This document shows positions 1 through 64,000 of a DNA stretch of 64,000 nucleotides, in pieces. Position numbers and translations under genes: made by a program. The stretch spans positions 124,001-188,000 of the forward strand of contig NZ_KB905823.1 of the NCBI RefSeq assembly GCF_000381025.1, given 5' to 3'. A model generated the notes under the pieces. That model was given only the letters and a program-made list of their open reading frames with translations. It made no database searches and was not told the origin of the DNA. This DNA comes from Streptomyces sulphureus DSM 40104 (GTDB lineage: Bacteria; Actinomycetota; Actinomycetes; Streptomycetales; Streptomycetaceae). How positions within the stretch are numbered: position 1 is the first letter of the stretch; the number at the start of each line of letters is the position of its first letter.

Positions 1-2631
1 GTCTCGCTCCGGGAGCCGCTGACCCTGGAGGGCGAGCGGGACGTGCACGTCGTCGCCGTCGACGGCACGGTCAGCGTCTCCTCGTCCCCGACGGCCCACG
101 ACGCGGCAGCGACCACGGGCAGCGCCCCGGACGGGCACGGCCCCGAACGACTGCACGCCGCGTGCCGGAACGGAAGCACCGGCGACGCCGGGGCGGGAGC
201 ACGGCACGCCCCGGCATGCGGGGCGCCGCGCGCGGACGCTTCCGACGACGGCGCCCCGTCCGTCGCGGGACCGCCGGCCCGTACGGGCGCCGCCGCGTTC
301 CCGTGGCGTGTGGTCACCCACCGGGTGACGGACGAGGAGCTGACCGCGGAACTGGAGGTCGTCGGGGCGCCGACAGGCGACGAACCCCCTGCCGGAGGCT
401 GGGCGGTATGGGCCGACGCGGCGCTCTCGCTGGCCTGCGCGCTACTTCCGGACGGCACCGGGCCCGCCCTCGCCGAGGAGCTGAGCGAGCTCAGCGTCAC
501 AGGGCCCCCGCCCCGCCGGGCGCTGCTCACCCTCGCCCGCGATGAGTCCCCGTCCGGTGCGGCCGACCCGGCGGCATCGGAGCCCGGCGGACCGCTCTTC
601 TCCGGGTCGGTTGCGGGCCCCCGGGGTGAGTCGCTGACCCTGACCGGTCTGCGGTTCTCCGCCCCGGAGGCGGCGGCAGGAAAAGTCCCCCCGGACGAGA
701 TCCTCCGCGTCGTGCGCTGGGAGCCCGTGCCGGAGGACGCACTGGTCCAGGCGTCCCGCCCCGCCGTGGCAGTGATCGGCGCGTCGGACGGACCCGCCGG
801 TGCCGTTGCCGCGGGGCTGCGGGCCGCGGGCGCCCGAACGGTCTGTCTGGAGGATTCCGGTGATCTGGCCGAGGACGCGCAGCTCGCTCGCCTGGCCGGG
901 GTCGGCACCGCGGTACTCGTCCCTTCCTGCGCGGAACCGGCGGACGGACCGGACACGGCGGAGCACGTCGAGGAACTTGCCTGGCAGATGGTCCGCGCGG
1001 TGCGGGACCTCGCACGTGTACCGGAGGGCAGCGCGCCCAGACTGTGGTGCGCCGTCGGCGACTGGGACGGCCGGGGGAGCGATGCGCTGGGGCAGCAGGC
1101 GCTGCGTGGACTGAGCCGCGTCGCGGCCGGAGAACACCCCGAGCGGTGGGGCGGGTTGATCCACCGCGACCCGCACACTCCGGACGGCACGGCGTTCCCG
1201 AGCCTGCTGCGGGTGGTCGCCGGAGAGCCGCGCGACGACGTGCCGTACGAGGAAGTGCTGCGCCTCACGGCCGAAGGGCCGCTACGGCCGCGCCTCACGC
1301 GCGCGCCACTGGCGGCGCCGGAGGACCAGCGCCCGTACTGCACACCCGACGGGAGTTACCTGGTCACAGGGGGACTCGGCGCACTGGGGCTGCGTATCGC
1401 GGAGGAGTTGGTCGCTGCCGGAGCACGGCGACTCGTCCTGGCAGGGCGTGGTGCGCTGCCGCCGCGCACCACGTGGCACAGCGTCACCGACCCAAGGACC
1501 CGCTACCGCATCGAACGGGTGCGTCAACTGGAGCGCGCGGGGGCGACGGTGCGCACGGTGGCCGTGGACATCGCCGACGAGGAGCAGGTCCGTGCGGTGC
1601 TCGACCCCGACGCCCTCGACATGCCGCCGATCCGCGGGGTGGTGCACGCGGCGGGCGTGATCCACGGCGGCACGATCGACGGACTCACCCGCTCCTCGCT
1701 CCGGGCCGAGCTGCGGCCCAAAGTCGCCGGCGCGCTGACGCTCGACCGGCTCCATCCGCCGGGCACGGTCGACTTCTTCGTCCTCTTCTCCGCCGTGGCG
1801 GGTCAGCTGGGCCTCGCGGGCCAGGGAGGGTACGCCACCGCCAACGCCTTCCTCGACGGTCTCGCGGAGCGCCGACGCGCCCAGGGCTGCCGCCACACGA
1901 TGAGCATCGCCTGGCCCGCCTGGCGCGACACGGGCCTGGCCGCGACGGCGGGGGAGCTGACAGCGGAGTTCGAGGCCGTCGGGGTGCGTGATCTGACGGC
2001 GCGCGAGGGGCTGGCCGCCTGGTGGCACGCCGGGCGACGGGCCGGCGCCCACCTCGTGGTGCTGCCCGTGGACCGCACTCGGCGACCGCCCCGTGCGCTG
2101 CCCCTTCTCGAAGAGCTTCTCGGCGAGGGCGCCGACGCCGACGACACCGACCGCGACGGCGACGGCGACACGTACCGGGGAATGAGCGGGGCCGAGCTGC
2201 GCGACCGGGTCGGGAGCAGCGTCCGCGCCTTGGTGGCGGCCGAACTCGGCCTCACCGTGGCGGCCCTGGATCCCCGTCGGCCGCTCGCGGAGATCGGCAT
2301 GGACTCCATCATGGCCCTCGCCATCCGGCGCCGCATGGAGCGGGAGTTCTCGCTCGCCCTGCCCGCCACGCTGCTGTGGAACCACCCCACGGCACACGCC
2401 CTCAGCGAGCGGATCACCGAGCTGCTGGATGCGGCCGACACGCCTTCCGCCACCGAGAAGACGGACCGGGAAGGCGCCCCCGGGCCCGGCACGGACACCG
2501 CATCCGCCCCGGCGGTCGACGGGTTCGCCGCCCTGCTCGACGAGTTCGAGGCCGACACCGGTTCCGACGGTCGCCACGAAGGGCGTGACGGCACCAAGGA
2601 GAGCGCGCAGACCAGGAAGGGACAGGCATGA
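1..2631 (+). CDS. Type I polyketide synthase, C-terminal part (degenerate DH-KR-ACP), 5' partial
   Basis: The reading frame is open from base 1, so the gene begins upstream of the window; the GTG at 43 is only an internal codon. The first ~30 residues resemble the end of the first hot-dog fold of a DH domain. They are followed by a long Ala/Gly/Pro-rich linker and a second hot-dog-like stretch in which the usual HPALLDxxxQ/H motif is reduced to ADAALS, so dehydration is doubtful. A ketoreductase follows, with NADPH motif TGGLGALG near residue 456 and active-site Tyr611 in YATANAF. The ACP has its phosphopantetheine Ser769 in GMDSI. The KR lacks the LDD motif of B-type ketoreductases. The stop overlaps the next start as ATGA, so translation is coupled to the next PKS. 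The loading or first extension module is probably upstream. The family assignment is firm; calling the DH inactive is inference. Confidence 0.9.
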   Translation, partial: VSLREPLTLEGERDVHVVAVDGTVSVSSSPTAHDAAATTGSAPDGHGPERLHAACRNGSTGDAGAGARHAPACGAPRADASDDGAPSVAGPPARTGAAAFPWRVVTHRVTDEELTAELEVVGAPTGDEPPAGGWAVWADAALSLACALLPDGTGPALAEELSELSVTGPPPRRALLTLARDESPSGAADPAASEPGGPLFSGSVAGPRGESLTLTGLRFSAPEAAAGKVPPDEILRVVRWEPVPEDALVQASRPAVAVIGASDGPAGAVAAGLRAAGARTVCLEDSGDLAEDAQLARLAGVGTAVLVPSCAEPADGPDTAEHVEELAWQMVRAVRDLARVPEGSAPRLWCAVGDWDGRGSDALGQQALRGLSRVAAGEHPERWGGLIHRDPHTPDGTAFPSLLRVVAGEPRDDVPYEEVLRLTAEGPLRPRLTRAPLAAPEDQRPYCTPDGSYLVTGGLGALGLRIAEELVAAGARRLVLAGRGALPPRTTWHSVTDPRTRYRIERVRQLERAGATVRTVAVDIADEEQVRAVLDPDALDMPPIRGVVHAAGVIHGGTIDGLTRSSLRAELRPKVAGALTLDRLHPPGTVDFFVLFSAVAGQLGLAGQGGYATANAFLDGLAERRRAQGCRHTMSIAWPAWRDTGLAATAGELTAEFEAVGVRDLTAREGLAAWWHAGRRAGAHLVVLPVDRTRRPPRALPLLEELLGEGADADDTDRDGDGDTYRGMSGAELRDRVGSSVRALVAAELGLTVAALDPRRPLAEIGMDSIMALAIRRRMEREFSLALPATLLWNHPTAHALSERITELLDAADTPSATEKTDREGAPGPGTDTASAPAVDGFAALLDEFEADTGSDGRHEGRDGTKESAQTRKGQA

Positions 2632-5600
2632 CCAGCATGAGTCAGCGGCTGGCCGAACTGACGGACGGGCGGCGCGGCGAACTCGCCGCCCGGCTCGCCG
2701 GTACGGCCGGTACCGTCGCGTCGGAACCGATCGCGGTCATCGGGCTGGGGTGCCGCTTCCCGGGCGGCGTCACCACCCCGGAGGACTTCTGGTCGGCGCT
2801 GCTCGAGGCGCGGGATCTCGTGGGGGAGACCTCGCGCGGCGGGGGGAGGGCCAACGGCCGGACCGGGGCGCTCGCGGAGCCCCGACTGGCGCACGGCGGG
2901 CTGCTCGACGACCCCTGGGGCCTGGACAACGAGTTCTTCGCGGTCTCGCCGCGCGAGGCCGCCGCCATGGACCCCCAGCAGCGCATGCTCCTGGAAGTGG
3001 CCTGGGAGACGGCCGAGCACGCGGGTGTCCCGGTGCCCGGGCTGCACGGCAGCCGTAGCGGCGTCTTCCTCGGGCTGTACTACAACGAGCACCTGCAAGC
3101 GGGGCTCGCCGAGCCGGAATCGGTCGACGCCTACACCATCACCGGCGGCCTGCACAGCGTGGCCGCGGGACGGCTGTCGTACACGATGGGGCTCCGCGGC
3201 CCGTGCATAGCGCTGGACACGGCCTGCTCGTCGTCGCTGGCCGCAGTCCACCTCGCGTGCCAGAGCCTGCGTCTGCGGGAGAGCGATCTGGCGTTCGCCG
3301 GTGGCGCCAATCTCATCCTCGGCCCGGAGCTGAGCCTGTCGCTGCACCGGTACGGCCTGCTCGCCGAGGACGGGCGGTGCAAGACGTTCGACGCGTCCGC
3401 CAACGGCATCGTGCGCACCGAGGGCTGCGCGATGGTGCTCCTCAAGCGGCTGACCGACGCTCTCGACGACGGCGACCGCGTGCTGGCGGTGCTGCGGGGC
3501 TCCGCCGTCAACCAGGACGGCAAGTCGAACGGGCTCACCGCTCCCTCGGGAACCGCCCAGCGGGAGCTGCTGGCCGACGTGGTCGCCCGGACCGGCACCG
3601 CTCCGGAGGACGTCGGCTTCATCGAGGCCCACGGCACGGGCACGGAACTGGGCGACCCGATCGAAGTCGAGGCCATCGCCTCGGCGTACGGCCGAGGGGA
3701 CAAGGGCGGACTGGCGCTGGGCGCGGTCAAGACGAACCTGGGGCACACGGAGGCCGCCGCGGGCGTCACCGCGCTGCTGAAGGCGGTGCTCTGCGTCCGG
3801 CACGGAGTCGTCCCGCCCAACCTGCACTTCCGGCAGCCCAACCCCAAGATGGAGCTGGCCGGTACGCGGCTGTTCGTGCCCACGGCCGTCACGGAGTGGC
3901 CGGTCGCCGGGGGACCGCGGCTCGCGGCGGCCTCCTCGTTCGGGATGGGGGGTACGAACGCGCACGCCATCGTCGAGGAGTCACCGGTCCCGGAGCCCGG
4001 GACGCGCCCGGAACTGCCCCGCGCGGCACGGGTGTTCGTGCTCACGGGCGCAACCGAGCAGGCGGCCAGGGAGAACGCCGGGCGACTGGCACGGCGCCTG
4101 GAGTCCGACCCGCCTGAACTCGCCGACGTCGCGCATACGTTGGCACATCGGCGCGCCCACGCGAAGCACAGGATCACCGCCGTCGCAGACGGTCCGCAGG
4201 AACTGGCCGAACGGCTCGACGCCGCCGCACGGGGCGAAGCCGCCACGCTGACCGCGCACACGGCCGTGACGCCGAGCGCGGCGGACGGGGCCGTGTGGGT
4301 CTTCTCCGGGCACGGCTCGCAGTGGACCGGGATGGGCCGCGAACTCCTCGACGAGCCCGAGTTCGCCGCCGTGATCGACGCGCTGGCCCCGGTGTACGAG
4401 GAGGAGGCCGGTATTCGGCTGCGCGCCGACCTGGCCGAGGCCGACCTCGACGCGCTGCCCGCCGACCGTGTCCAGCCGCTCATCCACGCCGTGCAGGTCG
4501 GCCTCGCGGAGACGCTGCGAGCCCACGGTGCCGCCCCCGCGGCCGTCCTCGGCCACTCCATGGGAGAGATCGCCGCCGCCGTGGCCGCCGGGGCGCTTCC
4601 CCGCGAGACGGCGGCGCGGATCGTACTGCGCAGGTCGCGGCTGCTGGCCGAGGTGGCAGGGCAGGGCGCGATGGCAGTGGTGACGTTGCCCGAGCCGGAG
4701 GCGGTCGAGCGCTGGCACGACGTCGAGGTGGACGTCGCGATCCGCGCCGCCCACGACTCGGTCGTGTTGTCGGGGTCCCCGGCGGCCGTCGACGCTGTGG
4801 TGGCGGAGTGCGAAAGCGAGGGAATTCCCGTGCGTCGGGTCGCCTCCGACGTCGCGTTCCACGGCCGGCAGATGATCGGTCTCGACGACCGCTTGGCCGC
4901 GAGCGTCTCCGATCTGACCGCGCTGACGCCGCGCGTCCCCGTATACAGCACGGTGCACGAGGACCCGCGCCGGACCCCCGCCTACGACGCTGCCTACTGG
5001 GGCGCGAACCTGCGCGGCACGGTGCGCTTCGCCGACGCGGTGGACGCCGCGCTGGAGGACGGGCACCGGGTCTTCCTCGAACTGGCCCCGCACGCCGTCC
5101 TGACCCGGTCCGTCACCCACATCGCCCGGCAGCGTGACGTGTCCGACGCCGTCGCCGTCGCGTGCTCCCGGCGCGGTACGAACGCCACGGCGACGCTGCG
5201 TTCGGCCCTCGCGACGCTGTACGGGGCGGGTGCTCCCGTGGACCTGTCGGCCCTCGTGCCCGACGGCCGCCTCACGGACCTGCCGCGATACGCCTGGCAG
5301 CACAACCACCACGGCATGCCGGACGCGGACCGGAAGAGCGAACCGGAGCACGTCCGCGAGGAGTGGACGCACCGGCTCGTCTGGTCACCCGCACCGCCGG
5401 TCCGCCCGGAGCGCCCCGCGGAATCCGCCGGCACCCCGGGCGCGCAGGGCACCCGCTGGCTGCTGGTCGGTGACGACCCGTCGGGCGTCGCAGCCGCGCT
5501 CGCCGAACGGCTGGAGGCCGCGGGCGCCCGGTGCCGCCGCGTGGTCTCGGTCGACGCCGCGCTGGCAGACGACGCCCCGCTCGCGGAGATCGACCGGGTG

Positions 5601-7204
5601 GTGCACCTGGGCGGACTCGCCCTGCCCGGCGCGCCGGACGGCGACCCGGCACCCGTGCACGAGGAGACGATCCGCCTGCTGCGGCTCGTCCGCGTCCTCG
5701 CGGACCGCGATCCCACGCCGCGGCTGCACCTGGTCACCCGGCTCGCCCAGGCCGTGGACGGGCGGTCGGAGGTCCGCCCGGGCGGAGCCGCCCTGTGGGG
5801 GCTGGGCAGCACTCTGGCGCTGGACTACCCGGCGACGTGGGGCGGGGCGGTCGACGTGGACGCGGACGATCCGCGGGCCGCCGCGGAACTCGTCGTCGAC
5901 GAGCTCGTGGAGTCCCGTCCGGACGCCGCCGGCCACGAACCCGAGGTCGCCTTCCGCGGCGGCGAGCGGTACGTGCCGCGGCTGGAGAAGGACAGGGTGC
6001 CGCGATCGGACCTGAGGCTGGACCCCGACGGCTGCCATCTGGTCGTCGGCGCCAGCGGGCTGCTCGGCCCGCGGCTCGCCAGGCACCTGGTCGCGCTGGG
6101 CGCCCGGCACCTCGTCCTCACCTCGCGGAAGGGCCCGTCGCCGGAACTCGTCGCCACGTTGCGGGAGTCCGGTGCGCGGGTCACCGCCGTGGCCGCGGAT
6201 GTGGCCGACCCCGGTGCGATGGACGCGCTCTTCGCACGCTTCGGCGCGGACCTGCCCGAGCTGCACGGCGTCTACCACGCGGCCATGACCAACGACTTCA
6301 CCGAAACCGACGCGCTGACCCCGGCCGGAGTGACGGACATGCTCCGGCCCAAGGTGGACGGGACGGTCCTGCTGCACCGGCTGAGCCTCTCCCAGCCGGT
6401 CCGTCACTTCGTCCTGTTCTCCTCCACGACCGCGCTCCTGGGCTCGCGGGGACTGGCCCACTACGCGGCGGCCAATCGCTTCCTGGACGCGTTCGCCCAC
6501 GCCCGGGAGGCACGGGAGCTGCCGTGCCGCGTCGTCAACTGGGGCGCGTTCGGCTCCTGGACCGACACCGCGTCGTACGGGCATCTGATGAAGGAGTCCG
6601 GCATGCGGGGGCTCGACGACGACGAGGCGATCCGCCTGCTGGGGCACATCATGGCCGACGCGCGGGTGCAGCGCGTCGTGGCCGACGTCGACTGGCAGCG
6701 GCTCGCCGCCGCCTACCGGTCGCGGACCGCGATGCCGCTCCTGGACCCGCTGACCGGCTCAGACATGGCCGGTACGGGGGCCGGCGGGGAGACCGGGGAG
6801 GAGCCGGGTGCCGCCCGGGCGAGCGTCGAGGCCGCCCCGAGGGCCCGCCGCAGGACGCTGGTGCGGGACCACGTGCGCCGGACGGTGGCAGAGGTGATGG
6901 GCTTCGCCGACCCGCGTCAACTGCCGCTGCGTGTGGGGTTCTTCGAGATCGGCCTGGACTCCCTGATGAGCGTCCAGGCCCAACAGCGGCTCGCCACGGC
7001 GTTCGACTGCGACCTGGCGCCCGCTGCGGTGTTCAACCACCCCACCGTCGAGGCCCTGACGGACCACGTGCTCGCGCTGCTCGCTCCGTCGGACCAGGAG
7101 GCGACGGCCCCACCCCCGACCGCTTCTCACGCCCCGGACCGCGGCACCGACCTGTCCGAGGACGAACTTGCTCACCGTCTCACGGAAAAGCTGAGGTCCC
7201 TCTC

Positions 7205-7208
<4 letters not shown>
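2628..7208 (+). CDS. Type I polyketide synthase, one module KS-AT-KR-ACP
   Basis: Single-module PKS of 1526 residues that adds one extender unit and reduces the beta-keto group to a hydroxyl. The KS (about residues 30-455) has Cys200 in DTACSSS and the His motifs EAHGTGT and NLGHTEAA. The AT (about 550-860) has Ser644 in GHSMGEIAAA. Its specificity loop reads VAFHG (742-746), closest to the malonyl-type HAFH signature, so malonyl-CoA is the likelier substrate. The KR (about 1120-1330) has a GASGLLG nucleotide loop, a little off the common TGGTGALG, and retains the Ser and Tyr (HYAAAN) catalytic motifs. ACP Ser1445 lies in GLDSLMS. There is no DH or ER. The start is the ATG of an ATGA overlap with the upstream PKS, and the stop overlaps the next start in the same way. 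Confidence 0.95.
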
Positions 7209-13758
<6,550 letters not shown>

Positions 13759-13762
<4 letters not shown>

Positions 13763-16700
13763 CCGATCTGTCCGCACTGATCGACAAGTTGTCCCCGCAG
13801 GGGCGGGCCGCCCTGGCCCGACAGCTCGCTGAAGCGGGCGTCACCCTGCCCGCGGGCGCCGGGCCCGACGAGCCGGTCGCGCTCATCGGTATCGGCTGCC
13901 GCTACCCGGGCGGCGTCACCTCGCCGGCGGATTTCTGGGAGCTGCTGACCGAGGGACGCGACGCCGTCGGTCCCTTCCCCGCCGAGAGGTGGGAGGGCCA
14001 CGTGAACGGGCTCCCTCCCGAACACCCGCCGGACGCGCCGGAGAGCCGGAACCCGATCCGCAGCGGGGGTTTCCTCGACGACGCCGCCGGTTTCGACGCG
14101 GCCTTCTTCGGTATCTCCCCGAGCGAGGCGGCGGGCATGGACCCGCAGCAGCGGGTGCTGCTCGAAGTGTCCTGGGAGGCGCTGGAGCACGCTGGCCGGT
14201 CGCCGCGCGGCCTGAGCGGAAGCCGTACCGGTGTGTACGTCGGCATCGCGGCGCCCGACTACTTCGTCGAGCGGCTGCACGACCCCTCCACCAGGGACGA
14301 TCTGCACACCGTGACCGGGGCCATCCACAGCACGGCGGTAGGGCGGCTGTCCTATCTGCTGGACCTGCACGGCCCGTCCGTCGCCGTCGACACCGCCTGC
14401 TCCTCGTCGCTGGTCGCCGTCCACCTGGCCTGCCAGAGCCTCCGCAACGGCGAGAGCGACGTGGCGCTCGCCGGTGGAGTCCACGTCATCAGCTCCGTCC
14501 TCACCAGTTTCGGGCTGCGGACCGGGGGGCTCGCCGACGAGGACGGCCGGTGCAAGACCTTCGACGCCTCGGCCAGCGGCATCGTCCGGGCCGAGGGCTG
14601 CGGCATCGTGGTCCTCAAGCGGCTGGCCGACGCCGAGCGCGACGGCGACCGGATCCTGGCGGTGCTGCGCGGAAGCGCAGTCAACCAGGACGGACGGTCC
14701 ACCAGCCTGACCGCCCCGTCCGTCGCGGCCCAGCGGGACGTGCTCACCGAGGCGCTGCGGCGCTCCGGTACCACCGCCGACCAGGTGGGGCTCATCGAGA
14801 CGCACGGCACCGGGACCGTCCTGGGCGACCCGATCGAGGTCGAGGCGCTGTCGGCCGTCTACGGGCGTGGAGAACCGGGGACGTGCGCGCTCGGCGCGGT
14901 GAAGACCAACTTCGGTCACTCCGAGGAAGCCGCGGGCGTCGCGGGGCTGATCAAGGCAGTGCTCTCACTGAACGCGGGCGCGGTGCCTCCCAACCTGCAT
15001 TTCAGCGAGCTCAATCCGAACATCACGCTGGAGGGCACCCGCTTCGTGGTGCCCACGCGGACGAGGGACTGGCCGGTCGGGGGAGCCGTGCGTCACGCCG
15101 CGGTCTCCGCATTCGGCATGGGAGGGACCAACGCCCACCTCGTACTCTCGGAACCGCCGCAGCCCACGCCCTTGCCCGGTGACCGTCGAGAGGGACTGAT
15201 CACCGTGCCGCTGTCCGCCGGGTCCCCGGCGGCGCTGCGCACCACCGCGCGGCGCCTGGCGGAGTGGCTGGACGGCCCGGGCGCAGACGCCGAAATGGCC
15301 GACATCGCTCACACGCTGGGCCGCCGCTCGCACCTGGAGGAGCGTGCGGCGTGCGTGCTGGACGCCGACGCGGCTCCGTCTGCGCTGGCTTCCCGGCTGC
15401 GCGCGTTCACCGCAGGGGAGCAGACGACGGGCCTGGTCACCGGTCAGGAGTCGCCCGCGGCGCGGAAGGGCACCGTATGGGTCTTCCCGGGGCAGGGCGG
15501 ACAGTGGGCCGGCATGGGCAGCGAGCTGCTGGAGAAGGAACCGTCCTTCGCCTCCGCCGTGGACGAGATCGATCCGCTGATCCGGGCGGAGTCGGGCTTC
15601 TCCGTGCGCGAGCTGCTGGTCGGACACGCCGACCCGGACACCGACCTCTCCCGCGCCCAGCCCATGATCTTCACGGTGCAGGTCGCGCTCGCCCGCACCT
15701 GGCAGGCGTACGGGCTGCGGCCCGCCGCGGTCATCGGCCACTCCATGGGGGAGATCGCCGCGGCGGTCGTGGCCGGAGCGTTGCCGCTGGCCGACGGGGT
15801 ACGGGTGATCTGCCGGCGGTCCCGGCTGGCCGTGTCCGACCCGCGCGGCTACGGCGCGATGGCCCTCGTCGAACTGTCCGCGGACGAGACCGCCGAGCGC
15901 TTGGCCGCGTACGACGACGTCTCCGTGGCGGTCCTCTCCGGACCCGACAGCACGGTGGTGTCGGGCGCCGAGGAGACCGTGGAGCGCCTGGTCGCGGCGT
16001 GGGAGGAGGAGGGCCTGCTCGCCCGGCGCATCAAGGGCGTGACACTCGCCTCCCATTCGCCGCGCGTGGACGGGTTGCTGCCGCTCCTGCGGGAACGGCT
16101 GGGGACGTTGAGCCCCGAGGCACCGCAGCTCGACTTCTACTCCACCGCCGCCCGGCACCCACGGGACCCGGTGGTCTTCGACGCCGAGTACTGGGCCGCC
16201 AACCTCCGCAATCCCGTGCGCTTCGCCGACGCGGTCGCAGCGGCGCTCGCGGACGGGCGCCGGCTGTTCGTCGAGGTCTCCCCGCATCCCACCTCCGAGC
16301 CGCAGATCGTCACGATCGCGGCGGGCGAGGGCGTCTCCGACGCCGTCGTGGTGCCTTCCCTGCGCCGCGACGAGGCCGACCACCTCACGTTCCTCAGCCA
16401 TGTGGCCGCGCTGCACTGCCACGGGGCGCCCGTGTCGCCGCCCGTGCCGGAGCACGGCCGGCTGCTGGACATGCCCACCACGGCCTGGGACCACCGGCGC
16501 TTCTGGCTGAACCCCGCCGGGGCGCGGCAGCGGAAGCAGACCGACCTGCACCCGCTGCTCGGCGTGCACATCGAGCTGCCAGGCGAGCGGAGGGAGCACC
16601 TCTGGCAGACGCAGCTCGACGCCGGTGCGATCCCCTGGCTGGCGGAGCACCGCGTGGGCGACGTACCCGTCCTGCCCGGCACCGCCTACTGCGAAATGGC

Positions 16701-19308
16701 CCTGGCGGCGGGGGCCGCCGCGTTCCAGGCCGCGCCCCAGGAGATCCTGCTGGAGGACATCGACTACCAGGCGTTCCTCGCGCTGAGCGGACCGGTGACC
16801 GTCACCGTCGCCCTGCGGATCACGGGCGAGCACCAGGCAGCGGTCGAGGTCACCTCGGCGGGAGGTGTCGAGGGGCGAACCGTCCATGCCTCCGCGCGGG
16901 TCGTCCTGCGGCCCGACGGCCGGAAGCCGGGCGGTGAACCCGCGTGCGACGTGGCCGACTTGAGGGCCGCCCACACCGACCGGCGCGAGGCGGAGGAGCT
17001 CTACCGCCGCATGCGTGCCGCGGGCCAGTACCACGGCCCGGCGTTCCGCGGCACCGCCGGACTGTGGCTCGCAGACGCCGGAGACGGCGGCCCGCAGGGC
17101 GAACTGTCCGTCGTCTCCCGCCTGGCGAGGCCGGAGGAAGCAGCTCCGCACCCGCGGCTGCACACCCACCCCGCGCTGCTGGACGGCTGGTTCCACGGGA
17201 TCGCCGCGGCCGTCCTCGACCGGCCCGACACCTATCTCCCCGCGGGACTGCGGACACTGCGCGTCGTCGACGACCTGGACGGGGCGGCACTCGCCCACGC
17301 CAGGGTGCGGCCCGTCGAAGGGAGCGACGACCTCCTCGCCGACATCGACCTCCTCGCCGAGGACGGCCGCGTCGTCGTCGAGGCGAGGGGCGTCTTCCTC
17401 CGTCGTGCCGCCGAGGCCGATCTCCCGGTCGCCGCGGACGGTCGGCTCTACGCCCTCGAGTGGGAGGAGGCGCCGCTGCCCGCGGCGGAGGAGCGGGGGA
17501 GCGAGGCCGCAGTCCTGGTGGCCGGAGCGGGCGCACCCGCCCGTGCCCTGTGCGAGGCGCTGACCGCGGCGGGCCGCCGCTGCGTGAGCGCCGACCCGGA
17601 GGACTCCCCGACGTTCGCTGCGCGAGCCGCGGAAGCCGAAGACGTCGTCCTCCTGGCGGACTCCCTCCTCCCCGACCCGGAGGGCGCGTCCTGCACGGAC
17701 GGTACGCCGACGGCGGGCGCCGGCAGCACGGCCGAGGCTGAGGGCCGTTGCCCGGACGGTCACCGTGCCGACCCGGACGGCGAGGCGCTGGCCGCTCGTG
17801 CCGGGTCGGCAGTGCTCGCCGCCGCCCGTGCCACGGCCGCTCTGGTCTCCGCGTCCCCGGACATGGAGAAGGGGCGCCCCCGGCTGTGGCTGGTCACGCG
17901 CGCGGGCCGCGCGCTGTCGGCGGACGAGGCCCCTGCCCTGGCCCAGGCGGGGATACGCGGCCTCGCGAGGACCCTGGCCCTGGAACACCCCGATCTGCGC
18001 ACCACGCTGGTGGACCTCGATGTCCGGGAAGAGGACCAATTCGGCCGCCTCGCAGCCGAACTGGCCGCCGGTACGGACGACGAGGTCGCCTGGCGCGACG
18101 GCCGCCGCCATGTAGCCCGGCTGCGCCGCAGCGCCGCGCCGGACAGTGGCGACGCCCGGCCGACCGTGCGGGACGGCGGCGGCTACCTCGTGACCGGTGG
18201 CCTCACCGGCGTCGGCCTGCACACCGCTGAATGGCTCGCCGAGCACGGCGCGGGCTGCGTGGTCCTCAACGCCCGTTCCGCACCCGGCGAAGAGGCGGAG
18301 GCGGCGCTCGCCCGCATGCGAGCGGGGGGAACCGACGTACGGGTCGTGCGCGGGGACATCGCCGCGCCCGGCACCGCGGAGCGGCTCGTGAAGGAGGTCG
18401 CCGACGCGGGCGTCCCGCTGTGCGGTGTCGTGCACTCGGCCATGGTCCTCGACGACTGCGTGGTCACCAACCTCGACGCCGCGCGGATGGAGCGGGTCTG
18501 GCGCCCGAAGGCGCTCGGGGCCTGGCAACTGCACCGGGCCACCGCCGACGCCGACCTCGACTGGTGGGTCTGCTACTCGTCCATCGCCTCGCTCATCGGC
18601 GGTGCCGGGCAGGCCAACTACGCGGCGGCCAACGCGTTTTTGGACACGCTCGCCGAATGGCGCCGCGCCCACGGCCTGCCCGCCCTCTCCATCGCCTGGG
18701 GAGGCTGGGGAGAGATCGGCCAAGCCCGTGACCTCAGCCACGAGGCTTTCCCGATGATGCCGCCGGCCGAAGGCATGGCCGTCTTCGAAGCCCTGGCCGG
18801 TCGCCGCACGGGGTCCGTCGCGGCCCTCCGGCTCAACCCGGAGGCGCTCGTGCGGACCATGCCGGAGACCGCCTCGTCCTCGCTCTTCGCCCCCCTCGTT
18901 GCGGAGGTCCGCGACGCGGCGGACGACGACTGGATGGGACCCGAGGCGCTGCGCGGGCTGGAGCCGCAGCGCCGGCGGGAGGCCGTCTCGGCACGGCTGC
19001 TGGCCAGGGTCGCGCAGGTCCTCGGGCACCGTCCGGACGACCTGAGCAGGTCCAAGGCCCTGACCAGGATGGGGCTCGACTCCCTGATGGCCGTGCGCAT
19101 CAAGAACGCCGTCCTGGCGGACTTCGGTGTCGCGTTGCCCGTCGCCCGGCTGCTGCAGAACGTCAGCCTCGCCGACCTGGAGGACCGCGTTCTCGCCGAA
19201 CTCACGGGCGGAGCCGCGCGGACCGGCGCGTCCGACGCCGTCACACAGGCACGGGACCGCGCCCGGAACCGCCAAACCTCTCAGAACAGGCGCCGGAGGA
19301 ACAAGTGA
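13759..19308 (+). CDS. Type I polyketide synthase, module KS-AT-DH-KR-ACP
   Basis: 1849-residue module that should leave an alkene. KS Cys214 lies in DTACSSS, and AT Ser662 in GHSMGEI. The AT loop LASHS (763-767) is closest to the methylmalonyl-type YASH signature, so a methyl branch is plausible. The DH has His964 (HRVGDVPVLP, again Asp in place of the motif Gly) and Asp1142 in LLDGWFH. The KR has TGGLTGVG near 1479, an LDD motif (B-type) and Tyr1621 in NYAAANAF. There is no ER between DH and KR, only a structural KR stretch with a variable insertion around 1300-1370. ACP Ser1775 is in GLDSLMA. The start ATG at 13759 overlaps the upstream TGA, and the end overlaps the next GTG start. Confidence 0.95.
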
Positions 19309-22300
19309 CACATCTGTCGGACGACGGGCCGGGACTCTCCGGTGAGGAGGCCGAAGGCATCGCCGTCATCGGTATGGCGGGACGCTTTCCCGGCGCGCGC
19401 GACCTCGACGCGTACTGGGCCAACCTGCGCTCGGGCACGGAGAGCATCCAGGATGTCGCCGACGAGGAACTCGCGCGCGAGGGCGTCCCGGACGAGCTGC
19501 TCGACGACCCGCACTACATACGTCGCGCAGCGCCCGTGGACGGGGTCGACGAGTTCGACGCCGAGCTCTTCGGCTTCACTCCGCAGGCGGCCCGGACCAT
19601 GGACCCGCAGCAGCGGCTCCTCCTCCAGTTGAGCTGGCACGCGCTGGAGAACGCGGGCTACGACCCGCTGGGCTGCGACGGCGCGGTGGGCGTCTTCGCC
19701 ACCTCGTCGGTCAGCTCCTACCTGCTGTACAACCTTCTGTCCCGGCAGGACACCAGGGCGCTGCTCGGCGCCGGACTCAACCTCGAGCTGGTCCAGTTGG
19801 TCGGAGGGAACGACCCCAACTTCACCGCCACACGCATCGCCCACTCGCTCGACCTGCGGGGGCCCGCCGTGGGCGTGCAGACCGCGTGCTCCAGCGGACT
19901 GGTCGCGGTGCACCTGGCCTGCCAGAGCCTGCTGGCGGGCGAGACGGACATGGCCCTGGCGGCAGGCGTCTCCGTTCGGGTCCCGCACCGGGCCGGGTAC
20001 CTGTACGACCCGGGCGCGATCATGTCCCCGGACGGCCGGTGCCGGCCGTTCGACGCGGAAGCGGCCGGGACGGTCTTCGGCAGCGGCGGGGGAGCCGTAC
20101 TGCTCAAACCGCTGAGCGACGCGCTCGCCGCCGGGGACCCCGTCCACGCGGTGATCAAAGGCTCGGCCATCAACAACGACGGTGCCCAGAAGATGGGCTA
20201 CACGGCCCCCAGCATCGACGGGCAGGCCCAGGTCGTCGCGGAGGCCCTCGCGGTGGCCGACGTGGACCCCGCGAGCGTCGGATACATCGAGGCGCACGGC
20301 ACCGGTACGGCGCTCGGCGACCCCATCGAAGTGGCCGCACTGGCCACCGCGTTCGAAAGCGTCGGCGCGGGCGACCACATCGGCATCGGCTCGGTGAAGG
20401 CCAACGTCGGGCACCTGGAGGTCGCCGCGGGACTGGCGAGCTTCATCAAGACCGTCCTCTCGCTGAGGCACCGTGAGCTGGTCCCGACTCCGCACTACAG
20501 GAGCCCCAACCCCGAACTGGGGCTGGAGAAGACGCCGTTCCACGTCGTCGACACGCTCACCCCGTGGTCGGCGCCGGGACCCCTGCGGGCCGGGGCGAGC
20601 GCCCTGGGCGTGGGCGGCACCAACGCCCACGTCGTCCTGGAGGAGGCGCCGTCCGTCGGGGACCCGCGGGGCAAGGGAGCCGAAGCGGAGGCGGGCAGGC
20701 CCGTCGTGCTCCTGGTCTCCGGCCGTGACCGGGAGCAGGCGTCGGCATCGGCTCGTGTGCTGGCCGACCGGCTCGAAGGCGAGGACCCGCCGGCGCTCGA
20801 AGACGTCGCGACGACGCTCGCCACGGGACGGCACCACCACCCCTGCCGCCGCGCGGTCGTGGCGAGAACGCACCGTACGGCTGCGGAGGCGCTGCGCACC
20901 CCGGGGCACCTCTCCGCCCACGAGGGACGCGTCACTGCTGACGACGGCGGTGCGCTGCTGCTGATGCCCGGACAGGGCTCCCAGTACGGCGGTATGACGG
21001 CGGGTCTGTACCGCGCCGACAGCCACTACCGCCGTCACCTCGACTGGGCGGCCGCAGGCCTCTCCGACCTGCTCGGGCTCGACGTCCTCACGCCTCTGAT
21101 CGAAGGGCCGGAGGAGGACCTGCGGCGCACCGACCTCGCCCAGGCGGCGCTCTTCGCCGTGGAGTACGCCCTCGCCCGACGTCTGGAGGAGCAGGGGGTA
21201 CGAACCGCGGCGGTGGCGGGCCACAGTGTCGGCGAGTACACGGCCGCGTGCCTCGCCGGGGTGCTCTCGCCCGACGACGCCCTGCGTACCGTCGCCGCGC
21301 GAGGCCGCCTGATGCACACCGCCCCCGCGGGCGTGATGCTCACGGTCGGGCTGCCGCAGGAGGCCGCCCAGGACGCCGTCGAGGGAACGGAACTGGAGGT
21401 CGCGGCCGTCAACGAGCCCGGTTCCACAGTGGTGGCCGGACCCGCGGACGCCGCCGAACGGCTGGCGGAGCGGCTCACCGAGCGGGGCGTGACGGCGCGA
21501 CGGCTGCACACCGCGCATGCCTTCCACACCGCGGCCCTCGACCAGGCGGCCGAGGAGTTCGCCGCGCACATGGCCTCGGTAGCCCTGCACCCGCCCGCCA
21601 CCCCGATGCTCTCCGGCGTCACCGGAACCTGGATGACCGACGAGGAGGCCCGCGACGCCGACCGGTGGGCACGCCAGATCCGGCTCCCGGTGCGCTTCGC
21701 CGACCTGTTGAGCACCGCGCTCGGCGGACCCGACCGGATTCTGGTGGAGTGCGGTCCGGGGCGCACCCTGACCACCTTCGCTCGCCGCAGCCCCGCGTGG
21801 GACGGGCGGCACCGGGCGCTCCGACTGGTGCGGCATCCGCGGGAGGACCGCGACGACCACGAGACGTACCTGCTGGGACTCGGAGCGCTGTGGGCGGCGG
21901 GAACGGCTCCGGACCGGCAGGCGGCGACACCGCAGGGCTCCGGAAGGCGGGTGCCACTGCCCGGACTCCCGTTCCGGCGCGACAGGTACTGGATCTCCCC
22001 GCGCTTCGCCGACCCCGGGGACGGCACACCGGACGAGACCGCCGGCGGGCACGCCCCGGACCTGGCCGCCGGAGACGGCCCGGCACCGACGGCACCCGAC
22101 ACGGGAGCACCGGGACCGGTGACGGGCGGCTCGTCCGAGGAGCTGATCAGCGGTATCTGGTCCGACGTGCTCGGAATTCCCGACATCGGTGCGCAGGGCA
22201 ACTTCTTCGACCTGGGGGGCGACTCCGTCGTCGCCGTCCAGGTCGCATCCCGGGCCACGCGCGCGGGCCTGCCCATGAGCCCGCAGGACGTGTTCCAGCA

Positions 22301-23798
22301 TCAGACGGTCTCCGCCCTGGCCGCCGCCCTGGCGCCGACATCCGGCGAGCAGACTGCGACCAGCGCCGCGCCGAGCGTCACCCCGCCGCTCACCCCGGTG
22401 CAGCAGATGATCGTGGATCGCGCGGGACGGCGGCTCGGGACGTTCACCGTGCCGCTGCTCCTCGACCTGGCGCCCGGGGTTTCGCCGGACGTGGCGCGCG
22501 AGGCGGTCCGTGCCGTGATCGCCCACCACGACGCCCTCCGCCTCCGTCTGGAGCAGCGTGACGGCCTGTGGGGACAGCGGATCGACCCCCCGGAGACGTC
22601 CGACGACCTCGAGATCCCCCTGATCCCCGTCCCGGACGGCCCGCCGGACAGCGAACCCGCCCGCCTCGCCGCGACGCTGACCGACCTCGGTCGAAGCTTG
22701 CAGGACCGGCCCGGCCCGCTCCTGCGGGCGGCGATCCTGGAGTCCGGCGCCGGCGCGCCCGCGCGGCTCGCGCTGGTCCTGCACCACTTCTGCGTGGACA
22801 ACGCCTCCGAGCGCATCCTGCTCGAAGACCTCACAGCCGCATGCACGCAGCTCCTCGACGGGCGGGAGGTGCGGCAGCCCGAGGCCACCACCGCCTGGTC
22901 CTCCTGGGCCGGGTGGGCCGCCGGACTCGCGGCCGATCCGGAGGTGCACGCCGAGCGCGGACAGTGGCTGGAAGTGCTGGGGAGCGGAGCGGCCACGGGC
23001 CTGCCCGCACACTCCGCGCCCAGCACGGACGTCCCGCGGCGGGACGCGTGCTCGGCGGAACGGGAGATGCCGCGGGAGGCCACGGGGAAGCTGCTGGAGG
23101 CCCAACGCGCCCGGCGTGCCCGCCTGGACGAGCTCCTGCTCGCGGCCGTGGCGGTGGCAGTCGCGGAGGCCGCCGGCACCGAGGACGTCGTCCTGGAAGT
23201 CGAGGGGCACGGCCGGGGCGCCCTGCCGCCCGGATTCGACCTCGACCGCACCATCGGCACCTGCACCACGCTCCACCCCGTCCGGATCGGCACGGGGCGC
23301 CGGGGAGCGGCGGGCGCGGCGGAGGCCGCGCGGCGCGCGCTCCGTGACACGCCGCGCGAAGGCCTCGGGTACGGAGTGCTGCGCACCCTGCACGCGCCGT
23401 CTGCGGCGCTGCTGGCCGATCGCCCCCAGCCCGACCTGCTGGTCGCCTATCTCGGAACCGTCACCTACGACGCCGTCGGCGAACTCGCCGAGGGGCCGCT
23501 GCGACCCTCCGCGGCCGCAGAGCTGTCGGTGCGCTCCGTTCCGGCATGCCTGACCCATGGCTCGGAACTGCGGGCCTATCTGCACCATGGCCGGCTCCAC
23601 CTGGACTGGTGGTTCGACCCCGGCCGCTACGCCGCGGAAACGGTGGAGACAGCCCTCGACCGAGTGCTCTCCGCGCTGGACGAACTCGCCGCGGACTCCG
23701 TGGACACCCGCGGGACCGGCGCCACGGACACTCCCTGGGCCGACGTGAACCAGGACGAACTCCGGATGCTGTTCGGCGAGCAGCACCGCGACATGTAA
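19305..23798 (+). CDS. Hybrid-type PKS module KS-AT-ACP with a C-terminal epimerase-like condensation-fold domain
   Basis: 1497 residues. KS Cys195 lies in QTACSSG, of the type found at PKS/NRPS junctions. AT Ser641 lies in GHSVGEY and the loop HAFH (738-741) predicts malonyl-CoA. ACP Ser974 is in GGDSVVA. No reductive domain is present, so the ACP should carry a beta-ketoacyl chain. The last ~460 residues form a full condensation-superfamily domain whose landmarks match NRPS epimerization domains: HHFCVDN (His1160-His1161, Asp1165; the usual Gly is Asn), VEGHGR at about 1299-1304, TIGTCTTLHPVR, and an AYLG in place of NYLG. An epimerase-type domain behind a malonyl-loaded ACP has no obvious stereocentre to act on. 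The GTG start at 19305 overlaps the previous TGA and is preceded by CGGAGGA. The NRPS follows after 13 bases. Confidence 0.92.
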   Translation: MTHLSDDGPGLSGEEAEGIAVIGMAGRFPGARDLDAYWANLRSGTESIQDVADEELAREGVPDELLDDPHYIRRAAPVDGVDEFDAELFGFTPQAARTMDPQQRLLLQLSWHALENAGYDPLGCDGAVGVFATSSVSSYLLYNLLSRQDTRALLGAGLNLELVQLVGGNDPNFTATRIAHSLDLRGPAVGVQTACSSGLVAVHLACQSLLAGETDMALAAGVSVRVPHRAGYLYDPGAIMSPDGRCRPFDAEAAGTVFGSGGGAVLLKPLSDALAAGDPVHAVIKGSAINNDGAQKMGYTAPSIDGQAQVVAEALAVADVDPASVGYIEAHGTGTALGDPIEVAALATAFESVGAGDHIGIGSVKANVGHLEVAAGLASFIKTVLSLRHRELVPTPHYRSPNPELGLEKTPFHVVDTLTPWSAPGPLRAGASALGVGGTNAHVVLEEAPSVGDPRGKGAEAEAGRPVVLLVSGRDREQASASARVLADRLEGEDPPALEDVATTLATGRHHHPCRRAVVARTHRTAAEALRTPGHLSAHEGRVTADDGGALLLMPGQGSQYGGMTAGLYRADSHYRRHLDWAAAGLSDLLGLDVLTPLIEGPEEDLRRTDLAQAALFAVEYALARRLEEQGVRTAAVAGHSVGEYTAACLAGVLSPDDALRTVAARGRLMHTAPAGVMLTVGLPQEAAQDAVEGTELEVAAVNEPGSTVVAGPADAAERLAERLTERGVTARRLHTAHAFHTAALDQAAEEFAAHMASVALHPPATPMLSGVTGTWMTDEEARDADRWARQIRLPVRFADLLSTALGGPDRILVECGPGRTLTTFARRSPAWDGRHRALRLVRHPREDRDDHETYLLGLGALWAAGTAPDRQAATPQGSGRRVPLPGLPFRRDRYWISPRFADPGDGTPDETAGGHAPDLAAGDGPAPTAPDTGAPGPVTGGSSEELISGIWSDVLGIPDIGAQGNFFDLGGDSVVAVQVASRATRAGLPMSPQDVFQHQTVSALAAALAPTSGEQTATSAAPSVTPPLTPVQQMIVDRAGRRLGTFTVPLLLDLAPGVSPDVAREAVRAVIAHHDALRLRLEQRDGLWGQRIDPPETSDDLEIPLIPVPDGPPDSEPARLAATLTDLGRSLQDRPGPLLRAAILESGAGAPARLALVLHHFCVDNASERILLEDLTAACTQLLDGREVRQPEATTAWSSWAGWAAGLAADPEVHAERGQWLEVLGSGAATGLPAHSAPSTDVPRRDACSAEREMPREATGKLLEAQRARRARLDELLLAAVAVAVAEAAGTEDVVLEVEGHGRGALPPGFDLDRTIGTCTTLHPVRIGTGRRGAAGAAEAARRALRDTPREGLGYGVLRTLHAPSAALLADRPQPDLLVAYLGTVTYDAVGELAEGPLRPSAAAELSVRSVPACLTHGSELRAYLHHGRLHLDWWFDPGRYAAETVETALDRVLSALDELAADSVDTRGTGATDTPWADVNQDELRMLFGEQHRDM

Positions 23799-23811
23799 GG
23801 ACGAAACGCTC

Positions 23812-26800
23812 ATGAGTACGCACGACGTCGAGGACGTGTACATCCTTTCCCCCATGCAGGAAGGGCTGTTGTTCTACACCCTGCAGAACCCGAGCAGCTC
23901 CATGTACGTGCAGCAGCTCGCCCACACCTACATCGGCGACCTGGACGTGGACGCGCTGCGCTCCGCCTGGCAGACCGTGGTGGGCAGACACCCGGTTCTC
24001 CGCAGCGCGTTCGCCTGGGAACGGCTCGACAAGCCGCTTCAGATGGTCCACCGGGAAGCGCCCGTCGACTTCGAGATGCTCGACTGGCGAGGGCTGCCGG
24101 CCGACGAACTGGCCGCGCGCGAGGAGCGGTTGCTCCAGGGAGACCGTGAGCAGGGTTTCGTGCTGTCCCGACCGCCGCTCATGCGCTTCTACCTGGCGCG
24201 ACTGGACGGCGGGCGACACCGCTTCGTCGTCAGTGTCCACCACCTGGTCCTGGACGGCTGGGCCACCGGCGTCGTGCTCAAGGAGGTCGCCGCCGCCTAC
24301 ACCGCGCTGTGCGCGGGCAAGCCCGTCGACCTCCCCACCGTGCGCCCCTTCCGCACCTACATCGACTGGTTGCGGGAGAAGGACCCCGAAACGGCGGAGA
24401 CCTACTGGCGGCGTCAGCTGAAGGGTGTACGCGGCCCCACACCGCTGCTGCCCGATGCCGAACCGGGATCCGGCACCGGGGCCCAGCACGTCGCCAAGCT
24501 CGAACTCGACGAGGCCGACAGCGCTCTGCTGTCCGGCGCACTGAGGGAGCGCCGACTCACACTGAGCACCCTCACGCAGGCGGCATGGGCCCTGCTGCTC
24601 TCGCGCTACGCCGGGACGCCCGAGGCCGTCTTCGGCACCGTCTCCTCCGGCCGCCCGCCGGAACTCGACGGCTCCGACGAGATGGTCGGCCTCTTCGTCA
24701 ACACGCTGCCCACGCGCATACCCGTCGACCCGACCACGCGCGTGGGGGAGTGGCTCGACGAGGTGCAGCGGCGCGCGGTCGCCGCCCGTGAGCACGAGCA
24801 CGTGCCGCTCACCCGCATACAGGAGTGGAGCGACGTGCCGCAGGGCACGGAGATGTTCGAGACCGTGCAGGTGGTGCAGAACTCCCTCGACACGTCGCTG
24901 CTGTGGGACCGGTTCGCGGATCTCGAAGTGGCCGACCCCGTCTACTTCACCCGGACGAGCTTCCCGCTCACGCTCGCCGTGGTGCCGGGCGACCGCATCC
25001 TCCTGCGGGCGATGTACGACCGGTCCTGGCTGCCGGACACGATGGCCGAGCGGCTGCTCGGCCACATGCGCACGCTGCTCACCGAGCTGGCCCGGAACCC
25101 GGACCGCCGGCTGGGCGACCTGCCGATGCTCACCCCCGACGAGCTGACGGGGCTGCTCGCCGCGGACGCTGAGACGTCGGGCCACCGCGCCCGCCCGCCC
25201 CTGGAGGCGTGCCACGCGCACGCCGGCGACCGTCCGGAGCGCACGGCCGTCACCCACGGCACGGCATCGCTCACCTGGAAGGATCTCGACTCCCGGGCCG
25301 GAAAGCTGGCCACGCTCCTGCGGGAACGAGGAGTCGACCGGAACTGTGTGGTGGCCGTCTGCCACCCCGACCCGGTCGCGACGTTGACGGGGCTGCTGGC
25401 CGTGTGGCGGGCCGGGGGAGCACCCGCCCCTCTGGACTCCGGGCGGCCCGCCGCCGAACTGGCCGCGCTCGTGGACGCGGCGGGGGCCGAGCTGGTGCTC
25501 AGCGACGCCGGAACGGGGGCGGCCTTCGAGGACGCCGATCACGAAGTCCTCCGGCTCGACCGCGACGACGAGGCGATCGCGTCCCTGCCGGAGCACCCGC
25601 ACTCCCCGGCCACCGAAGACGCGGCCCTCGCCTACGTCGCCTTCACCTCCGGCGCCGAGGACGGCCCCAAGGCGGTGTCCCTCGATCAGCGGGCCCTGGC
25701 CGCGACCGCCGATGTCCGGTGGGACGGAGCGGCGCCCGGCGCCGACGACACCTTCCTGCTCCAGGCGCCCCCGGACTCGTACCTGTACCTGTTCTCCCTC
25801 GTCACGGCACTGCACGCCGGAGCCCGGATCGTGCTTCCAACCGAACCGGTCGCGGGCGACTCCTCAGCGGCGGCCGACGCGGTCGCCGCCGCGGTCGCCG
25901 AGCACGAGGTGACCGGCGCCGTGCTGACACCGGCTCTGCTCGGCTGCCTCGACCCCGAGGGGCCCGCCGGACGCCTGCGTACCGTCGTCGTTACGGGCGA
26001 GCGCTGCGCGGCGGCCGCGCTCGCCGGCTGGGCACGCGACGCCGAGCGCCGCGTCCTGAGCCTGTACGGGTCCGCCGAGACCGCAGGCGCCGCCGTGCTG
26101 GGGCGGGCGGGCACGGACGGCACCGTGACCGGACGGCCGGCGGGGGGACGCCGCGCGTACGTGCTCGGAGCGTCGGGCACACCGGTCCCGCGCGGTGTCG
26201 CCGGGGAACTCCATGTCGCCGGGCCGGGGTTGTCCCCGGGGTACCTCGACCGCCCCGCGCTGACCGTGGAATGCTTCCGTCCCGACCCGTTCGTCGCGGG
26301 CGACCCGCAGCGGATGTACCGCACGGGCGACCTCGCCCGGTGGACAGAGTCCGGGGACCTGGAGATTCTCGGGCGGGTGAGCGAACGGCTCACGGCGGGA
26401 AGCCGCGCCGCACACCCCGCCGCCGTGGCCGAACTCCTCGGCAGCCATCCTGCGGTGTCCGCCTGCGCGGTCGGCAGCCACGACGGAACGCTCACCGCCT
26501 ACGTGGTGCCCGACCACGAGGGTGCGGCGGCGGCCGAGCGCCACGAGCAGGTGGACCAGTGGCGTCGGCTCTACGAGCACACCTATGCCGACCGCGCCGA
26601 CACCGGCGACGCCGAGTTCAACATCGTCGGCTGGAACAGCAGTTACACCGGCGCGGCCATCCCCGAGGAAGAGATGCGCGAGTGGCGCGACGCCACGCTC
26701 GCCCAGTTGAGCGCCCTGCGTCCCGCGAAGGTCCTGGAGATCGGCTGCGGCACCGGCATGTTCCTGCTGCCGCTGTCCCGCACGTGTGCGGAGTACTGGG

Positions 26801-29007
26801 GGACGGACCTGTCCTCCGCCGCACTCGACTACGTACGCGAACAGCTCACCGAGGCCCCCTACCAGGGCGCCCGGGTCACACTGCAGAAGCAGCAGGCCGA
26901 GGACTTCACCGGCATCCCCGAGGGCCGTTTCGACCTGGTCGTCCTCAACTCCGTCAGCCAGTACTTCCCGGACGAGGACTATCTGCGCCGGGTGCTCGAC
27001 GGCGCCGTGCGCGCGCTGCGGCCGGGTGGCCGGATCTTCGTCGGCGACGTGCGGAACCTGGACACCCTCGACGCGCTGCACCTGGAGCTGCGGCTGGAGG
27101 AGGGGACCAGCGACGCCTCGGCGCGCGAGCTGTGGCTCGCGGCGCGTTCCCGGGCCCGGCTGGAGGAGGAACTGGTCCTCGCCCCGGACTTCTTCCGGTC
27201 CTACGCCGCGGGCCGGCAGCCGGGCGCGGTGGCCCGTGTCTGCGCCAAGTGGGGCCGCGCCCGCAACGAGTTGACCCGCCACCGCTACGACGTGCTGATC
27301 GACCTGGCGCCCGCGGAACCGGCGGGTCCGGACAGGACCTGCGAGTGGGCCCGCGACGCCGCCGCGCCCGGTGCCCTCGACTCCCTGCTGGCAGCCGACG
27401 TGGACAGCGTGCTCGTCAGAGGCGTGCCCGACGCGCGTGTCCGGGACCAGACCGCCGCGGTCGCGGCGCTCCGCCGCGGGGCGACCAGGGCGACCGCGGA
27501 GGACCTGGCCGCATGGCTTGCACGCGGCTCGGGCGTGGATCCGGAGGACCTGCGCGCGTCGGCCGAACGAGCCGGATTCCAGGCGGATCTCCTCCTCGGC
27601 GCCGAGGCGGGCACCCTGGACGTCCTGTTCGTGCGCACGGACTCACCGGCGGCGGGCGACCGCCGGGCCGCCCTCTGGCGCCACCACGCCGCCGCGGCCG
27701 CGACGTCCCCCCGGGGGCGGCACGCCAACGTGCCCCTCACCCAGCGTCAGGACGCGCGCCTGCTCGCCGCGCTGCAGACGCTCGCCGAACACCGGCTGCC
27801 GCCGCACGTCTGCCCGAGCGAGCACCAGGTGCTGGCGGATCTGCCGCTCACTCGCGACGGACGCGTCGACCACCGCGGCCTGAGGTCCCTTTGCGGCACG
27901 GACGGCAACACCGCACGCGACCTCGTGGCACCGCGCGACGGGACCGAACTGATCATCGCCCGGGTGTGGGAGGAGGTCCTGGGAGTGCGCCCCGTCGGGG
28001 TCCACGACAACTTCTTCTCCCTCGGCGGCCACTCACTCGTGGCCATGCGGGTGATCTCCCGGCTCCAGCGTCGGTTCAACCGCGACATCGACCTCGCGTC
28101 GCTGCTGAACCGGCCCACCGTGGCGGAACTGGCCGACGTGCTGCGCGAGGACACCGAAGGGCCGACGCGTTCGCCCGTGGTCACCCTCCAGCCGGAAGGC
28201 GACCGGACACCGCTGTTCCTGGTCCACCCCTCGGGCAGCAACCTGCTCGTCTACCAGTTCCTCGCCGAGCGTCTCGCCCCCGACACTCCCGTCCACATGC
28301 TGGAGTCACCCGCGCTGCGCCGCTTCGGGTCGGTCGAGGAACTGGCCGCCCACTACGCCGAGGCCATCCGCGCGACAGTCCCGCACGGCCCCTACCGGCT
28401 CGGCGGGCTGTCCTTCGGCGGGCTGGTGTCCTTCGAGGTCGCCCGGCAGCTCGCCGAGGCCGGGGAGCACGTCGAAACCCTCACGATGTTCGAGTCGTCC
28501 CTGGCGGGACCTGTGCCCACCGACCTGTCCGAGGAGGACCTTCTCGCCTACCGCACCGTGCACTTCACACACGTCTTCGAGCTGATCTTCAACAAACGGG
28601 TCCCGTTGACGGAGGACGAACTGCGCGGTCTGGGCGCCGACGAGCAGTTGGACCTGCTCTACCAGCGGATCGATGAGACGTTCCAGGGCGAGGTGGGCAC
28701 CGGGCTGCTGCGGCGCACCGTCGAGGACGTCCAGCACGTTCGGGAGCTGATCCGGACCTACCGGCCGGGTCCGTACAGCGGCCCCGTACACCTCTTCATC
28801 GGCCTCGAGCCCATGCCTCCGCACCTCAACGACCCCGAGTTCTACCGCAGCGACCGGGCGCTCGGCTGGGACGCCTACCTGCCGGACCTGCGGCTCGTTG
28901 ACACCCCTGGCAACCACCTCACCCTGCTCAACCCGCCGCACGTCGACACCCTCGCCCAGTGGATGCGGGACGTCGCCCGCCCGCACGACCAGGAGACTCC
29001 CCGATGA
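23812..29007 (+). CDS. NRPS termination module: C - degenerate A with inserted N-methyltransferase - PCP - TE
   Basis: 1731 residues. The condensation domain (1-430) has an intact HHLVLDG (His144, Asp148), and its N-terminus (SPMQEGLLF) resembles C domains that follow epimerases. The adenylation domain looks dead. The A3 loop reads FTSGAEDGPKAV (from 611) instead of YTSGSTGxPKG; A8 keeps only GR of the hinge and lacks the RGxRIELGEI element; the A10 lysine is Arg1351 (DGRVD). An N-methyltransferase is inserted between A8 and A9 (about 940-1160) with SAM motif VLEIGCGTG at 974 and the typical lead-in NIVGWNSSYTG. The PCP has Ser1408 in GGHSL. The TE has Ser1534 in GLSFGG. The module should join an N-methylated amino acid to the polyketide and release it, with the amino acid probably supplied by the free-standing A domain at 34242-35774. 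Confidence 0.93.
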   Translation: MSTHDVEDVYILSPMQEGLLFYTLQNPSSSMYVQQLAHTYIGDLDVDALRSAWQTVVGRHPVLRSAFAWERLDKPLQMVHREAPVDFEMLDWRGLPADELAAREERLLQGDREQGFVLSRPPLMRFYLARLDGGRHRFVVSVHHLVLDGWATGVVLKEVAAAYTALCAGKPVDLPTVRPFRTYIDWLREKDPETAETYWRRQLKGVRGPTPLLPDAEPGSGTGAQHVAKLELDEADSALLSGALRERRLTLSTLTQAAWALLLSRYAGTPEAVFGTVSSGRPPELDGSDEMVGLFVNTLPTRIPVDPTTRVGEWLDEVQRRAVAAREHEHVPLTRIQEWSDVPQGTEMFETVQVVQNSLDTSLLWDRFADLEVADPVYFTRTSFPLTLAVVPGDRILLRAMYDRSWLPDTMAERLLGHMRTLLTELARNPDRRLGDLPMLTPDELTGLLAADAETSGHRARPPLEACHAHAGDRPERTAVTHGTASLTWKDLDSRAGKLATLLRERGVDRNCVVAVCHPDPVATLTGLLAVWRAGGAPAPLDSGRPAAELAALVDAAGAELVLSDAGTGAAFEDADHEVLRLDRDDEAIASLPEHPHSPATEDAALAYVAFTSGAEDGPKAVSLDQRALAATADVRWDGAAPGADDTFLLQAPPDSYLYLFSLVTALHAGARIVLPTEPVAGDSSAAADAVAAAVAEHEVTGAVLTPALLGCLDPEGPAGRLRTVVVTGERCAAAALAGWARDAERRVLSLYGSAETAGAAVLGRAGTDGTVTGRPAGGRRAYVLGASGTPVPRGVAGELHVAGPGLSPGYLDRPALTVECFRPDPFVAGDPQRMYRTGDLARWTESGDLEILGRVSERLTAGSRAAHPAAVAELLGSHPAVSACAVGSHDGTLTAYVVPDHEGAAAAERHEQVDQWRRLYEHTYADRADTGDAEFNIVGWNSSYTGAAIPEEEMREWRDATLAQLSALRPAKVLEIGCGTGMFLLPLSRTCAEYWGTDLSSAALDYVREQLTEAPYQGARVTLQKQQAEDFTGIPEGRFDLVVLNSVSQYFPDEDYLRRVLDGAVRALRPGGRIFVGDVRNLDTLDALHLELRLEEGTSDASARELWLAARSRARLEEELVLAPDFFRSYAAGRQPGAVARVCAKWGRARNELTRHRYDVLIDLAPAEPAGPDRTCEWARDAAAPGALDSLLAADVDSVLVRGVPDARVRDQTAAVAALRRGATRATAEDLAAWLARGSGVDPEDLRASAERAGFQADLLLGAEAGTLDVLFVRTDSPAAGDRRAALWRHHAAAAATSPRGRHANVPLTQRQDARLLAALQTLAEHRLPPHVCPSEHQVLADLPLTRDGRVDHRGLRSLCGTDGNTARDLVAPRDGTELIIARVWEEVLGVRPVGVHDNFFSLGGHSLVAMRVISRLQRRFNRDIDLASLLNRPTVAELADVLREDTEGPTRSPVVTLQPEGDRTPLFLVHPSGSNLLVYQFLAERLAPDTPVHMLESPALRRFGSVEELAAHYAEAIRATVPHGPYRLGGLSFGGLVSFEVARQLAEAGEHVETLTMFESSLAGPVPTDLSEEDLLAYRTVHFTHVFELIFNKRVPLTEDELRGLGADEQLDLLYQRIDETFQGEVGTGLLRRTVEDVQHVRELIRTYRPGPYSGPVHLFIGLEPMPPHLNDPEFYRSDRALGWDAYLPDLRLVDTPGNHLTLLNPPHVDTLAQWMRDVARPHDQETPR

Positions 29008-29282
29008 ACGGGTCCCGCCCTCTCCGCCCCGGCGCAGATCCCGGGCACGGCTCCCTCTGCCGGCTCGCCGTACACCGGTCCCGCAGACGACCTCGCCGGC
29101 GTCGTCCCACGCAGCGATCCGGGTCGCCCCTCCCGATCGGCGGTCGGGACGTCGCGAGGCTCCGGGCGGCCAAGGCGCACGAGCCGTCCAGCGGCTGCAC
29201 GACGACAGCCGTCCCGGAGTTCCCGGGCCACCGATCTCACGAGTGATCAGTGCAGACCCACGTACAAGAAAGGCAGCACGCG
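29008..29282 (+). other. Gap between NRPS and thioesterase gene, no supported gene
   Basis: An 80-codon frame opens at an ATGA overlap with the NRPS stop (29004-29246). Its product is Arg/Pro-rich with no recognisable motif, and it reads like non-coding high-GC sequence. No MbtH-like gene is present here. A weak AAGAAAGG ribosome-binding sequence precedes the thioesterase start at 29283. Confidence 0.4.
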
Positions 29283-30093
29283 ATGACCTTAGACACGACC
29301 TCAGCCTCGGAGCGGTCGCTTCTGTGGTTCCGATGCTTCCGGCCCCGACCACAGGCCACCGTCCGTGTCTACGTGCTCCCGTTCGCGGGCGGCGGTGCCG
29401 CCTTCTACCGGACCTGGGCCGACCGGCTGCCCGCGTCCGTCGAACTGCGTGCGGCCCAACTGCCCGGTCGCCAGGACCGCATGGCCGAGCCGCCCGTCAC
29501 CGACTGCGCCGAGCTGGTGCGCTCCCTGACCGACGTCCTTGTCGACGACGCACGGGGTCGGACCTTCGCGCTGTTCGGGCACAGCATGGGCGCGCTCCTG
29601 TCGTTCGAGGTCGCCCGGGAGCTGCGCCGCCGCGGCGCGCCGGCGCCGGTGCTCCTCGGCCTGTCCGGTTGGTCGTCGCCACGCGGCGGGCTCCCGCACA
29701 GCCGCTACTCCGATCTGTCGGACGAGGAGTTCCTCGATGCCGTGCGGCGCCTCGGCGGCATGCCACAGGACGTTCTTGACGAGCCGGACCTGCTGCGTCT
29801 CGTCCTGCCGACGCTGCGCGCCGATTTCAGTGTGGCCGAGAGCCACCGTTACCGGCCTGAGCCACCACTGGACCTGCCGGTGTCGGTGTTCGGCGGCACC
29901 GCAGACCCCTTCACCGAACGCCGGGGACTCGAGGAGTGGCAGCGGGAGACCACCGCGCCGGTGACCGTCCGGCACTACCCGGGCAAGCACTTCTACCTGG
30001 CCGATCACGCCGACGCGGTCGCGGAAATGTTCACGGCCGACCTGCGCGCGGCGCGTGACCTCGCGGACGGCACCCGTACGGATGGGGATACCC

Positions 30094-30101
<8 letters not shown>
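29283..30101 (+). CDS. Type II thioesterase (external editing thioesterase)
   Basis: 272-residue alpha/beta hydrolase of the GrsT/RifR type. Such free-standing thioesterases remove stalled or wrong acyl groups from carrier proteins of PKS and NRPS lines. The nucleophile Ser101 lies in GHSMGA, and His236 in GKHFYL is the likely catalytic histidine. The N-terminal [14 protein letters not shown] and the LPGRQDR stretch are typical of the family. The ATG at 29283 was chosen because homologous sequence begins shortly after it and a purine-rich stretch lies upstream. The 3' end overlaps the start of the carboxylase beta gene by 8 bases, so the two are coupled. Confidence 0.93.
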
Positions 30102-31691
<1,590 letters not shown>

Positions 31692-31695
<4 letters not shown>

Positions 31696-31961
31696 CCGCC
31701 GCGAATCCCGGCCCCGGACAGGGCACGGCGCGACGGGACGAGGCCGCGCCCGTAGGGGCGCTGATGCGCGTCGTCCGCGGACACCCCACGGCGGAAGAGC
31801 TGGCCGCGGTCGTCGCGTGTCTCACGGTGGCCGCGTCCCGCGACACCGAGCAGCACCCGGCTCACGTCCCCTCCGAGTGGGCCCGCTCCGCGCGGAGAGG
31901 ACTGCTGCGTTCGTCGTATCCCATGCGCGGCTGGCGCACTGCGCGCATACCTCACCGCTGA
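31692..31961 (+). CDS. Acyl-CoA carboxylase epsilon subunit (small accessory subunit)
   Basis: 89-residue protein starting at the GTG of a GTGA overlap with the beta-subunit stop. The core [18 protein letters not shown] (from codon 25) matches the conserved epsilon-subunit motif of actinobacterial acyl-CoA carboxylases (PccE/AccE), and the tail has the usual basic, Trp-containing end ([16 protein letters not shown]). Epsilon subunits bind beta subunits and raise holoenzyme activity. Its retention beside the beta subunit supports a working complex with the alpha subunit at 35866-37650. Confidence 0.85.
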
Positions 31962-31996
31962 TCCTCACGGACCTTGCAGAAAGCGAAAAGCACCCC

Positions 31997-33757
31997 ATGA
32001 CAGACACCACGACCGGTCCGCCCCGGACCGGGCTGCGCAGCCTGCCCGACATCCTGCGCATGCGCGCCGGACAGCAGCCCCACCAGACCGCCTACACGTT
32101 CCTGCACAACGGGGAGGGCGAGGCGGATACCCTGACCTATCGGGAGCTGGACGCCGGAGCCCGCGGCCGAGCCGCCGCGCTGGCGCCGCGTCTCGGCGGC
32201 CACAGCGCCGTCCTCCTCTACCCCGCCGGACTGGAGTTCGTCCGCACCCTTCTCGGCTGCATGTACGCCGGAGTGGCGGGAGCCCCCGTGCAGGTCCCCA
32301 ACCGCGTGCGCGGACTGCAGCGGATGCGCCGCATCGCGGACGACGCGGGAGCCACCACGATCCTCACCACGACCTCCGTGAAGCGCGACCTGGAAGAGCG
32401 CTTCGGGGACCGGCCGGAGCTGTCCGGACTGACGGTGATCGACACCGCGTCGCTGCCTCCCGCCCCCGAGGGGGACTGGACGGGGAACGAACCGCGGCTG
32501 GAGGACATCGCCCTGCTCCAGTACACCTCCGGGTCGACCGGCGACCCCAAGGGCGTGATGGTCCGTCACGACAACTTGGTGCACAACGCGGCCGAGACGG
32601 ACGAGCTGTGGCCCTGTGCTCCGGACGGCACCGTCGTGTCCTGGCTGCCGCTCTTCCACGACATGGGGCTGCTCTTCGGCGTCGTCCTGCCGCTGTGGGC
32701 AGGCATACCCGCCTACTTGATGGCGCCCGATGCGTTCATACGCCGTCCCGCCCGCTGGCTGGAAGCCGTCTCGCGGTTTCGGGGCACCCATGCCGCCGCC
32801 CCGAGCTTCGCGTACGAACTGTGCGTGCGCGCGGCGGCCGAGGGAGCCGTCCCACCGGGTCTCGACCTGACGTCGTGGCGGATCGCGGCCAACGGCGCCG
32901 AGCCGGTGCGCAGCGCAACAGTTCGGGCCTTCATCGAGACGTTCTCCCCCATGGGCTTTTCCGCGACCGCCATGTGTCCCGGCTACGGCCTCGCCGAGAA
33001 CACGTTGAAGGCCACTGGCAGCCCGCAGGGCCAGGCACCCGGTGTGCTCCGGCTGTCCGCGGAAGAGCTCGCCGAGGATCGCGTGCGGGTGGTGGCCGAG
33101 GATGCCGGAGACGCCGTCCCGCTCGTGAGCTGCGGTGCACCGGCACGGGGAACCCGGGTACGGATCGTCGATCCCGTCACCCGCACGGTCTGCCCGCCGG
33201 ACCGTACCGGTGAGATATGGATCAACGGGCCGTGCGTCGCCGCCGGGTACCACGGACGACCCGTCGAGACGGAGGAGACCTTCCGCGCGCGTCTCGCGGG
33301 AAGCGAGGACGAGGGTACGGAGCCCCACCTGCGGACCGGCGATCTCGGCTTCGTCCACGAGGGCGAGCTGTACGTCACCGGCCGTCTCAAGGACGTCATC
33401 ATCCGCAAAGGCCGCAACTTCTACCCCCAGGACATCGAGTTGTCCGCCGAATCGGCCCATGCCGGGCTGCGGCCCAACTGCGCGGCGGCCTTCTCGGTCG
33501 ACGACGGCGAGAGCGAACGTCTCGTCGTGGCCGTCGAGACCGACGGGCGCGTACTGCGTTCCGTCGGTGCCGGAGAGCTGCGCCAGGACATCCGGGAGCA
33601 GATCTGGGACGGCCAGCGGCTTCAGGTGGACGACGTGGTGCTGATCCGTCGCGGTGCCCTCCCCAGGACCTCCAGCGGCAAGGTGCAGCGCCGGGCGTGC
33701 CGTCAGCGGTACCTGGACGACGAGCTGCGTGGCACGGCGACAGGAGAGGAAGGGTGA
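31997..33757 (+). CDS. Fatty acyl-AMP ligase (FAAL)
   Basis: 586-residue AMP-forming enzyme of the FadD26/FadD32 type, which activates a fatty acid as acyl-AMP and usually passes it to a carrier protein rather than to CoA. Visible landmarks are the ATP loop [11 protein letters not shown] (about residues 176-186), the FAAL-type SWLPLFHDMGLLFG, the PSFAYELCVR segment, GYGLAENTL, RTGDLGF and the C-terminal RKGRNFYPQDIE. Compared with CoA ligases, the region after the FHDMG motif has the FAAL-specific pattern. The ATG at 31997 gives the usual N-terminus (SLPDILRMRAGQQP). It may supply a fatty starter to a loading ACP upstream, or an acyl chain for the adjacent carboxylase. No free-standing ACP is seen in this window. 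Confidence 0.93.
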   Translation: MTDTTTGPPRTGLRSLPDILRMRAGQQPHQTAYTFLHNGEGEADTLTYRELDAGARGRAAALAPRLGGHSAVLLYPAGLEFVRTLLGCMYAGVAGAPVQVPNRVRGLQRMRRIADDAGATTILTTTSVKRDLEERFGDRPELSGLTVIDTASLPPAPEGDWTGNEPRLEDIALLQYTSGSTGDPKGVMVRHDNLVHNAAETDELWPCAPDGTVVSWLPLFHDMGLLFGVVLPLWAGIPAYLMAPDAFIRRPARWLEAVSRFRGTHAAAPSFAYELCVRAAAEGAVPPGLDLTSWRIAANGAEPVRSATVRAFIETFSPMGFSATAMCPGYGLAENTLKATGSPQGQAPGVLRLSAEELAEDRVRVVAEDAGDAVPLVSCGAPARGTRVRIVDPVTRTVCPPDRTGEIWINGPCVAAGYHGRPVETEETFRARLAGSEDEGTEPHLRTGDLGFVHEGELYVTGRLKDVIIRKGRNFYPQDIELSAESAHAGLRPNCAAAFSVDDGESERLVVAVETDGRVLRSVGAGELRQDIREQIWDGQRLQVDDVVLIRRGALPRTSSGKVQRRACRQRYLDDELRGTATGEEG

Positions 33758-33769
33758 GGCCCTCGTTCC

Positions 33770-34161
33770 CCGGCACGACCGTGGGGGGTTCGCACGCCTT
33801 GGGCATGAGGCGGAAGACAACGGACCCGTACCGCGCACGGCAGGCCGAGAAGTCGCCCGCTGGGCCGTCAGCACCGTCCCGCACACGGCGCGGCGGGCGC
33901 TGGACGACGACGGCACCCGCGCGGCGGTCCCGGCGGCCTTCGTGCCGCACCGGGCCGACCTGCGCACAGGGAAGGCCGCGGCAAAGGCTCTCGAGTTCCC
34001 ACAACGGACAGTGGTGGAACGGAACTTCGTCGACGAGGGCAACATCCCGTCGGCGTCCGTCCTCCTCGCGCTCGACCGCCTTCTCCGCCGAGGAGGCGTG
34101 CCGCAAGCCCGACTTGGGAGCGGGCACCGTCCTCACGGCACAGGCGGTGACGCTGCCATGA
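33770..34161 (+). pseudogene. Remnant of a beta-ketoacyl-ACP synthase III (KAS III/FabH-like) C-terminus
   Basis: Decayed sequence between FAAL and the adenylation gene. One frame reads AVSTVPHTARRALDD, FVPHRADLRTGKAAAKAL and DEGNIPSAS, followed by LALDRLL. These match the KAS III C-terminus, including the catalytic His of the HQANLRI motif (here HRADLRT) and the catalytic Asn of the GNTSAAS motif (here GNIPSAS). Near 34100 the match jumps to another frame ending GAGTVLTAQAVTLP and a stop at 34159-34161, the usual KAS III terminus. An earlier shift lies near 33830 (TDPY in one frame, AGREVARWAV in the next). The N-terminal half with the Cys is gone. At least two frameshifts and the truncation argue for a dead gene. 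Confidence 0.75.
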
Positions 34162-34241
34162 CCCCATCGGACCCGGCCCCGCGGTCCCCCGACGATGACC
34201 ACCTCACGTCCCGCCATGAGCGGGAGGAAGGAACCCGCACC

Positions 34242-35774
34242 ATGCAGCACGAGGCTTCGGGAGGGACAGCCCACGGTCGGCGGCTCGACGAACTGTTCCA
34301 CGACCGGATGGTGCAGAGCCCGCAGGCGGTCGCCCTGGTGGACGGCGCACACACGGTGACCTACGAGGAACTGTGGGACGAGGCCGGCCGCGTCGAGGCA
34401 CAGCTCACGGAAAACGACGTGGTGCCCGGCGGCCTGGTCGGGCTCCACATCAGGCGCGGATGGCAGGTCGTCGCGGGCATCCTGGGCATCTGGCGACACG
34501 GCTCCGGCTACGTTCCCGTCGACCCGCGCTATCCGCAGGCACGCCAGGACTACATCATCCAGAACGCGGGCCTGCGCCACCTTGTGACCGGCGACGGTGA
34601 CGGCGAGCTGAGCGTCGCCGTGCGGAAGGGCGCCGCGGACGTCGCGCCGGCGGTACCGCACGACACCGCGTACATCATCCACACCTCCGGTTCGACCGGG
34701 GACCCCAAGGGCGTCGTCGTGCGGCACACGCACGTGGCAGCTCTCCTGGAAGCGTGCGCGAAGACGTACGAGGTCGGGCCCGAGGACGTCTGGTCCTTCT
34801 TCCACTCGCACAGCTTCGACTTCAGCGTGTGGGAGATCTGGGGTGCGCTGCTGTCGGGCGGGCGGGTCGCCGTCGTGCCCCACGAAGCGGCCACGGATTC
34901 CGGTGCGTTCGCCACCTTCCTGGCCCGGCACCGGGTCTCCGTGCTCAGCCAGGTCCCGTCGGTCTTCGGCTACCTGGTGCGCGCGCTCGCCGCCGACCCC
35001 GTGCCCTTGCCGGACCTGCGGTACGTGGTCCTGGGCGGTGAGGCCATCGTGCCGCGGACGCTGCTCCAGTGGTTCCGACTCGGCGTGGCCCCGCACGCGG
35101 AGCTGTACAACATGTACGGCATCACGGAGATCACGGTGCACGCCACGGTCGCCAAGCTCACCCCGAAGGTGCTGCGCGCTCCGTCCGTCGGTACCCCGAT
35201 CGGGTCTCCGCTGCCCCACCTGGACATCGTGCTGCTGGAGGACGGCCGCCCGGTGTCGCCCGGTGTCCCCGGCGAGCTGCACATCGCGGGTGCGGGTGTG
35301 GCGGAGGGGTATCTGGACCGACCCGCGCTCACGGCAGAGCGGTTCCCGCGCTACGAGGAACTGGGCGGTGACCGGGTCTGGTACCGCAGCGGTGACTACG
35401 CCGTCGAGCGCCCGGACGGCGGGTTCGAGTACCTGGGGCGCCGCGACGACCAGGTGAAGATCCGGGGCTTCCGCATCGAACTGGGCGAGATCGAGGCCGT
35501 ACTGGCCGAGCAGCCGGAGGTGCAGGAGTGCGCCGTGGTGGTCGTGGACAGGCAGGGCAGCCCGGCCCTCGTCGGCTGCTTCGTCGCGGACCCCGAAACG
35601 CCGGGCGCTGCCACGCCCGCCGCGGTCGCCGCGCTCAGGGACCGGCTCGCACAGGTCCTGCCGCGGCACATGGTGCCGGGCAGCCTCGTCCCGGTCGACG
35701 AACTGCCGTTGACGCTCTCGGGAAAGCTCGACCGCGGAGCTTTGGTGCGTCGGGTGTCCGATGCCGGCCGGTGA
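34242..35774 (+). CDS. Free-standing NRPS adenylation domain, threonine-like pocket, probably acts in trans
   Basis: 510 residues covering A1-A10 only, with no C or PCP domain. All core motifs are intact: A3 [12 protein letters not shown]5 YNMYGITE, A7 YRSGDYAV, A8 [20 protein letters not shown] and A10 LSGKLD with Lys495. Pocket residues read by motif alignment are D193, F194, W197, S236, V263, G265, M291, V299, H300 and K495. This is close to the published threonine code DFWNIGMVHK, differing at two positions. The start ATG at 34242 is preceded by GGGAGGAAGG. An in-frame extension upstream merely runs through the KAS III remnant. Because the A domain in the cluster's only NRPS is degenerate, this protein is the likely source of the activated amino acid. 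Confidence 0.92.
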
Positions 35775-35865
35775 GAGGCCCACGAGGAACGAGCGCGTGA
35801 ACGCGACTGCGGGAACGCACCAACAGCCCCCGGGACGACCCGGGGAAGAGAACGGGGGAGCCATC

Positions 35866-37650
35866 GTGCGCAAGGTGCTCATCGCCAATCGCGGCGAGAT
35901 CGCGGTCCGCGTGGCCCGCGCGTGCAGGGACGCGGGCATCGCGAGCGTCGCCGTCTATGCCGATCCGGACCGGGACGCGCTGCATGTGCGTGCGGCCGAC
36001 GAGGCATTCGCCCTGGGCGGCGACACCCCGGCCGCGAGCTACCTGGACGTCGCCAACGTCCTGAAGGCCGCCGCCGATTCGGGGGCGGACGCCGTCCACC
36101 CCGGTTACGGCTTTCTCTCGGAGAACGCCGACTTCGCGCAGGCCGTTTCGGACGCGGGCCTGACCTGGATCGGCCCGCCGCCGTCTGCCATCCGGGACCT
36201 GGGCGACAAGGTCGCCGCGCGGCACATCGCGCACCGTGCGGGCGCTCCGCTGGTCGCGGGCACCAAGGACCCGGTCTCCGGCCCGGAGGAGGTCGTGGCC
36301 TTCGCCGAGGAGTACGGGCTGCCCATCGCCATCAAGGCCGCCTTCGGCGGCGGCGGGCGCGGCCTCAAGGTCGCCCGCACGCTGGAGGAGGTCCCCGAGC
36401 TGTACGACTCGGCGGTGCGCGAGGCGGTTGCGGCCTTCGGCCGCGGCGAGTGCTTCGTCGAGCGGTATCTCGACCGTCCCCGGCACGTGGAGACGCAGTG
36501 CCTGGCGGACAAGCACGGGAACGTGGTGGTCGTCTCGACCCGTGACTGCTCCCTGCAGCGCCGCCATCAGAAGCTCGTCGAGGAGGCTCCGGCGCCGTTT
36601 CTGACGGAGGAGCAGAACGCCGAGCTGTACCGTGCGTCCAAGGCGATCCTGCGCGAGGCGGGCTACGAGGGCGCGGGCACCTGCGAGTTCCTCGTCGGCC
36701 AGGACGGCATGATCTCGTTTTTGGAGGTCAACACCCGCCTCCAGGTCGAGCACCCGGTGAGCGAGGAGGTCGCGGGCATCGACCTGGTACGGGAGATGCT
36801 CCGTATCGCCGACGGCGAGGAACTGGGCTACGACGACCCGGTGCTGCGAGGTCACTCCTTCGAGTTCCGCATCAACGGCGAGGACCCGGGCCGCGACTTC
36901 CTTCCGGCCCCCGGCACCGTCACCGGCTTCGCGCCGCCGTCCGGGCCGGGCGTCCGGCTGGACGCGGGCGTCGAGTCCGGCTCGGTCATCGGTCCGGCCT
37001 GGGACTCCCTGCTGGCCAAGCTCGTCGTCACGGGCTCGACCCGCCGCCGGGCCCTCGAGCGGGCGGCGCGGGCGCTGGACGAGTTCACCGTCGAGGGCAT
37101 GGCGACCGCGCTCCCCTTCCACCGGACCGTGGTACGGGACGCGGCGTTCGCGCCGGAGGTCAACGGGTGCGAGGGCGAGCCCTTCGACGTCTACACCCGG
37201 TGGATCGAGACGGAGTTCGTCAACGAGATCAAGCCGTACACGGCGCACGGCGCCGGCGCGGACGCCGATGCCGAGGAGGCGTCCCGCGAGACCGTGGTCG
37301 TCGAGGTGGGCGGCAAGCGGCTGGAGGTCTCGCTGCCGTCCGCGCTCGGGATGCCGCTGGCCCGCGCCGCGGTCGAGGGAGGGGCGCGCAAGCCCCGCCG
37401 CAAGGCCACGAGGAAGTCGGGCGCCGCCGTCTCCGGGGACGCCCTCGCGTCTCCGATGCAGGGCACCATCGTCAAGGTCGCCGTCGAGGAAGGCCAGCAC
37501 GTCGAGGAAGGCGAACTGGTCGTCGTCCTCGAAGCGATGAAGATGGAGCAGCCGCTGAACGCCCACCGCGCGGGCACGGTGAAGGGCCTCGACGCCCGGA
37601 TCGGCGCCTCCGTCTCCTCCGGCGCCGTCATCTGCGAGATCAAGGACTGA
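35866..37650 (+). CDS. Acyl-CoA carboxylase alpha subunit (biotin carboxylase plus biotin carrier)
   Basis: 594-residue AccA/PccA-type subunit. The N-terminal biotin carboxylase starts [14 protein letters not shown] and contains the ATP-grasp glycine loop GGGGRG and the catalytic region [14 protein letters not shown]. The C-terminal carrier domain has the biotinylation motif EAMKM with Lys559. It carboxylates biotin for the beta subunit at 30094-31695. The GTG at 35866 is preceded by GGGGGAG at seven bases; a longer in-frame reading from 35761 adds only an unconserved tail. A dedicated alpha subunit inside the cluster is notable because actinomycetes often share one genomic alpha subunit among several carboxylases. 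The carrier is preceded by a basic linker (KPRRKATRK). Confidence 0.95.
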
Positions 37651-37775
37651 CGCCGAGTCACGTCAGCCGTGCATCGATTCTGATTGCGCCTAACAATGAG
37701 GATGCGCTAAAAAGAGTGAGTGAATAGCGAAATGTGGCTCGCGGAGCCCGGCGGCCGGTCAGCGAAGGCGGGGAC
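37651..37775. promoter_or_regulatory. AT-richer leader before the exporter gene, possible promoter/operator
   Basis: This 125-base gap is clearly less G/C-rich than its surroundings. It contains two similar elements in direct orientation, TTGCGCCTAAC (37684-37694) and ATGCGCTAAAA (37702-37712), 18 bases apart. A TetR gene lies just past the exporter, so an operator here is plausible, but no strong palindrome is visible. The exporter's ribosome-binding site GAAGGCGGGG ends at 37773. Confidence 0.35.
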
Positions 37776-39353
37776 ATGAAGGACGACGACGCCGTGAGGG
37801 CGGAACCTTACGGGAAGCGCTGGTGGGCGCTCAGTGCCCTGGTGCTGAGCCTGCTGGTCATCGGCCTGGACATCACCATCCTCAACGTGGCACTGCCGAC
37901 GCTTGCCACGGACCTGGGGGCGAAGAACAGGGAGCTGCAGTGGATCGCCGACTCCTACACCCTGGTGTTCGCGGGCCTGCTGCTGCCCGCCGGCGTGCTC
38001 GGGGACCGGTTCGGCCGTAAGAAAATGATCATGGCCGGGCTGGTGATCTTCGGCGTCGCCTCGGCGTGGTGCGCCTGGTCCACGGGGCCGACCGAACTCA
38101 TCTATGCCCGCGGCCTGCTGGGGCTCGGAGCGGCCATCGTCACCCCGCTGAGCCTGTCGATCCTCCCCGCGATGTTCCCCGAGGAGGAGAGGGGCAAGGC
38201 CATCGCGATCTGGTCGACAGGCACGGTCCTCGGCCTGCCGCTCGGACCGATCCTGGGGGGCTATCTGCTGGAGCACTTCTGGTGGGGCTCGGTCTTCCTC
38301 ATCAACGTCCCGGTGCTCGCGGCCGGTCTCCTGTGCGCCGCATACCTGCTCCCCGAGTCGCGCGACCCGGCCAAGCCGGGTGTCGACCTGGTGGGCGGGG
38401 TGCTGTCCACCGCCGGGCTGTGCAGCCTGCTGTACGGAATCATCGAAGGGCCGGACAAGGGGTGGAGCGACGTCACCATCCTCGGGACCATCGCCGTCGG
38501 GCTGCTGGTGCTGGCGGTGTTCGTGCTCTGGGAGAGGCGCAGCGGCAGACCCCTCATCGACTTGGGCCTGTTCTGGAACAGGCGGTTCGCGGTCGCCACT
38601 CTCAGCCTGACGGTGCTGTCCTTCGTGCTCTACGGCATTCTCTTCGTCGCCCCGCAGTACCTGCAGGTCGTACTGGAGTCCTCGGCACTCGGTAGCGGCG
38701 TGCGGCTGCTGCCGCTCGTGGGCGCCTACATGGTGGGTGCTGGGGTCAGCGATGCGCTGGTGAAGCGGATCGGCGCGCGGTGGGTGACGGGAGGTGGACT
38801 GGTCATCCTCGGCGTCGGCATGGCCGTCATGGCTGGGATCTCCTCGGAGAGCGGATATGCCCATACGGTGTGGGCGTTTTCCGTCCTCGGAGTGGGGCTC
38901 GGTATCTCCTTGCCGCCGTCGGTGGAGATGGTGATGGCGGTACTGCCCCCCGGCGAGATGGGTCGGGGCACCGCGCTCACGACCGCCCTGCGACAGGTCG
39001 GCGGCGCTCTGGGGATCGCAGTCCTGGGCAGCATGCTCGCGTCGTCCTACTCCAACGGCGTCGAGGAGGCCGCCCGGAGCGCGCCGTCGCAGGTCCAAGC
39101 CCAGGTGGAGGACTCGGTGGCGGCAGCCTCGGCGGTCGCCGATCGGATGGGTGAGTCGGGTGAAGCTTTGCGAGCTACTGCCTACAAGGCATTCACAGAT
39201 GGGATGGCATCGCTTTCACTACTCTGTAGTATCGTCGCGCTCCTTGGTGCTTCGGTGATCATCCTGCTACTCGCGAAGCGGGGCGGCGAGGAGTCCGGGC
39301 AGCGTCCGGTGAACGAAGGCAGCGAAGGTTCTTCGGCGGATCTGAGGGCCTGA
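37776..39353 (+). CDS. MFS drug/metabolite exporter of the DHA2 (EmrB/QacA, 14-TM) family
   Basis: 525-residue integral membrane protein. The first helices carry the DHA2 signatures LDITILNVALPTLA and the loop motif GDRFGRKK, and motif C-like GLPLGPILGG follows. The pattern of hydrophobic segments fits 14 helices, with a soluble Ala/Ser-rich stretch near residue 440. It exports substrates using the proton gradient and, from its place next to the biosynthetic genes and a TetR gene, probably exports the cluster's product or gives self-resistance. The ATG at 37776 has a good ribosome-binding site; an in-frame upstream start at 37734 lacks one. Confidence 0.93.
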   Translation: MKDDDAVRAEPYGKRWWALSALVLSLLVIGLDITILNVALPTLATDLGAKNRELQWIADSYTLVFAGLLLPAGVLGDRFGRKKMIMAGLVIFGVASAWCAWSTGPTELIYARGLLGLGAAIVTPLSLSILPAMFPEEERGKAIAIWSTGTVLGLPLGPILGGYLLEHFWWGSVFLINVPVLAAGLLCAAYLLPESRDPAKPGVDLVGGVLSTAGLCSLLYGIIEGPDKGWSDVTILGTIAVGLLVLAVFVLWERRSGRPLIDLGLFWNRRFAVATLSLTVLSFVLYGILFVAPQYLQVVLESSALGSGVRLLPLVGAYMVGAGVSDALVKRIGARWVTGGGLVILGVGMAVMAGISSESGYAHTVWAFSVLGVGLGISLPPSVEMVMAVLPPGEMGRGTALTTALRQVGGALGIAVLGSMLASSYSNGVEEAARSAPSQVQAQVEDSVAAASAVADRMGESGEALRATAYKAFTDGMASLSLLCSIVALLGASVIILLLAKRGGEESGQRPVNEGSEGSSADLRA

Positions 39354-39371
39354 AGCCGCAGCGAAATCGAA

Positions 39372-39403
39372 GGCCGGCCGCACCCGTGGGGGTGCGGCCG
39401 GCC
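39372..39403 (+). terminator. Strong hairpin between exporter and TetR gene
   Basis: A perfect 14-bp inverted repeat (left arm GGCCGGCCGCACCC, right arm GGGTGCGGCCGGCC) with a 4-base loop lies 18 bases after the exporter stop. There is no T-run, as is usual for high-GC actinobacterial hairpin terminators. It may end the cluster transcript or attenuate expression of the TetR gene that starts 26 bases later. Confidence 0.7.
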
Positions 39404-39429
39404 CGCATGTGCGATATGAGAGGAATGCT

Positions 39430-40035
39430 GTGAAGTCCCCAGCTCCCGGCTTGCGCGAGCGCAAGAAGATGCGGATGCGCACGACCATCAGGCGTGAAGC
39501 CCTTCGTCTGTTCGTCGAGAACGGTTATGAGCGGACGACGGTCGAGCAGATCGCTGAAGCGGCGGAAATCGCCCACACCACGTTTTTTCGTTACTTTCCT
39601 TCGAAAGAGCACGTGGTCTTCGCCGATGAATACGACCTGCTGCTGCGGGAGGCCATCACTTCGCGCCCGGACGAAGAGCCGGTGCTGATGGCCGTGCGCA
39701 ATGGGGTGGTCGAACTGTGCAGGAGCACTCTCGACGCCGACCAGGAGGAGTTGCTCACCCGCATGCGGTTGATCGACCAGGTGCCTGCACTCCGCGCACG
39801 GCTGCCGCAGCACCAGCGCGATGAGACGGGATTCCTGGCGGAGTTCCTTGCCCGGCGGCTGGGGCGCGACTCCGACGATCTCGTGGTGCGGGTGCTCGTG
39901 GGAGTCCTGGGTTCGATGGTGGCGGAGGTCCTGCTGGCCTGGGCGAGATACAGCGGTGAGCAGCCCCTGGAGGAACTGTTCGCGTCCCTCTTCGATGAGG
40001 TGTCCGAGTTCTTCACCGCGGTCGGCGAGGGGTGA
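39430..40035 (+). CDS. TetR-family transcriptional regulator
   Basis: 201 residues. The N-terminal helix-turn-helix (about residues 20-60) reads IRREALRLFVENGYERTTVE and then IAEAAEIAHTTFFRYFPSKE, the classic TetR DNA-binding domain. The C-terminus resembles the MftR/TetR_C_17-like ligand domain. The GTG at 39430 is preceded by GAGAGGA at about six bases. It follows the exporter on the same strand behind a strong hairpin, so it probably controls the exporter or the cluster; its operator has not been located with confidence. Confidence 0.9.
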   Translation: MKSPAPGLRERKKMRMRTTIRREALRLFVENGYERTTVEQIAEAAEIAHTTFFRYFPSKEHVVFADEYDLLLREAITSRPDEEPVLMAVRNGVVELCRSTLDADQEELLTRMRLIDQVPALRARLPQHQRDETGFLAEFLARRLGRDSDDLVVRVLVGVLGSMVAEVLLAWARYSGEQPLEELFASLFDEVSEFFTAVGEG

Positions 40036-40532
40036 GTCGAGCCGATCCGGACCGCACTCAGTCCTGAAAGCCTGCCGATCTCGCCGAGGCGTCGCCCACG
40101 TCCCCCCATCGCCGAAGCTGGGACTCCGGTGCCTCCGAGTGCGACGTCGAAAAGCGCATGCGCTACGCCAACTCTCTGAGCCAGTATCTGGTCTGAGGCC
40201 CGAATTCCTCGCGCAGGGGACGATCCTCGATCCGAGAAGCCTGCCTTCCCGTAGCCACTGAGATGAGCGGAGGCACTATCGCGCCGGCGTCGTAGGCGTG
40301 TGCACCTGAGCGCGTTCCTACGCTCTCATGCGTATCCCGGCAGTTGCGAGGTGGGCCCCGCCAACACCCGGCGCCCCGTCGGCGAACGACCTCCGACGGG
40401 GCGCTACGGGCTGATGACGACCGGGCACCCAGCCACAACTATGCGTACGGGGGATGTCACGCACAGGGATGAACCGATATCCCGGACGCCATCGATTACA
40501 CTACTGACTATATTTCACTACTCACTAACAAG
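40036..40532. other. Gap with no recognisable gene
   Basis: About 500 bases of mixed composition with frequent stops in all frames. Short frames exist on both strands (for example a 91-codon minus-strand frame at 40163-40438) but none shows a known motif or a good ribosome-binding site. The stretch 40480-40545 is AT-rich (ACTATATTTCACTACTCACT) and may hold a promoter. It marks the right edge of the biosynthetic cluster. Confidence 0.5.
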
Positions 40533-40785
40533 TCAACGCTCCCCCCGCCCTCTCACCCTCGAGCGCATCTCGTCGTAGGAGGGCGCCCAACGGTCGCCGG
40601 TCAACTTGCAGCCGGTGCCCCTCGTCGGCTGCTCGACAACTTCTTGCAGGCATGGCTCGGCGCGGGCGTTGCAGTTGTCGCCGCGCTCGTCGATCCAGTG
40701 GCGGAACACACTTCTCGCAGCCGGTGCGGTCCTCGTCGGCGACCTCCAGGGCGGCGATCGCCTCGGCGGCGCACCCGGAGTTCCT
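40533..40785 (-). pseudogene. Remnant of a secreted HNH endonuclease-family protein (DUF1524-type)
   Basis: On the minus strand one frame reads AIAALEVADEDRTGCEK and then shifts into FRHWIDERGDNCNARAE, EVVEQPTRGTGCKLTGDRW and APSYDE. This matches the first half of the small HNH-family proteins (YxRxxFxHWxDxDGDxCNTRxEVL, then CxxxxGxW) common in Streptomyces. The frame break falls near 40712. The second half with the DHxVPL nuclease motif is missing, and the signal peptide is not seen. It is therefore a truncated, frameshifted relic with no expected activity. Confidence 0.65.
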
Positions 40786-40829
40786 GGCCACCCTCGGAGT
40801 ATCGCCACTGTGCGCGGCTTCAATGGTTC

Positions 40830-41414
40830 TCACATGGGCTCGGCCAGCCTGAGTAGCCTGTCGACCAAGGTGCGGGCTTGTTGCTCGTCGGGCGGCACCC
40901 TGAACATCAATAGGCGGAAGTACATCGGGGCGAGCACGACTTCCAGCAGGTCCAGCACTGTGGGCGCCGTTTCGCCTCGGGCGGTTGCCCTGTCCAACAT
41001 GCCCTGTAGTTGCTCTTCTCTCGCCAGCAGTCCGGAGTGGGCGCCGTCTTGGGCGTCCTCCGGGGCTCCGATGCCGACCGCGACTGCGCGCAGGTATACC
41101 GCTCCCATCGGGGTCGCCAGGTCGGCGGCCGCCTTGACCGCGAACGCGGTGAGGTCGCCCCGAAGCGAGCCGGTGTCTGGCACGGGAGATCCACGGGACA
41201 GCACCTCGTTCACCACGTCGTCGACCAGCGCGGACATCGTGCCCCATCGACGGTAGAGGGTGGTCTGGTGCACGCCGGAGCGCTCGGCGACGGCGGCAAT
41301 CGTCACCTCCTCCAGGGCTTTCTCGGCGAGTAGTTCGGTGACCGCCGTGTGCACCGCCGTTCGAACCCGTGCCGAGCGCCCACCTGGCCGGCGAACGGGC
41401 TGTCTCTCGATCAT
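40830..41414 (-). CDS. TetR-family transcriptional regulator, autoregulated
   Basis: 194 residues. The DNA-binding domain reads ARVRTAVHTAVTELLAEK and then VTIAAVAERSGVHQTTLYRRW (about residues 14-56). The C-terminal half, with PDTGSLRGDL and MGAVYLRAV, matches the TetR_C_11 type. The ATG at 41414 lies only 8 bases from a strong inverted repeat (41423-41448), which suggests repression of its own promoter. It is divergent from the membrane-protein gene at 41707, a likely second target. The natural inducer cannot be told from sequence. Confidence 0.92.
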   Translation of the reverse strand: MIERQPVRRPGGRSARVRTAVHTAVTELLAEKALEEVTIAAVAERSGVHQTTLYRRWGTMSALVDDVVNEVLSRGSPVPDTGSLRGDLTAFAVKAAADLATPMGAVYLRAVAVGIGAPEDAQDGAHSGLLAREEQLQGMLDRATARGETAPTVLDLLEVVLAPMYFRLLMFRVPPDEQQARTLVDRLLRLAEPM

Positions 41415-41422
41415 GCGGCCAC

Positions 41423-41448
41423 CCTAACGCGACAGCTCTTGCGTTAGG
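41423..41448. promoter_or_regulatory. Probable TetR operator (inverted repeat)
   Basis: Perfect 8-bp arms CCTAACGC and GCGTTAGG separated by 10 bases, directly upstream of the minus-strand TetR start. The right-arm motif TCTTGCGTTAGG recurs as TCTTGCATTAAGG at 41485-41497 and CTTGCGTTTGG at 41688-41698, the last just before the divergent membrane-protein gene. The remaining DNA between 41449 and 41706 holds no supported gene. Confidence 0.75.
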
Positions 41449-41706
41449 AGCTCCCAGGTGGCTAGTCTTCGATGAAGCGAAAATTCTTGCATTAAGGGGG
41501 GTGCAGCGGCTCCTGTTCGACCACGGCGCGGTGGGGCACCGCTACCCCGGATCGTGAGCGGCGGCTACGACCGTTGGCACGACGAGTCGTCAGCTCCGTC
41601 GACCGACCCGCTCCCTGCGCGCGTTGCGGCCGAACAGGCGCCGCACGCATGACCATGAGCCTGGTCTGCGACCGGCTCGACAACACGCTTGCGTTTGGTG
41701 GCAACC

Positions 41707-42345
41707 ATGTCTGACACACGACTGCAGCCCGTCGTCACGGTGGCACTGTGGGATGTCGGCCTGGTCCTGGCCGCCTACTTCGCCTGCAGGTTGACCGGCC
41801 TCGACGGGTACGTCGCACTGCTGGCCGCCACCACCACAGCGTTGTTGCGCACCGGATACGTCATGGTCTGGCGGCGGTCCTTCGACGGTTTCTCCGCGGC
41901 CATGTGCCTCCTCTTCGGTGCCGGTCTGGCGCTTTCTTTCGTGACGGGGGACGAAAGATTGGTATTGGCCACCAAGTCGGTGATCACCGCGGTACTCGCT
42001 GTCGTACTTCTGGGGAGCATCGCCGTCGGAAGCCCCGCCGCATTCGGCGCGGCCAAGCGGTTCGGTGCGCGTGGAGAGGAGGAACGTCGAAGGTGGGATC
42101 GGCTGTACGCATCGAAACCGGAATTCCGGCGAATCTACGTCACCATGACCTTCGTCTGGGCAACGGTTCTACTGATCGAGTCCGCACTGCGACTACCGTT
42201 GATATACATGCTGCCGATCGATGTGGCAGTCCCCGCGTCCTCCGTCCTCTTGCTGCTCAGCATTCTTCTGGCCGTATGGTGGAGCGCTTGGTACGGCGGC
42301 CGCGGCGAGCAGCGAGCGCATGCGGGAACGGCCGTCGCTGAGTGA
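41707..42345 (+). CDS. Small integral membrane protein (VC0807-like)
   Basis: 212 residues with about six hydrophobic segments (for example ALWDVGLVLAAYFACRL, AAMCLLFGAGLALSFV and VITAVLAVVLLGSIAVG). The middle element GAAKRFGARGEEERRRWDRLY, then FRRIYVTMTFVWA, resembles VC0807-family membrane proteins of unknown function. The ATG at 41707 has GGTGG six bases upstream; a TTG at 41689 is a weaker alternative. The gene is divergent from a TetR gene, and a copy of the presumed operator half-site lies at its start, so it is probably repressed by that regulator. The function is unknown. Confidence 0.75.
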   Translation: MSDTRLQPVVTVALWDVGLVLAAYFACRLTGLDGYVALLAATTTALLRTGYVMVWRRSFDGFSAAMCLLFGAGLALSFVTGDERLVLATKSVITAVLAVVLLGSIAVGSPAAFGAAKRFGARGEEERRRWDRLYASKPEFRRIYVTMTFVWATVLLIESALRLPLIYMLPIDVAVPASSVLLLLSILLAVWWSAWYGGRGEQRAHAGTAVAE

Positions 42346-42347
42346 TG

Positions 42348-42369
42348 GACGCAGCGAGTTGGCTGCGTC
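42348..42369 (+). terminator. Hairpin just after the membrane-protein gene
   Basis: A perfect 8-bp inverted repeat GACGCAGC / GCTGCGTC with a 6-base loop starts three bases after the stop codon. It sits between convergent coding sequences (membrane protein on plus, Lrp remnant on minus). No T-run follows, so termination is inferred from position and perfect pairing. Confidence 0.5.
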
Positions 42370-42389
42370 AATGGTCAGGGGGGGAGTCG

Positions 42390-43027
42390 TCGAGGTCCCG
42401 AGCAGGGCTCCTGCCCGTTTGATGTGGCGAATGACGACCGCCGTCTGCACTGTCCGCACGCCTGGGGCTTCGCTGATTCTTTGGCTTATGTACTCGTAGA
42501 GCTCCTCGATGTCGCGGCATCCGACGGCGAGTACTGGATTCGTCGTGCTGGAGGTTGCTGCGGGATAGGCGACCTGTGGGTGAACGGCGACCGCGTGCCC
42601 CGTATTGTGGAGCGATGCTGATTCCACTTGAACCCACAACAGGGCTTCGACGCTGAAACCAAGAAGTTCGAAGGGGATTCTACGTCGAAATGGAGCAGGC
42701 CGGAGGCCGTCAACCGGTCGAGTCGCCGGCTGACGGCGGAAACTGGGCGATTGAGGCTTGCGGCCAGGTCGGTGAGCGAGGACCTTCCGTCTCGCCGGAG
42801 CTCGGCGACCATATGTTCGTCTTGTGGTCCAGACTTACCCGACTGTGACGCATCGGGGTTTCGGGCACTGGGAGATCCGTGAGGGCAGCTACCTGTGCCG
42901 CTGAAAGCTGGCAAGCTCGGCCGTTCCAACCCCGCCCCGCGAGAGTCTGCGCAATGGGCAGCGCACCGCCGGGCAGGCAACGCAGCCTGAGGAACCAACG
43001 CGCCGCGTCCCGAACGTCGATGAGCAC
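42390..43027 (-). pseudogene. Frameshifted Lrp/AsnC-family regulator
   Basis: Three minus-strand frames together spell an Lrp-type protein. First comes RDAARWFLRLRCLPGGAL, like the middle of two-HTH Streptomyces Lrp proteins. After a shift near 42830 comes a helix-turn-helix, DEHMVAELRRDGRSS followed by LTDLAASLNRPVSAVSRRLD. After another shift near 42640 comes the ligand-binding domain (ALLWVQVESASLHN; AVHPQVAYPAAT; CRDIEELYEYI; IRHIKRAG). The N-terminal HTH seems truncated near the downstream end of the gamma-glutamyltransferase gene. Two shifts in a single-copy stretch imply inactivation. Confidence 0.75.
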
Positions 43028-43102
43028 GCCTCTCGTTCCCGGTACCCGACCGGCTGCACCGCAAGGGCGATCAGCGCGCGGCGAGGCCGACGTGCGGCGG
43101 CA

Positions 43103-44716
43103 TCAGGGAGCCTCCGCCGCGCCGACCCGGCGCGGGTCGGCGCAGGCGTGGGCCGTGCCCGTGACCGGGTCGAGGGTGATGCCCTCGAAGTTGCCGGTGA
43201 GGGCGTTCCAGGGGTTGACGACCTTGGTCCACAGACGCTCCCGATCCGCCCAGCGCCGCACCTCGCGCAGTATGTCCGGGGGGAACCCCGCCTCCAGCAG
43301 GTTCCCCGGCTGCCATCCTCGTTCGGGCGTGTGCGGGCGGGCACCGAACCGGGGTGCGCGTACGGACTCCTCGATGGTCATCCCGAAGTCGACGAGGTTC
43401 ACCAGGTTCTGGAGGATGTTGGCCACGAGGGAGACCGAGGGCGAACCGGAGACGATGAGGGGTTCTCCGTCCCGCAGCACGAGGTTCGGTGCCAGGTAGA
43501 CGGACGCCCGCTCACCCGCGCCGGGCATGACGCGCTGGAAGAAGGAGCCGCCGCCGGAGAGTTGGAATCCCTCGCAGAAGAGTCCGTTGACGAACCCGGA
43601 GGCCATGTGCGAGTGGGTCAGAGAGGCCACATCGCCCGACGCGTCCACGACGGAGACGTGGATGGTGCCCGGTGAGGGCGGTGCCGCGCCGGGTGGCGGG
43701 GCCGTCTCCAGAAGCGCCATCCGCGTCCGGGCGTGGTCCTTGGAGAGCAGCACTTCCAGCCGCTCCCGGTCCTCGGACAGGTCGCGCCGCAGCGGCGGCG
43801 CGTAGTAGGCGGTGTTGTGCGCCTGGATGAGCAGGCGCAGCGTCTCCGGCGAGGCGCTGGGCGGGCCCAGGCGTGCCAGGTCCACGGTCTCCAAAATGTT
43901 CAGCGCGCCGATCAGTTGGACGCCGCCGTCGTCGGGCGGCGGGGAGGCCACGATCCGGGCGCCCCGGTACGTGCCGGTTACCGGTTCCTGCACGCGGACC
44001 CGGTAGTGCTCGAAGTCCCGCTCGGTGATGACCCCTCCGTCGGCACCGACGATCTCGGCGAACGCGCGGGCGAACGCGCCGAGGTAGTAGTCCATGCCCT
44101 CGTCGCGCAGGCGCTGGAGCGTACGGGCCGCACACGGCTGCTTGATCGTCTGGCCCGGTACTGCGAGGTGGCCCTCCGCGAAGAACACCTCGCGCATCTG
44201 CTCGGACGCGCCCAGGTTCGCCTGCTCGCCGTAGGCCGTGCCGTACAGGAAGGGGTTCACCTCGAATCCCTCGGTGGCGGCGGCGATCGCCGGCGCCAGG
44301 AGGCGGTCGGTGCTCCGGCTGCCGAAGCGGCGCCGGGCCTCGTCGAAGGCCGGCCACCAGCCGGGTACGGGAACGCCGCGTCCGCGCGTCAGGTCTGCTC
44401 CGGTGAAGTCGGGGAGCGGCGCGAGAGGGGCGTTGACGTTGCCGTTGAGGTAGGTCGCGGTACCGGTTCGCGCGTCCCGGTGAAGCACGCTGAGTCCGCC
44501 CGTCAGCGACGTCATGTGCGGCTCGACGACGAGTTGGGTGGCGGCCGCCGCGAGCGCGGCGTCGGCGGCGTTGCCGCCTTCGCGGAGCACGTCGCGCGCA
44601 GCGCGGGTGGCCAGCGGATGCGAGGTGACGACCATGCCGCGCTCGCCGGCAACCGGTGGTTTCGGGCCGTAGCGGGCGGGTGCGACGGGGTCGTCGCCTG
44701 CGGACGGTGCGTTCAT
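43103..44716 (-). CDS. Gamma-glutamyltransferase family protein
   Basis: 537 residues of the Ntn-hydrolase gamma-glutamyltranspeptidase fold. These proenzymes cleave themselves before a catalytic Thr and hydrolyse or transfer gamma-glutamyl groups. The N-terminal motif VVTSHPLATRAARDVLREGGNA and the self-cleavage site PGTIHVSVVD with Thr351 are visible; most family members have TTH, here TIH. The later SGSPSVSLVANILQNLVN is the GGSPGG-region equivalent. No signal peptide is apparent, so it is probably cytoplasmic. The start overlaps the upstream transporter stop as ATGA, placing it last in a six-gene operon. The context with HyuA/HyuB suggests cleavage of a gamma-glutamyl or pyroglutamyl-derived substrate. 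Confidence 0.9.
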   Translation of the reverse strand: MNAPSAGDDPVAPARYGPKPPVAGERGMVVTSHPLATRAARDVLREGGNAADAALAAAATQLVVEPHMTSLTGGLSVLHRDARTGTATYLNGNVNAPLAPLPDFTGADLTRGRGVPVPGWWPAFDEARRRFGSRSTDRLLAPAIAAATEGFEVNPFLYGTAYGEQANLGASEQMREVFFAEGHLAVPGQTIKQPCAARTLQRLRDEGMDYYLGAFARAFAEIVGADGGVITERDFEHYRVRVQEPVTGTYRGARIVASPPPDDGGVQLIGALNILETVDLARLGPPSASPETLRLLIQAHNTAYYAPPLRRDLSEDRERLEVLLSKDHARTRMALLETAPPPGAAPPSPGTIHVSVVDASGDVASLTHSHMASGFVNGLFCEGFQLSGGGSFFQRVMPGAGERASVYLAPNLVLRDGEPLIVSGSPSVSLVANILQNLVNLVDFGMTIEESVRAPRFGARPHTPERGWQPGNLLEAGFPPDILREVRRWADRERLWTKVVNPWNALTGNFEGITLDPVTGTAHACADPRRVGAAEAP

Positions 44717-46167
44717 GACTGGAGGTCCTCCTTGGACGGGGCGGGCCGGGGAGCGGCTTGCGAGGGGTCGGGGTCCCGGGGAGCGGGCGATCCACTCCCG
44801 GCGTCCGGTTCCGCCGGCTCGCGTACGGCGTCGATGGCCTTCGGTAGGGCGAACGCGGCGACCAGCGCGGACACCAGGCAGACGGCGGCCATGTACCAAC
44901 CGAAGGAGACCTCGGTACCGGTGGCCGAAACCAGCCAGGAGGCCAGCAGCGGTGCGGTGCCGCCCAGCAGCGTGGTGCCCAGGTTGTAGTTGAGCGCCGC
45001 CGCCGTTCCCCGCACGTGTGCGGGGAAGCTCATCACGTAGGCGGTGGTCAGCGGGCCGCCGATGACGTTGTTGATGACGGTGAAGACGACGACGGCGAGA
45101 AAGGCGAGGAGGAAGGAGCCAGATTCGATGGCGACGAACGTCGGCACCGTGAACAGCACGAAGACGCTGTAGCCGGACACCAGCAGCCGCTTGCCGCCGT
45201 ACTTGTCGGCGATCCAGCCGCCCCAGACCGCGGCGGGGGCGCCGACGACGTACGTGAGGATGGCCGCGAGCAGTGCCTGCGCCTCCCCGAAGCCGTTCTG
45301 GACCAGCGCGGTGACGAAGTAGCTCTGGATCATGAAGGAGCCGACGCGCTGTCCCGCGCCGAGGCCGATGGCGCAGAACATGTCCCGCCAGTGGTAGCGG
45401 ACGGCCTCACGGAACGGCGTCTGCTCGACCGCGCTGTTCCTGGCCTCTTCCAGCACCCGCTTGTACTCGGGGGCTTCCGTGGTGTGCCGGCGGATGTAGA
45501 GCGTGACCAGGGAGAGGGGAGCAGCCAGCAGGAACAGCAGCCTCCAGCCCCAGGAGTTGAAGGCGTCGGAGGGCAGCGTCACGATCAGGACGTACGCGAG
45601 GACGGAGGCGATCAGGGGCCCCAGCGAGGTGGAGCCGACTGACCACCCCGAGAGGTAGTTGCGCCGATTGCGGGGGCCGTGCTCCAGCAGGAAGTTGGCA
45701 GCGACGGTGTACTCCGCGCTCGCGCCGAGCCCCTGCACCAGTCGGCAGAGCGCGAGCAGGACGGGCGCCGCGATACCGATCGCGGAGTAGGCGGGCAGGA
45801 CGCCGATCGCGACCGTGCCGACCGACATCATGACGATGGTCAGGGTGAGGACGTACTTGTGGCCCTTCACGTCGGCCAGCCGTCCCATGAGCGTGCCGCC
45901 GACGGGGCGGATCGCGTAGGAGAGGATCAGGCCCAGATAGGTCGAGATCAGCGCGACCGTGGGGTCACCGCCGGGGAAGAACGTCCGCGAGATGACGACG
46001 GCGAGGATGCCGTAGAGGGCGTTGTCGTACCACTCCACGGCGTTGCCGAGCATCGCTGCCCAGAGCACCTTGCGCCAGGGGGCGCCGGAAGCCTGCTCGG
46101 CGGGTGTGTCCTCTGGGCTCGGGTCGGCCGGGGAAGAAGTGGCAGGTGGTGCGGGGGTGCTCGGCAT
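44713..46167 (-). CDS. MFS transporter, metabolite:H+ symporter (MHS) family
   Basis: 484 residues, about 12 membrane segments. The MHS signatures are clear: GNAVEWYDNALYGILAVVI at the first helix, the loop GRLADVKGHKY and RLVQGLGASAEYTVAANF (GGE replaced by GAS). MHS proteins (KgtP, ProP, ShiA) import organic acids or zwitterions with protons. Start ATG 46167 is preceded by AAGGAGG. It lies in the catabolic operon between hyuB and the gamma-glutamyltransferase gene and is most likely the uptake system for the pathway substrate. Confidence 0.92.
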   Translation of the reverse strand: MPSTPAPPATSSPADPSPEDTPAEQASGAPWRKVLWAAMLGNAVEWYDNALYGILAVVISRTFFPGGDPTVALISTYLGLILSYAIRPVGGTLMGRLADVKGHKYVLTLTIVMMSVGTVAIGVLPAYSAIGIAAPVLLALCRLVQGLGASAEYTVAANFLLEHGPRNRRNYLSGWSVGSTSLGPLIASVLAYVLIVTLPSDAFNSWGWRLLFLLAAPLSLVTLYIRRHTTEAPEYKRVLEEARNSAVEQTPFREAVRYHWRDMFCAIGLGAGQRVGSFMIQSYFVTALVQNGFGEAQALLAAILTYVVGAPAAVWGGWIADKYGGKRLLVSGYSVFVLFTVPTFVAIESGSFLLAFLAVVVFTVINNVIGGPLTTAYVMSFPAHVRGTAAALNYNLGTTLLGGTAPLLASWLVSATGTEVSFGWYMAAVCLVSALVAAFALPKAIDAVREPAEPDAGSGSPAPRDPDPSQAAPRPAPSKEDLQS

Positions 46168-46270
46168 TGAGACACCTCCTTGCTCTGTCCTGGGGCGGGT
46201 CGCCCGGAAGGGGATCAAGTCGACGTGCCCGGCGGGAGGCTTGGCCTCCGGCGCCGGAGCGGGCGTGCTG

Positions 46271-47926
46271 CTACGTGGTGGTGCTGGCGGAGGTGTCGGT
46301 GACGGAGCCCTCGCGGACGTCCCGGTCCAGCTCCCGGGGGCCGCGTGCGGCAGGGTCCCCGTAGCCGCCGGCGCCGGCCGTGACGATGCTGACGCGGTCG
46401 CCGGGCTGGAGCACCGTGGCACCGCCGGTCACCGGCTGTGCCCCGTCACTGAGTTCGACCCTCGCCGAGGTGCCGGGCAGTCCGCCCTCGAGGCCCCACG
46501 GGCGGGAGAGCTGACGGCTGGTGTCCAACTGGAACCGCACGTCGTGTTCCTCCACGCGGACGGTGCGCCTGATGCCCATGCCGCCGCGCGTCCTGCCGGC
46601 GCCGCCGGAGTCGGGCACGAGCTCGTACGCCTCGACGACCAGCGGGTACTCGGTCTCGAGTGCTTCGACGGGCAAATTGGAGGTGTTGGTGACGTGGACC
46701 TGCACGCCGTCCAGGCCGTCCTTGGTCGCGCGCGCTCCCGAGCCGCCGCCGATGGTCTCCAGGTAGACGAAGTAGCGGCCCGTCCCGCTGTCGAGGCCCG
46801 AGAAGTGCACCCCGGTGTTGGCGCCGTTGGAGGCGGCGGTGACCCGGTCGGGCACGGCGGGGGCCAGGGCGCCGTGGATGAGGTCGACCACGCGCTGGCA
46901 GGTCTCGGTGCGCCCGTTGACGGCTGCCGGCTCGACGCAGTTGACGATCGAGCCCAGGGGCGCCTCGATTCGGATCGGCCTGTGCAGCCCCGCGTTGGAG
47001 GGGATGTCCGGGTCTACCAGGGTCTTCACCGCGTAGTAGACCGTGGCGTACAGCGCGGTCCACACCATGTTGACCGAGGCGCGCACCTGCGGCGGGTTGT
47101 CCGCGAAGTCGAAGTGCAGTCGGTCGCCGGCCACGGTCACTTGCAGCCGCAGGTCCAGCTCCTCCTCGCCCAGCTCCGGACAGTCGAAGCGGTCCGTGAA
47201 CGTGTATGTGCCGTCGGGTACCTCGACGATGGCGGCGCGGGTGCGGCGCTCGGTGTAGTCGAGCAGCGCAGCCGAAGCAGTGGTCATGGTGGCGCGGCCG
47301 TACCGTTCCACCAGCTCTCCGTAGCGGCTCGCCGCGAGCCGGTTGGCCGCCATCTGCGCCCGGAAGTCCGCCTTCCGCTCGGCTGGCACCTGGCAGTTGG
47401 TGAGGACGAGCTGGAAGACGTCCTCCACGATGGCGCCGTCCCGTGCGAAGCGCACCGGCGGGACGCGGACGCCTTCCTGGAAGATGTGCGCGTGCCCACG
47501 ATCGCCGAAGTCGGCGTGATGGGCGAGGTTGGCGGCCCACGCGGTGAGCTGCCCGTCGGCGAAGACCGGGGTGACGAGCACCATGTCCGGAAGGTGCGAA
47601 CCCCCGCCGGAGTAGGGGTCGTTGCTGAGGAAGGTGTCTCCCGGCCGGATCTCGTCTGCCGGGAAGCGCTCCAGCACGGCCGCGACGACGCCGATGAGGG
47701 AGCCGAGGTGCACGGGCGAGGCCAGCTCGGCCTGGGCGAGCATGTGCCCCTCCGCGTCGAAGAGGCCCGCCGTACAGTCCCTTCGCTCCTTGATGTTGCT
47801 GGAGTAGGCGGCGCGGACCAGGGTCTCGCCCATCTCCTCGACGATCGAGGCGAGGGCCGAGCCCATGACCTCCACCAGCACGGGGTCCACGGTCTCTTCA
47901 GCGGTACGGTGCGCGTGCGCGTTCAT
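46271..47926 (-). CDS. hyuB: Hydantoinase/oxoprolinase subunit B
   Basis: 551 residues of the HyuB family, which with HyuA forms ATP-dependent hydantoinases, 5-oxoprolinases or the related acetone carboxylases. Landmarks are MGETLVRAAYSSNIKERRDC, FLSNDPYSGGGSHLPD, the metal-binding-like AHHADFGDRG and the Gly-rich ETIGGGSGAR. The start ATG 47926 lies 23 bases after the hyuA stop. A GTAxxG-type linker and the C-terminal GGAGGYGDP end are complete. With the flanking kinase, deglycase and gamma-glutamyltransferase, a 5-oxoproline (pyroglutamate) or cyclic-amide opening role fits best. Confidence 0.92.
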   Translation of the reverse strand: MNAHAHRTAEETVDPVLVEVMGSALASIVEEMGETLVRAAYSSNIKERRDCTAGLFDAEGHMLAQAELASPVHLGSLIGVVAAVLERFPADEIRPGDTFLSNDPYSGGGSHLPDMVLVTPVFADGQLTAWAANLAHHADFGDRGHAHIFQEGVRVPPVRFARDGAIVEDVFQLVLTNCQVPAERKADFRAQMAANRLAASRYGELVERYGRATMTTASAALLDYTERRTRAAIVEVPDGTYTFTDRFDCPELGEEELDLRLQVTVAGDRLHFDFADNPPQVRASVNMVWTALYATVYYAVKTLVDPDIPSNAGLHRPIRIEAPLGSIVNCVEPAAVNGRTETCQRVVDLIHGALAPAVPDRVTAASNGANTGVHFSGLDSGTGRYFVYLETIGGGSGARATKDGLDGVQVHVTNTSNLPVEALETEYPLVVEAYELVPDSGGAGRTRGGMGIRRTVRVEEHDVRFQLDTSRQLSRPWGLEGGLPGTSARVELSDGAQPVTGGATVLQPGDRVSIVTAGAGGYGDPAARGPRELDRDVREGSVTDTSASTTT

Positions 47927-47949
47927 GGCGAGTTTCCTGTTCGGTACGG

Positions 47950-50040
47950 CTAGCGCTGTGCGGCCGCCGGGTCGGTGACGTGTATGACGAGGTTGGAGTG
48001 CGCGTCGACGGTGAGCAGATCGCCGGGCAGCAGCACGGTCGTGGTGTCCATCTGCTCGACCACGGCGGGCCCTTCGAGTCGGTTGCCGGGTCGCATCAGC
48101 TCGCGGTTGTGGACGGGCACGGGCGTGAAGCCGCCCAGCTCCGGCAGGTGCACGTCCCGGACACCGGTGAGGGAGGCCGAGGCGTCGGCGCCGGCGGGCT
48201 CCGCGCGCGGAAGCTCCGCCTTGGGCACCCGGCCCACGGCGCGTACCCGGAGGGTCACGGCCTCGACGGGTTCGCCGGGGGAGTCGTACCCGTACAGGCG
48301 GTGGTGCTCCGTGCTGAAGGACTCCAGCACGGTGCTGATCGCGTCACCGTCGAGGGGACCGTCGGGGACCGGCACCGGGATCTCGTAGTTCTGTCCCGCG
48401 TAGCGCAGTTCAGCGGTGCGCTGCGTACTCCGGTCGCCCGGCGCGACCTCCTCGGCCTCGAACCAGGTCTCCGCCTCGATGCCCAACTCCCCGTACAGCT
48501 CGCCGAGGCGGGCGGCCGAGGCGGTGGCGAAGGGCTGGATACGGGTGCGGGAGAAGTCCGCGCGTACGTCGGTCATCAGCAGCCCGAGCGCCGACTGCGC
48601 CCCAGGCGTGGGCGGTACCACCACCGTGCGCATCCCCAACTCGCGGGCGAGCCGCGAGGCGTGCAGCGGTCCGGCACCGCCGAAGGGCACCAGGGCGTAG
48701 TCGCGGGGGTCGTAGCCGCGCTGCACGGAGATGACGCGCAGGGCACGCGCCATGTTCGCGGAGACGACCCGCAGGATGCCCTGCGCCGTCTCCTCGATGC
48801 CGAGCCCGGCGCGCTCGGCGAGGCGGCCGACGGCGGCCCGGGCCGCGCCCTCGTCCACGGGCATCTGACCGCCGAGCAGCTCAGTCGGGTTGAGCGTGTG
48901 GAGCACGACGTTGGCGTCGGTCACCGACGCCTCGGTCCCCTTGCCGTAGCAGGCGGGGCCCGGATCGGCGCCCGCGCTGGCCGGTCCCACCTTGAGGTGG
49001 CCGCCGGCGTCCACCCGGGCCAGCGAGCCGCCGCCGGCCCCCACGGTGTGGATGTCGAGCATGGGTGTGCGCAGGGGGCGGCCGTCCAGCTCCATGCCGG
49101 TGGTCACCTTCGGCGTCCCGTCCCGGACGAGGGAGACGTCGGAGGAGGTGCCGCCCATGTCGAAGGTGATGATGTCGGGATGGCCGGCGGCCGAGCAGAT
49201 CTCGGCGGCGCCGACCACGCCGGTGCTGGGCCCGGAGAGCACCATGCGGACGGGGAACTCCTCGGCGGCCTCGAACGGGATGATGCCGCCGTTGGACTGG
49301 GTCACGTGCGGTACGGCGCCCAGGCCGCACGCCGCGAGCCGTTCGCGGAGCCTGGCCAGGTACGCGGAGACGACAGGGCCCACGTAGGCGTTGGTGGCGA
49401 CCGTCGAGAGCCGCTCGTACTCGCGGAACTCCGGCAGCACCCGGCTGGAGAGTGAGATGTGGGCACCCGGCAGCTCCTCGGTGAGGATCTCCCCGACGCG
49501 CTCCTCGTGCGCGGGGTGGAGGAAGCTGTAGAGCAGGCAGACGGCGACCGCCTGCACGTCCCGCTCGCGCAGGGCCTTCGCCGCGGTGCGGACGTCCTGC
49601 TCGTTTAGCGGCGTCTCGACCCGTCCGTCGTGGCGTACCCGTTCGGTCACTTCCAGGCGCAGGTCCCGCGGCGCGACGGGGACGGGCTTGTCCGCCTGGA
49701 GGTCGTACAGCCGGGGGCGGCGGCCTCGGCCCAGCTCCAGCAGGTCGCGGAAGCCCCGCGTCGTGATCACACCGGTACGGGCGCCCCGCTGGGTGAGCAG
49801 CGCGTTGGTGCCGACCGTGGTGCCGTGCGCGAAGTACGCCACCTCCGCCATGGTGCGCTTGGCGCCCTCCCGGCCTCCGCCCATCTGGCGCAGGAGCTCC
49901 TGGACTCCGTCCACGATGGCGCGGCCCGGGTCGTCGGGTGTGCTGGAGACCTTCCGCACCTGGATGGTGCCGTTCTCCTCGTCGAAGGCGACGATGTCGG
50001 TGAAGGTGCCTCCGGTGTCGACACCGATGCGCAATGTCAT
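47950..50040 (-). CDS. hyuA: Hydantoinase/oxoprolinase subunit A
   Basis: 696 residues with the ASKHA-type ATPase fold. The N-terminal phosphate loop is IGVDTGGTFTDIVAFD, and later motifs include HGTTVGTNALLTQ, FDMGGTSSDVSLV and GGAGPLHASRLAREL. It drives ATP-dependent opening of a cyclic amide together with HyuB. The start ATG at 50040 overlaps the stop of the kinase gene (ATGA). The protein is of ordinary family length. Hydantoinase and 5-oxoprolinase members cannot be separated by eye. Confidence 0.92.
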   Translation of the reverse strand: MTLRIGVDTGGTFTDIVAFDEENGTIQVRKVSSTPDDPGRAIVDGVQELLRQMGGGREGAKRTMAEVAYFAHGTTVGTNALLTQRGARTGVITTRGFRDLLELGRGRRPRLYDLQADKPVPVAPRDLRLEVTERVRHDGRVETPLNEQDVRTAAKALRERDVQAVAVCLLYSFLHPAHEERVGEILTEELPGAHISLSSRVLPEFREYERLSTVATNAYVGPVVSAYLARLRERLAACGLGAVPHVTQSNGGIIPFEAAEEFPVRMVLSGPSTGVVGAAEICSAAGHPDIITFDMGGTSSDVSLVRDGTPKVTTGMELDGRPLRTPMLDIHTVGAGGGSLARVDAGGHLKVGPASAGADPGPACYGKGTEASVTDANVVLHTLNPTELLGGQMPVDEGAARAAVGRLAERAGLGIEETAQGILRVVSANMARALRVISVQRGYDPRDYALVPFGGAGPLHASRLARELGMRTVVVPPTPGAQSALGLLMTDVRADFSRTRIQPFATASAARLGELYGELGIEAETWFEAEEVAPGDRSTQRTAELRYAGQNYEIPVPVPDGPLDGDAISTVLESFSTEHHRLYGYDSPGEPVEAVTLRVRAVGRVPKAELPRAEPAGADASASLTGVRDVHLPELGGFTPVPVHNRELMRPGNRLEGPAVVEQMDTTTVLLPGDLLTVDAHSNLVIHVTDPAAAQR

Positions 50041-50903
50041 GGTTTGCCTGCCTGGGCTTGTGAGGGGACGGGACTGTTGGGGAAGGGGGCTCCGTGGCCG
50101 AAACCGCCGTACGCGGTGCACGCGGACGCCGCCGCCTCGGCCGCGTCCGCGAGCCCGGACTCCGGGTCGCCGTCCGCGAGGAGCGTGCCGAGAAGGGTGC
50201 CGACGAAGGCGTCCCCCGCGCCGAGGGTGTCCACGGTCCGGGTGCGGACCGCGCCCTGGCGCCAGAGCCCCGTGCCGTCGGTGAGCACTGCTCCCTCGGC
50301 TCCCCGCGTGGCCAGAGCCCACCGCGCGCCCCGGTCCGTCGCGCTGTGGAGCAGTTTGACCGACTCCTCCTCGCCGAGCTGTGACGCGGAGAACACCGCG
50401 AGATGGAGATGGGGGAGAAGGGGTGGGGCCCACGGCTCCCGCCAGTGGTGCGAGAAGTCGAACGAAACCGAGGTGTGGGCGGCCATCTGCGGCACCTGCG
50501 CTGCCAGCGAGCCGCTGTAGGCGGTGTGTGCGAGGTCGTACGAACCCAGTGCCCGCAGGTCCTCGGGTGTGAGGGAGAAGACGGAGACTCCGTCGTCCGA
50601 GCCCTTGAAGGACCTGTCGCCGTTCTCCAGCCCGATCTCGGCCCAGGCGTTGGGTCCGTGCGCGATGCGCATGCGGGAGGTGTCGACGCCCTCGGAGCGC
50701 AGACCTTCCCGAACGACCTCTCCTGCCGGGTCGTCCCCCGTCACGCCCCAGTACGCGGCGTCGGCACCGGCTCTGCGCGCGTACACCGCGACGTTGACGG
50801 CGTTGCCGCCGGGAAACATCGTTCCGCCGCCGGCGTCGGGTGGTACCCCTGCGTACCGGTCGACGACGTTGTCCCCGATCCCCAACAGGCGCACGCGCCC
50901 CAT
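50037..50903 (-). CDS. frlD: PfkB-family sugar kinase, FrlD (fructoselysine 6-kinase)-like
   Basis: 288 residues of the ribokinase/PfkB fold. The N-terminus (LLGIGDNVVDRYAG; MFPGGNAVNVAVYARR) closely follows FrlD-type kinases, and the catalytic motif DTLGAGDAFVGTLLG is complete. Such kinases phosphorylate the 6-position of a fructosyl-amino acid (Amadori compound). It lies between a FrlB-like deglycase (overlap TGATG) and hyuA (overlap ATGA). The start ATG 50903 is set by those overlaps. The exact Amadori substrate is inferred from context only. Confidence 0.85.
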   Translation of the reverse strand: MGRVRLLGIGDNVVDRYAGVPPDAGGGTMFPGGNAVNVAVYARRAGADAAYWGVTGDDPAGEVVREGLRSEGVDTSRMRIAHGPNAWAEIGLENGDRSFKGSDDGVSVFSLTPEDLRALGSYDLAHTAYSGSLAAQVPQMAAHTSVSFDFSHHWREPWAPPLLPHLHLAVFSASQLGEEESVKLLHSATDRGARWALATRGAEGAVLTDGTGLWRQGAVRTRTVDTLGAGDAFVGTLLGTLLADGDPESGLADAAEAAASACTAYGGFGHGAPFPNSPVPSQAQAGKP

Positions 50904-51931
50904 CAGTACGCGACCCGGTACATGTACCTGCGCTGCGCGGTGTTGTGGCCGCGCTCGGCGGCGCAGAAGTCCAGCAGCCGCCGGGAGGCCGACGCGATGG
51001 CGAGCGGGCTGATCAGTCCCCGCTGCTCCTCGGGGACGCCGGGCAGGGTGAAGGCGGTGGAGTCGAGCACCGCATGGGTGTCGTAGTACCGCTCGGCGAA
51101 GGCGACGGCGCGTTCCCCGATGGGGCGCGTGGAGTCCTCGCCGTTGAGGATGAGCACCGGGTGCTGGCCGATGATCTCGAAGGGGCCGTGGAAGAAGTCG
51201 CCCGCACTGACCGCGGAGGCGTGCAGCCAGTTCATCTCTTGGAGGTAGCAGGCCGCGAGCGCGTTGGCGGCTCCCGAGTTGGGTCCGGCCCCGAGCACGT
51301 AGACCAGCTCGGCGTCCCGCCACTGGGCGCCCACTCGGGCACCGAGCGGGGCGACCTCCCGCTTGGCGGATGCCAGCGCTTCGGGGATCGCCTCGATCGC
51401 GCCCCAGGCGGCCCCGGGGTCCGGGAGCGCGCCGGCCGACTCCAGTACGGCGAGAGCGATCTGCGTGAAGTGGATGGCCTTCGGCTCGGTGACCGTGACA
51501 TCGCTCGGGTAGTCGAAGAGCACATCGGCCTCGTCGGCCATCGCCGAGTCCCCGGCCCGCGCGATACCCGCCACGGTGGCACCCGCCTTCTTGGCGAGCT
51601 GGACCGCTTCCAGAGTCTCGGGCGTGGCACCGGAGTGCGAGGAGGCGACGACGAGCGCCGAGCCGTCGAGCCCGGCCAGCGGCCGGTGGATCATCTCGGC
51701 CGCCGTCATCCGGTGCGAGACGGGTGAGGCCGTGTGGCTCTCCATCAGGTCCTGGGCAGGGAAGGTCGAGTAGAACGAGCCGCCGCAGCCGACGAAGTAG
51801 ACGGTGCGCAGCCGGTCGGCGAGGCGGGAAGCGAGCTCGCGTGCCGCGGGCGCCTGGGCGACGGTGCGCTCCAGGGTCGGGGCGAGGTCGGTGGCGAGCG
51901 GGATGGGGTCGACGGCGACTGGCGACGGCAT
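50903..51931 (-). CDS. frlB: SIS-domain sugar isomerase/deglycase, FrlB-like
   Basis: 342 residues with two SIS folds. The first has VYFVGCGGSFYSTFPAQDL and SSHSGATPET; the second has LGAGPNSGAAN, followed by the FrlB-type SAGDFFHGPFEII and LILNGEDSTRPIGER. FrlB-type enzymes split a 6-phosphofructosyl-amino acid into glucose 6-phosphate and the free amino acid. The start ATG 51931 is preceded by AAGGAGA; an in-frame upstream Met at 51973 lacks a site. It is the first gene of the minus-strand operon, directly facing two LacI-type palindromes. Confidence 0.85.
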   Translation of the reverse strand: MPSPVAVDPIPLATDLAPTLERTVAQAPAARELASRLADRLRTVYFVGCGGSFYSTFPAQDLMESHTASPVSHRMTAAEMIHRPLAGLDGSALVVASSHSGATPETLEAVQLAKKAGATVAGIARAGDSAMADEADVLFDYPSDVTVTEPKAIHFTQIALAVLESAGALPDPGAAWGAIEAIPEALASAKREVAPLGARVGAQWRDAELVYVLGAGPNSGAANALAACYLQEMNWLHASAVSAGDFFHGPFEIIGQHPVLILNGEDSTRPIGERAVAFAERYYDTHAVLDSTAFTLPGVPEEQRGLISPLAIASASRRLLDFCAAERGHNTAQRRYMYRVAY

Positions 51932-52037
51932 CGGGAGGGTCTCCTTGGAACGGGTCGGGTGCGCGCCCGCCACCGAGAACGCCGGACCGGCGCAGGGCGC
52001 GCGCCGATCAGGAACGCCGCCTTCCGGAAGTCGGTTA

Positions 52038-52053
52038 CTGAGAAGGTTCTCAG
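52038..52053. promoter_or_regulatory. Palindromic operator 1, probable LacI site
   Basis: CTGAGAAGGTTCTCAG: perfect 7-bp arms around a GG centre, in the divergent promoter between the frlB-like gene and the LacI gene. A second copy lies 24 bases further along, as its reverse complement with one change. Confidence 0.8.
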
Positions 52054-52061
52054 TGGCAGTG

Positions 52062-52077
52062 GTGAGAACCTTCTCAG
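52062..52077. promoter_or_regulatory. Palindromic operator 2, probable LacI site
   Basis: GTGAGAACCTTCTCAG: the reverse complement of operator 1 except for its first base. Centre-to-centre spacing to operator 1 is 24 bases, allowing two dimers side by side. A weaker partial match occurs near 52105-52120 (GGGAAAAGTTCTCGAG), closer to the LacI start. Confidence 0.8.
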
Positions 52078-52149
52078 CGCCTTAGACTGTCGTCAACAGG
52101 TTCTTGGGAAAAGTTCTCGAGACGGCCGACCGGGCCGGAGAGGGGCGAG

Positions 52150-53325
52150 GTGCCGCACAGGGAGAAAGGCTCGGGCCCCCCGAGCATCGTCGAGGTCGCC
52201 CGTGAGGCAGGAGTCTCCACCGCCACGGCGGGCCGGGTGCTCGGCGGCTACGGGCAGGCCAGCGCCGCCTCACGCGCCAAGGTCGAGGACGCCGCCCGCC
52301 GGCTGTCCTACCGGCCCAACGGCCTTGCCCGCAGCCTCATCCACGGCTCGACGGAGACGGTGGGCGTCATCGTCACCGATGTCGGCAACCCCTTCTTCGC
52401 CAGCGCCGTGCGGGCCATCACCGACGTCGTCCGTGCGGCCGGCTACGAGATGCTGCTGGCCAACACCGACTCCGATCCGGAAGCCGAACGGCGGGCGATC
52501 CAGGTCATGTGGGAGAAGCGCGTCGACGGGTTGATCGTCGCACCGCAGTCCCCCGAGAGCGCCGAGCGGCTCCGCGCGCTGGCCGACGCAGGACTGCCGC
52601 TCGTCCTGCTGGACAGGCCGCTGCCCGCGCTGCCCCAGGTCGACCAGGTCATCATCAACAACACCTTGTGCGCACAGCGGGCCGTGGCGCACCTCGTGCG
52701 GCTCGGACACCGTCGCATAGCCGTGCTCAGCGAGGCGGCCCGGGACTTCCCGAGACTGCGCGACGCCGCGCCGGCGGAGGGGGACGCCGAGCGGCCCAGC
52801 GCCGCACGGCTCGTGGGCTACGCCGCGGCGCTGCGCCGCGCCGGTCTCACCCCCGACCCGGGGCTGATCGTCCACTCTCCCTACGACAGGGACGCCGCGA
52901 CGCACGCCGTGCTGCGCCTGCTGCGGCGGGACCCGGGCGTCACGGCGCTCTTCTGCACCGACAACGTGCTCGCCTCGGGCGCGGTCGCCGCTCTCCAGCG
53001 CAGCGGACGCGCCTGCCCCGATGACGTCTCGCTCGTCGGTTTCGACGACCAGGAGTGGACCACGCTGGTACGGCCCCGATTGACGGTCGTACGCCAGCCG
53101 AACCGCGAACTGGGCAGCACGGCGGCCGAACGTCTGCTGGAGAGGATCGCGGAGCGGCGCGGAGACGGCGCAGGCGACCCGGGCACGGAGGAGGCAGCGA
53201 CCACCGGGAGCGGCACGGCGCCGGACGCCGCCCGAGACGCCGACGCGCAGGACGGGCAACGGCTGGTGCTGCGCGGCAGGTTGATCGCACGAGACTCCAC
53301 GGGACCTCCTCCCGCTGTGTCCTGA
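52150..53325 (+). CDS. LacI-family transcriptional regulator of the catabolic operon
   Basis: 391 residues. The N-terminal helix-turn-helix and hinge read SIVEVAREAGVSTATAGRVL and later RRLSYRPNGLARSLIHG, followed by a periplasmic-binding-protein-like sensor domain (VGVIVTDVGNPFFASAVRAI; VDGLIVAP; GFDDQEWTTLVRPRLT). The GTG at 52150 follows GGGGCGAGG. It is divergent from the frlB-like operon with twin palindromes between them, so it very likely represses that operon and perhaps itself. The last ~60 residues are an extra, unconserved Asp/Ala-rich stretch. Confidence 0.93.
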   Translation: MPHREKGSGPPSIVEVAREAGVSTATAGRVLGGYGQASAASRAKVEDAARRLSYRPNGLARSLIHGSTETVGVIVTDVGNPFFASAVRAITDVVRAAGYEMLLANTDSDPEAERRAIQVMWEKRVDGLIVAPQSPESAERLRALADAGLPLVLLDRPLPALPQVDQVIINNTLCAQRAVAHLVRLGHRRIAVLSEAARDFPRLRDAAPAEGDAERPSAARLVGYAAALRRAGLTPDPGLIVHSPYDRDAATHAVLRLLRRDPGVTALFCTDNVLASGAVAALQRSGRACPDDVSLVGFDDQEWTTLVRPRLTVVRQPNRELGSTAAERLLERIAERRGDGAGDPGTEEAATTGSGTAPDAARDADAQDGQRLVLRGRLIARDSTGPPPAVS

Positions 53326-53416
53326 GACGACGAGCGGGCAGCGCGACGACCGCCGACCCGCTTCCCGGCACGGGGAGTCGAGACCGTGCAGGAAGACCCG
53401 TTCGAAGGAGGCGCAC

Positions 53417-54589
53417 ATGGCAGCCCGGCGCATCGCCGTCATCGGAGCCGGTGTACTGGGCACCGCGCTCGCCCACCGGCTGACCGAAGAACGCGGAACG
53501 CCCGTCGAAGTCGCACTGTTGGACGGTGAGCGACCGGGACACGGGACCAGCCGCTGGAGTCTGGCCTGGCTCAACTCCAACGGCAAGGCACCGCGCGCTT
53601 ATCACGACCTCGGGACCCGCAGCATGGCCGCCTGGGGACGGCTGGCGGAACGCACGGGCGGCGACGCCTGGTACCGCCCGGTCGGCAACCTGCGGTGGGC
53701 CGAGGAGGAGAAGGGCATGCGGCGCCTGGCGGAACGGGTCGCGTGGATGACCGCATGGGGCTACCCGGCGGAGCTCGTGGGCCGGCGCAGGATCGCCGAC
53801 CTGGAACCGGCGCTGGAGCTGCCCTCGGACCTCACCCGCGCCGCCTGGTTTCCCCAAGAGGGCTACGTACTCACGGAATTGATGATCGCTTCCCTTGTAG
53901 AGCGGGCACGGGCACAGGGCGCCGACGTACGCAGCGGCCCGGCCGGTCACGTGACAGCGGTCGAGGGGGAGGCCGGCGGGCCGCGCGTGGTGCGGACGGC
54001 GGACGGCGGAAAGCTGGAGACCGACACCGTGGTGTGCTGCGCGGGACGGTGGACACCGGAGGTGTCGCGGTTGGCGGGAGCCCCCGGGGCCGGCGTCCCG
54101 ATCGTCGACCCCCAGCCCCCCGGCTCCTCGGCGCCCGCGCTGGTCGTCCGGGCAGGACCCGTACGCGACGCACCCCTGCGCGTCCTGCACACGCCGCGCG
54201 TCCACCTGCGCGCGCACGGCGCGGACAGCACCCAAGTCCACTTGGAGGCAGGGGACGTGGCCGTCGACCTCCACACTCCCGAGCGCGAACTCGACGAGTG
54301 GGCGACGACCCTCCTGGAGCGTGCCCGCTCTCTCCTCCCCTCCCTCCGGAACGCGGAGGTCGTCGCGCGGAAGGTGTGCGTGCGGCCCATGCCGCCGGAC
54401 GGACTGCCGATCGTGGGCCCGGCGGCGGAAGCGGGCGGCCCGTACGTGGCGGTGACGCACAGCGGGGTGACGCTCGCCCCGGGCCTCGCGGAGCTGGTGG
54501 CCGAGGAGCTGCTGACAGGCAGACGTCACCCGGACCTGGCTCCGTTCAGGCCGGAACGGTTCGCGCCGGGATCGGCCGGTGGCGAGTGA
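53417..54589 (+). CDS. FAD-dependent amino acid/amine oxidase (DadA/DAO family)
   Basis: 390 residues with the N-terminal FAD motif RIAVIGAGVLGTALAHRL, a central DGERPGHGTSRWSLAWLN, and the C-terminal PMPPDGLPIVGPAAEAGG with VAVTHSGVTLAPGL typical of glycine/D-amino-acid oxidases. It oxidises a C-N bond of an amino acid or amine. The ATG at 53417 has GAAGGAGG in front. It follows lacI on the same strand after 91 bases and may be part of the same regulon, for example acting on the amine released from the pathway substrate; that link is inference. Confidence 0.85.
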   Translation: MAARRIAVIGAGVLGTALAHRLTEERGTPVEVALLDGERPGHGTSRWSLAWLNSNGKAPRAYHDLGTRSMAAWGRLAERTGGDAWYRPVGNLRWAEEEKGMRRLAERVAWMTAWGYPAELVGRRRIADLEPALELPSDLTRAAWFPQEGYVLTELMIASLVERARAQGADVRSGPAGHVTAVEGEAGGPRVVRTADGGKLETDTVVCCAGRWTPEVSRLAGAPGAGVPIVDPQPPGSSAPALVVRAGPVRDAPLRVLHTPRVHLRAHGADSTQVHLEAGDVAVDLHTPERELDEWATTLLERARSLLPSLRNAEVVARKVCVRPMPPDGLPIVGPAAEAGGPYVAVTHSGVTLAPGLAELVAEELLTGRRHPDLAPFRPERFAPGSAGGE

Positions 54590-54611
54590 GGGCCCGGGTG
54601 CGATAGGGCGG

Positions 54612-54985
54612 TGCTATACCCAGGCCGGCTCGGTTCAGCCCGCGCCGTACCACGACGCGGTGCACGGTGGCCGGGGCGAGGGCGATGCCGTGCAGCCGCT
54701 GCACGTCGGCGGCGAGCCGGGCGGGCCCGCGCGTGGTCTGCCGCAGAGCCTCGACCAGGTCCGCAATGTCCTCCGCGTCCGGTGCGGTCCGGGCTCGTGG
54801 CCGGCCGGGACGAGTGGCCGAGCGCTCCGTTCCCGCCGTGCTCGCGCCGGCGGGAGTACCACTTCGCCGGACGGCGGCGGGAGATGCCGTTCAGCCGCAA
54901 CGTGTGCGCTCGGACACCCGGTGTCCACGCGCTCGCACAGTCGGCGATGCCCTTCCGGCGTCAAGGTGTCCCGCCATTTCAGCCC
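54612..54985 (-). pseudogene. Remnant of an IS481-type transposase, N-terminal part
   Basis: Minus-strand pieces in different frames match the start of IS481-family transposases: TLTPEGHRRLCERVDTG then AHVAAE; in the next frame GISRRRPAKWYSRRREHG, followed by SSRPATSPDRT; then pieces like RQTTRGPARLAAD, RLHGIALAPATVHRVVVRRG spread over further frames. The catalytic DDE core is absent and no terminal repeats are visible. It is a frameshifted fragment without transposition activity. Confidence 0.65.
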
Positions 54986-55010
54986 ATCATTGTTGCAGCC
55001 TGAAAGCCCA

Positions 55011-56468
55011 TCAGTTCTTGCTGTCTTCGGTGGGGGTCGTCGGCTCGGGGAGGCTGGGCAGGAGCAGGCAGAGCGGAACAGCGGCGGCGGTGAGGGCCAC
55101 GGACCACCAAAACGCGTGGTCGTAGCCGTCTGCCAGGGCGCTGGGGGTGTGAGCGTCGCCGATGTTCTGCTGGAGGATGACAAGGAGGATGGCGACGCCT
55201 ACCGCACCGCCGATCTGCTGGGCGACGCGGGTGATCATGCTGGCGTCCGGAATCTGCTCGTGCTCCAGTCCGACGAAGGCGGCGCCCATGGGCGCGATCA
55301 TGGCAGCGCCGAGGGCGATGCCGCGGACGAACAGCGCGGCCATGAGCAGGCTTTCGTCGGTGTCGGCGGTGACGAAGGCGAACGGCACGGTGGATGCGGC
55401 GACGAAGACGAACGCGACGAGGGCCACCGTGCGGGAGCCGACTCGATCCATGTACTTGCCTGCCAGGCCTCGGGCGACGAGGGCACCGACTCCTTGAGGG
55501 ATGAGCAGCAGTCCGGCGCCGAGGGGGGTCGCGCCGCGGACCTGCTGGAAGTACAGGGGCAGCAGCATCATCGAGCCGAACAGGGAGATCCCGCCGAGGA
55601 AGAGCAGGGTGGATGACGAGGCCACCGAGCGGTGCCGAAACATGCGCACATCGACCAAGGGGGCGGACGCCCGGGTGAGAGCCCAGACGGCGAAGCCCCC
55701 GACCAGAGCGACCCCGGCGAGCAGTGGGATGAGGACCTGAGCACTGGCGAAGCCCGTGCTGCCGTCGACCTGGGAGAGGCCGTAGAGCAACGCCGCGGAA
55801 CCTGGGCAGAGCAGGATCAGGCCGACGGTGTCCAGACGGACGCGGGGGCGGTCGGCTGCGGGCCGGTCGTCGGGCAGGTTGCGCCAGGCGAGCCAGATTC
55901 CGACGAGGCAGAAGGGGATGTTGATGAGGAACAGCCAGCGCCAGTCGGCCAGGTAGAGGACGAGTCCGCCCAGAACCGGGCCGAGGATCGGCCCGAGCGC
56001 CGTGGGCACGGTGATGATGGCCATGACCTTGCCGATGTTCCGGCCCTTGGTGGCCTGCATGAGCAGGGTGTACATCAGCGGCATCATGATGCCGCCGGCG
56101 AGGCCCTGGACGATCCGGAACGCGATGAGGCTGGTGGCGTTCCAGGCCAGGGCACTCAGGATCGACCCGACCAGGAACCCGCCCAGAGCGACGACCCACA
56201 GGCGCCGGCCGCCGAGCCGTGCCTGGGCCCATCCAGCAAGCGGAATGGTGACGAAGACGGCCAGCATGTAGCCGGTGCTGACCCACTGGATGGTCGACAG
56301 CGTCGCGCCGAAGTCTTTGGCCAGGTCGTTCAGGGCGACGCTGATGATGGTGGTGTCGAAGACGACACCGAGAGCACCAACGATCAGAGTGATCGCCATG
56401 CGCAGCACGGCGGGATCTACTCGGCCGGGGTCTGCGGGGACAGGCTCGGCCTCGCGGGATGTGCTCAC
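55011..56468 (-). CDS. MFS multidrug exporter, DHA2 (EmrB/QacA) family
   Basis: 485 residues, about 14 hydrophobic segments. Family motifs are GVVFDTTIISVALNDLAKD, QWVSTGYMLAV, RIVQGLAGGIMMPLM and ALGPILGPVLGGLV. The GTG at 56468 has AGAGG at eight bases; a GTG at 56477 sits too close to that site. It is divergent from a TetR gene at 56566, the usual layout of a repressor-controlled efflux pump. The likely role is export of a toxic compound. It is different in sequence from the cluster exporter at 37776-39353. Confidence 0.93.
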   Translation of the reverse strand: MSTSREAEPVPADPGRVDPAVLRMAITLIVGALGVVFDTTIISVALNDLAKDFGATLSTIQWVSTGYMLAVFVTIPLAGWAQARLGGRRLWVVALGGFLVGSILSALAWNATSLIAFRIVQGLAGGIMMPLMYTLLMQATKGRNIGKVMAIITVPTALGPILGPVLGGLVLYLADWRWLFLINIPFCLVGIWLAWRNLPDDRPAADRPRVRLDTVGLILLCPGSAALLYGLSQVDGSTGFASAQVLIPLLAGVALVGGFAVWALTRASAPLVDVRMFRHRSVASSSTLLFLGGISLFGSMMLLPLYFQQVRGATPLGAGLLLIPQGVGALVARGLAGKYMDRVGSRTVALVAFVFVAASTVPFAFVTADTDESLLMAALFVRGIALGAAMIAPMGAAFVGLEHEQIPDASMITRVAQQIGGAVGVAILLVILQQNIGDAHTPSALADGYDHAFWWSVALTAAAVPLCLLLPSLPEPTTPTEDSKN

Positions 56469-56480
56469 GATCGACACCTC

Positions 56481-56549
56481 TAAGATAGAAACCTCTTCCT
56501 TACTCCGCTCAAGGTAGTCCGGTACCGTAAGAAAGACAAATCTATCTAA
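56481..56549. promoter_or_regulatory. Divergent promoter/operator region for the TetR-MFS pair
   Basis: This AT-richer intergenic DNA has nested symmetry. The outer arms are TAAGATAGA (56481-56489) and TCTATCTAA (56541-56549), which match at 8 of 9 positions when inverted. The inner arms are CTTAC (56499-56503) and GTAAG (56527-56531), and a palindrome CGGTACCG lies at 56520-56527. TetR binding at one or more of these is likely; which one is the true operator cannot be decided from sequence. Confidence 0.5.
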
Positions 56550-56565
56550 CTTGTGAGGGCGAACA

Positions 56566-57135
56566 ATGGCTCAGCGGCGCCGCGGGGCGGAACTGGAAAA
56601 GGCACTCCTCGATGCGGCCTGGAACGAGCTCACCGACAACGGCTACGCCAGGTTCACCATGGACGCCGTCGTCAAGCGCGCGGGCACCAGCCCGCCCGTG
56701 CTCTACCGCCGCTGGTCCGATCGCGACGGACTCATCCGGGCCACCATCGTCCACATCCTCCGGGAGTCCCGTCCCGCCATCCCCGACACCGGGAGCCTGC
56801 GGGAGGACCTCCTCGCCCTCATGCGGCACATTGCCACCCAGCACGTGCAGCTGGTCACCGTGATGTACGCGCACCTGGCCAGCTACTACCGGGAAACCGG
56901 AAGAAGCCCCAGCAGCCTGTTCGACCCCGTCGCGACGGGCCGCACGACAGCGCTCGACACGCTCTTCGACCGCGCCGTCGAGCGGGGCGAGATTCAGCCG
57001 GAATCCCTCACCGAGCGCATCAAAACCCTGCCCTTTGTCCTGCTGCGCCACGAGATCCTCTCGACGTTCGCCCCGGTACCCGAACACGTCCTGGAGGAGA
57101 TCCTCGACACCGTCTTCCTCCCCCTGGTGTGCTGA
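56566..57135 (+). CDS. TetR-family transcriptional regulator of the adjacent exporter
   Basis: 189 residues. The helix-turn-helix region is LEKALLDAAWNELTDNGYAR then FTMDAVVKRAGTSPPVLYRRW (about residues 10-52). The C-terminus (PDTGSLREDLLALM; LFDRAVERGEI) is the TetR_C_11 type. The ATG at 56566 follows GTGAGGG. The divergent layout with the MFS gene and the symmetric intergenic DNA indicate a local repressor that is released by a pump substrate. Confidence 0.92.
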   Translation: MAQRRRGAELEKALLDAAWNELTDNGYARFTMDAVVKRAGTSPPVLYRRWSDRDGLIRATIVHILRESRPAIPDTGSLREDLLALMRHIATQHVQLVTVMYAHLASYYRETGRSPSSLFDPVATGRTTALDTLFDRAVERGEIQPESLTERIKTLPFVLLRHEILSTFAPVPEHVLEEILDTVFLPLVC

Positions 57136-57483
57136 CTGGCCACAACAGCTCACGCTCGACGCTTCGTGGCACCAACCCCATGAGATGGCACACCTAGGGG
57201 TTTCCTTCGGATCATCTCGCCGACCAGACGCACATGGCGGCGATGTGGAGTCCGGCTTAAGTAGGAATCAGCAGGAAGCTTGTTGAGATCCTGTCGGATT
57301 GGGCGACAGGCATCGGTGTGGCAGGAAAGCCGCCTCTGTGAGGTTCGCCGGATGAAGTGTTAGCACGGATAGACGTCGTTGTCGGCCGGGCGGTGCCCGC
57401 CTCCGGTGGACAGGCCGGTTCGCTTCAGCGCCGCTGAGCAAAGCCGACGACCTCCCTGCTTTCGCCGGTGCCGCCTGCACCAG
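57136..57483. other. Gap with no supported gene
   Basis: About 350 bases between a TetR gene and the convergent end of the serine hydrolase gene. On the minus strand near 57195-57255 a short reading AGLHIAAMCVWSAR before a stop resembles transposase C-termini, but it is too short to call. No terminator-grade hairpin was found. Confidence 0.4.
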
Positions 57484-58953
57484 CTACGACCGCGGACTTG
57501 TCCGACGCGATGACGGGTTCAGCTGCACGTCTCCTGGACCGCACGACCACATGCCCGGAAGAAAAACCGGGGGCCGCGCCCACCCGAGGCAGCCGCCCGT
57601 GTGGTACGGCAAATCACGAGGGGCGCGACCGGATGGAAGCACGGAGACAGCCCGTGCAAGTGTCTGTGCGATTTTACGCCGCGCGGGATTGGTGGACGGG
57701 GTCTGGTCGGCAGGGTGTACACGGTTTGTCAGCAGAATCACGATCGACCGCGAGGTTCGGTCGATCACAAGAGAAGTACCGGTAAATCCGGTGTGACCCA
57801 GTGTACGGACGGAGGACAAGGGGCCCATATACCATTTCTGGTCGAGTTCGAATCCGAGGCCATGTGCATTTCCGGGGAATTCTTGGTTGTAGTTGCGTTG
57901 CAACAGATTTATGCCGTGCGGGGACAGGATGCGCTGACCGCAGTATGAACCGCCGTTCAAGATGGTTTGACTCAGGACCGCGAGATCATCGACTGTCGAG
58001 AAGACGCCCGCGTGTCCAGCTACGCCTCCGAATGCCCAGGCGTTGTTGTCGTGGACGGAACCGTGGATGAGCCCCCGTCCTGCCTCGTAGGAAGTGGCCG
58101 CTATGCGCTTCCGTTCGCGTGCCGGCGGATTGTATCCGGTGTCCCGCATGCCGAGCGGTGCGGTGATATCCCTGCGGACAAGGGCATCGAGCGTGCGGCC
58201 GGTAATTTTTTCCAGGACCAGTTGCAAGCTCAGCATGTTCAGGTCGGAGTAGAGATACCGGGAACCCGCCGGTGACAGCGGGCGGCTTCTGAGAATAGCC
58301 TCTGTCTGCTCTTGTTTTCCTCCCTGTACTTGACTCAAAGATGGTTGGGGGTCCGGGGGCAGACCGGATGTGTGGGTCAACAACTCCTTGACCGTGATGC
58401 GTTCTTTGTTGTTGACGGAAAAGCCGGGCAGGTAACGGGAAACTGGTGTGTTGAGGTGCAGTCGTCCGCTCTCGAGTTGCTGTACCGCCACGAGAGAGGT
58501 GAACAACTTCGACAGGGAGGCCAGGTCGTAGATTGTGTCTGGTCGCGCCTGTTGCCGCTGACGCGCGGGAATATTTCGACCGTCCTTCCCGTATCGGACG
58601 GCGTAGCCTGCTGAACTACGCGCAACTACGTTGCCCTCGGAGGCGATCAGCCACGTGGCTCCCGGAAAGAGGAACTCATTACGCGAAGACGGATCAGTCC
58701 ACTTCTTCATGTCGTGCGCGAAGGCATTGAGGGGGCCGGAAGTCATGCCGGCCTCTTGGGGCGTAGTGCGGTGGAGCACAGAACCAGAAGGGGCATATCC
58801 GCGGTGGGGGCGATGGCAACCCGGGGCGGCAGTGTGGGTCTTGTGTTTCTGAGCTCCCTGGGATCCGGCTTCGATCGCGGAAAGGCACAGTGCCAGCACT
58901 CCGGCCAGAAAGAACACGGTGATCTTGCCGAAACTGGTGAGAAACGGCTTCAT
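57484..58953 (-). CDS. Secreted serine hydrolase (beta-lactamase / family S12-like)
   Basis: 489 residues. The N-terminus (MKPFLTSFGKITVFFLAGVL then ALCLSA) is a signal peptide or anchor. The catalytic motif SLSK (Ser146-Lys149) in YDLASLSKLFTS, the second motif YSD (usually YxN) and the third motif HTG (LGHTGFTG) mark a penicillin-binding-protein-like hydrolase, more likely an esterase or D-peptidase than a true beta-lactamase. Codon use is visibly less G/C-biased than in neighbouring genes, suggesting separate acquisition. The last ~55 residues are Arg/Pro/Ser-rich and look like read-through into non-conserved sequence. The ATG at 58953 was chosen because the signal peptide starts there. 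Confidence 0.82.
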   Translation of the reverse strand: MKPFLTSFGKITVFFLAGVLALCLSAIEAGSQGAQKHKTHTAAPGCHRPHRGYAPSGSVLHRTTPQEAGMTSGPLNAFAHDMKKWTDPSSRNEFLFPGATWLIASEGNVVARSSAGYAVRYGKDGRNIPARQRQQARPDTIYDLASLSKLFTSLVAVQQLESGRLHLNTPVSRYLPGFSVNNKERITVKELLTHTSGLPPDPQPSLSQVQGGKQEQTEAILRSRPLSPAGSRYLYSDLNMLSLQLVLEKITGRTLDALVRRDITAPLGMRDTGYNPPARERKRIAATSYEAGRGLIHGSVHDNNAWAFGGVAGHAGVFSTVDDLAVLSQTILNGGSYCGQRILSPHGINLLQRNYNQEFPGNAHGLGFELDQKWYMGPLSSVRTLGHTGFTGTSLVIDRTSRSIVILLTNRVHPADQTPSTNPARRKIAQTLARAVSVLPSGRAPRDLPYHTGGCLGWARPPVFLPGMWSCGPGDVQLNPSSRRTSPRS

Positions 58954-59374
58954 CTTCTCTCGACCCCCTCTGGCTCGGAGCATGGAGACAGGCCGCTCGG
59001 GCGGAGGACCCGTGACGAACGCGGAGGCTCTCCAGACGAGACTAGACCCGGGCTGAGTCAAAGGCATGCCAACGGTGGCTGCACGAGTCGCTGAATATCA
59101 CCGACGTGAGGAGAGCACAATTTGTTGCACCCCTGCATTCGGCCGTCGTGCTGCGGGCCCGTCCACCGTGGAGTTGACAGCCGACAACTGCCCTTGCGGC
59201 GCGTGGCCCTAATCCTGGCGGATGGCATCCAGCCGAGTTGGGCCAGGTGCCACTCACAGCGTCGCGCGCCGCACGTGGTGGTCTCGAAAGTGCCGCGGTG
59301 TTCGGCCCTCGCCGTTCGTGGACCGGATCGGCCGGCATCAGCGGGGCGATCCGGTCAGCACCACGGTGTCGACC
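58954..59374. other. Gap with no supported gene
   Basis: About 420 bases between the start of the serine hydrolase gene and the stop of the FAD monooxygenase gene, both on the minus strand. Frames here lack motifs. The promoter of the hydrolase gene must lie in the left part. No clear palindrome was found. Confidence 0.45.
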
Positions 59375-60763
59375 TCAGTAGGCCAGGTGGCCGTCAGGGC
59401 GGATGAGGACGTGGCCGTCGGCTGACGCGGTGTACGCCGAGTAGGCGGCGAAGGCGTTGCCGTCGATGTCGATGACATACCGGCCGAAGTCGGTCGGGTC
59501 GTCGCCGGGGCGCAGGACGGCGTAGCTGTGGTCCGCGTCCGGGGCGGACGCGCCGAAGACGAGTCGGGTCGCGTGAGGGCCGCGGAAGAGATCGAACAGC
59601 CGGATCTGCTTGCCCGTGGAATCCCGGACAAGCGCGTCGGGAGCGCGGTCGCCGGGGGCGAGGGCGCCGGTAGCGGATTGCGGGCGGTAGCTGATGTGCA
59701 AGCCGAGATGCTCCTCGCCGCGCTTGTGGGCCTCGGCCCGGCCGGCGGCGTACAACCGCAGGAGATCGTCGCTCGTCTTCAGAGCGGTGGCCGCCACTGC
59801 CCTGCGTTCGGTTTCGTAGCTGTCCAGCTTGGTCTCTGCCGCCAATTTCCAGCCGAGGTTGTAGGCGTCTTGAACGCTGGTGTTCATCCCTTGCCCGCCA
59901 GTGGGCGGGTGGACGTGCGCGGCGTCGCCCGCGAGGAAGACGCGCCCGACGCGGAATCGTTCGGCGAGCCTGACATTCGGGCGCCACACGGTGGACCAGT
60001 GGCAGCCGCTCAAGTGCACGCCGGCCGAGAACCCGTCCAGGACGGTCTGCATGGTGGTCAGGGAGGCGTCGTCGTCCATGCCGATGGGAGTGTTGAGCTG
60101 AAACATGTCAGTGCCTGGCAGCGGGGTCATCACCACGCCGGTCATGGGGCTGGTGGCGGCGGCGAACCAGTGGCCGATGGTCGGATCGAGATCCGGGGCG
60201 TACACGTCACCGATCACAAGTCGGAAGGTTTCGTCTGTGGTGCCGTGGAAAGCGGCTCCGATCGCCTTGCGCACGGTGCTGGAACCGCCGTCGGCCCCTA
60301 CCAGGTAGTCGAAGCGCTCGATTTCGCCTGTGCCGAAATATGCGGTCACCGCATGTTCGTCCTGTTCCAACCCCGTCAGCTCCATTGCGGACTCCACCCG
60401 CGTGCCGAAATCGGCGAGGCGGGAACGGAGTATCTTTTCGAGTTGGGCCTGACCGAGCGTCCACGGGTTGGGGTACGGCTGGTCAGGCCGGGGGGCCCGC
60501 AGCTCGGCCATCCGGCGCTCCTCAACCGTGTGTCCATCGAGGTGGACACGGTAGGCCGGCGGAAGAGAACCCGCGGCCAGTACGGCGTCCACCACGCCTA
60601 GGTCGTCGAAGACCTCCAGTGTGCGCGGCTGGATCGTGTCTGCTCGCGATCCGCGGAAAAAACCGTCGGCCTTGTCGACGACGCGTACTTCCACCCCACG
60701 TCGGGCCAGGTCGATGGCGAGCGTGAGGCCGGTCGGCCCGCCGCCCGTGATGAGGACTCGCAC
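59375..60763 (-). CDS. FAD-dependent aromatic-ring hydroxylase/monooxygenase
   Basis: 462 residues of the class A flavoprotein monooxygenases (PheA/TetX/RdmE-like). The FAD-binding start VRVLITGGGPTGLTLAIDLA, the DG-type motif YLVGADGGSSTVRKAIG and the GDAAHVHPPTGGQGMN motif are complete, and a C-terminal thioredoxin-like extension is present. It hydroxylates a phenolic or polycyclic substrate with NAD(P)H and O2. The GTG at 60763 is preceded by GAAAGGGG; an in-frame upstream Met at 60856 would overlap the operators. A divergent TetR gene with twin operators suggests substrate-induced expression, either catabolic or a drug-inactivating (tetracycline- or rifamycin-type) role. Confidence 0.92.
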   Translation of the reverse strand: MRVLITGGGPTGLTLAIDLARRGVEVRVVDKADGFFRGSRADTIQPRTLEVFDDLGVVDAVLAAGSLPPAYRVHLDGHTVEERRMAELRAPRPDQPYPNPWTLGQAQLEKILRSRLADFGTRVESAMELTGLEQDEHAVTAYFGTGEIERFDYLVGADGGSSTVRKAIGAAFHGTTDETFRLVIGDVYAPDLDPTIGHWFAAATSPMTGVVMTPLPGTDMFQLNTPIGMDDDASLTTMQTVLDGFSAGVHLSGCHWSTVWRPNVRLAERFRVGRVFLAGDAAHVHPPTGGQGMNTSVQDAYNLGWKLAAETKLDSYETERRAVAATALKTSDDLLRLYAAGRAEAHKRGEEHLGLHISYRPQSATGALAPGDRAPDALVRDSTGKQIRLFDLFRGPHATRLVFGASAPDADHSYAVLRPGDDPTDFGRYVIDIDGNAFAAYSAYTASADGHVLIRPDGHLAY

Positions 60764-60848
60764 AATGTGCCCCTTTCGTTCAGTGCGTGATGGATCGCGG
60801 CCCGACTCGTCCGGGTCGCGGCGCGGCGAAGGTGTACTCGCCCAGTTA

Positions 60849-60863
60849 GTGAACATCGTTCAC
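60849..60863. promoter_or_regulatory. TetR operator 1
   Basis: GTGAAC-ATC-GTTCAC, a perfect 6-bp inverted repeat with a 3-base centre. It lies in the divergent promoter between the FAD monooxygenase and the TetR gene. Confidence 0.85.
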
Positions 60864-60864
60864 G

Positions 60865-60879
60865 GTGAACGTTGTTCAC
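60865..60879. promoter_or_regulatory. TetR operator 2
   Basis: GTGAAC-GTT-GTTCAC, the same arms as operator 1, one base after it (centres 16 bases apart). Twin operators of this form are typical of TetR control of divergent genes. Confidence 0.85.
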
Positions 60880-60981
60880 GCTAGGCTAGGTGTAGCCGGG
60901 AGTCAACCGACTCCCGGTGGAACGGCCGCAGATCGGGATCGACGCCCGCGCGGCCGCACGCGAGGACGGAAAGCGGGCACG

Positions 60982-61593
60982 ATGCTGCTGCGGAAGGCGA
61001 ACGTGGTCGACGGCGCGCTGGCGCTGCTGGACGACACGGGCCTGGACGGCCTGACCATGCGTAAGCTCGGTGAGGCGCTGGGAGTGCGAGCCGGCGCCCT
61101 GTATCGGCATTTCCCCAGCAAGCAGGCGTTGCTGGACGCCATGGCCGAGCGGATCATGGCGTCGGTCGAAGTCACGCTGGAGCCCGGGCACTGGAGCGAG
61201 CAAGGTGTGGCCCTGGCCGGCCGGCTACGGCACGCTTTGCTGCGCCACCGCGATGGTGCCCGTGTGGTGGCCGGCGCCTACACCGCCGAGGCCCACACCG
61301 TCCTGTTCGGCAACACTTCGGCTGCCCTGCTCCGCCAAGCCGGGCTCCCGCCTCGGCAGGCGGCGTGGGCGGTCGCGGCGGTCAGCCAATATGTGATCGG
61401 CCACACGATCGAGGAGCAGGCGCGCGCGGACCTGGTCGAAGGCGGCTTGTGGTCGAAGAAGATGGACGCCTTCACCGAACTCTCGGACGACGTCGCCCTC
61501 TCGGCCTTCGACGCCGATCCGGAAGAACGGTTCGTCTACGGCCTACAGCTCTTTCTCAACGGAATTCGTCATGAACTCTCCACCACCGAATGA
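60982..61593 (+). CDS. TetR-family regulator (TetR_C tetracycline-repressor-like sensor domain)
   Basis: 203 residues. The DNA-binding part is VVDGALALLDDTGLDGLTMR then KLGEALGVRAGALYRHFPSK (about residues 8-50), close to TetR proper. The C-terminal half (RHALLRHRDGARVVAGAY; VIGHTIEEQA; FVYGLQLFLNGI) matches the TetR_C ligand domain. The ATG at 60982 begins the conserved sequence. It is divergent from the FAD monooxygenase gene, and the two perfect inverted repeats between them are its probable binding sites. Confidence 0.93.
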   Translation: MLLRKANVVDGALALLDDTGLDGLTMRKLGEALGVRAGALYRHFPSKQALLDAMAERIMASVEVTLEPGHWSEQGVALAGRLRHALLRHRDGARVVAGAYTAEAHTVLFGNTSAALLRQAGLPPRQAAWAVAAVSQYVIGHTIEEQARADLVEGGLWSKKMDAFTELSDDVALSAFDADPEERFVYGLQLFLNGIRHELSTTE

Positions 61594-61714
61594 CCGCCCC
61601 GGTTCGTAAGACCATCTCGCGGCTTCCCGGGCAGTGTCGAGAGCGAAATCGCTTGGCACGAGTGGGCGTCGGGTCCCATGTGACGAGCGGCAGTGTGCGA
61701 TACGTGATCAGTTG

Positions 61715-61756
61715 CTTCTCGCACTCGGCCGGCGTGAGGCAGCCGACTGCGAGAAG
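61715..61756. repeat. 9-bp inverted repeat downstream of the TetR gene
   Basis: CTTCTCGCA (61715-61723) pairs perfectly with TGCGAGAAG (61748-61756) across a 24-base loop. It lies about 120 bases after the TetR stop. It could terminate that transcript, though the large loop makes this uncertain. The rest of 61594-61959 shows no supported gene. Confidence 0.35.
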
Positions 61757-61959
61757 TGCCGACCGGGGCCTCGATACCGGCCTCGGCTGGAACGAGGCTC
61801 TACCGGTCGGTCGAGACACGCCCGCTTGTGAACCGGGTTCGCCACCAGGGATCTTTTTTGTGCGGCCAGTAGTCCGTTTCGTGCGAGGGTCGACCCTTCC
61901 TGTCGCCGGGCCATGTCGGCGATCGCTGCGGGCGGCCCCACATCGCGGTGCGGTGCACC

Positions 61960-62260
61960 AAGCCGTCCGGGATGAGGGTCGGGCCAGCCGCGAATACCGA
62001 CTCATGGTCGATCGCAGGCATGTCCGCCTGCGGGGCCGAGTCGTTACCGGAGCCGGCGTCCGCCTGCCCCTCCAGCACACTGCCGATCGTGAAACGGCCG
62101 GCGGCCAACATGGCCGTCCGCGCGTCCCGCTCAGTCGCCCCCGAGGTGAGCAGGAAGTTCATCTTGTGGTGCATCCGGCCAAGGTCGCCTGCAGGGGTGC
62201 TGCCCGTGTGGAAGCGTGCGCCATCCCGGCGCAGCAGCAGGGTGCGCCGGAAGCTGTTGT
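61960..62260 (-). pseudogene. Remnant of a TetR-family ligand-binding domain
   Basis: A minus-strand frame reads LLLRRDGARFHTGSTPAG, then RDARTAMLAAGRFTIGSVL followed by EGQADAGSG, then PAIDHESVFAAG. The layout matches the TetR_C domain (LxxHRDGARxxAGxxP, then YTxGFVLEEQA), as in the intact TetR at 60982-61593, but the sequence is diverged and the helix-turn-helix half cannot be found upstream in frame. It is probably the tail of a second, lost repressor gene. Confidence 0.5.
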
Positions 62261-62394
62261 CCGGCAATCGATGGCGCCGATCGTCGTCGGGCGTCGGCAG
62301 CGGGGCGGGCGCGTGTAGAGCGAGGGCTGTTCGACAGATCGCGTTGCGTACGGCAGCCGGGTAGGTGGGTGCCGTGAGCAGATGGTGCACCGAC

Positions 62395-62610
62395 CAGGAC
62401 CGGTTGCAGCGTCTGGGAGAGGTGAGTCTTCGACAGGCTGCACTGGGGCGGCGGTCCTCGCCGATCGGACTCGGCCTCGGGGCACGGAGCCCGCAGGAGA
62501 CCGCGGTCGCCGTGGCCGACGAGATCATCACCGCGCAGTGAGGCGGAACCGGCCGGCGGCTGTGCCAGAGCCGCATGCCGATCCTCCGCCGGGCGCCGCC
62601 CCGCGACGGA
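62395..62610 (+). pseudogene. Remnant of an XdhC/CoxI-family protein C-terminus
   Basis: A plus-strand frame reads RRSSPIGLGLGARSPQETAV, then AVADEIITAQ, an in-frame TGA at 62539-62541, and GGTGRRLCQSRMPIL. The XdhC C-terminus reads roughly SPIGLDLGARTPEETAVSI, then AEIIA, then GGxGRxLSxTxGPIH, so the match spans the stop codon. XdhC proteins mature molybdenum hydroxylases. The N-terminal part is absent. Confidence 0.55.
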
Positions 62611-62847
62611 GAGCCCATCTCGGGTAGCTGCCATGACTGCTGAGCGCGCCGGCACGCGGAAAACGGAAAACTGTATGCTTCGCATGGTCGTTACTCGCCG
62701 ACAGCGTCATCCGTCTTCCCGACCCGGCCTGTCGGGCGGAGGAAGATAAGGGGAGCGCTGTGGCGAGGCAAGCGGTCAGCGGGGACGGCCCGGAAGGATT
62801 CAGGACACCGGGCACCAGTCGTCACCGCCCGAATCCGCAACCGCAGT

Positions 62848-63475
62848 GTGGTACGGACGCCGGGGCCAAGAGCCGAGCTACCCGTGTACGAGCCGACCGA
62901 CGGACTCGGCGTGAGCCGCGTTACCGTTCCCCGAAGCTGTCCGGCAGCTCGAGGTGGAGTCCTTGGTGGACAGCCTGCTGCGCCATGGCACCGTCGTACG
63001 TCTGATGAGCCCCCGCCTCCTTCGGGACTCGTTCGACATCCTGCGGGCCATCGAGCCGATCGCGGCGCGGCACGCGGCCGAGTCCGACGACGGGACGATC
63101 AGCGCCTCGATGCAGCAGTGGCCGGAAGACATGCAGGAGTTGGCCGAGAAACGGGTGCCGCGGGTGTCGGAGGCGATGCTGCATGCCCATCGTGAGTCCC
63201 ACCTCACGCTCTTCAGGGCCGCGGGCGGAGAGGGGCTGCAGCGCCACCTGTGCATGTTGTGGAACACCTGCGAGCGGTGTGTGACGAACAGCCTCTCCAA
63301 GCACGGGCGGCAGGCCGCGGCAGCGCGAGAGCATGCCGACTCGGCGCGGTGCCTTCAGGAGTGCGACTCGGGCGGTACGGCGAACGTACTGCCTCGGCAC
63401 CTTGAGGCGAACCGTGCCGGGTCTTCGGACCATCTCACCGAACGGGTGGCGCAGTCCTGCCCGCAGGCCCCCTGA
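62848..63475 (+). pseudogene. Frameshifted GntR-family (FadR/FCD-type) regulator
   Basis: The recognition helix LGVSRVTV (62905-62928) lies in one frame and its continuation EAVRQLEVESLVD (from 62933) in the next, where intact GntR proteins read LGVSRxTVREAxRQLExEGLV. A single-base shift in the C-run near 62929-62932 explains this. The FCD-type effector domain follows: RAIEPIAARHAAES, then HLTLFRAAGGEGLQRHLCML. The part before the helix is poorly conserved. An internal start at 62954 would give a 173-residue product lacking the DNA-binding domain. Confidence 0.65.
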
Positions 63476-63506
63476 TCCTGATTCGGGAATGACGTGGAGG
63501 TTGTCC

Positions 63507-64000
63507 GTGACAGATGGCCGAGAAGAACAGTCGTCCGCTGCTCAGCGCGCCTACGCCGAGATCGCCGAGCGCATGGCCTCGGGTGAGCTGCGCCCCGGCA
63601 TCTGGTTGCGGGAAGAGTCCCTGGCCGCCTCGATGGGGATCAGTCGCACGCCGGTGCGGGAGGCGCTGCGCAAACTCAACTCCGAGGGGCTCGTGCGGAT
63701 CGAGCGCTACCGAGGCGCTCAAGTCGTGGAGTGGAGCCCCGAGCAGGTCGCTGAGATCTACGGGCTGCGCGCGGTCATCGAGGGCTACGTGGCAGCGGTC
63801 GCCACGCAGAACATCACCGAAGACATCCTGAGCAAACTCGAAGCCAACCTCGTCGACTACGACCGGGCGATCGCGGAAGGGGGCGCCGCGGCCAGACAGC
63901 GGGCGGCCACTTTGAACAACGAGTTCCATGCGACGTTGCTGGAGGCCACCGGCAACAACGCTCTCATCCACTTGCTCACCGGTGTGCTCGGTCTGGCACT
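63507..64000 (+). CDS. GntR-family transcriptional regulator (FadR/FCD type), 3' partial
   Basis: 164 codons are visible, open to the window end. The GTG at 63507 is preceded by GGAGG at six bases. The winged helix-turn-helix reads IAERMASGELRPGIWLREES, then LAASMGISRTPVREALRKLN and SEGLVRIERYRGAQVVE, complete and in frame. The FCD effector domain begins EQVAEIYGLRAVIEGYVAAV and includes NNEFHATLLEATGNNAL with the conserved metal-ligand-type His. It follows the broken GntR gene, which suggests duplication or replacement. The target is unknown and probably lies beyond the window. Confidence 0.9.
   Translation, partial: MTDGREEQSSAAQRAYAEIAERMASGELRPGIWLREESLAASMGISRTPVREALRKLNSEGLVRIERYRGAQVVEWSPEQVAEIYGLRAVIEGYVAAVATQNITEDILSKLEANLVDYDRAIAEGGAAARQRAATLNNEFHATLLEATGNNALIHLLTGVLGLA

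Follow-up and report, generated by a model that had tools for sequence, protein, structure and literature searches.

A LacI-associated operon of Streptomyces sulphureus as a candidate pathway for N-fructosyl-pyroglutamate

Agropinic acid is an N-sugar pyroglutamate, the sugar of the aga substrate being mannityl, and Lyi, Jafri and Winans are said to have reported in 1999 that AgaFG opens it. The aga locus of a Ti plasmid (NC_002377, L004) holds a HyuA/HyuB pair (AgaF/AgaG), a LacI gene, an FAD oxidase nearby (AgaE) and a dedicated importer, the ABC system AgaABCD; neither a kinase nor a deglycase gene is annotated in it. The frl operons (E. coli frlABCD and B. subtilis frlBONMD), whose regulator FrlR is of the GntR type, provide a PfkB kinase and an SIS deglycase for 6-phospho-Amadori compounds; the soc enzymes are oxidative, unlike those of the locus described here. 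A HyuAB or GGT-fold gene is not annotated in the E. coli frl operon, and the words hydantoinase and oxoprolinase do not occur in the paper on B. subtilis frl. The soc genes serve santhopine (fructosyl-glutamine), a nutrient of the same class, in bacteria of soil and of plants (excerpts of PMC8262997 and PMC4231840), and hydantoinase, deglycase and frl have no occurrences in the excerpted PMC8262997. In the Salmonella fra operon for fructose-asparagine, FraE strips the side-chain amide before the FraD kinase and FraB deglycase act, the importer is of the DcuA family, and no lactam step is described in the excerpt of PMC12755824 on which this account draws. Caprolactamase CapAB (PDB 6YRA) has ATP motifs and metal ligands in common with the HyuAB of the present locus, and N-methylhydantoinase (PDB 7HK5), with a hydantoin substrate by its name, is one fused chain of 1288 residues instead of separate HyuA and HyuB proteins. 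The literature searched contains no description of an operon that combines these elements.

Here, we describe such an operon in a 64 kb stretch of the S. sulphureus DSM 40104 genome (the window), with the following features (position, strand, identity, supporting match):

43103..44716, minus strand, GGT-fold N-terminal-nucleophile hydrolase (G_glu_transpept, 3e-73)
44713..46167, minus strand, MHS-family metabolite:H+ symporter, candidate importer (TIGR00883, 6e-92)
46271..47926, minus strand, HyuB, metal-site subunit of the predicted lactamase (Hydantoinase_B, 1.6e-174)
47950..50040, minus strand, HyuA, ATP-binding subunit of the predicted ATP-dependent lactamase (Hydantoinase_A, 2.7e-91)
50037..50903, minus strand, FrlD-like fructosamine 6-kinase (PfkB, 6.4e-30)
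50903..51931, minus strand, FrlB-like fructosamine-6-phosphate deglycase with SIS domain (SIS, 2.6e-15; 3EUA, 5.8e-45)
52039..52052, no strand, operator-like palindrome 1, TGAGAAGGTTCTCA (1 of 2 genome sites)
52063..52076, no strand, operator-like palindrome 2, TGAGAACCTTCTCA (1 of 2 genome sites)
52150..53325, plus strand, LacI-family regulator (LacI and Peripla_BP domains)
53417..54589, plus strand, FAD-dependent amine oxidase/dehydrogenase of the DAO family (DAO, 1e-48)

Six genes run on one strand in the order frlB, frlD, hyuA, hyuB, MHS permease and GGT-fold hydrolase, with lacI divergent and the FAD oxidase gene beside it. Three of the five junctions overlap (1 base at FrlB/FrlD, 4 bases each at FrlD/HyuA and MHS/GGT), and gaps of 23 bp and 103 bp separate HyuA from HyuB and HyuB from the permease. 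The preliminary description had claimed a coupled operon of these six genes with LacI and an oxidase beside it, and both genes and order are as it stated. The locus has its HyuA/HyuB pair, LacI gene, nearby FAD oxidase and dedicated importer in common with the aga locus, and an MHS permease and FrlD/FrlB where aga has AgaABCD and AgaE; with the frl operons it shares the kinase and deglycase, under a LacI-type rather than a GntR-type gene. The same six genes in the same order, together with the palindromes, occur in nine other actinobacterial genomes. The spacer between lacI and frlB carries two perfect palindromes (TGAGAA-NN-TTCTCA), the only two such sites in the 7.1 Mb genome; the motif appeared in none of 100 shuffles of the window sequence, and the pattern is kept in all nine orthologous spacers, next to a LacI gene that holds its position in all nine loci. 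A promoter and terminator scan returned nothing. LacI would act as the repressor of the operon.

The sequence itself shows the gene families, conserved motifs, gene order, palindromes and kinship to AgaFG. On our reading, the operon probably encodes a pathway, under LacI control, for N-fructosyl-pyroglutamate, into which the Amadori compound fructosyl-glutamine cyclises; we infer the substrate, the order of steps and the roles of the permease, GGT-fold protein and oxidase. The MHS permease would take up N-fructosyl-pyroglutamate, HyuAB would hydrolyse its lactam at the expense of ATP to give N-fructosyl-glutamate, FrlD would phosphorylate C6 of the fructosyl moiety, and FrlB would convert the phosphorylated product to glucose 6-phosphate and glutamate. 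On chemical reasoning, the known kinase/deglycase route cannot free an amino acid whose nitrogen is part of a lactam, so that a pathway for such compounds needs a ring-opening enzyme. The kinase step may precede ring opening, but ring opening should precede FrlB, whose reaction should require an amine rather than an amide nitrogen. Open-chain fructosyl-glutamine may be deamidated by the GGT-fold hydrolase, by analogy with FraE on fructosyl-asparagine, and the FAD oxidase may provide an AgaE-like side route. The scheme would differ from fra in handling glutamine in place of asparagine, and in using HyuAB, perhaps with the GGT-fold protein, where fra uses an asparaginase.

FrlB has its best solved relative in 3EUA, a putative fructose-aminoacid-6-P deglycase. 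Its E232 and H248, which line up with a Glu and a His in E. coli FrlB and which we take to be the catalytic pair, are present in 81 and 72 of 81 aligned rows, respectively, with Gln at the second position in the other nine. FrlD has a PfkB fold with the catalytic motif GAGDAF at 228. The earlier assignment of FrlB and FrlD to fructosyl-amino acids is thus borne out as deglycase-like and kinase-like by domains and solved relative, and an E214A mutant of the related FraB is employed in PMC12755824 (excerpt). FrlB scores 83.7 bits against the E. coli-type fructoselysine-6-P deglycase model (NF008481, curated cut-off 430), and the best NCBIfam model for FrlD, fructoselysine 6-kinase (NF007321), gives 173.3 bits (curated cut-off 247). 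Caprolactamase was considered for HyuAB and rejected: HyuAB scores 574 and 277 bits where both curated cut-offs are 1000, and 5 of 19 CapB pocket or metal positions agree, four of them metal ligands. All these scores fall short of the NCBIfam thresholds set for the E. coli enzymes and for caprolactamase, so they do not fix the exact substrates of FrlB, FrlD and HyuAB.

HyuAB has the sequence marks of an ATP-dependent lactamase: ATP motifs in HyuA (DTGGTFTD at 8, DMGGT at 294, GADPGP at 357) and an Asp-His-Asp-His site in HyuB (D50, H111, D114 and H136, aligned with D41, H99, D102 and H124 of CapB). HyuA is 53% identical to the Ti-plasmid AgaF-type protein and HyuB 54% to the AgaG-type protein. 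The best solved relative of both subunits is 7HK5 (519 bits for HyuA, 307 for HyuB); for HyuA, caprolactamase follows at 395 bits, and carboxylase subunits reach at most 314. AgaF against HyuA gives 633 bits by tblastn, a different program from the phmmer search behind the 519 bits. The preliminary description had named a carboxylase or an N-methylhydantoinase with an unrelated substrate as the identities that would count against its proposal, and such an identity is compatible with the sequence: the best solved HyuA relative bears the name N-methylhydantoinase. Domain annotation found no match to a further carboxylase subunit among the operon's six genes. In the HyuA tree, the window protein, its nine orthologues and four Microbacterium proteins form the sister group (support 99) of a clade containing Ti-plasmid AgaF, and the HyuB tree agrees with respect to AgaG, so that the window pair lies outside the AgaFG-containing clade as its sister; these trees and the FrlB tree are quick reconstructions that give a single support measure and carry long-branch warnings, the HyuA tree without a completed careful search. 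At 19 HyuB pocket positions the window matches AgaG rows at 13, rows outside its own clade at 4 to 14, and Paenibacillus rows at 11, comparable to many rows with no FrlB link, so this comparison separates groups only weakly.

Kinship to aga extends to the importers of related modules. The binding protein of the Ti-plasmid locus matches AgaA (PDB 6HLX) at E=0, with the next match at 3.9e-61, which identifies the locus as aga. Binding proteins in most related modules are 35-67% identical to AgaA, which is the top match for those of Microbacterium (L023; 8.8e-115, next 1.1e-48) and Paenibacillus (L064; 3.7e-197, next 4.1e-68). All 4 Microbacterium loci and 6 of the 7 from Paenibacillus/Neobacillus contain relatives of AgaA, AgaB and AgaC, and two near-identical Rhizobium/Agrobacterium loci carry hyuA-hyuB-frlB-frlD-agaD-agaC-agaB-agaA on a single strand. 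At E<=1e-5, neither the window nor any of its nine orthologous loci yields a match to AgaA; the candidate importer of the window operon is the MHS permease (309 bits against TIGR00883, cut-off 443). The preliminary proposal of N-fructosyl-glutamine in its pyroglutamate form is favoured by the lactamase motifs of HyuAB, its place as sister to the AgaFG-containing clade and the AgaA-type importers of related modules.

HyuAB lies in the stretch surrounding 22 of 79 FrlB loci, with FrlD in 21 of the 22 (L075 being the exception within its stretch), and does not show in the stretches of the other 57; 19 of the 79 stretches are shorter than 15 kb. Besides the window and its orthologous loci, HyuAB adjoins FrlB in Microbacterium, Paenibacillus/Neobacillus and Rhizobium/Agrobacterium, whereas none of 40 control actinobacterial hyuA loci has FrlB or FrlD nearby. 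This contrast, and the recurrence of the six-gene order in nine genomes, argue that the grouping exceeds chance. The HyuAB-linked label switches at least four times on the FrlB tree, and likewise on the HyuB tree, which suggests that FrlB and HyuAB were joined more than once. In one locus (L068) the kinase is distant (30%), HyuA belongs to a different lineage and AgaA is lacking.

The breadth of the HyuAB family, which includes enzymes for lactams and hydantoins, bears on whether the ring opened is pyroglutamate. The module might instead degrade a glycated compound whose ring, opened by HyuAB, is a different cyclic amide or a hydantoin, such as a glycated diketopiperazine, creatinine or hydantoin, but this is unlikely. 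In its favour, beyond the 7HK5 match, HyuA homologues are widespread (148 of 396 genomes at E<=1e-120), the HyuAB of two FrlB-linked loci (L049 and L056, both lacking AgaA) is of a different kind, with Gln in place of one HyuB metal His, and the AgaF-containing sister clade also takes in three genes of plasmids (L124-L126) from other settings, one of them adjoining histidine ammonia-lyase. These plasmid genes lowered our confidence in the N-fructosyl-pyroglutamate pathway slightly; the sister relation to AgaFG and the recurrence of AgaA-type importers in three module groups speak for that pathway over another ring. The same kinship and importers, with a short match of the oxidase to AgaE (28% over 83 residues, E 2.6e-6), would also suit use of the mannityl opines agropinic and mannopinic acid, the oxidase and HyuAB acting like AgaE and AgaFG and FrlB/FrlD handling fructosyl-glutamine formed as an intermediate. 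We regard this as quite improbable, since FrlB chemistry calls for a ketosamine and not a mannityl group. The oxidase gene, moreover, adjoins lacI in seven of the nine orthologous loci and is missing from two at the threshold used, and the Ti-locus short-chain dehydrogenases have no match at E<=1e-5 near the operon, the sole window match lying in a polyketide synthase at 12.6 kb; L175 has none, and in L018 (S. albus) one lies roughly 19-20 kb from the start of the stretch.

Genes of one operon need not be related in function, and Streptomyces loci L011 and L027-L033 have FrlB, FrlD and LacI with no HyuAB nearby; both points speak for two catabolic gene sets sharing one promoter but no substrate. 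The recurrence of the pairing across separate lineages and phyla, against none in the controls, makes this very improbable. The preliminary description had also proposed gamma-glutamyl Amadori peptides as the substrate; a gamma-glutamyltransferase would cut them, and HyuAB would open the 5-oxoproline released. Its label was right as to fold: the protein is present in the window and all nine orthologous operons, and in all ten sequences it keeps the Thr nucleophile and N411 of E. coli GGT. In the same ten, however, R114, D433, S462, S463, G483 and G484 are replaced or face a gap, R114, D433, S462 and S463 being gamma-glutamyl-binding residues, and on this loss of most such residues we reject an ordinary gamma-glutamyltransferase; the TIGR00066 score is 227.9 bits (curated cut-off 357.85). 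Since 13 of the 22 HyuAB-bearing loci show neither a GGT nor an MHS relative within their stretch, HyuAB does not depend on GGT, and the peptide proposal is left with hardly any probability. A plasmid search with the GGT-fold protein gave distant relatives only (best rows 31-34%), and its predicted structure is uninformative (mean pLDDT 41.5).

If the N-fructosyl-pyroglutamate pathway is correct, the operon provides the ring-opening step for this compound, gives a testable function to proteins labelled merely 'hydantoinase/oxoprolinase', and connects the use of opines in crown gall with the chemistry of soils in general. A wider and rather doubtful version extends a glycated-glutamine pathway for all forms of the substrate to Actinomycetota, Bacillota and Pseudomonadota, with an opine-type delactamase HyuAB joined several times to the Amadori kinase and deglycase and, in Streptomyces and its kin, the GGT-fold hydrolase as a glycated-glutamine amidase, the counterpart of FraE; on this view, the opine catabolism of Ti plasmids would have branched off, as a specialised form, from a more general pathway for Amadori lactams from decaying plants. 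Fructosyl-glutamine occurs in decaying plants and tobacco roots (excerpts of PMC8262997 and PMC4231840), and fructosyl-pyroglutamate has been assigned by mass spectrometry in buckwheat honey, according to an excerpted report.

The preliminary description placed genes for FrlB, FrlD, HyuA, HyuB, an MHS importer and a gamma-glutamyltransferase (GGT) in one coupled operon beside genes for a LacI regulator and a DadA-like oxidase, and gene order, strands and overlapping junctions agree with it. The six-gene run encodes FrlB (SIS domain), FrlD (PfkB kinase), HyuA, HyuB, the MHS permease and the GGT-fold protein, in that order, with three junctions overlapping by 1 to 4 bases and remaining gaps of 23 and 103 bp, while the genes for the LacI regulator and the DAO-family FAD oxidase are divergent from it.

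43103-54589: operon region, with six minus-strand and two plus-strand genes
52039-52052, between lacI and frlB: perfect palindrome TGAGAAGGTTCTCA
52063-52076, between lacI and frlB: perfect palindrome TGAGAACCTTCTCA

In titles and the opening lines of abstracts among the papers listed (for one broad query the first 20 of 2,828), mostly outside subscription journals, such an operon was not found described, in keeping with the earlier remark that no operon with exactly this gene set is known. The enzyme families are known; their combination was not found in print within the literature searched.

Fructosyl-glutamine cyclises to fructosyl-pyroglutamate. The former is reported from decaying plant matter and tobacco roots (PMC4231840, PMC8262997), and the latter has been assigned in buckwheat honey (PMC12114437). 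Judged from sequence, the operon probably encodes a fructosyl-pyroglutamate pathway running from HyuAB through FrlD to FrlB: the MHS permease would admit the lactam, HyuAB would open it in an ATP-driven reaction, FrlD would add a phosphate, and FrlB would release glucose 6-phosphate and glutamate. On chemical reasoning, ring opening must precede FrlB because FrlB acts on an amine. All six proteins encoded by the operon fall short of curated NCBIfam thresholds for named enzymes.

All three ATP motifs are present in HyuA, and HyuB has four metal ligands matching those of caprolactamase (PMC8453981). Among solved structures, HyuA scores best against 7HK5 (519 bits), which bears the name N-methylhydantoinase, and next best against the caprolactamase structure 6YRA (395 bits). 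The 60 best HyuA rows in a plasmid collection are mostly alphaproteobacterial (46-56% identity), with many coming from Ti or opine plasmids (~52-54%). On Ti plasmid NC_002377 (locus L004), HyuA and HyuB genes stand with genes for an FAD oxidase and a divergently oriented ABC importer and with a short hypothetical gene, whereas L005 and L127 have an SDR gene in place of the hypothetical gene. Agropinic acid is N-mannityl pyroglutamate, and the Ti-plasmid HyuA/HyuB-type pair, AgaF and AgaG, is said to open its lactam, in work attributed to Lyi, Jafri and Winans in 1999. Since the L004 binding protein matches PDB entry 6HLX, named AgaA (E=0, 1097 bits; next match 3.9e-61), L004 was taken as an agropinic-acid locus; for pAoF64/95 (L127), a figure legend shows an agropinic-acid uptake gene in the mannopine-gene map (PMC6341043).

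In the HyuA tree, the window protein, nine orthologues and four Microbacterium proteins group together (support 100) within a wider clade (99), the other half of which is proteobacterial (99) and holds AgaF; the HyuB tree shows this arrangement as well, with support of only 81 for the proteobacterial half. This half also contains plasmid genes from other settings (L124-L126), one beside histidine ammonia-lyase, so HyuAB kinship alone leaves the substrate unfixed, and our confidence in the fructosyl-pyroglutamate reading was lowered slightly because of them.

HyuAB is associated with FrlB. The best 80 of 180 FrlB relatives in a named genome collection yielded 79 loci, and 22 of these have HyuA and HyuB in the fetched stretch (nine orthologous operons, L013-L021; four Microbacterium loci; L049; L056; seven Paenibacillus/Neobacillus loci), a lower bound because 19 of the 79 stretches are shorter than 15 kb. 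HyuAB and FrlB share a strand in 22/22, and FrlD is present in 21/22, not being found within the fetched stretch of L075. HyuB of L049 and L056 has an altered metal site, with Gln for one metal-ligand His, and may on that basis catalyse another reaction; L068 has a distant kinase, and without these three loci the count is 19/79 (best 80 of 180 relatives). Quick trees, in which the change count merges gains and losses, require at least 4 changes for having HyuAB (FrlB tree) and likewise at least 4 for lying beside FrlB (HyuB tree). The control comprised 40 HyuA loci hand-picked regardless of FrlB, a non-random set favouring long contigs and high ranks, including the window genome's second HyuA, with some genomes contributing two loci and two stretches shortened. 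Neither FrlB nor FrlD was found near these HyuA genes (0/40, E<=1e-5); HyuB was present in 39/40, an MHS relative in 8/40, a DAO relative in 3/40 and a GGT relative in 1/40.

FrlB is rare, occurring in 3/297 genomes of the family and, in a phylum sample, in 1/396, the window's own (both E<=1e-40); HyuAB was not found in the 19-kb stretches surrounding the two other family FrlB (41% identity). The complete six-gene order is present in nine of the 79 FrlB loci (best 80 of 180 relatives), L013-L021, from Streptomyces, Actinoallomurus and Streptosporangium (FrlB 79-94% identity), with S. iconiensis (94%) the nearest named relative. MHS and GGT relatives (E<=1e-10) occur in all nine and in 0/70 of the other FrlB loci from the same best 80 of 180 relatives, and the FAD oxidase in 7/9.

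AgaA-type importers in related modules point the same way as HyuAB kinship, and would favour fructosyl-pyroglutamate. Compared with the PDB, the binding proteins beside the modules of L023 (Microbacterium) and L064 (Paenibacillus) have AgaA as closest solved relative (E 8.8e-115, next 1.1e-48; and 3.7e-197, next 4.1e-68); the others were compared with AgaA of L004. Relatives of AgaA, AgaB and AgaC occur in 4/4 Microbacterium loci (AgaA 35-41%) and 6/7 Paenibacillus/Neobacillus loci (AgaA 58-66%), the stretch end cutting AgaA in L084. No AgaA match was found in the stretches of L068, L049 and L056, nor in the window and its nine orthologous loci, and the 40 control loci gave one weak match (25%). 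Among the 57 FrlB loci counted without HyuAB (best 80 of 180 relatives), AgaA matches occur only in L060 (Rhizobium skierniewicense) and L062 (Agrobacterium larrymoorei), which are near-identical here. Four of the 57 (L060, L062, L078, L043) were extended beyond the fetched stretch: in L060 and L062 another FrlB/FrlD pair, with 28% and 34% identity to that of the window, stands in the one-strand order hyuA-hyuB-frlB-frlD-agaD-agaC-agaB-agaA, HyuA was not found in L078 (E<=1e-80), and HyuA and FrlB lie on separate contigs in L043. The two A. larrymoorei pairs are ~13 kb apart (L175 11659-17382; L062 10001-11815), one in the hyuAB-frlBD-agaDCBA run and the other with a LacI gene and other importer genes.

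The palindrome is presumably the operator to which the LacI protein binds. Across the whole host genome (7.1 Mb, 26 contigs), the only sites are the TGAGAAGGTTCTCA and TGAGAACCTTCTCA copies, and 0/100 shuffles of the window contained one. Two or three copies occur in 9/9 orthologous spacers, and the pattern lies <=450 bp upstream of FrlB in 14 of the 79 loci (best 80 of 180 relatives; mean 0.0 loci in 20 plain shuffles of the same stretches), namely the nine orthologous loci plus L027, L028, L043, L049 and L081. Four of these last five lack HyuAB beside FrlB, so the site is tied to FrlB-type modules more widely. In L027 and L028, FrlB/FrlD modules without HyuAB, the same palindrome with central CG, TGAGAACGTTCTCA, occurs twice, 34-35 bp apart, upstream of FrlB, so that one operator type seems to serve several fructosamine modules.

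The preliminary description took the GGT-fold protein for a gamma-glutamyltransferase, an enzyme that cleaves gamma-glutamyl bonds. The Thr equivalent to the E. coli GGT nucleophile and N411 are conserved, and G483-G484 is Ser-Val. The E. coli GGT residues that bind the gamma-glutamyl group, R114, D433, S462 and S463, are substituted or aligned with a gap in 10/10 sequences compared (that of L014 extending past the usual end), so an ordinary gamma-glutamyl enzyme is unlikely. No signal peptide was seen by eye. The protein's position within the operon, together with the amide-removing FraE step of the Salmonella fructose-asparagine (fra) pathway (PMC12755824), leads us to guess that it could be an amidase for N-fructosyl-glutamine.

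The surrounding window contains the following features.

2628-7208, plus strand: polyketide synthase module
23812-29007, plus strand: NRPS protein with condensation, adenylation, methyltransferase, carrier and thioesterase domains
30055-31695, plus strand: acyl-CoA carboxylase carboxyltransferase
35761-37650, plus strand: biotin-carboxylase/biotin-carrier protein (by eye from sequence)
37734-40035 and 55011-57135, either side of the operon region: MFS permeases, each adjoining a TetR regulator
57484-59067, minus strand: serine beta-lactamase-fold protein (PF00144)

The polyketide synthase and NRPS genes make up a hybrid biosynthetic cluster ending ~14 kb before the operon, and the proteins at 30055-31695 and 35761-37650 possibly supply extender units for the polyketide genes. 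The protein at 57484-59067 has an apparent N-terminal membrane or signal stretch, by eye.
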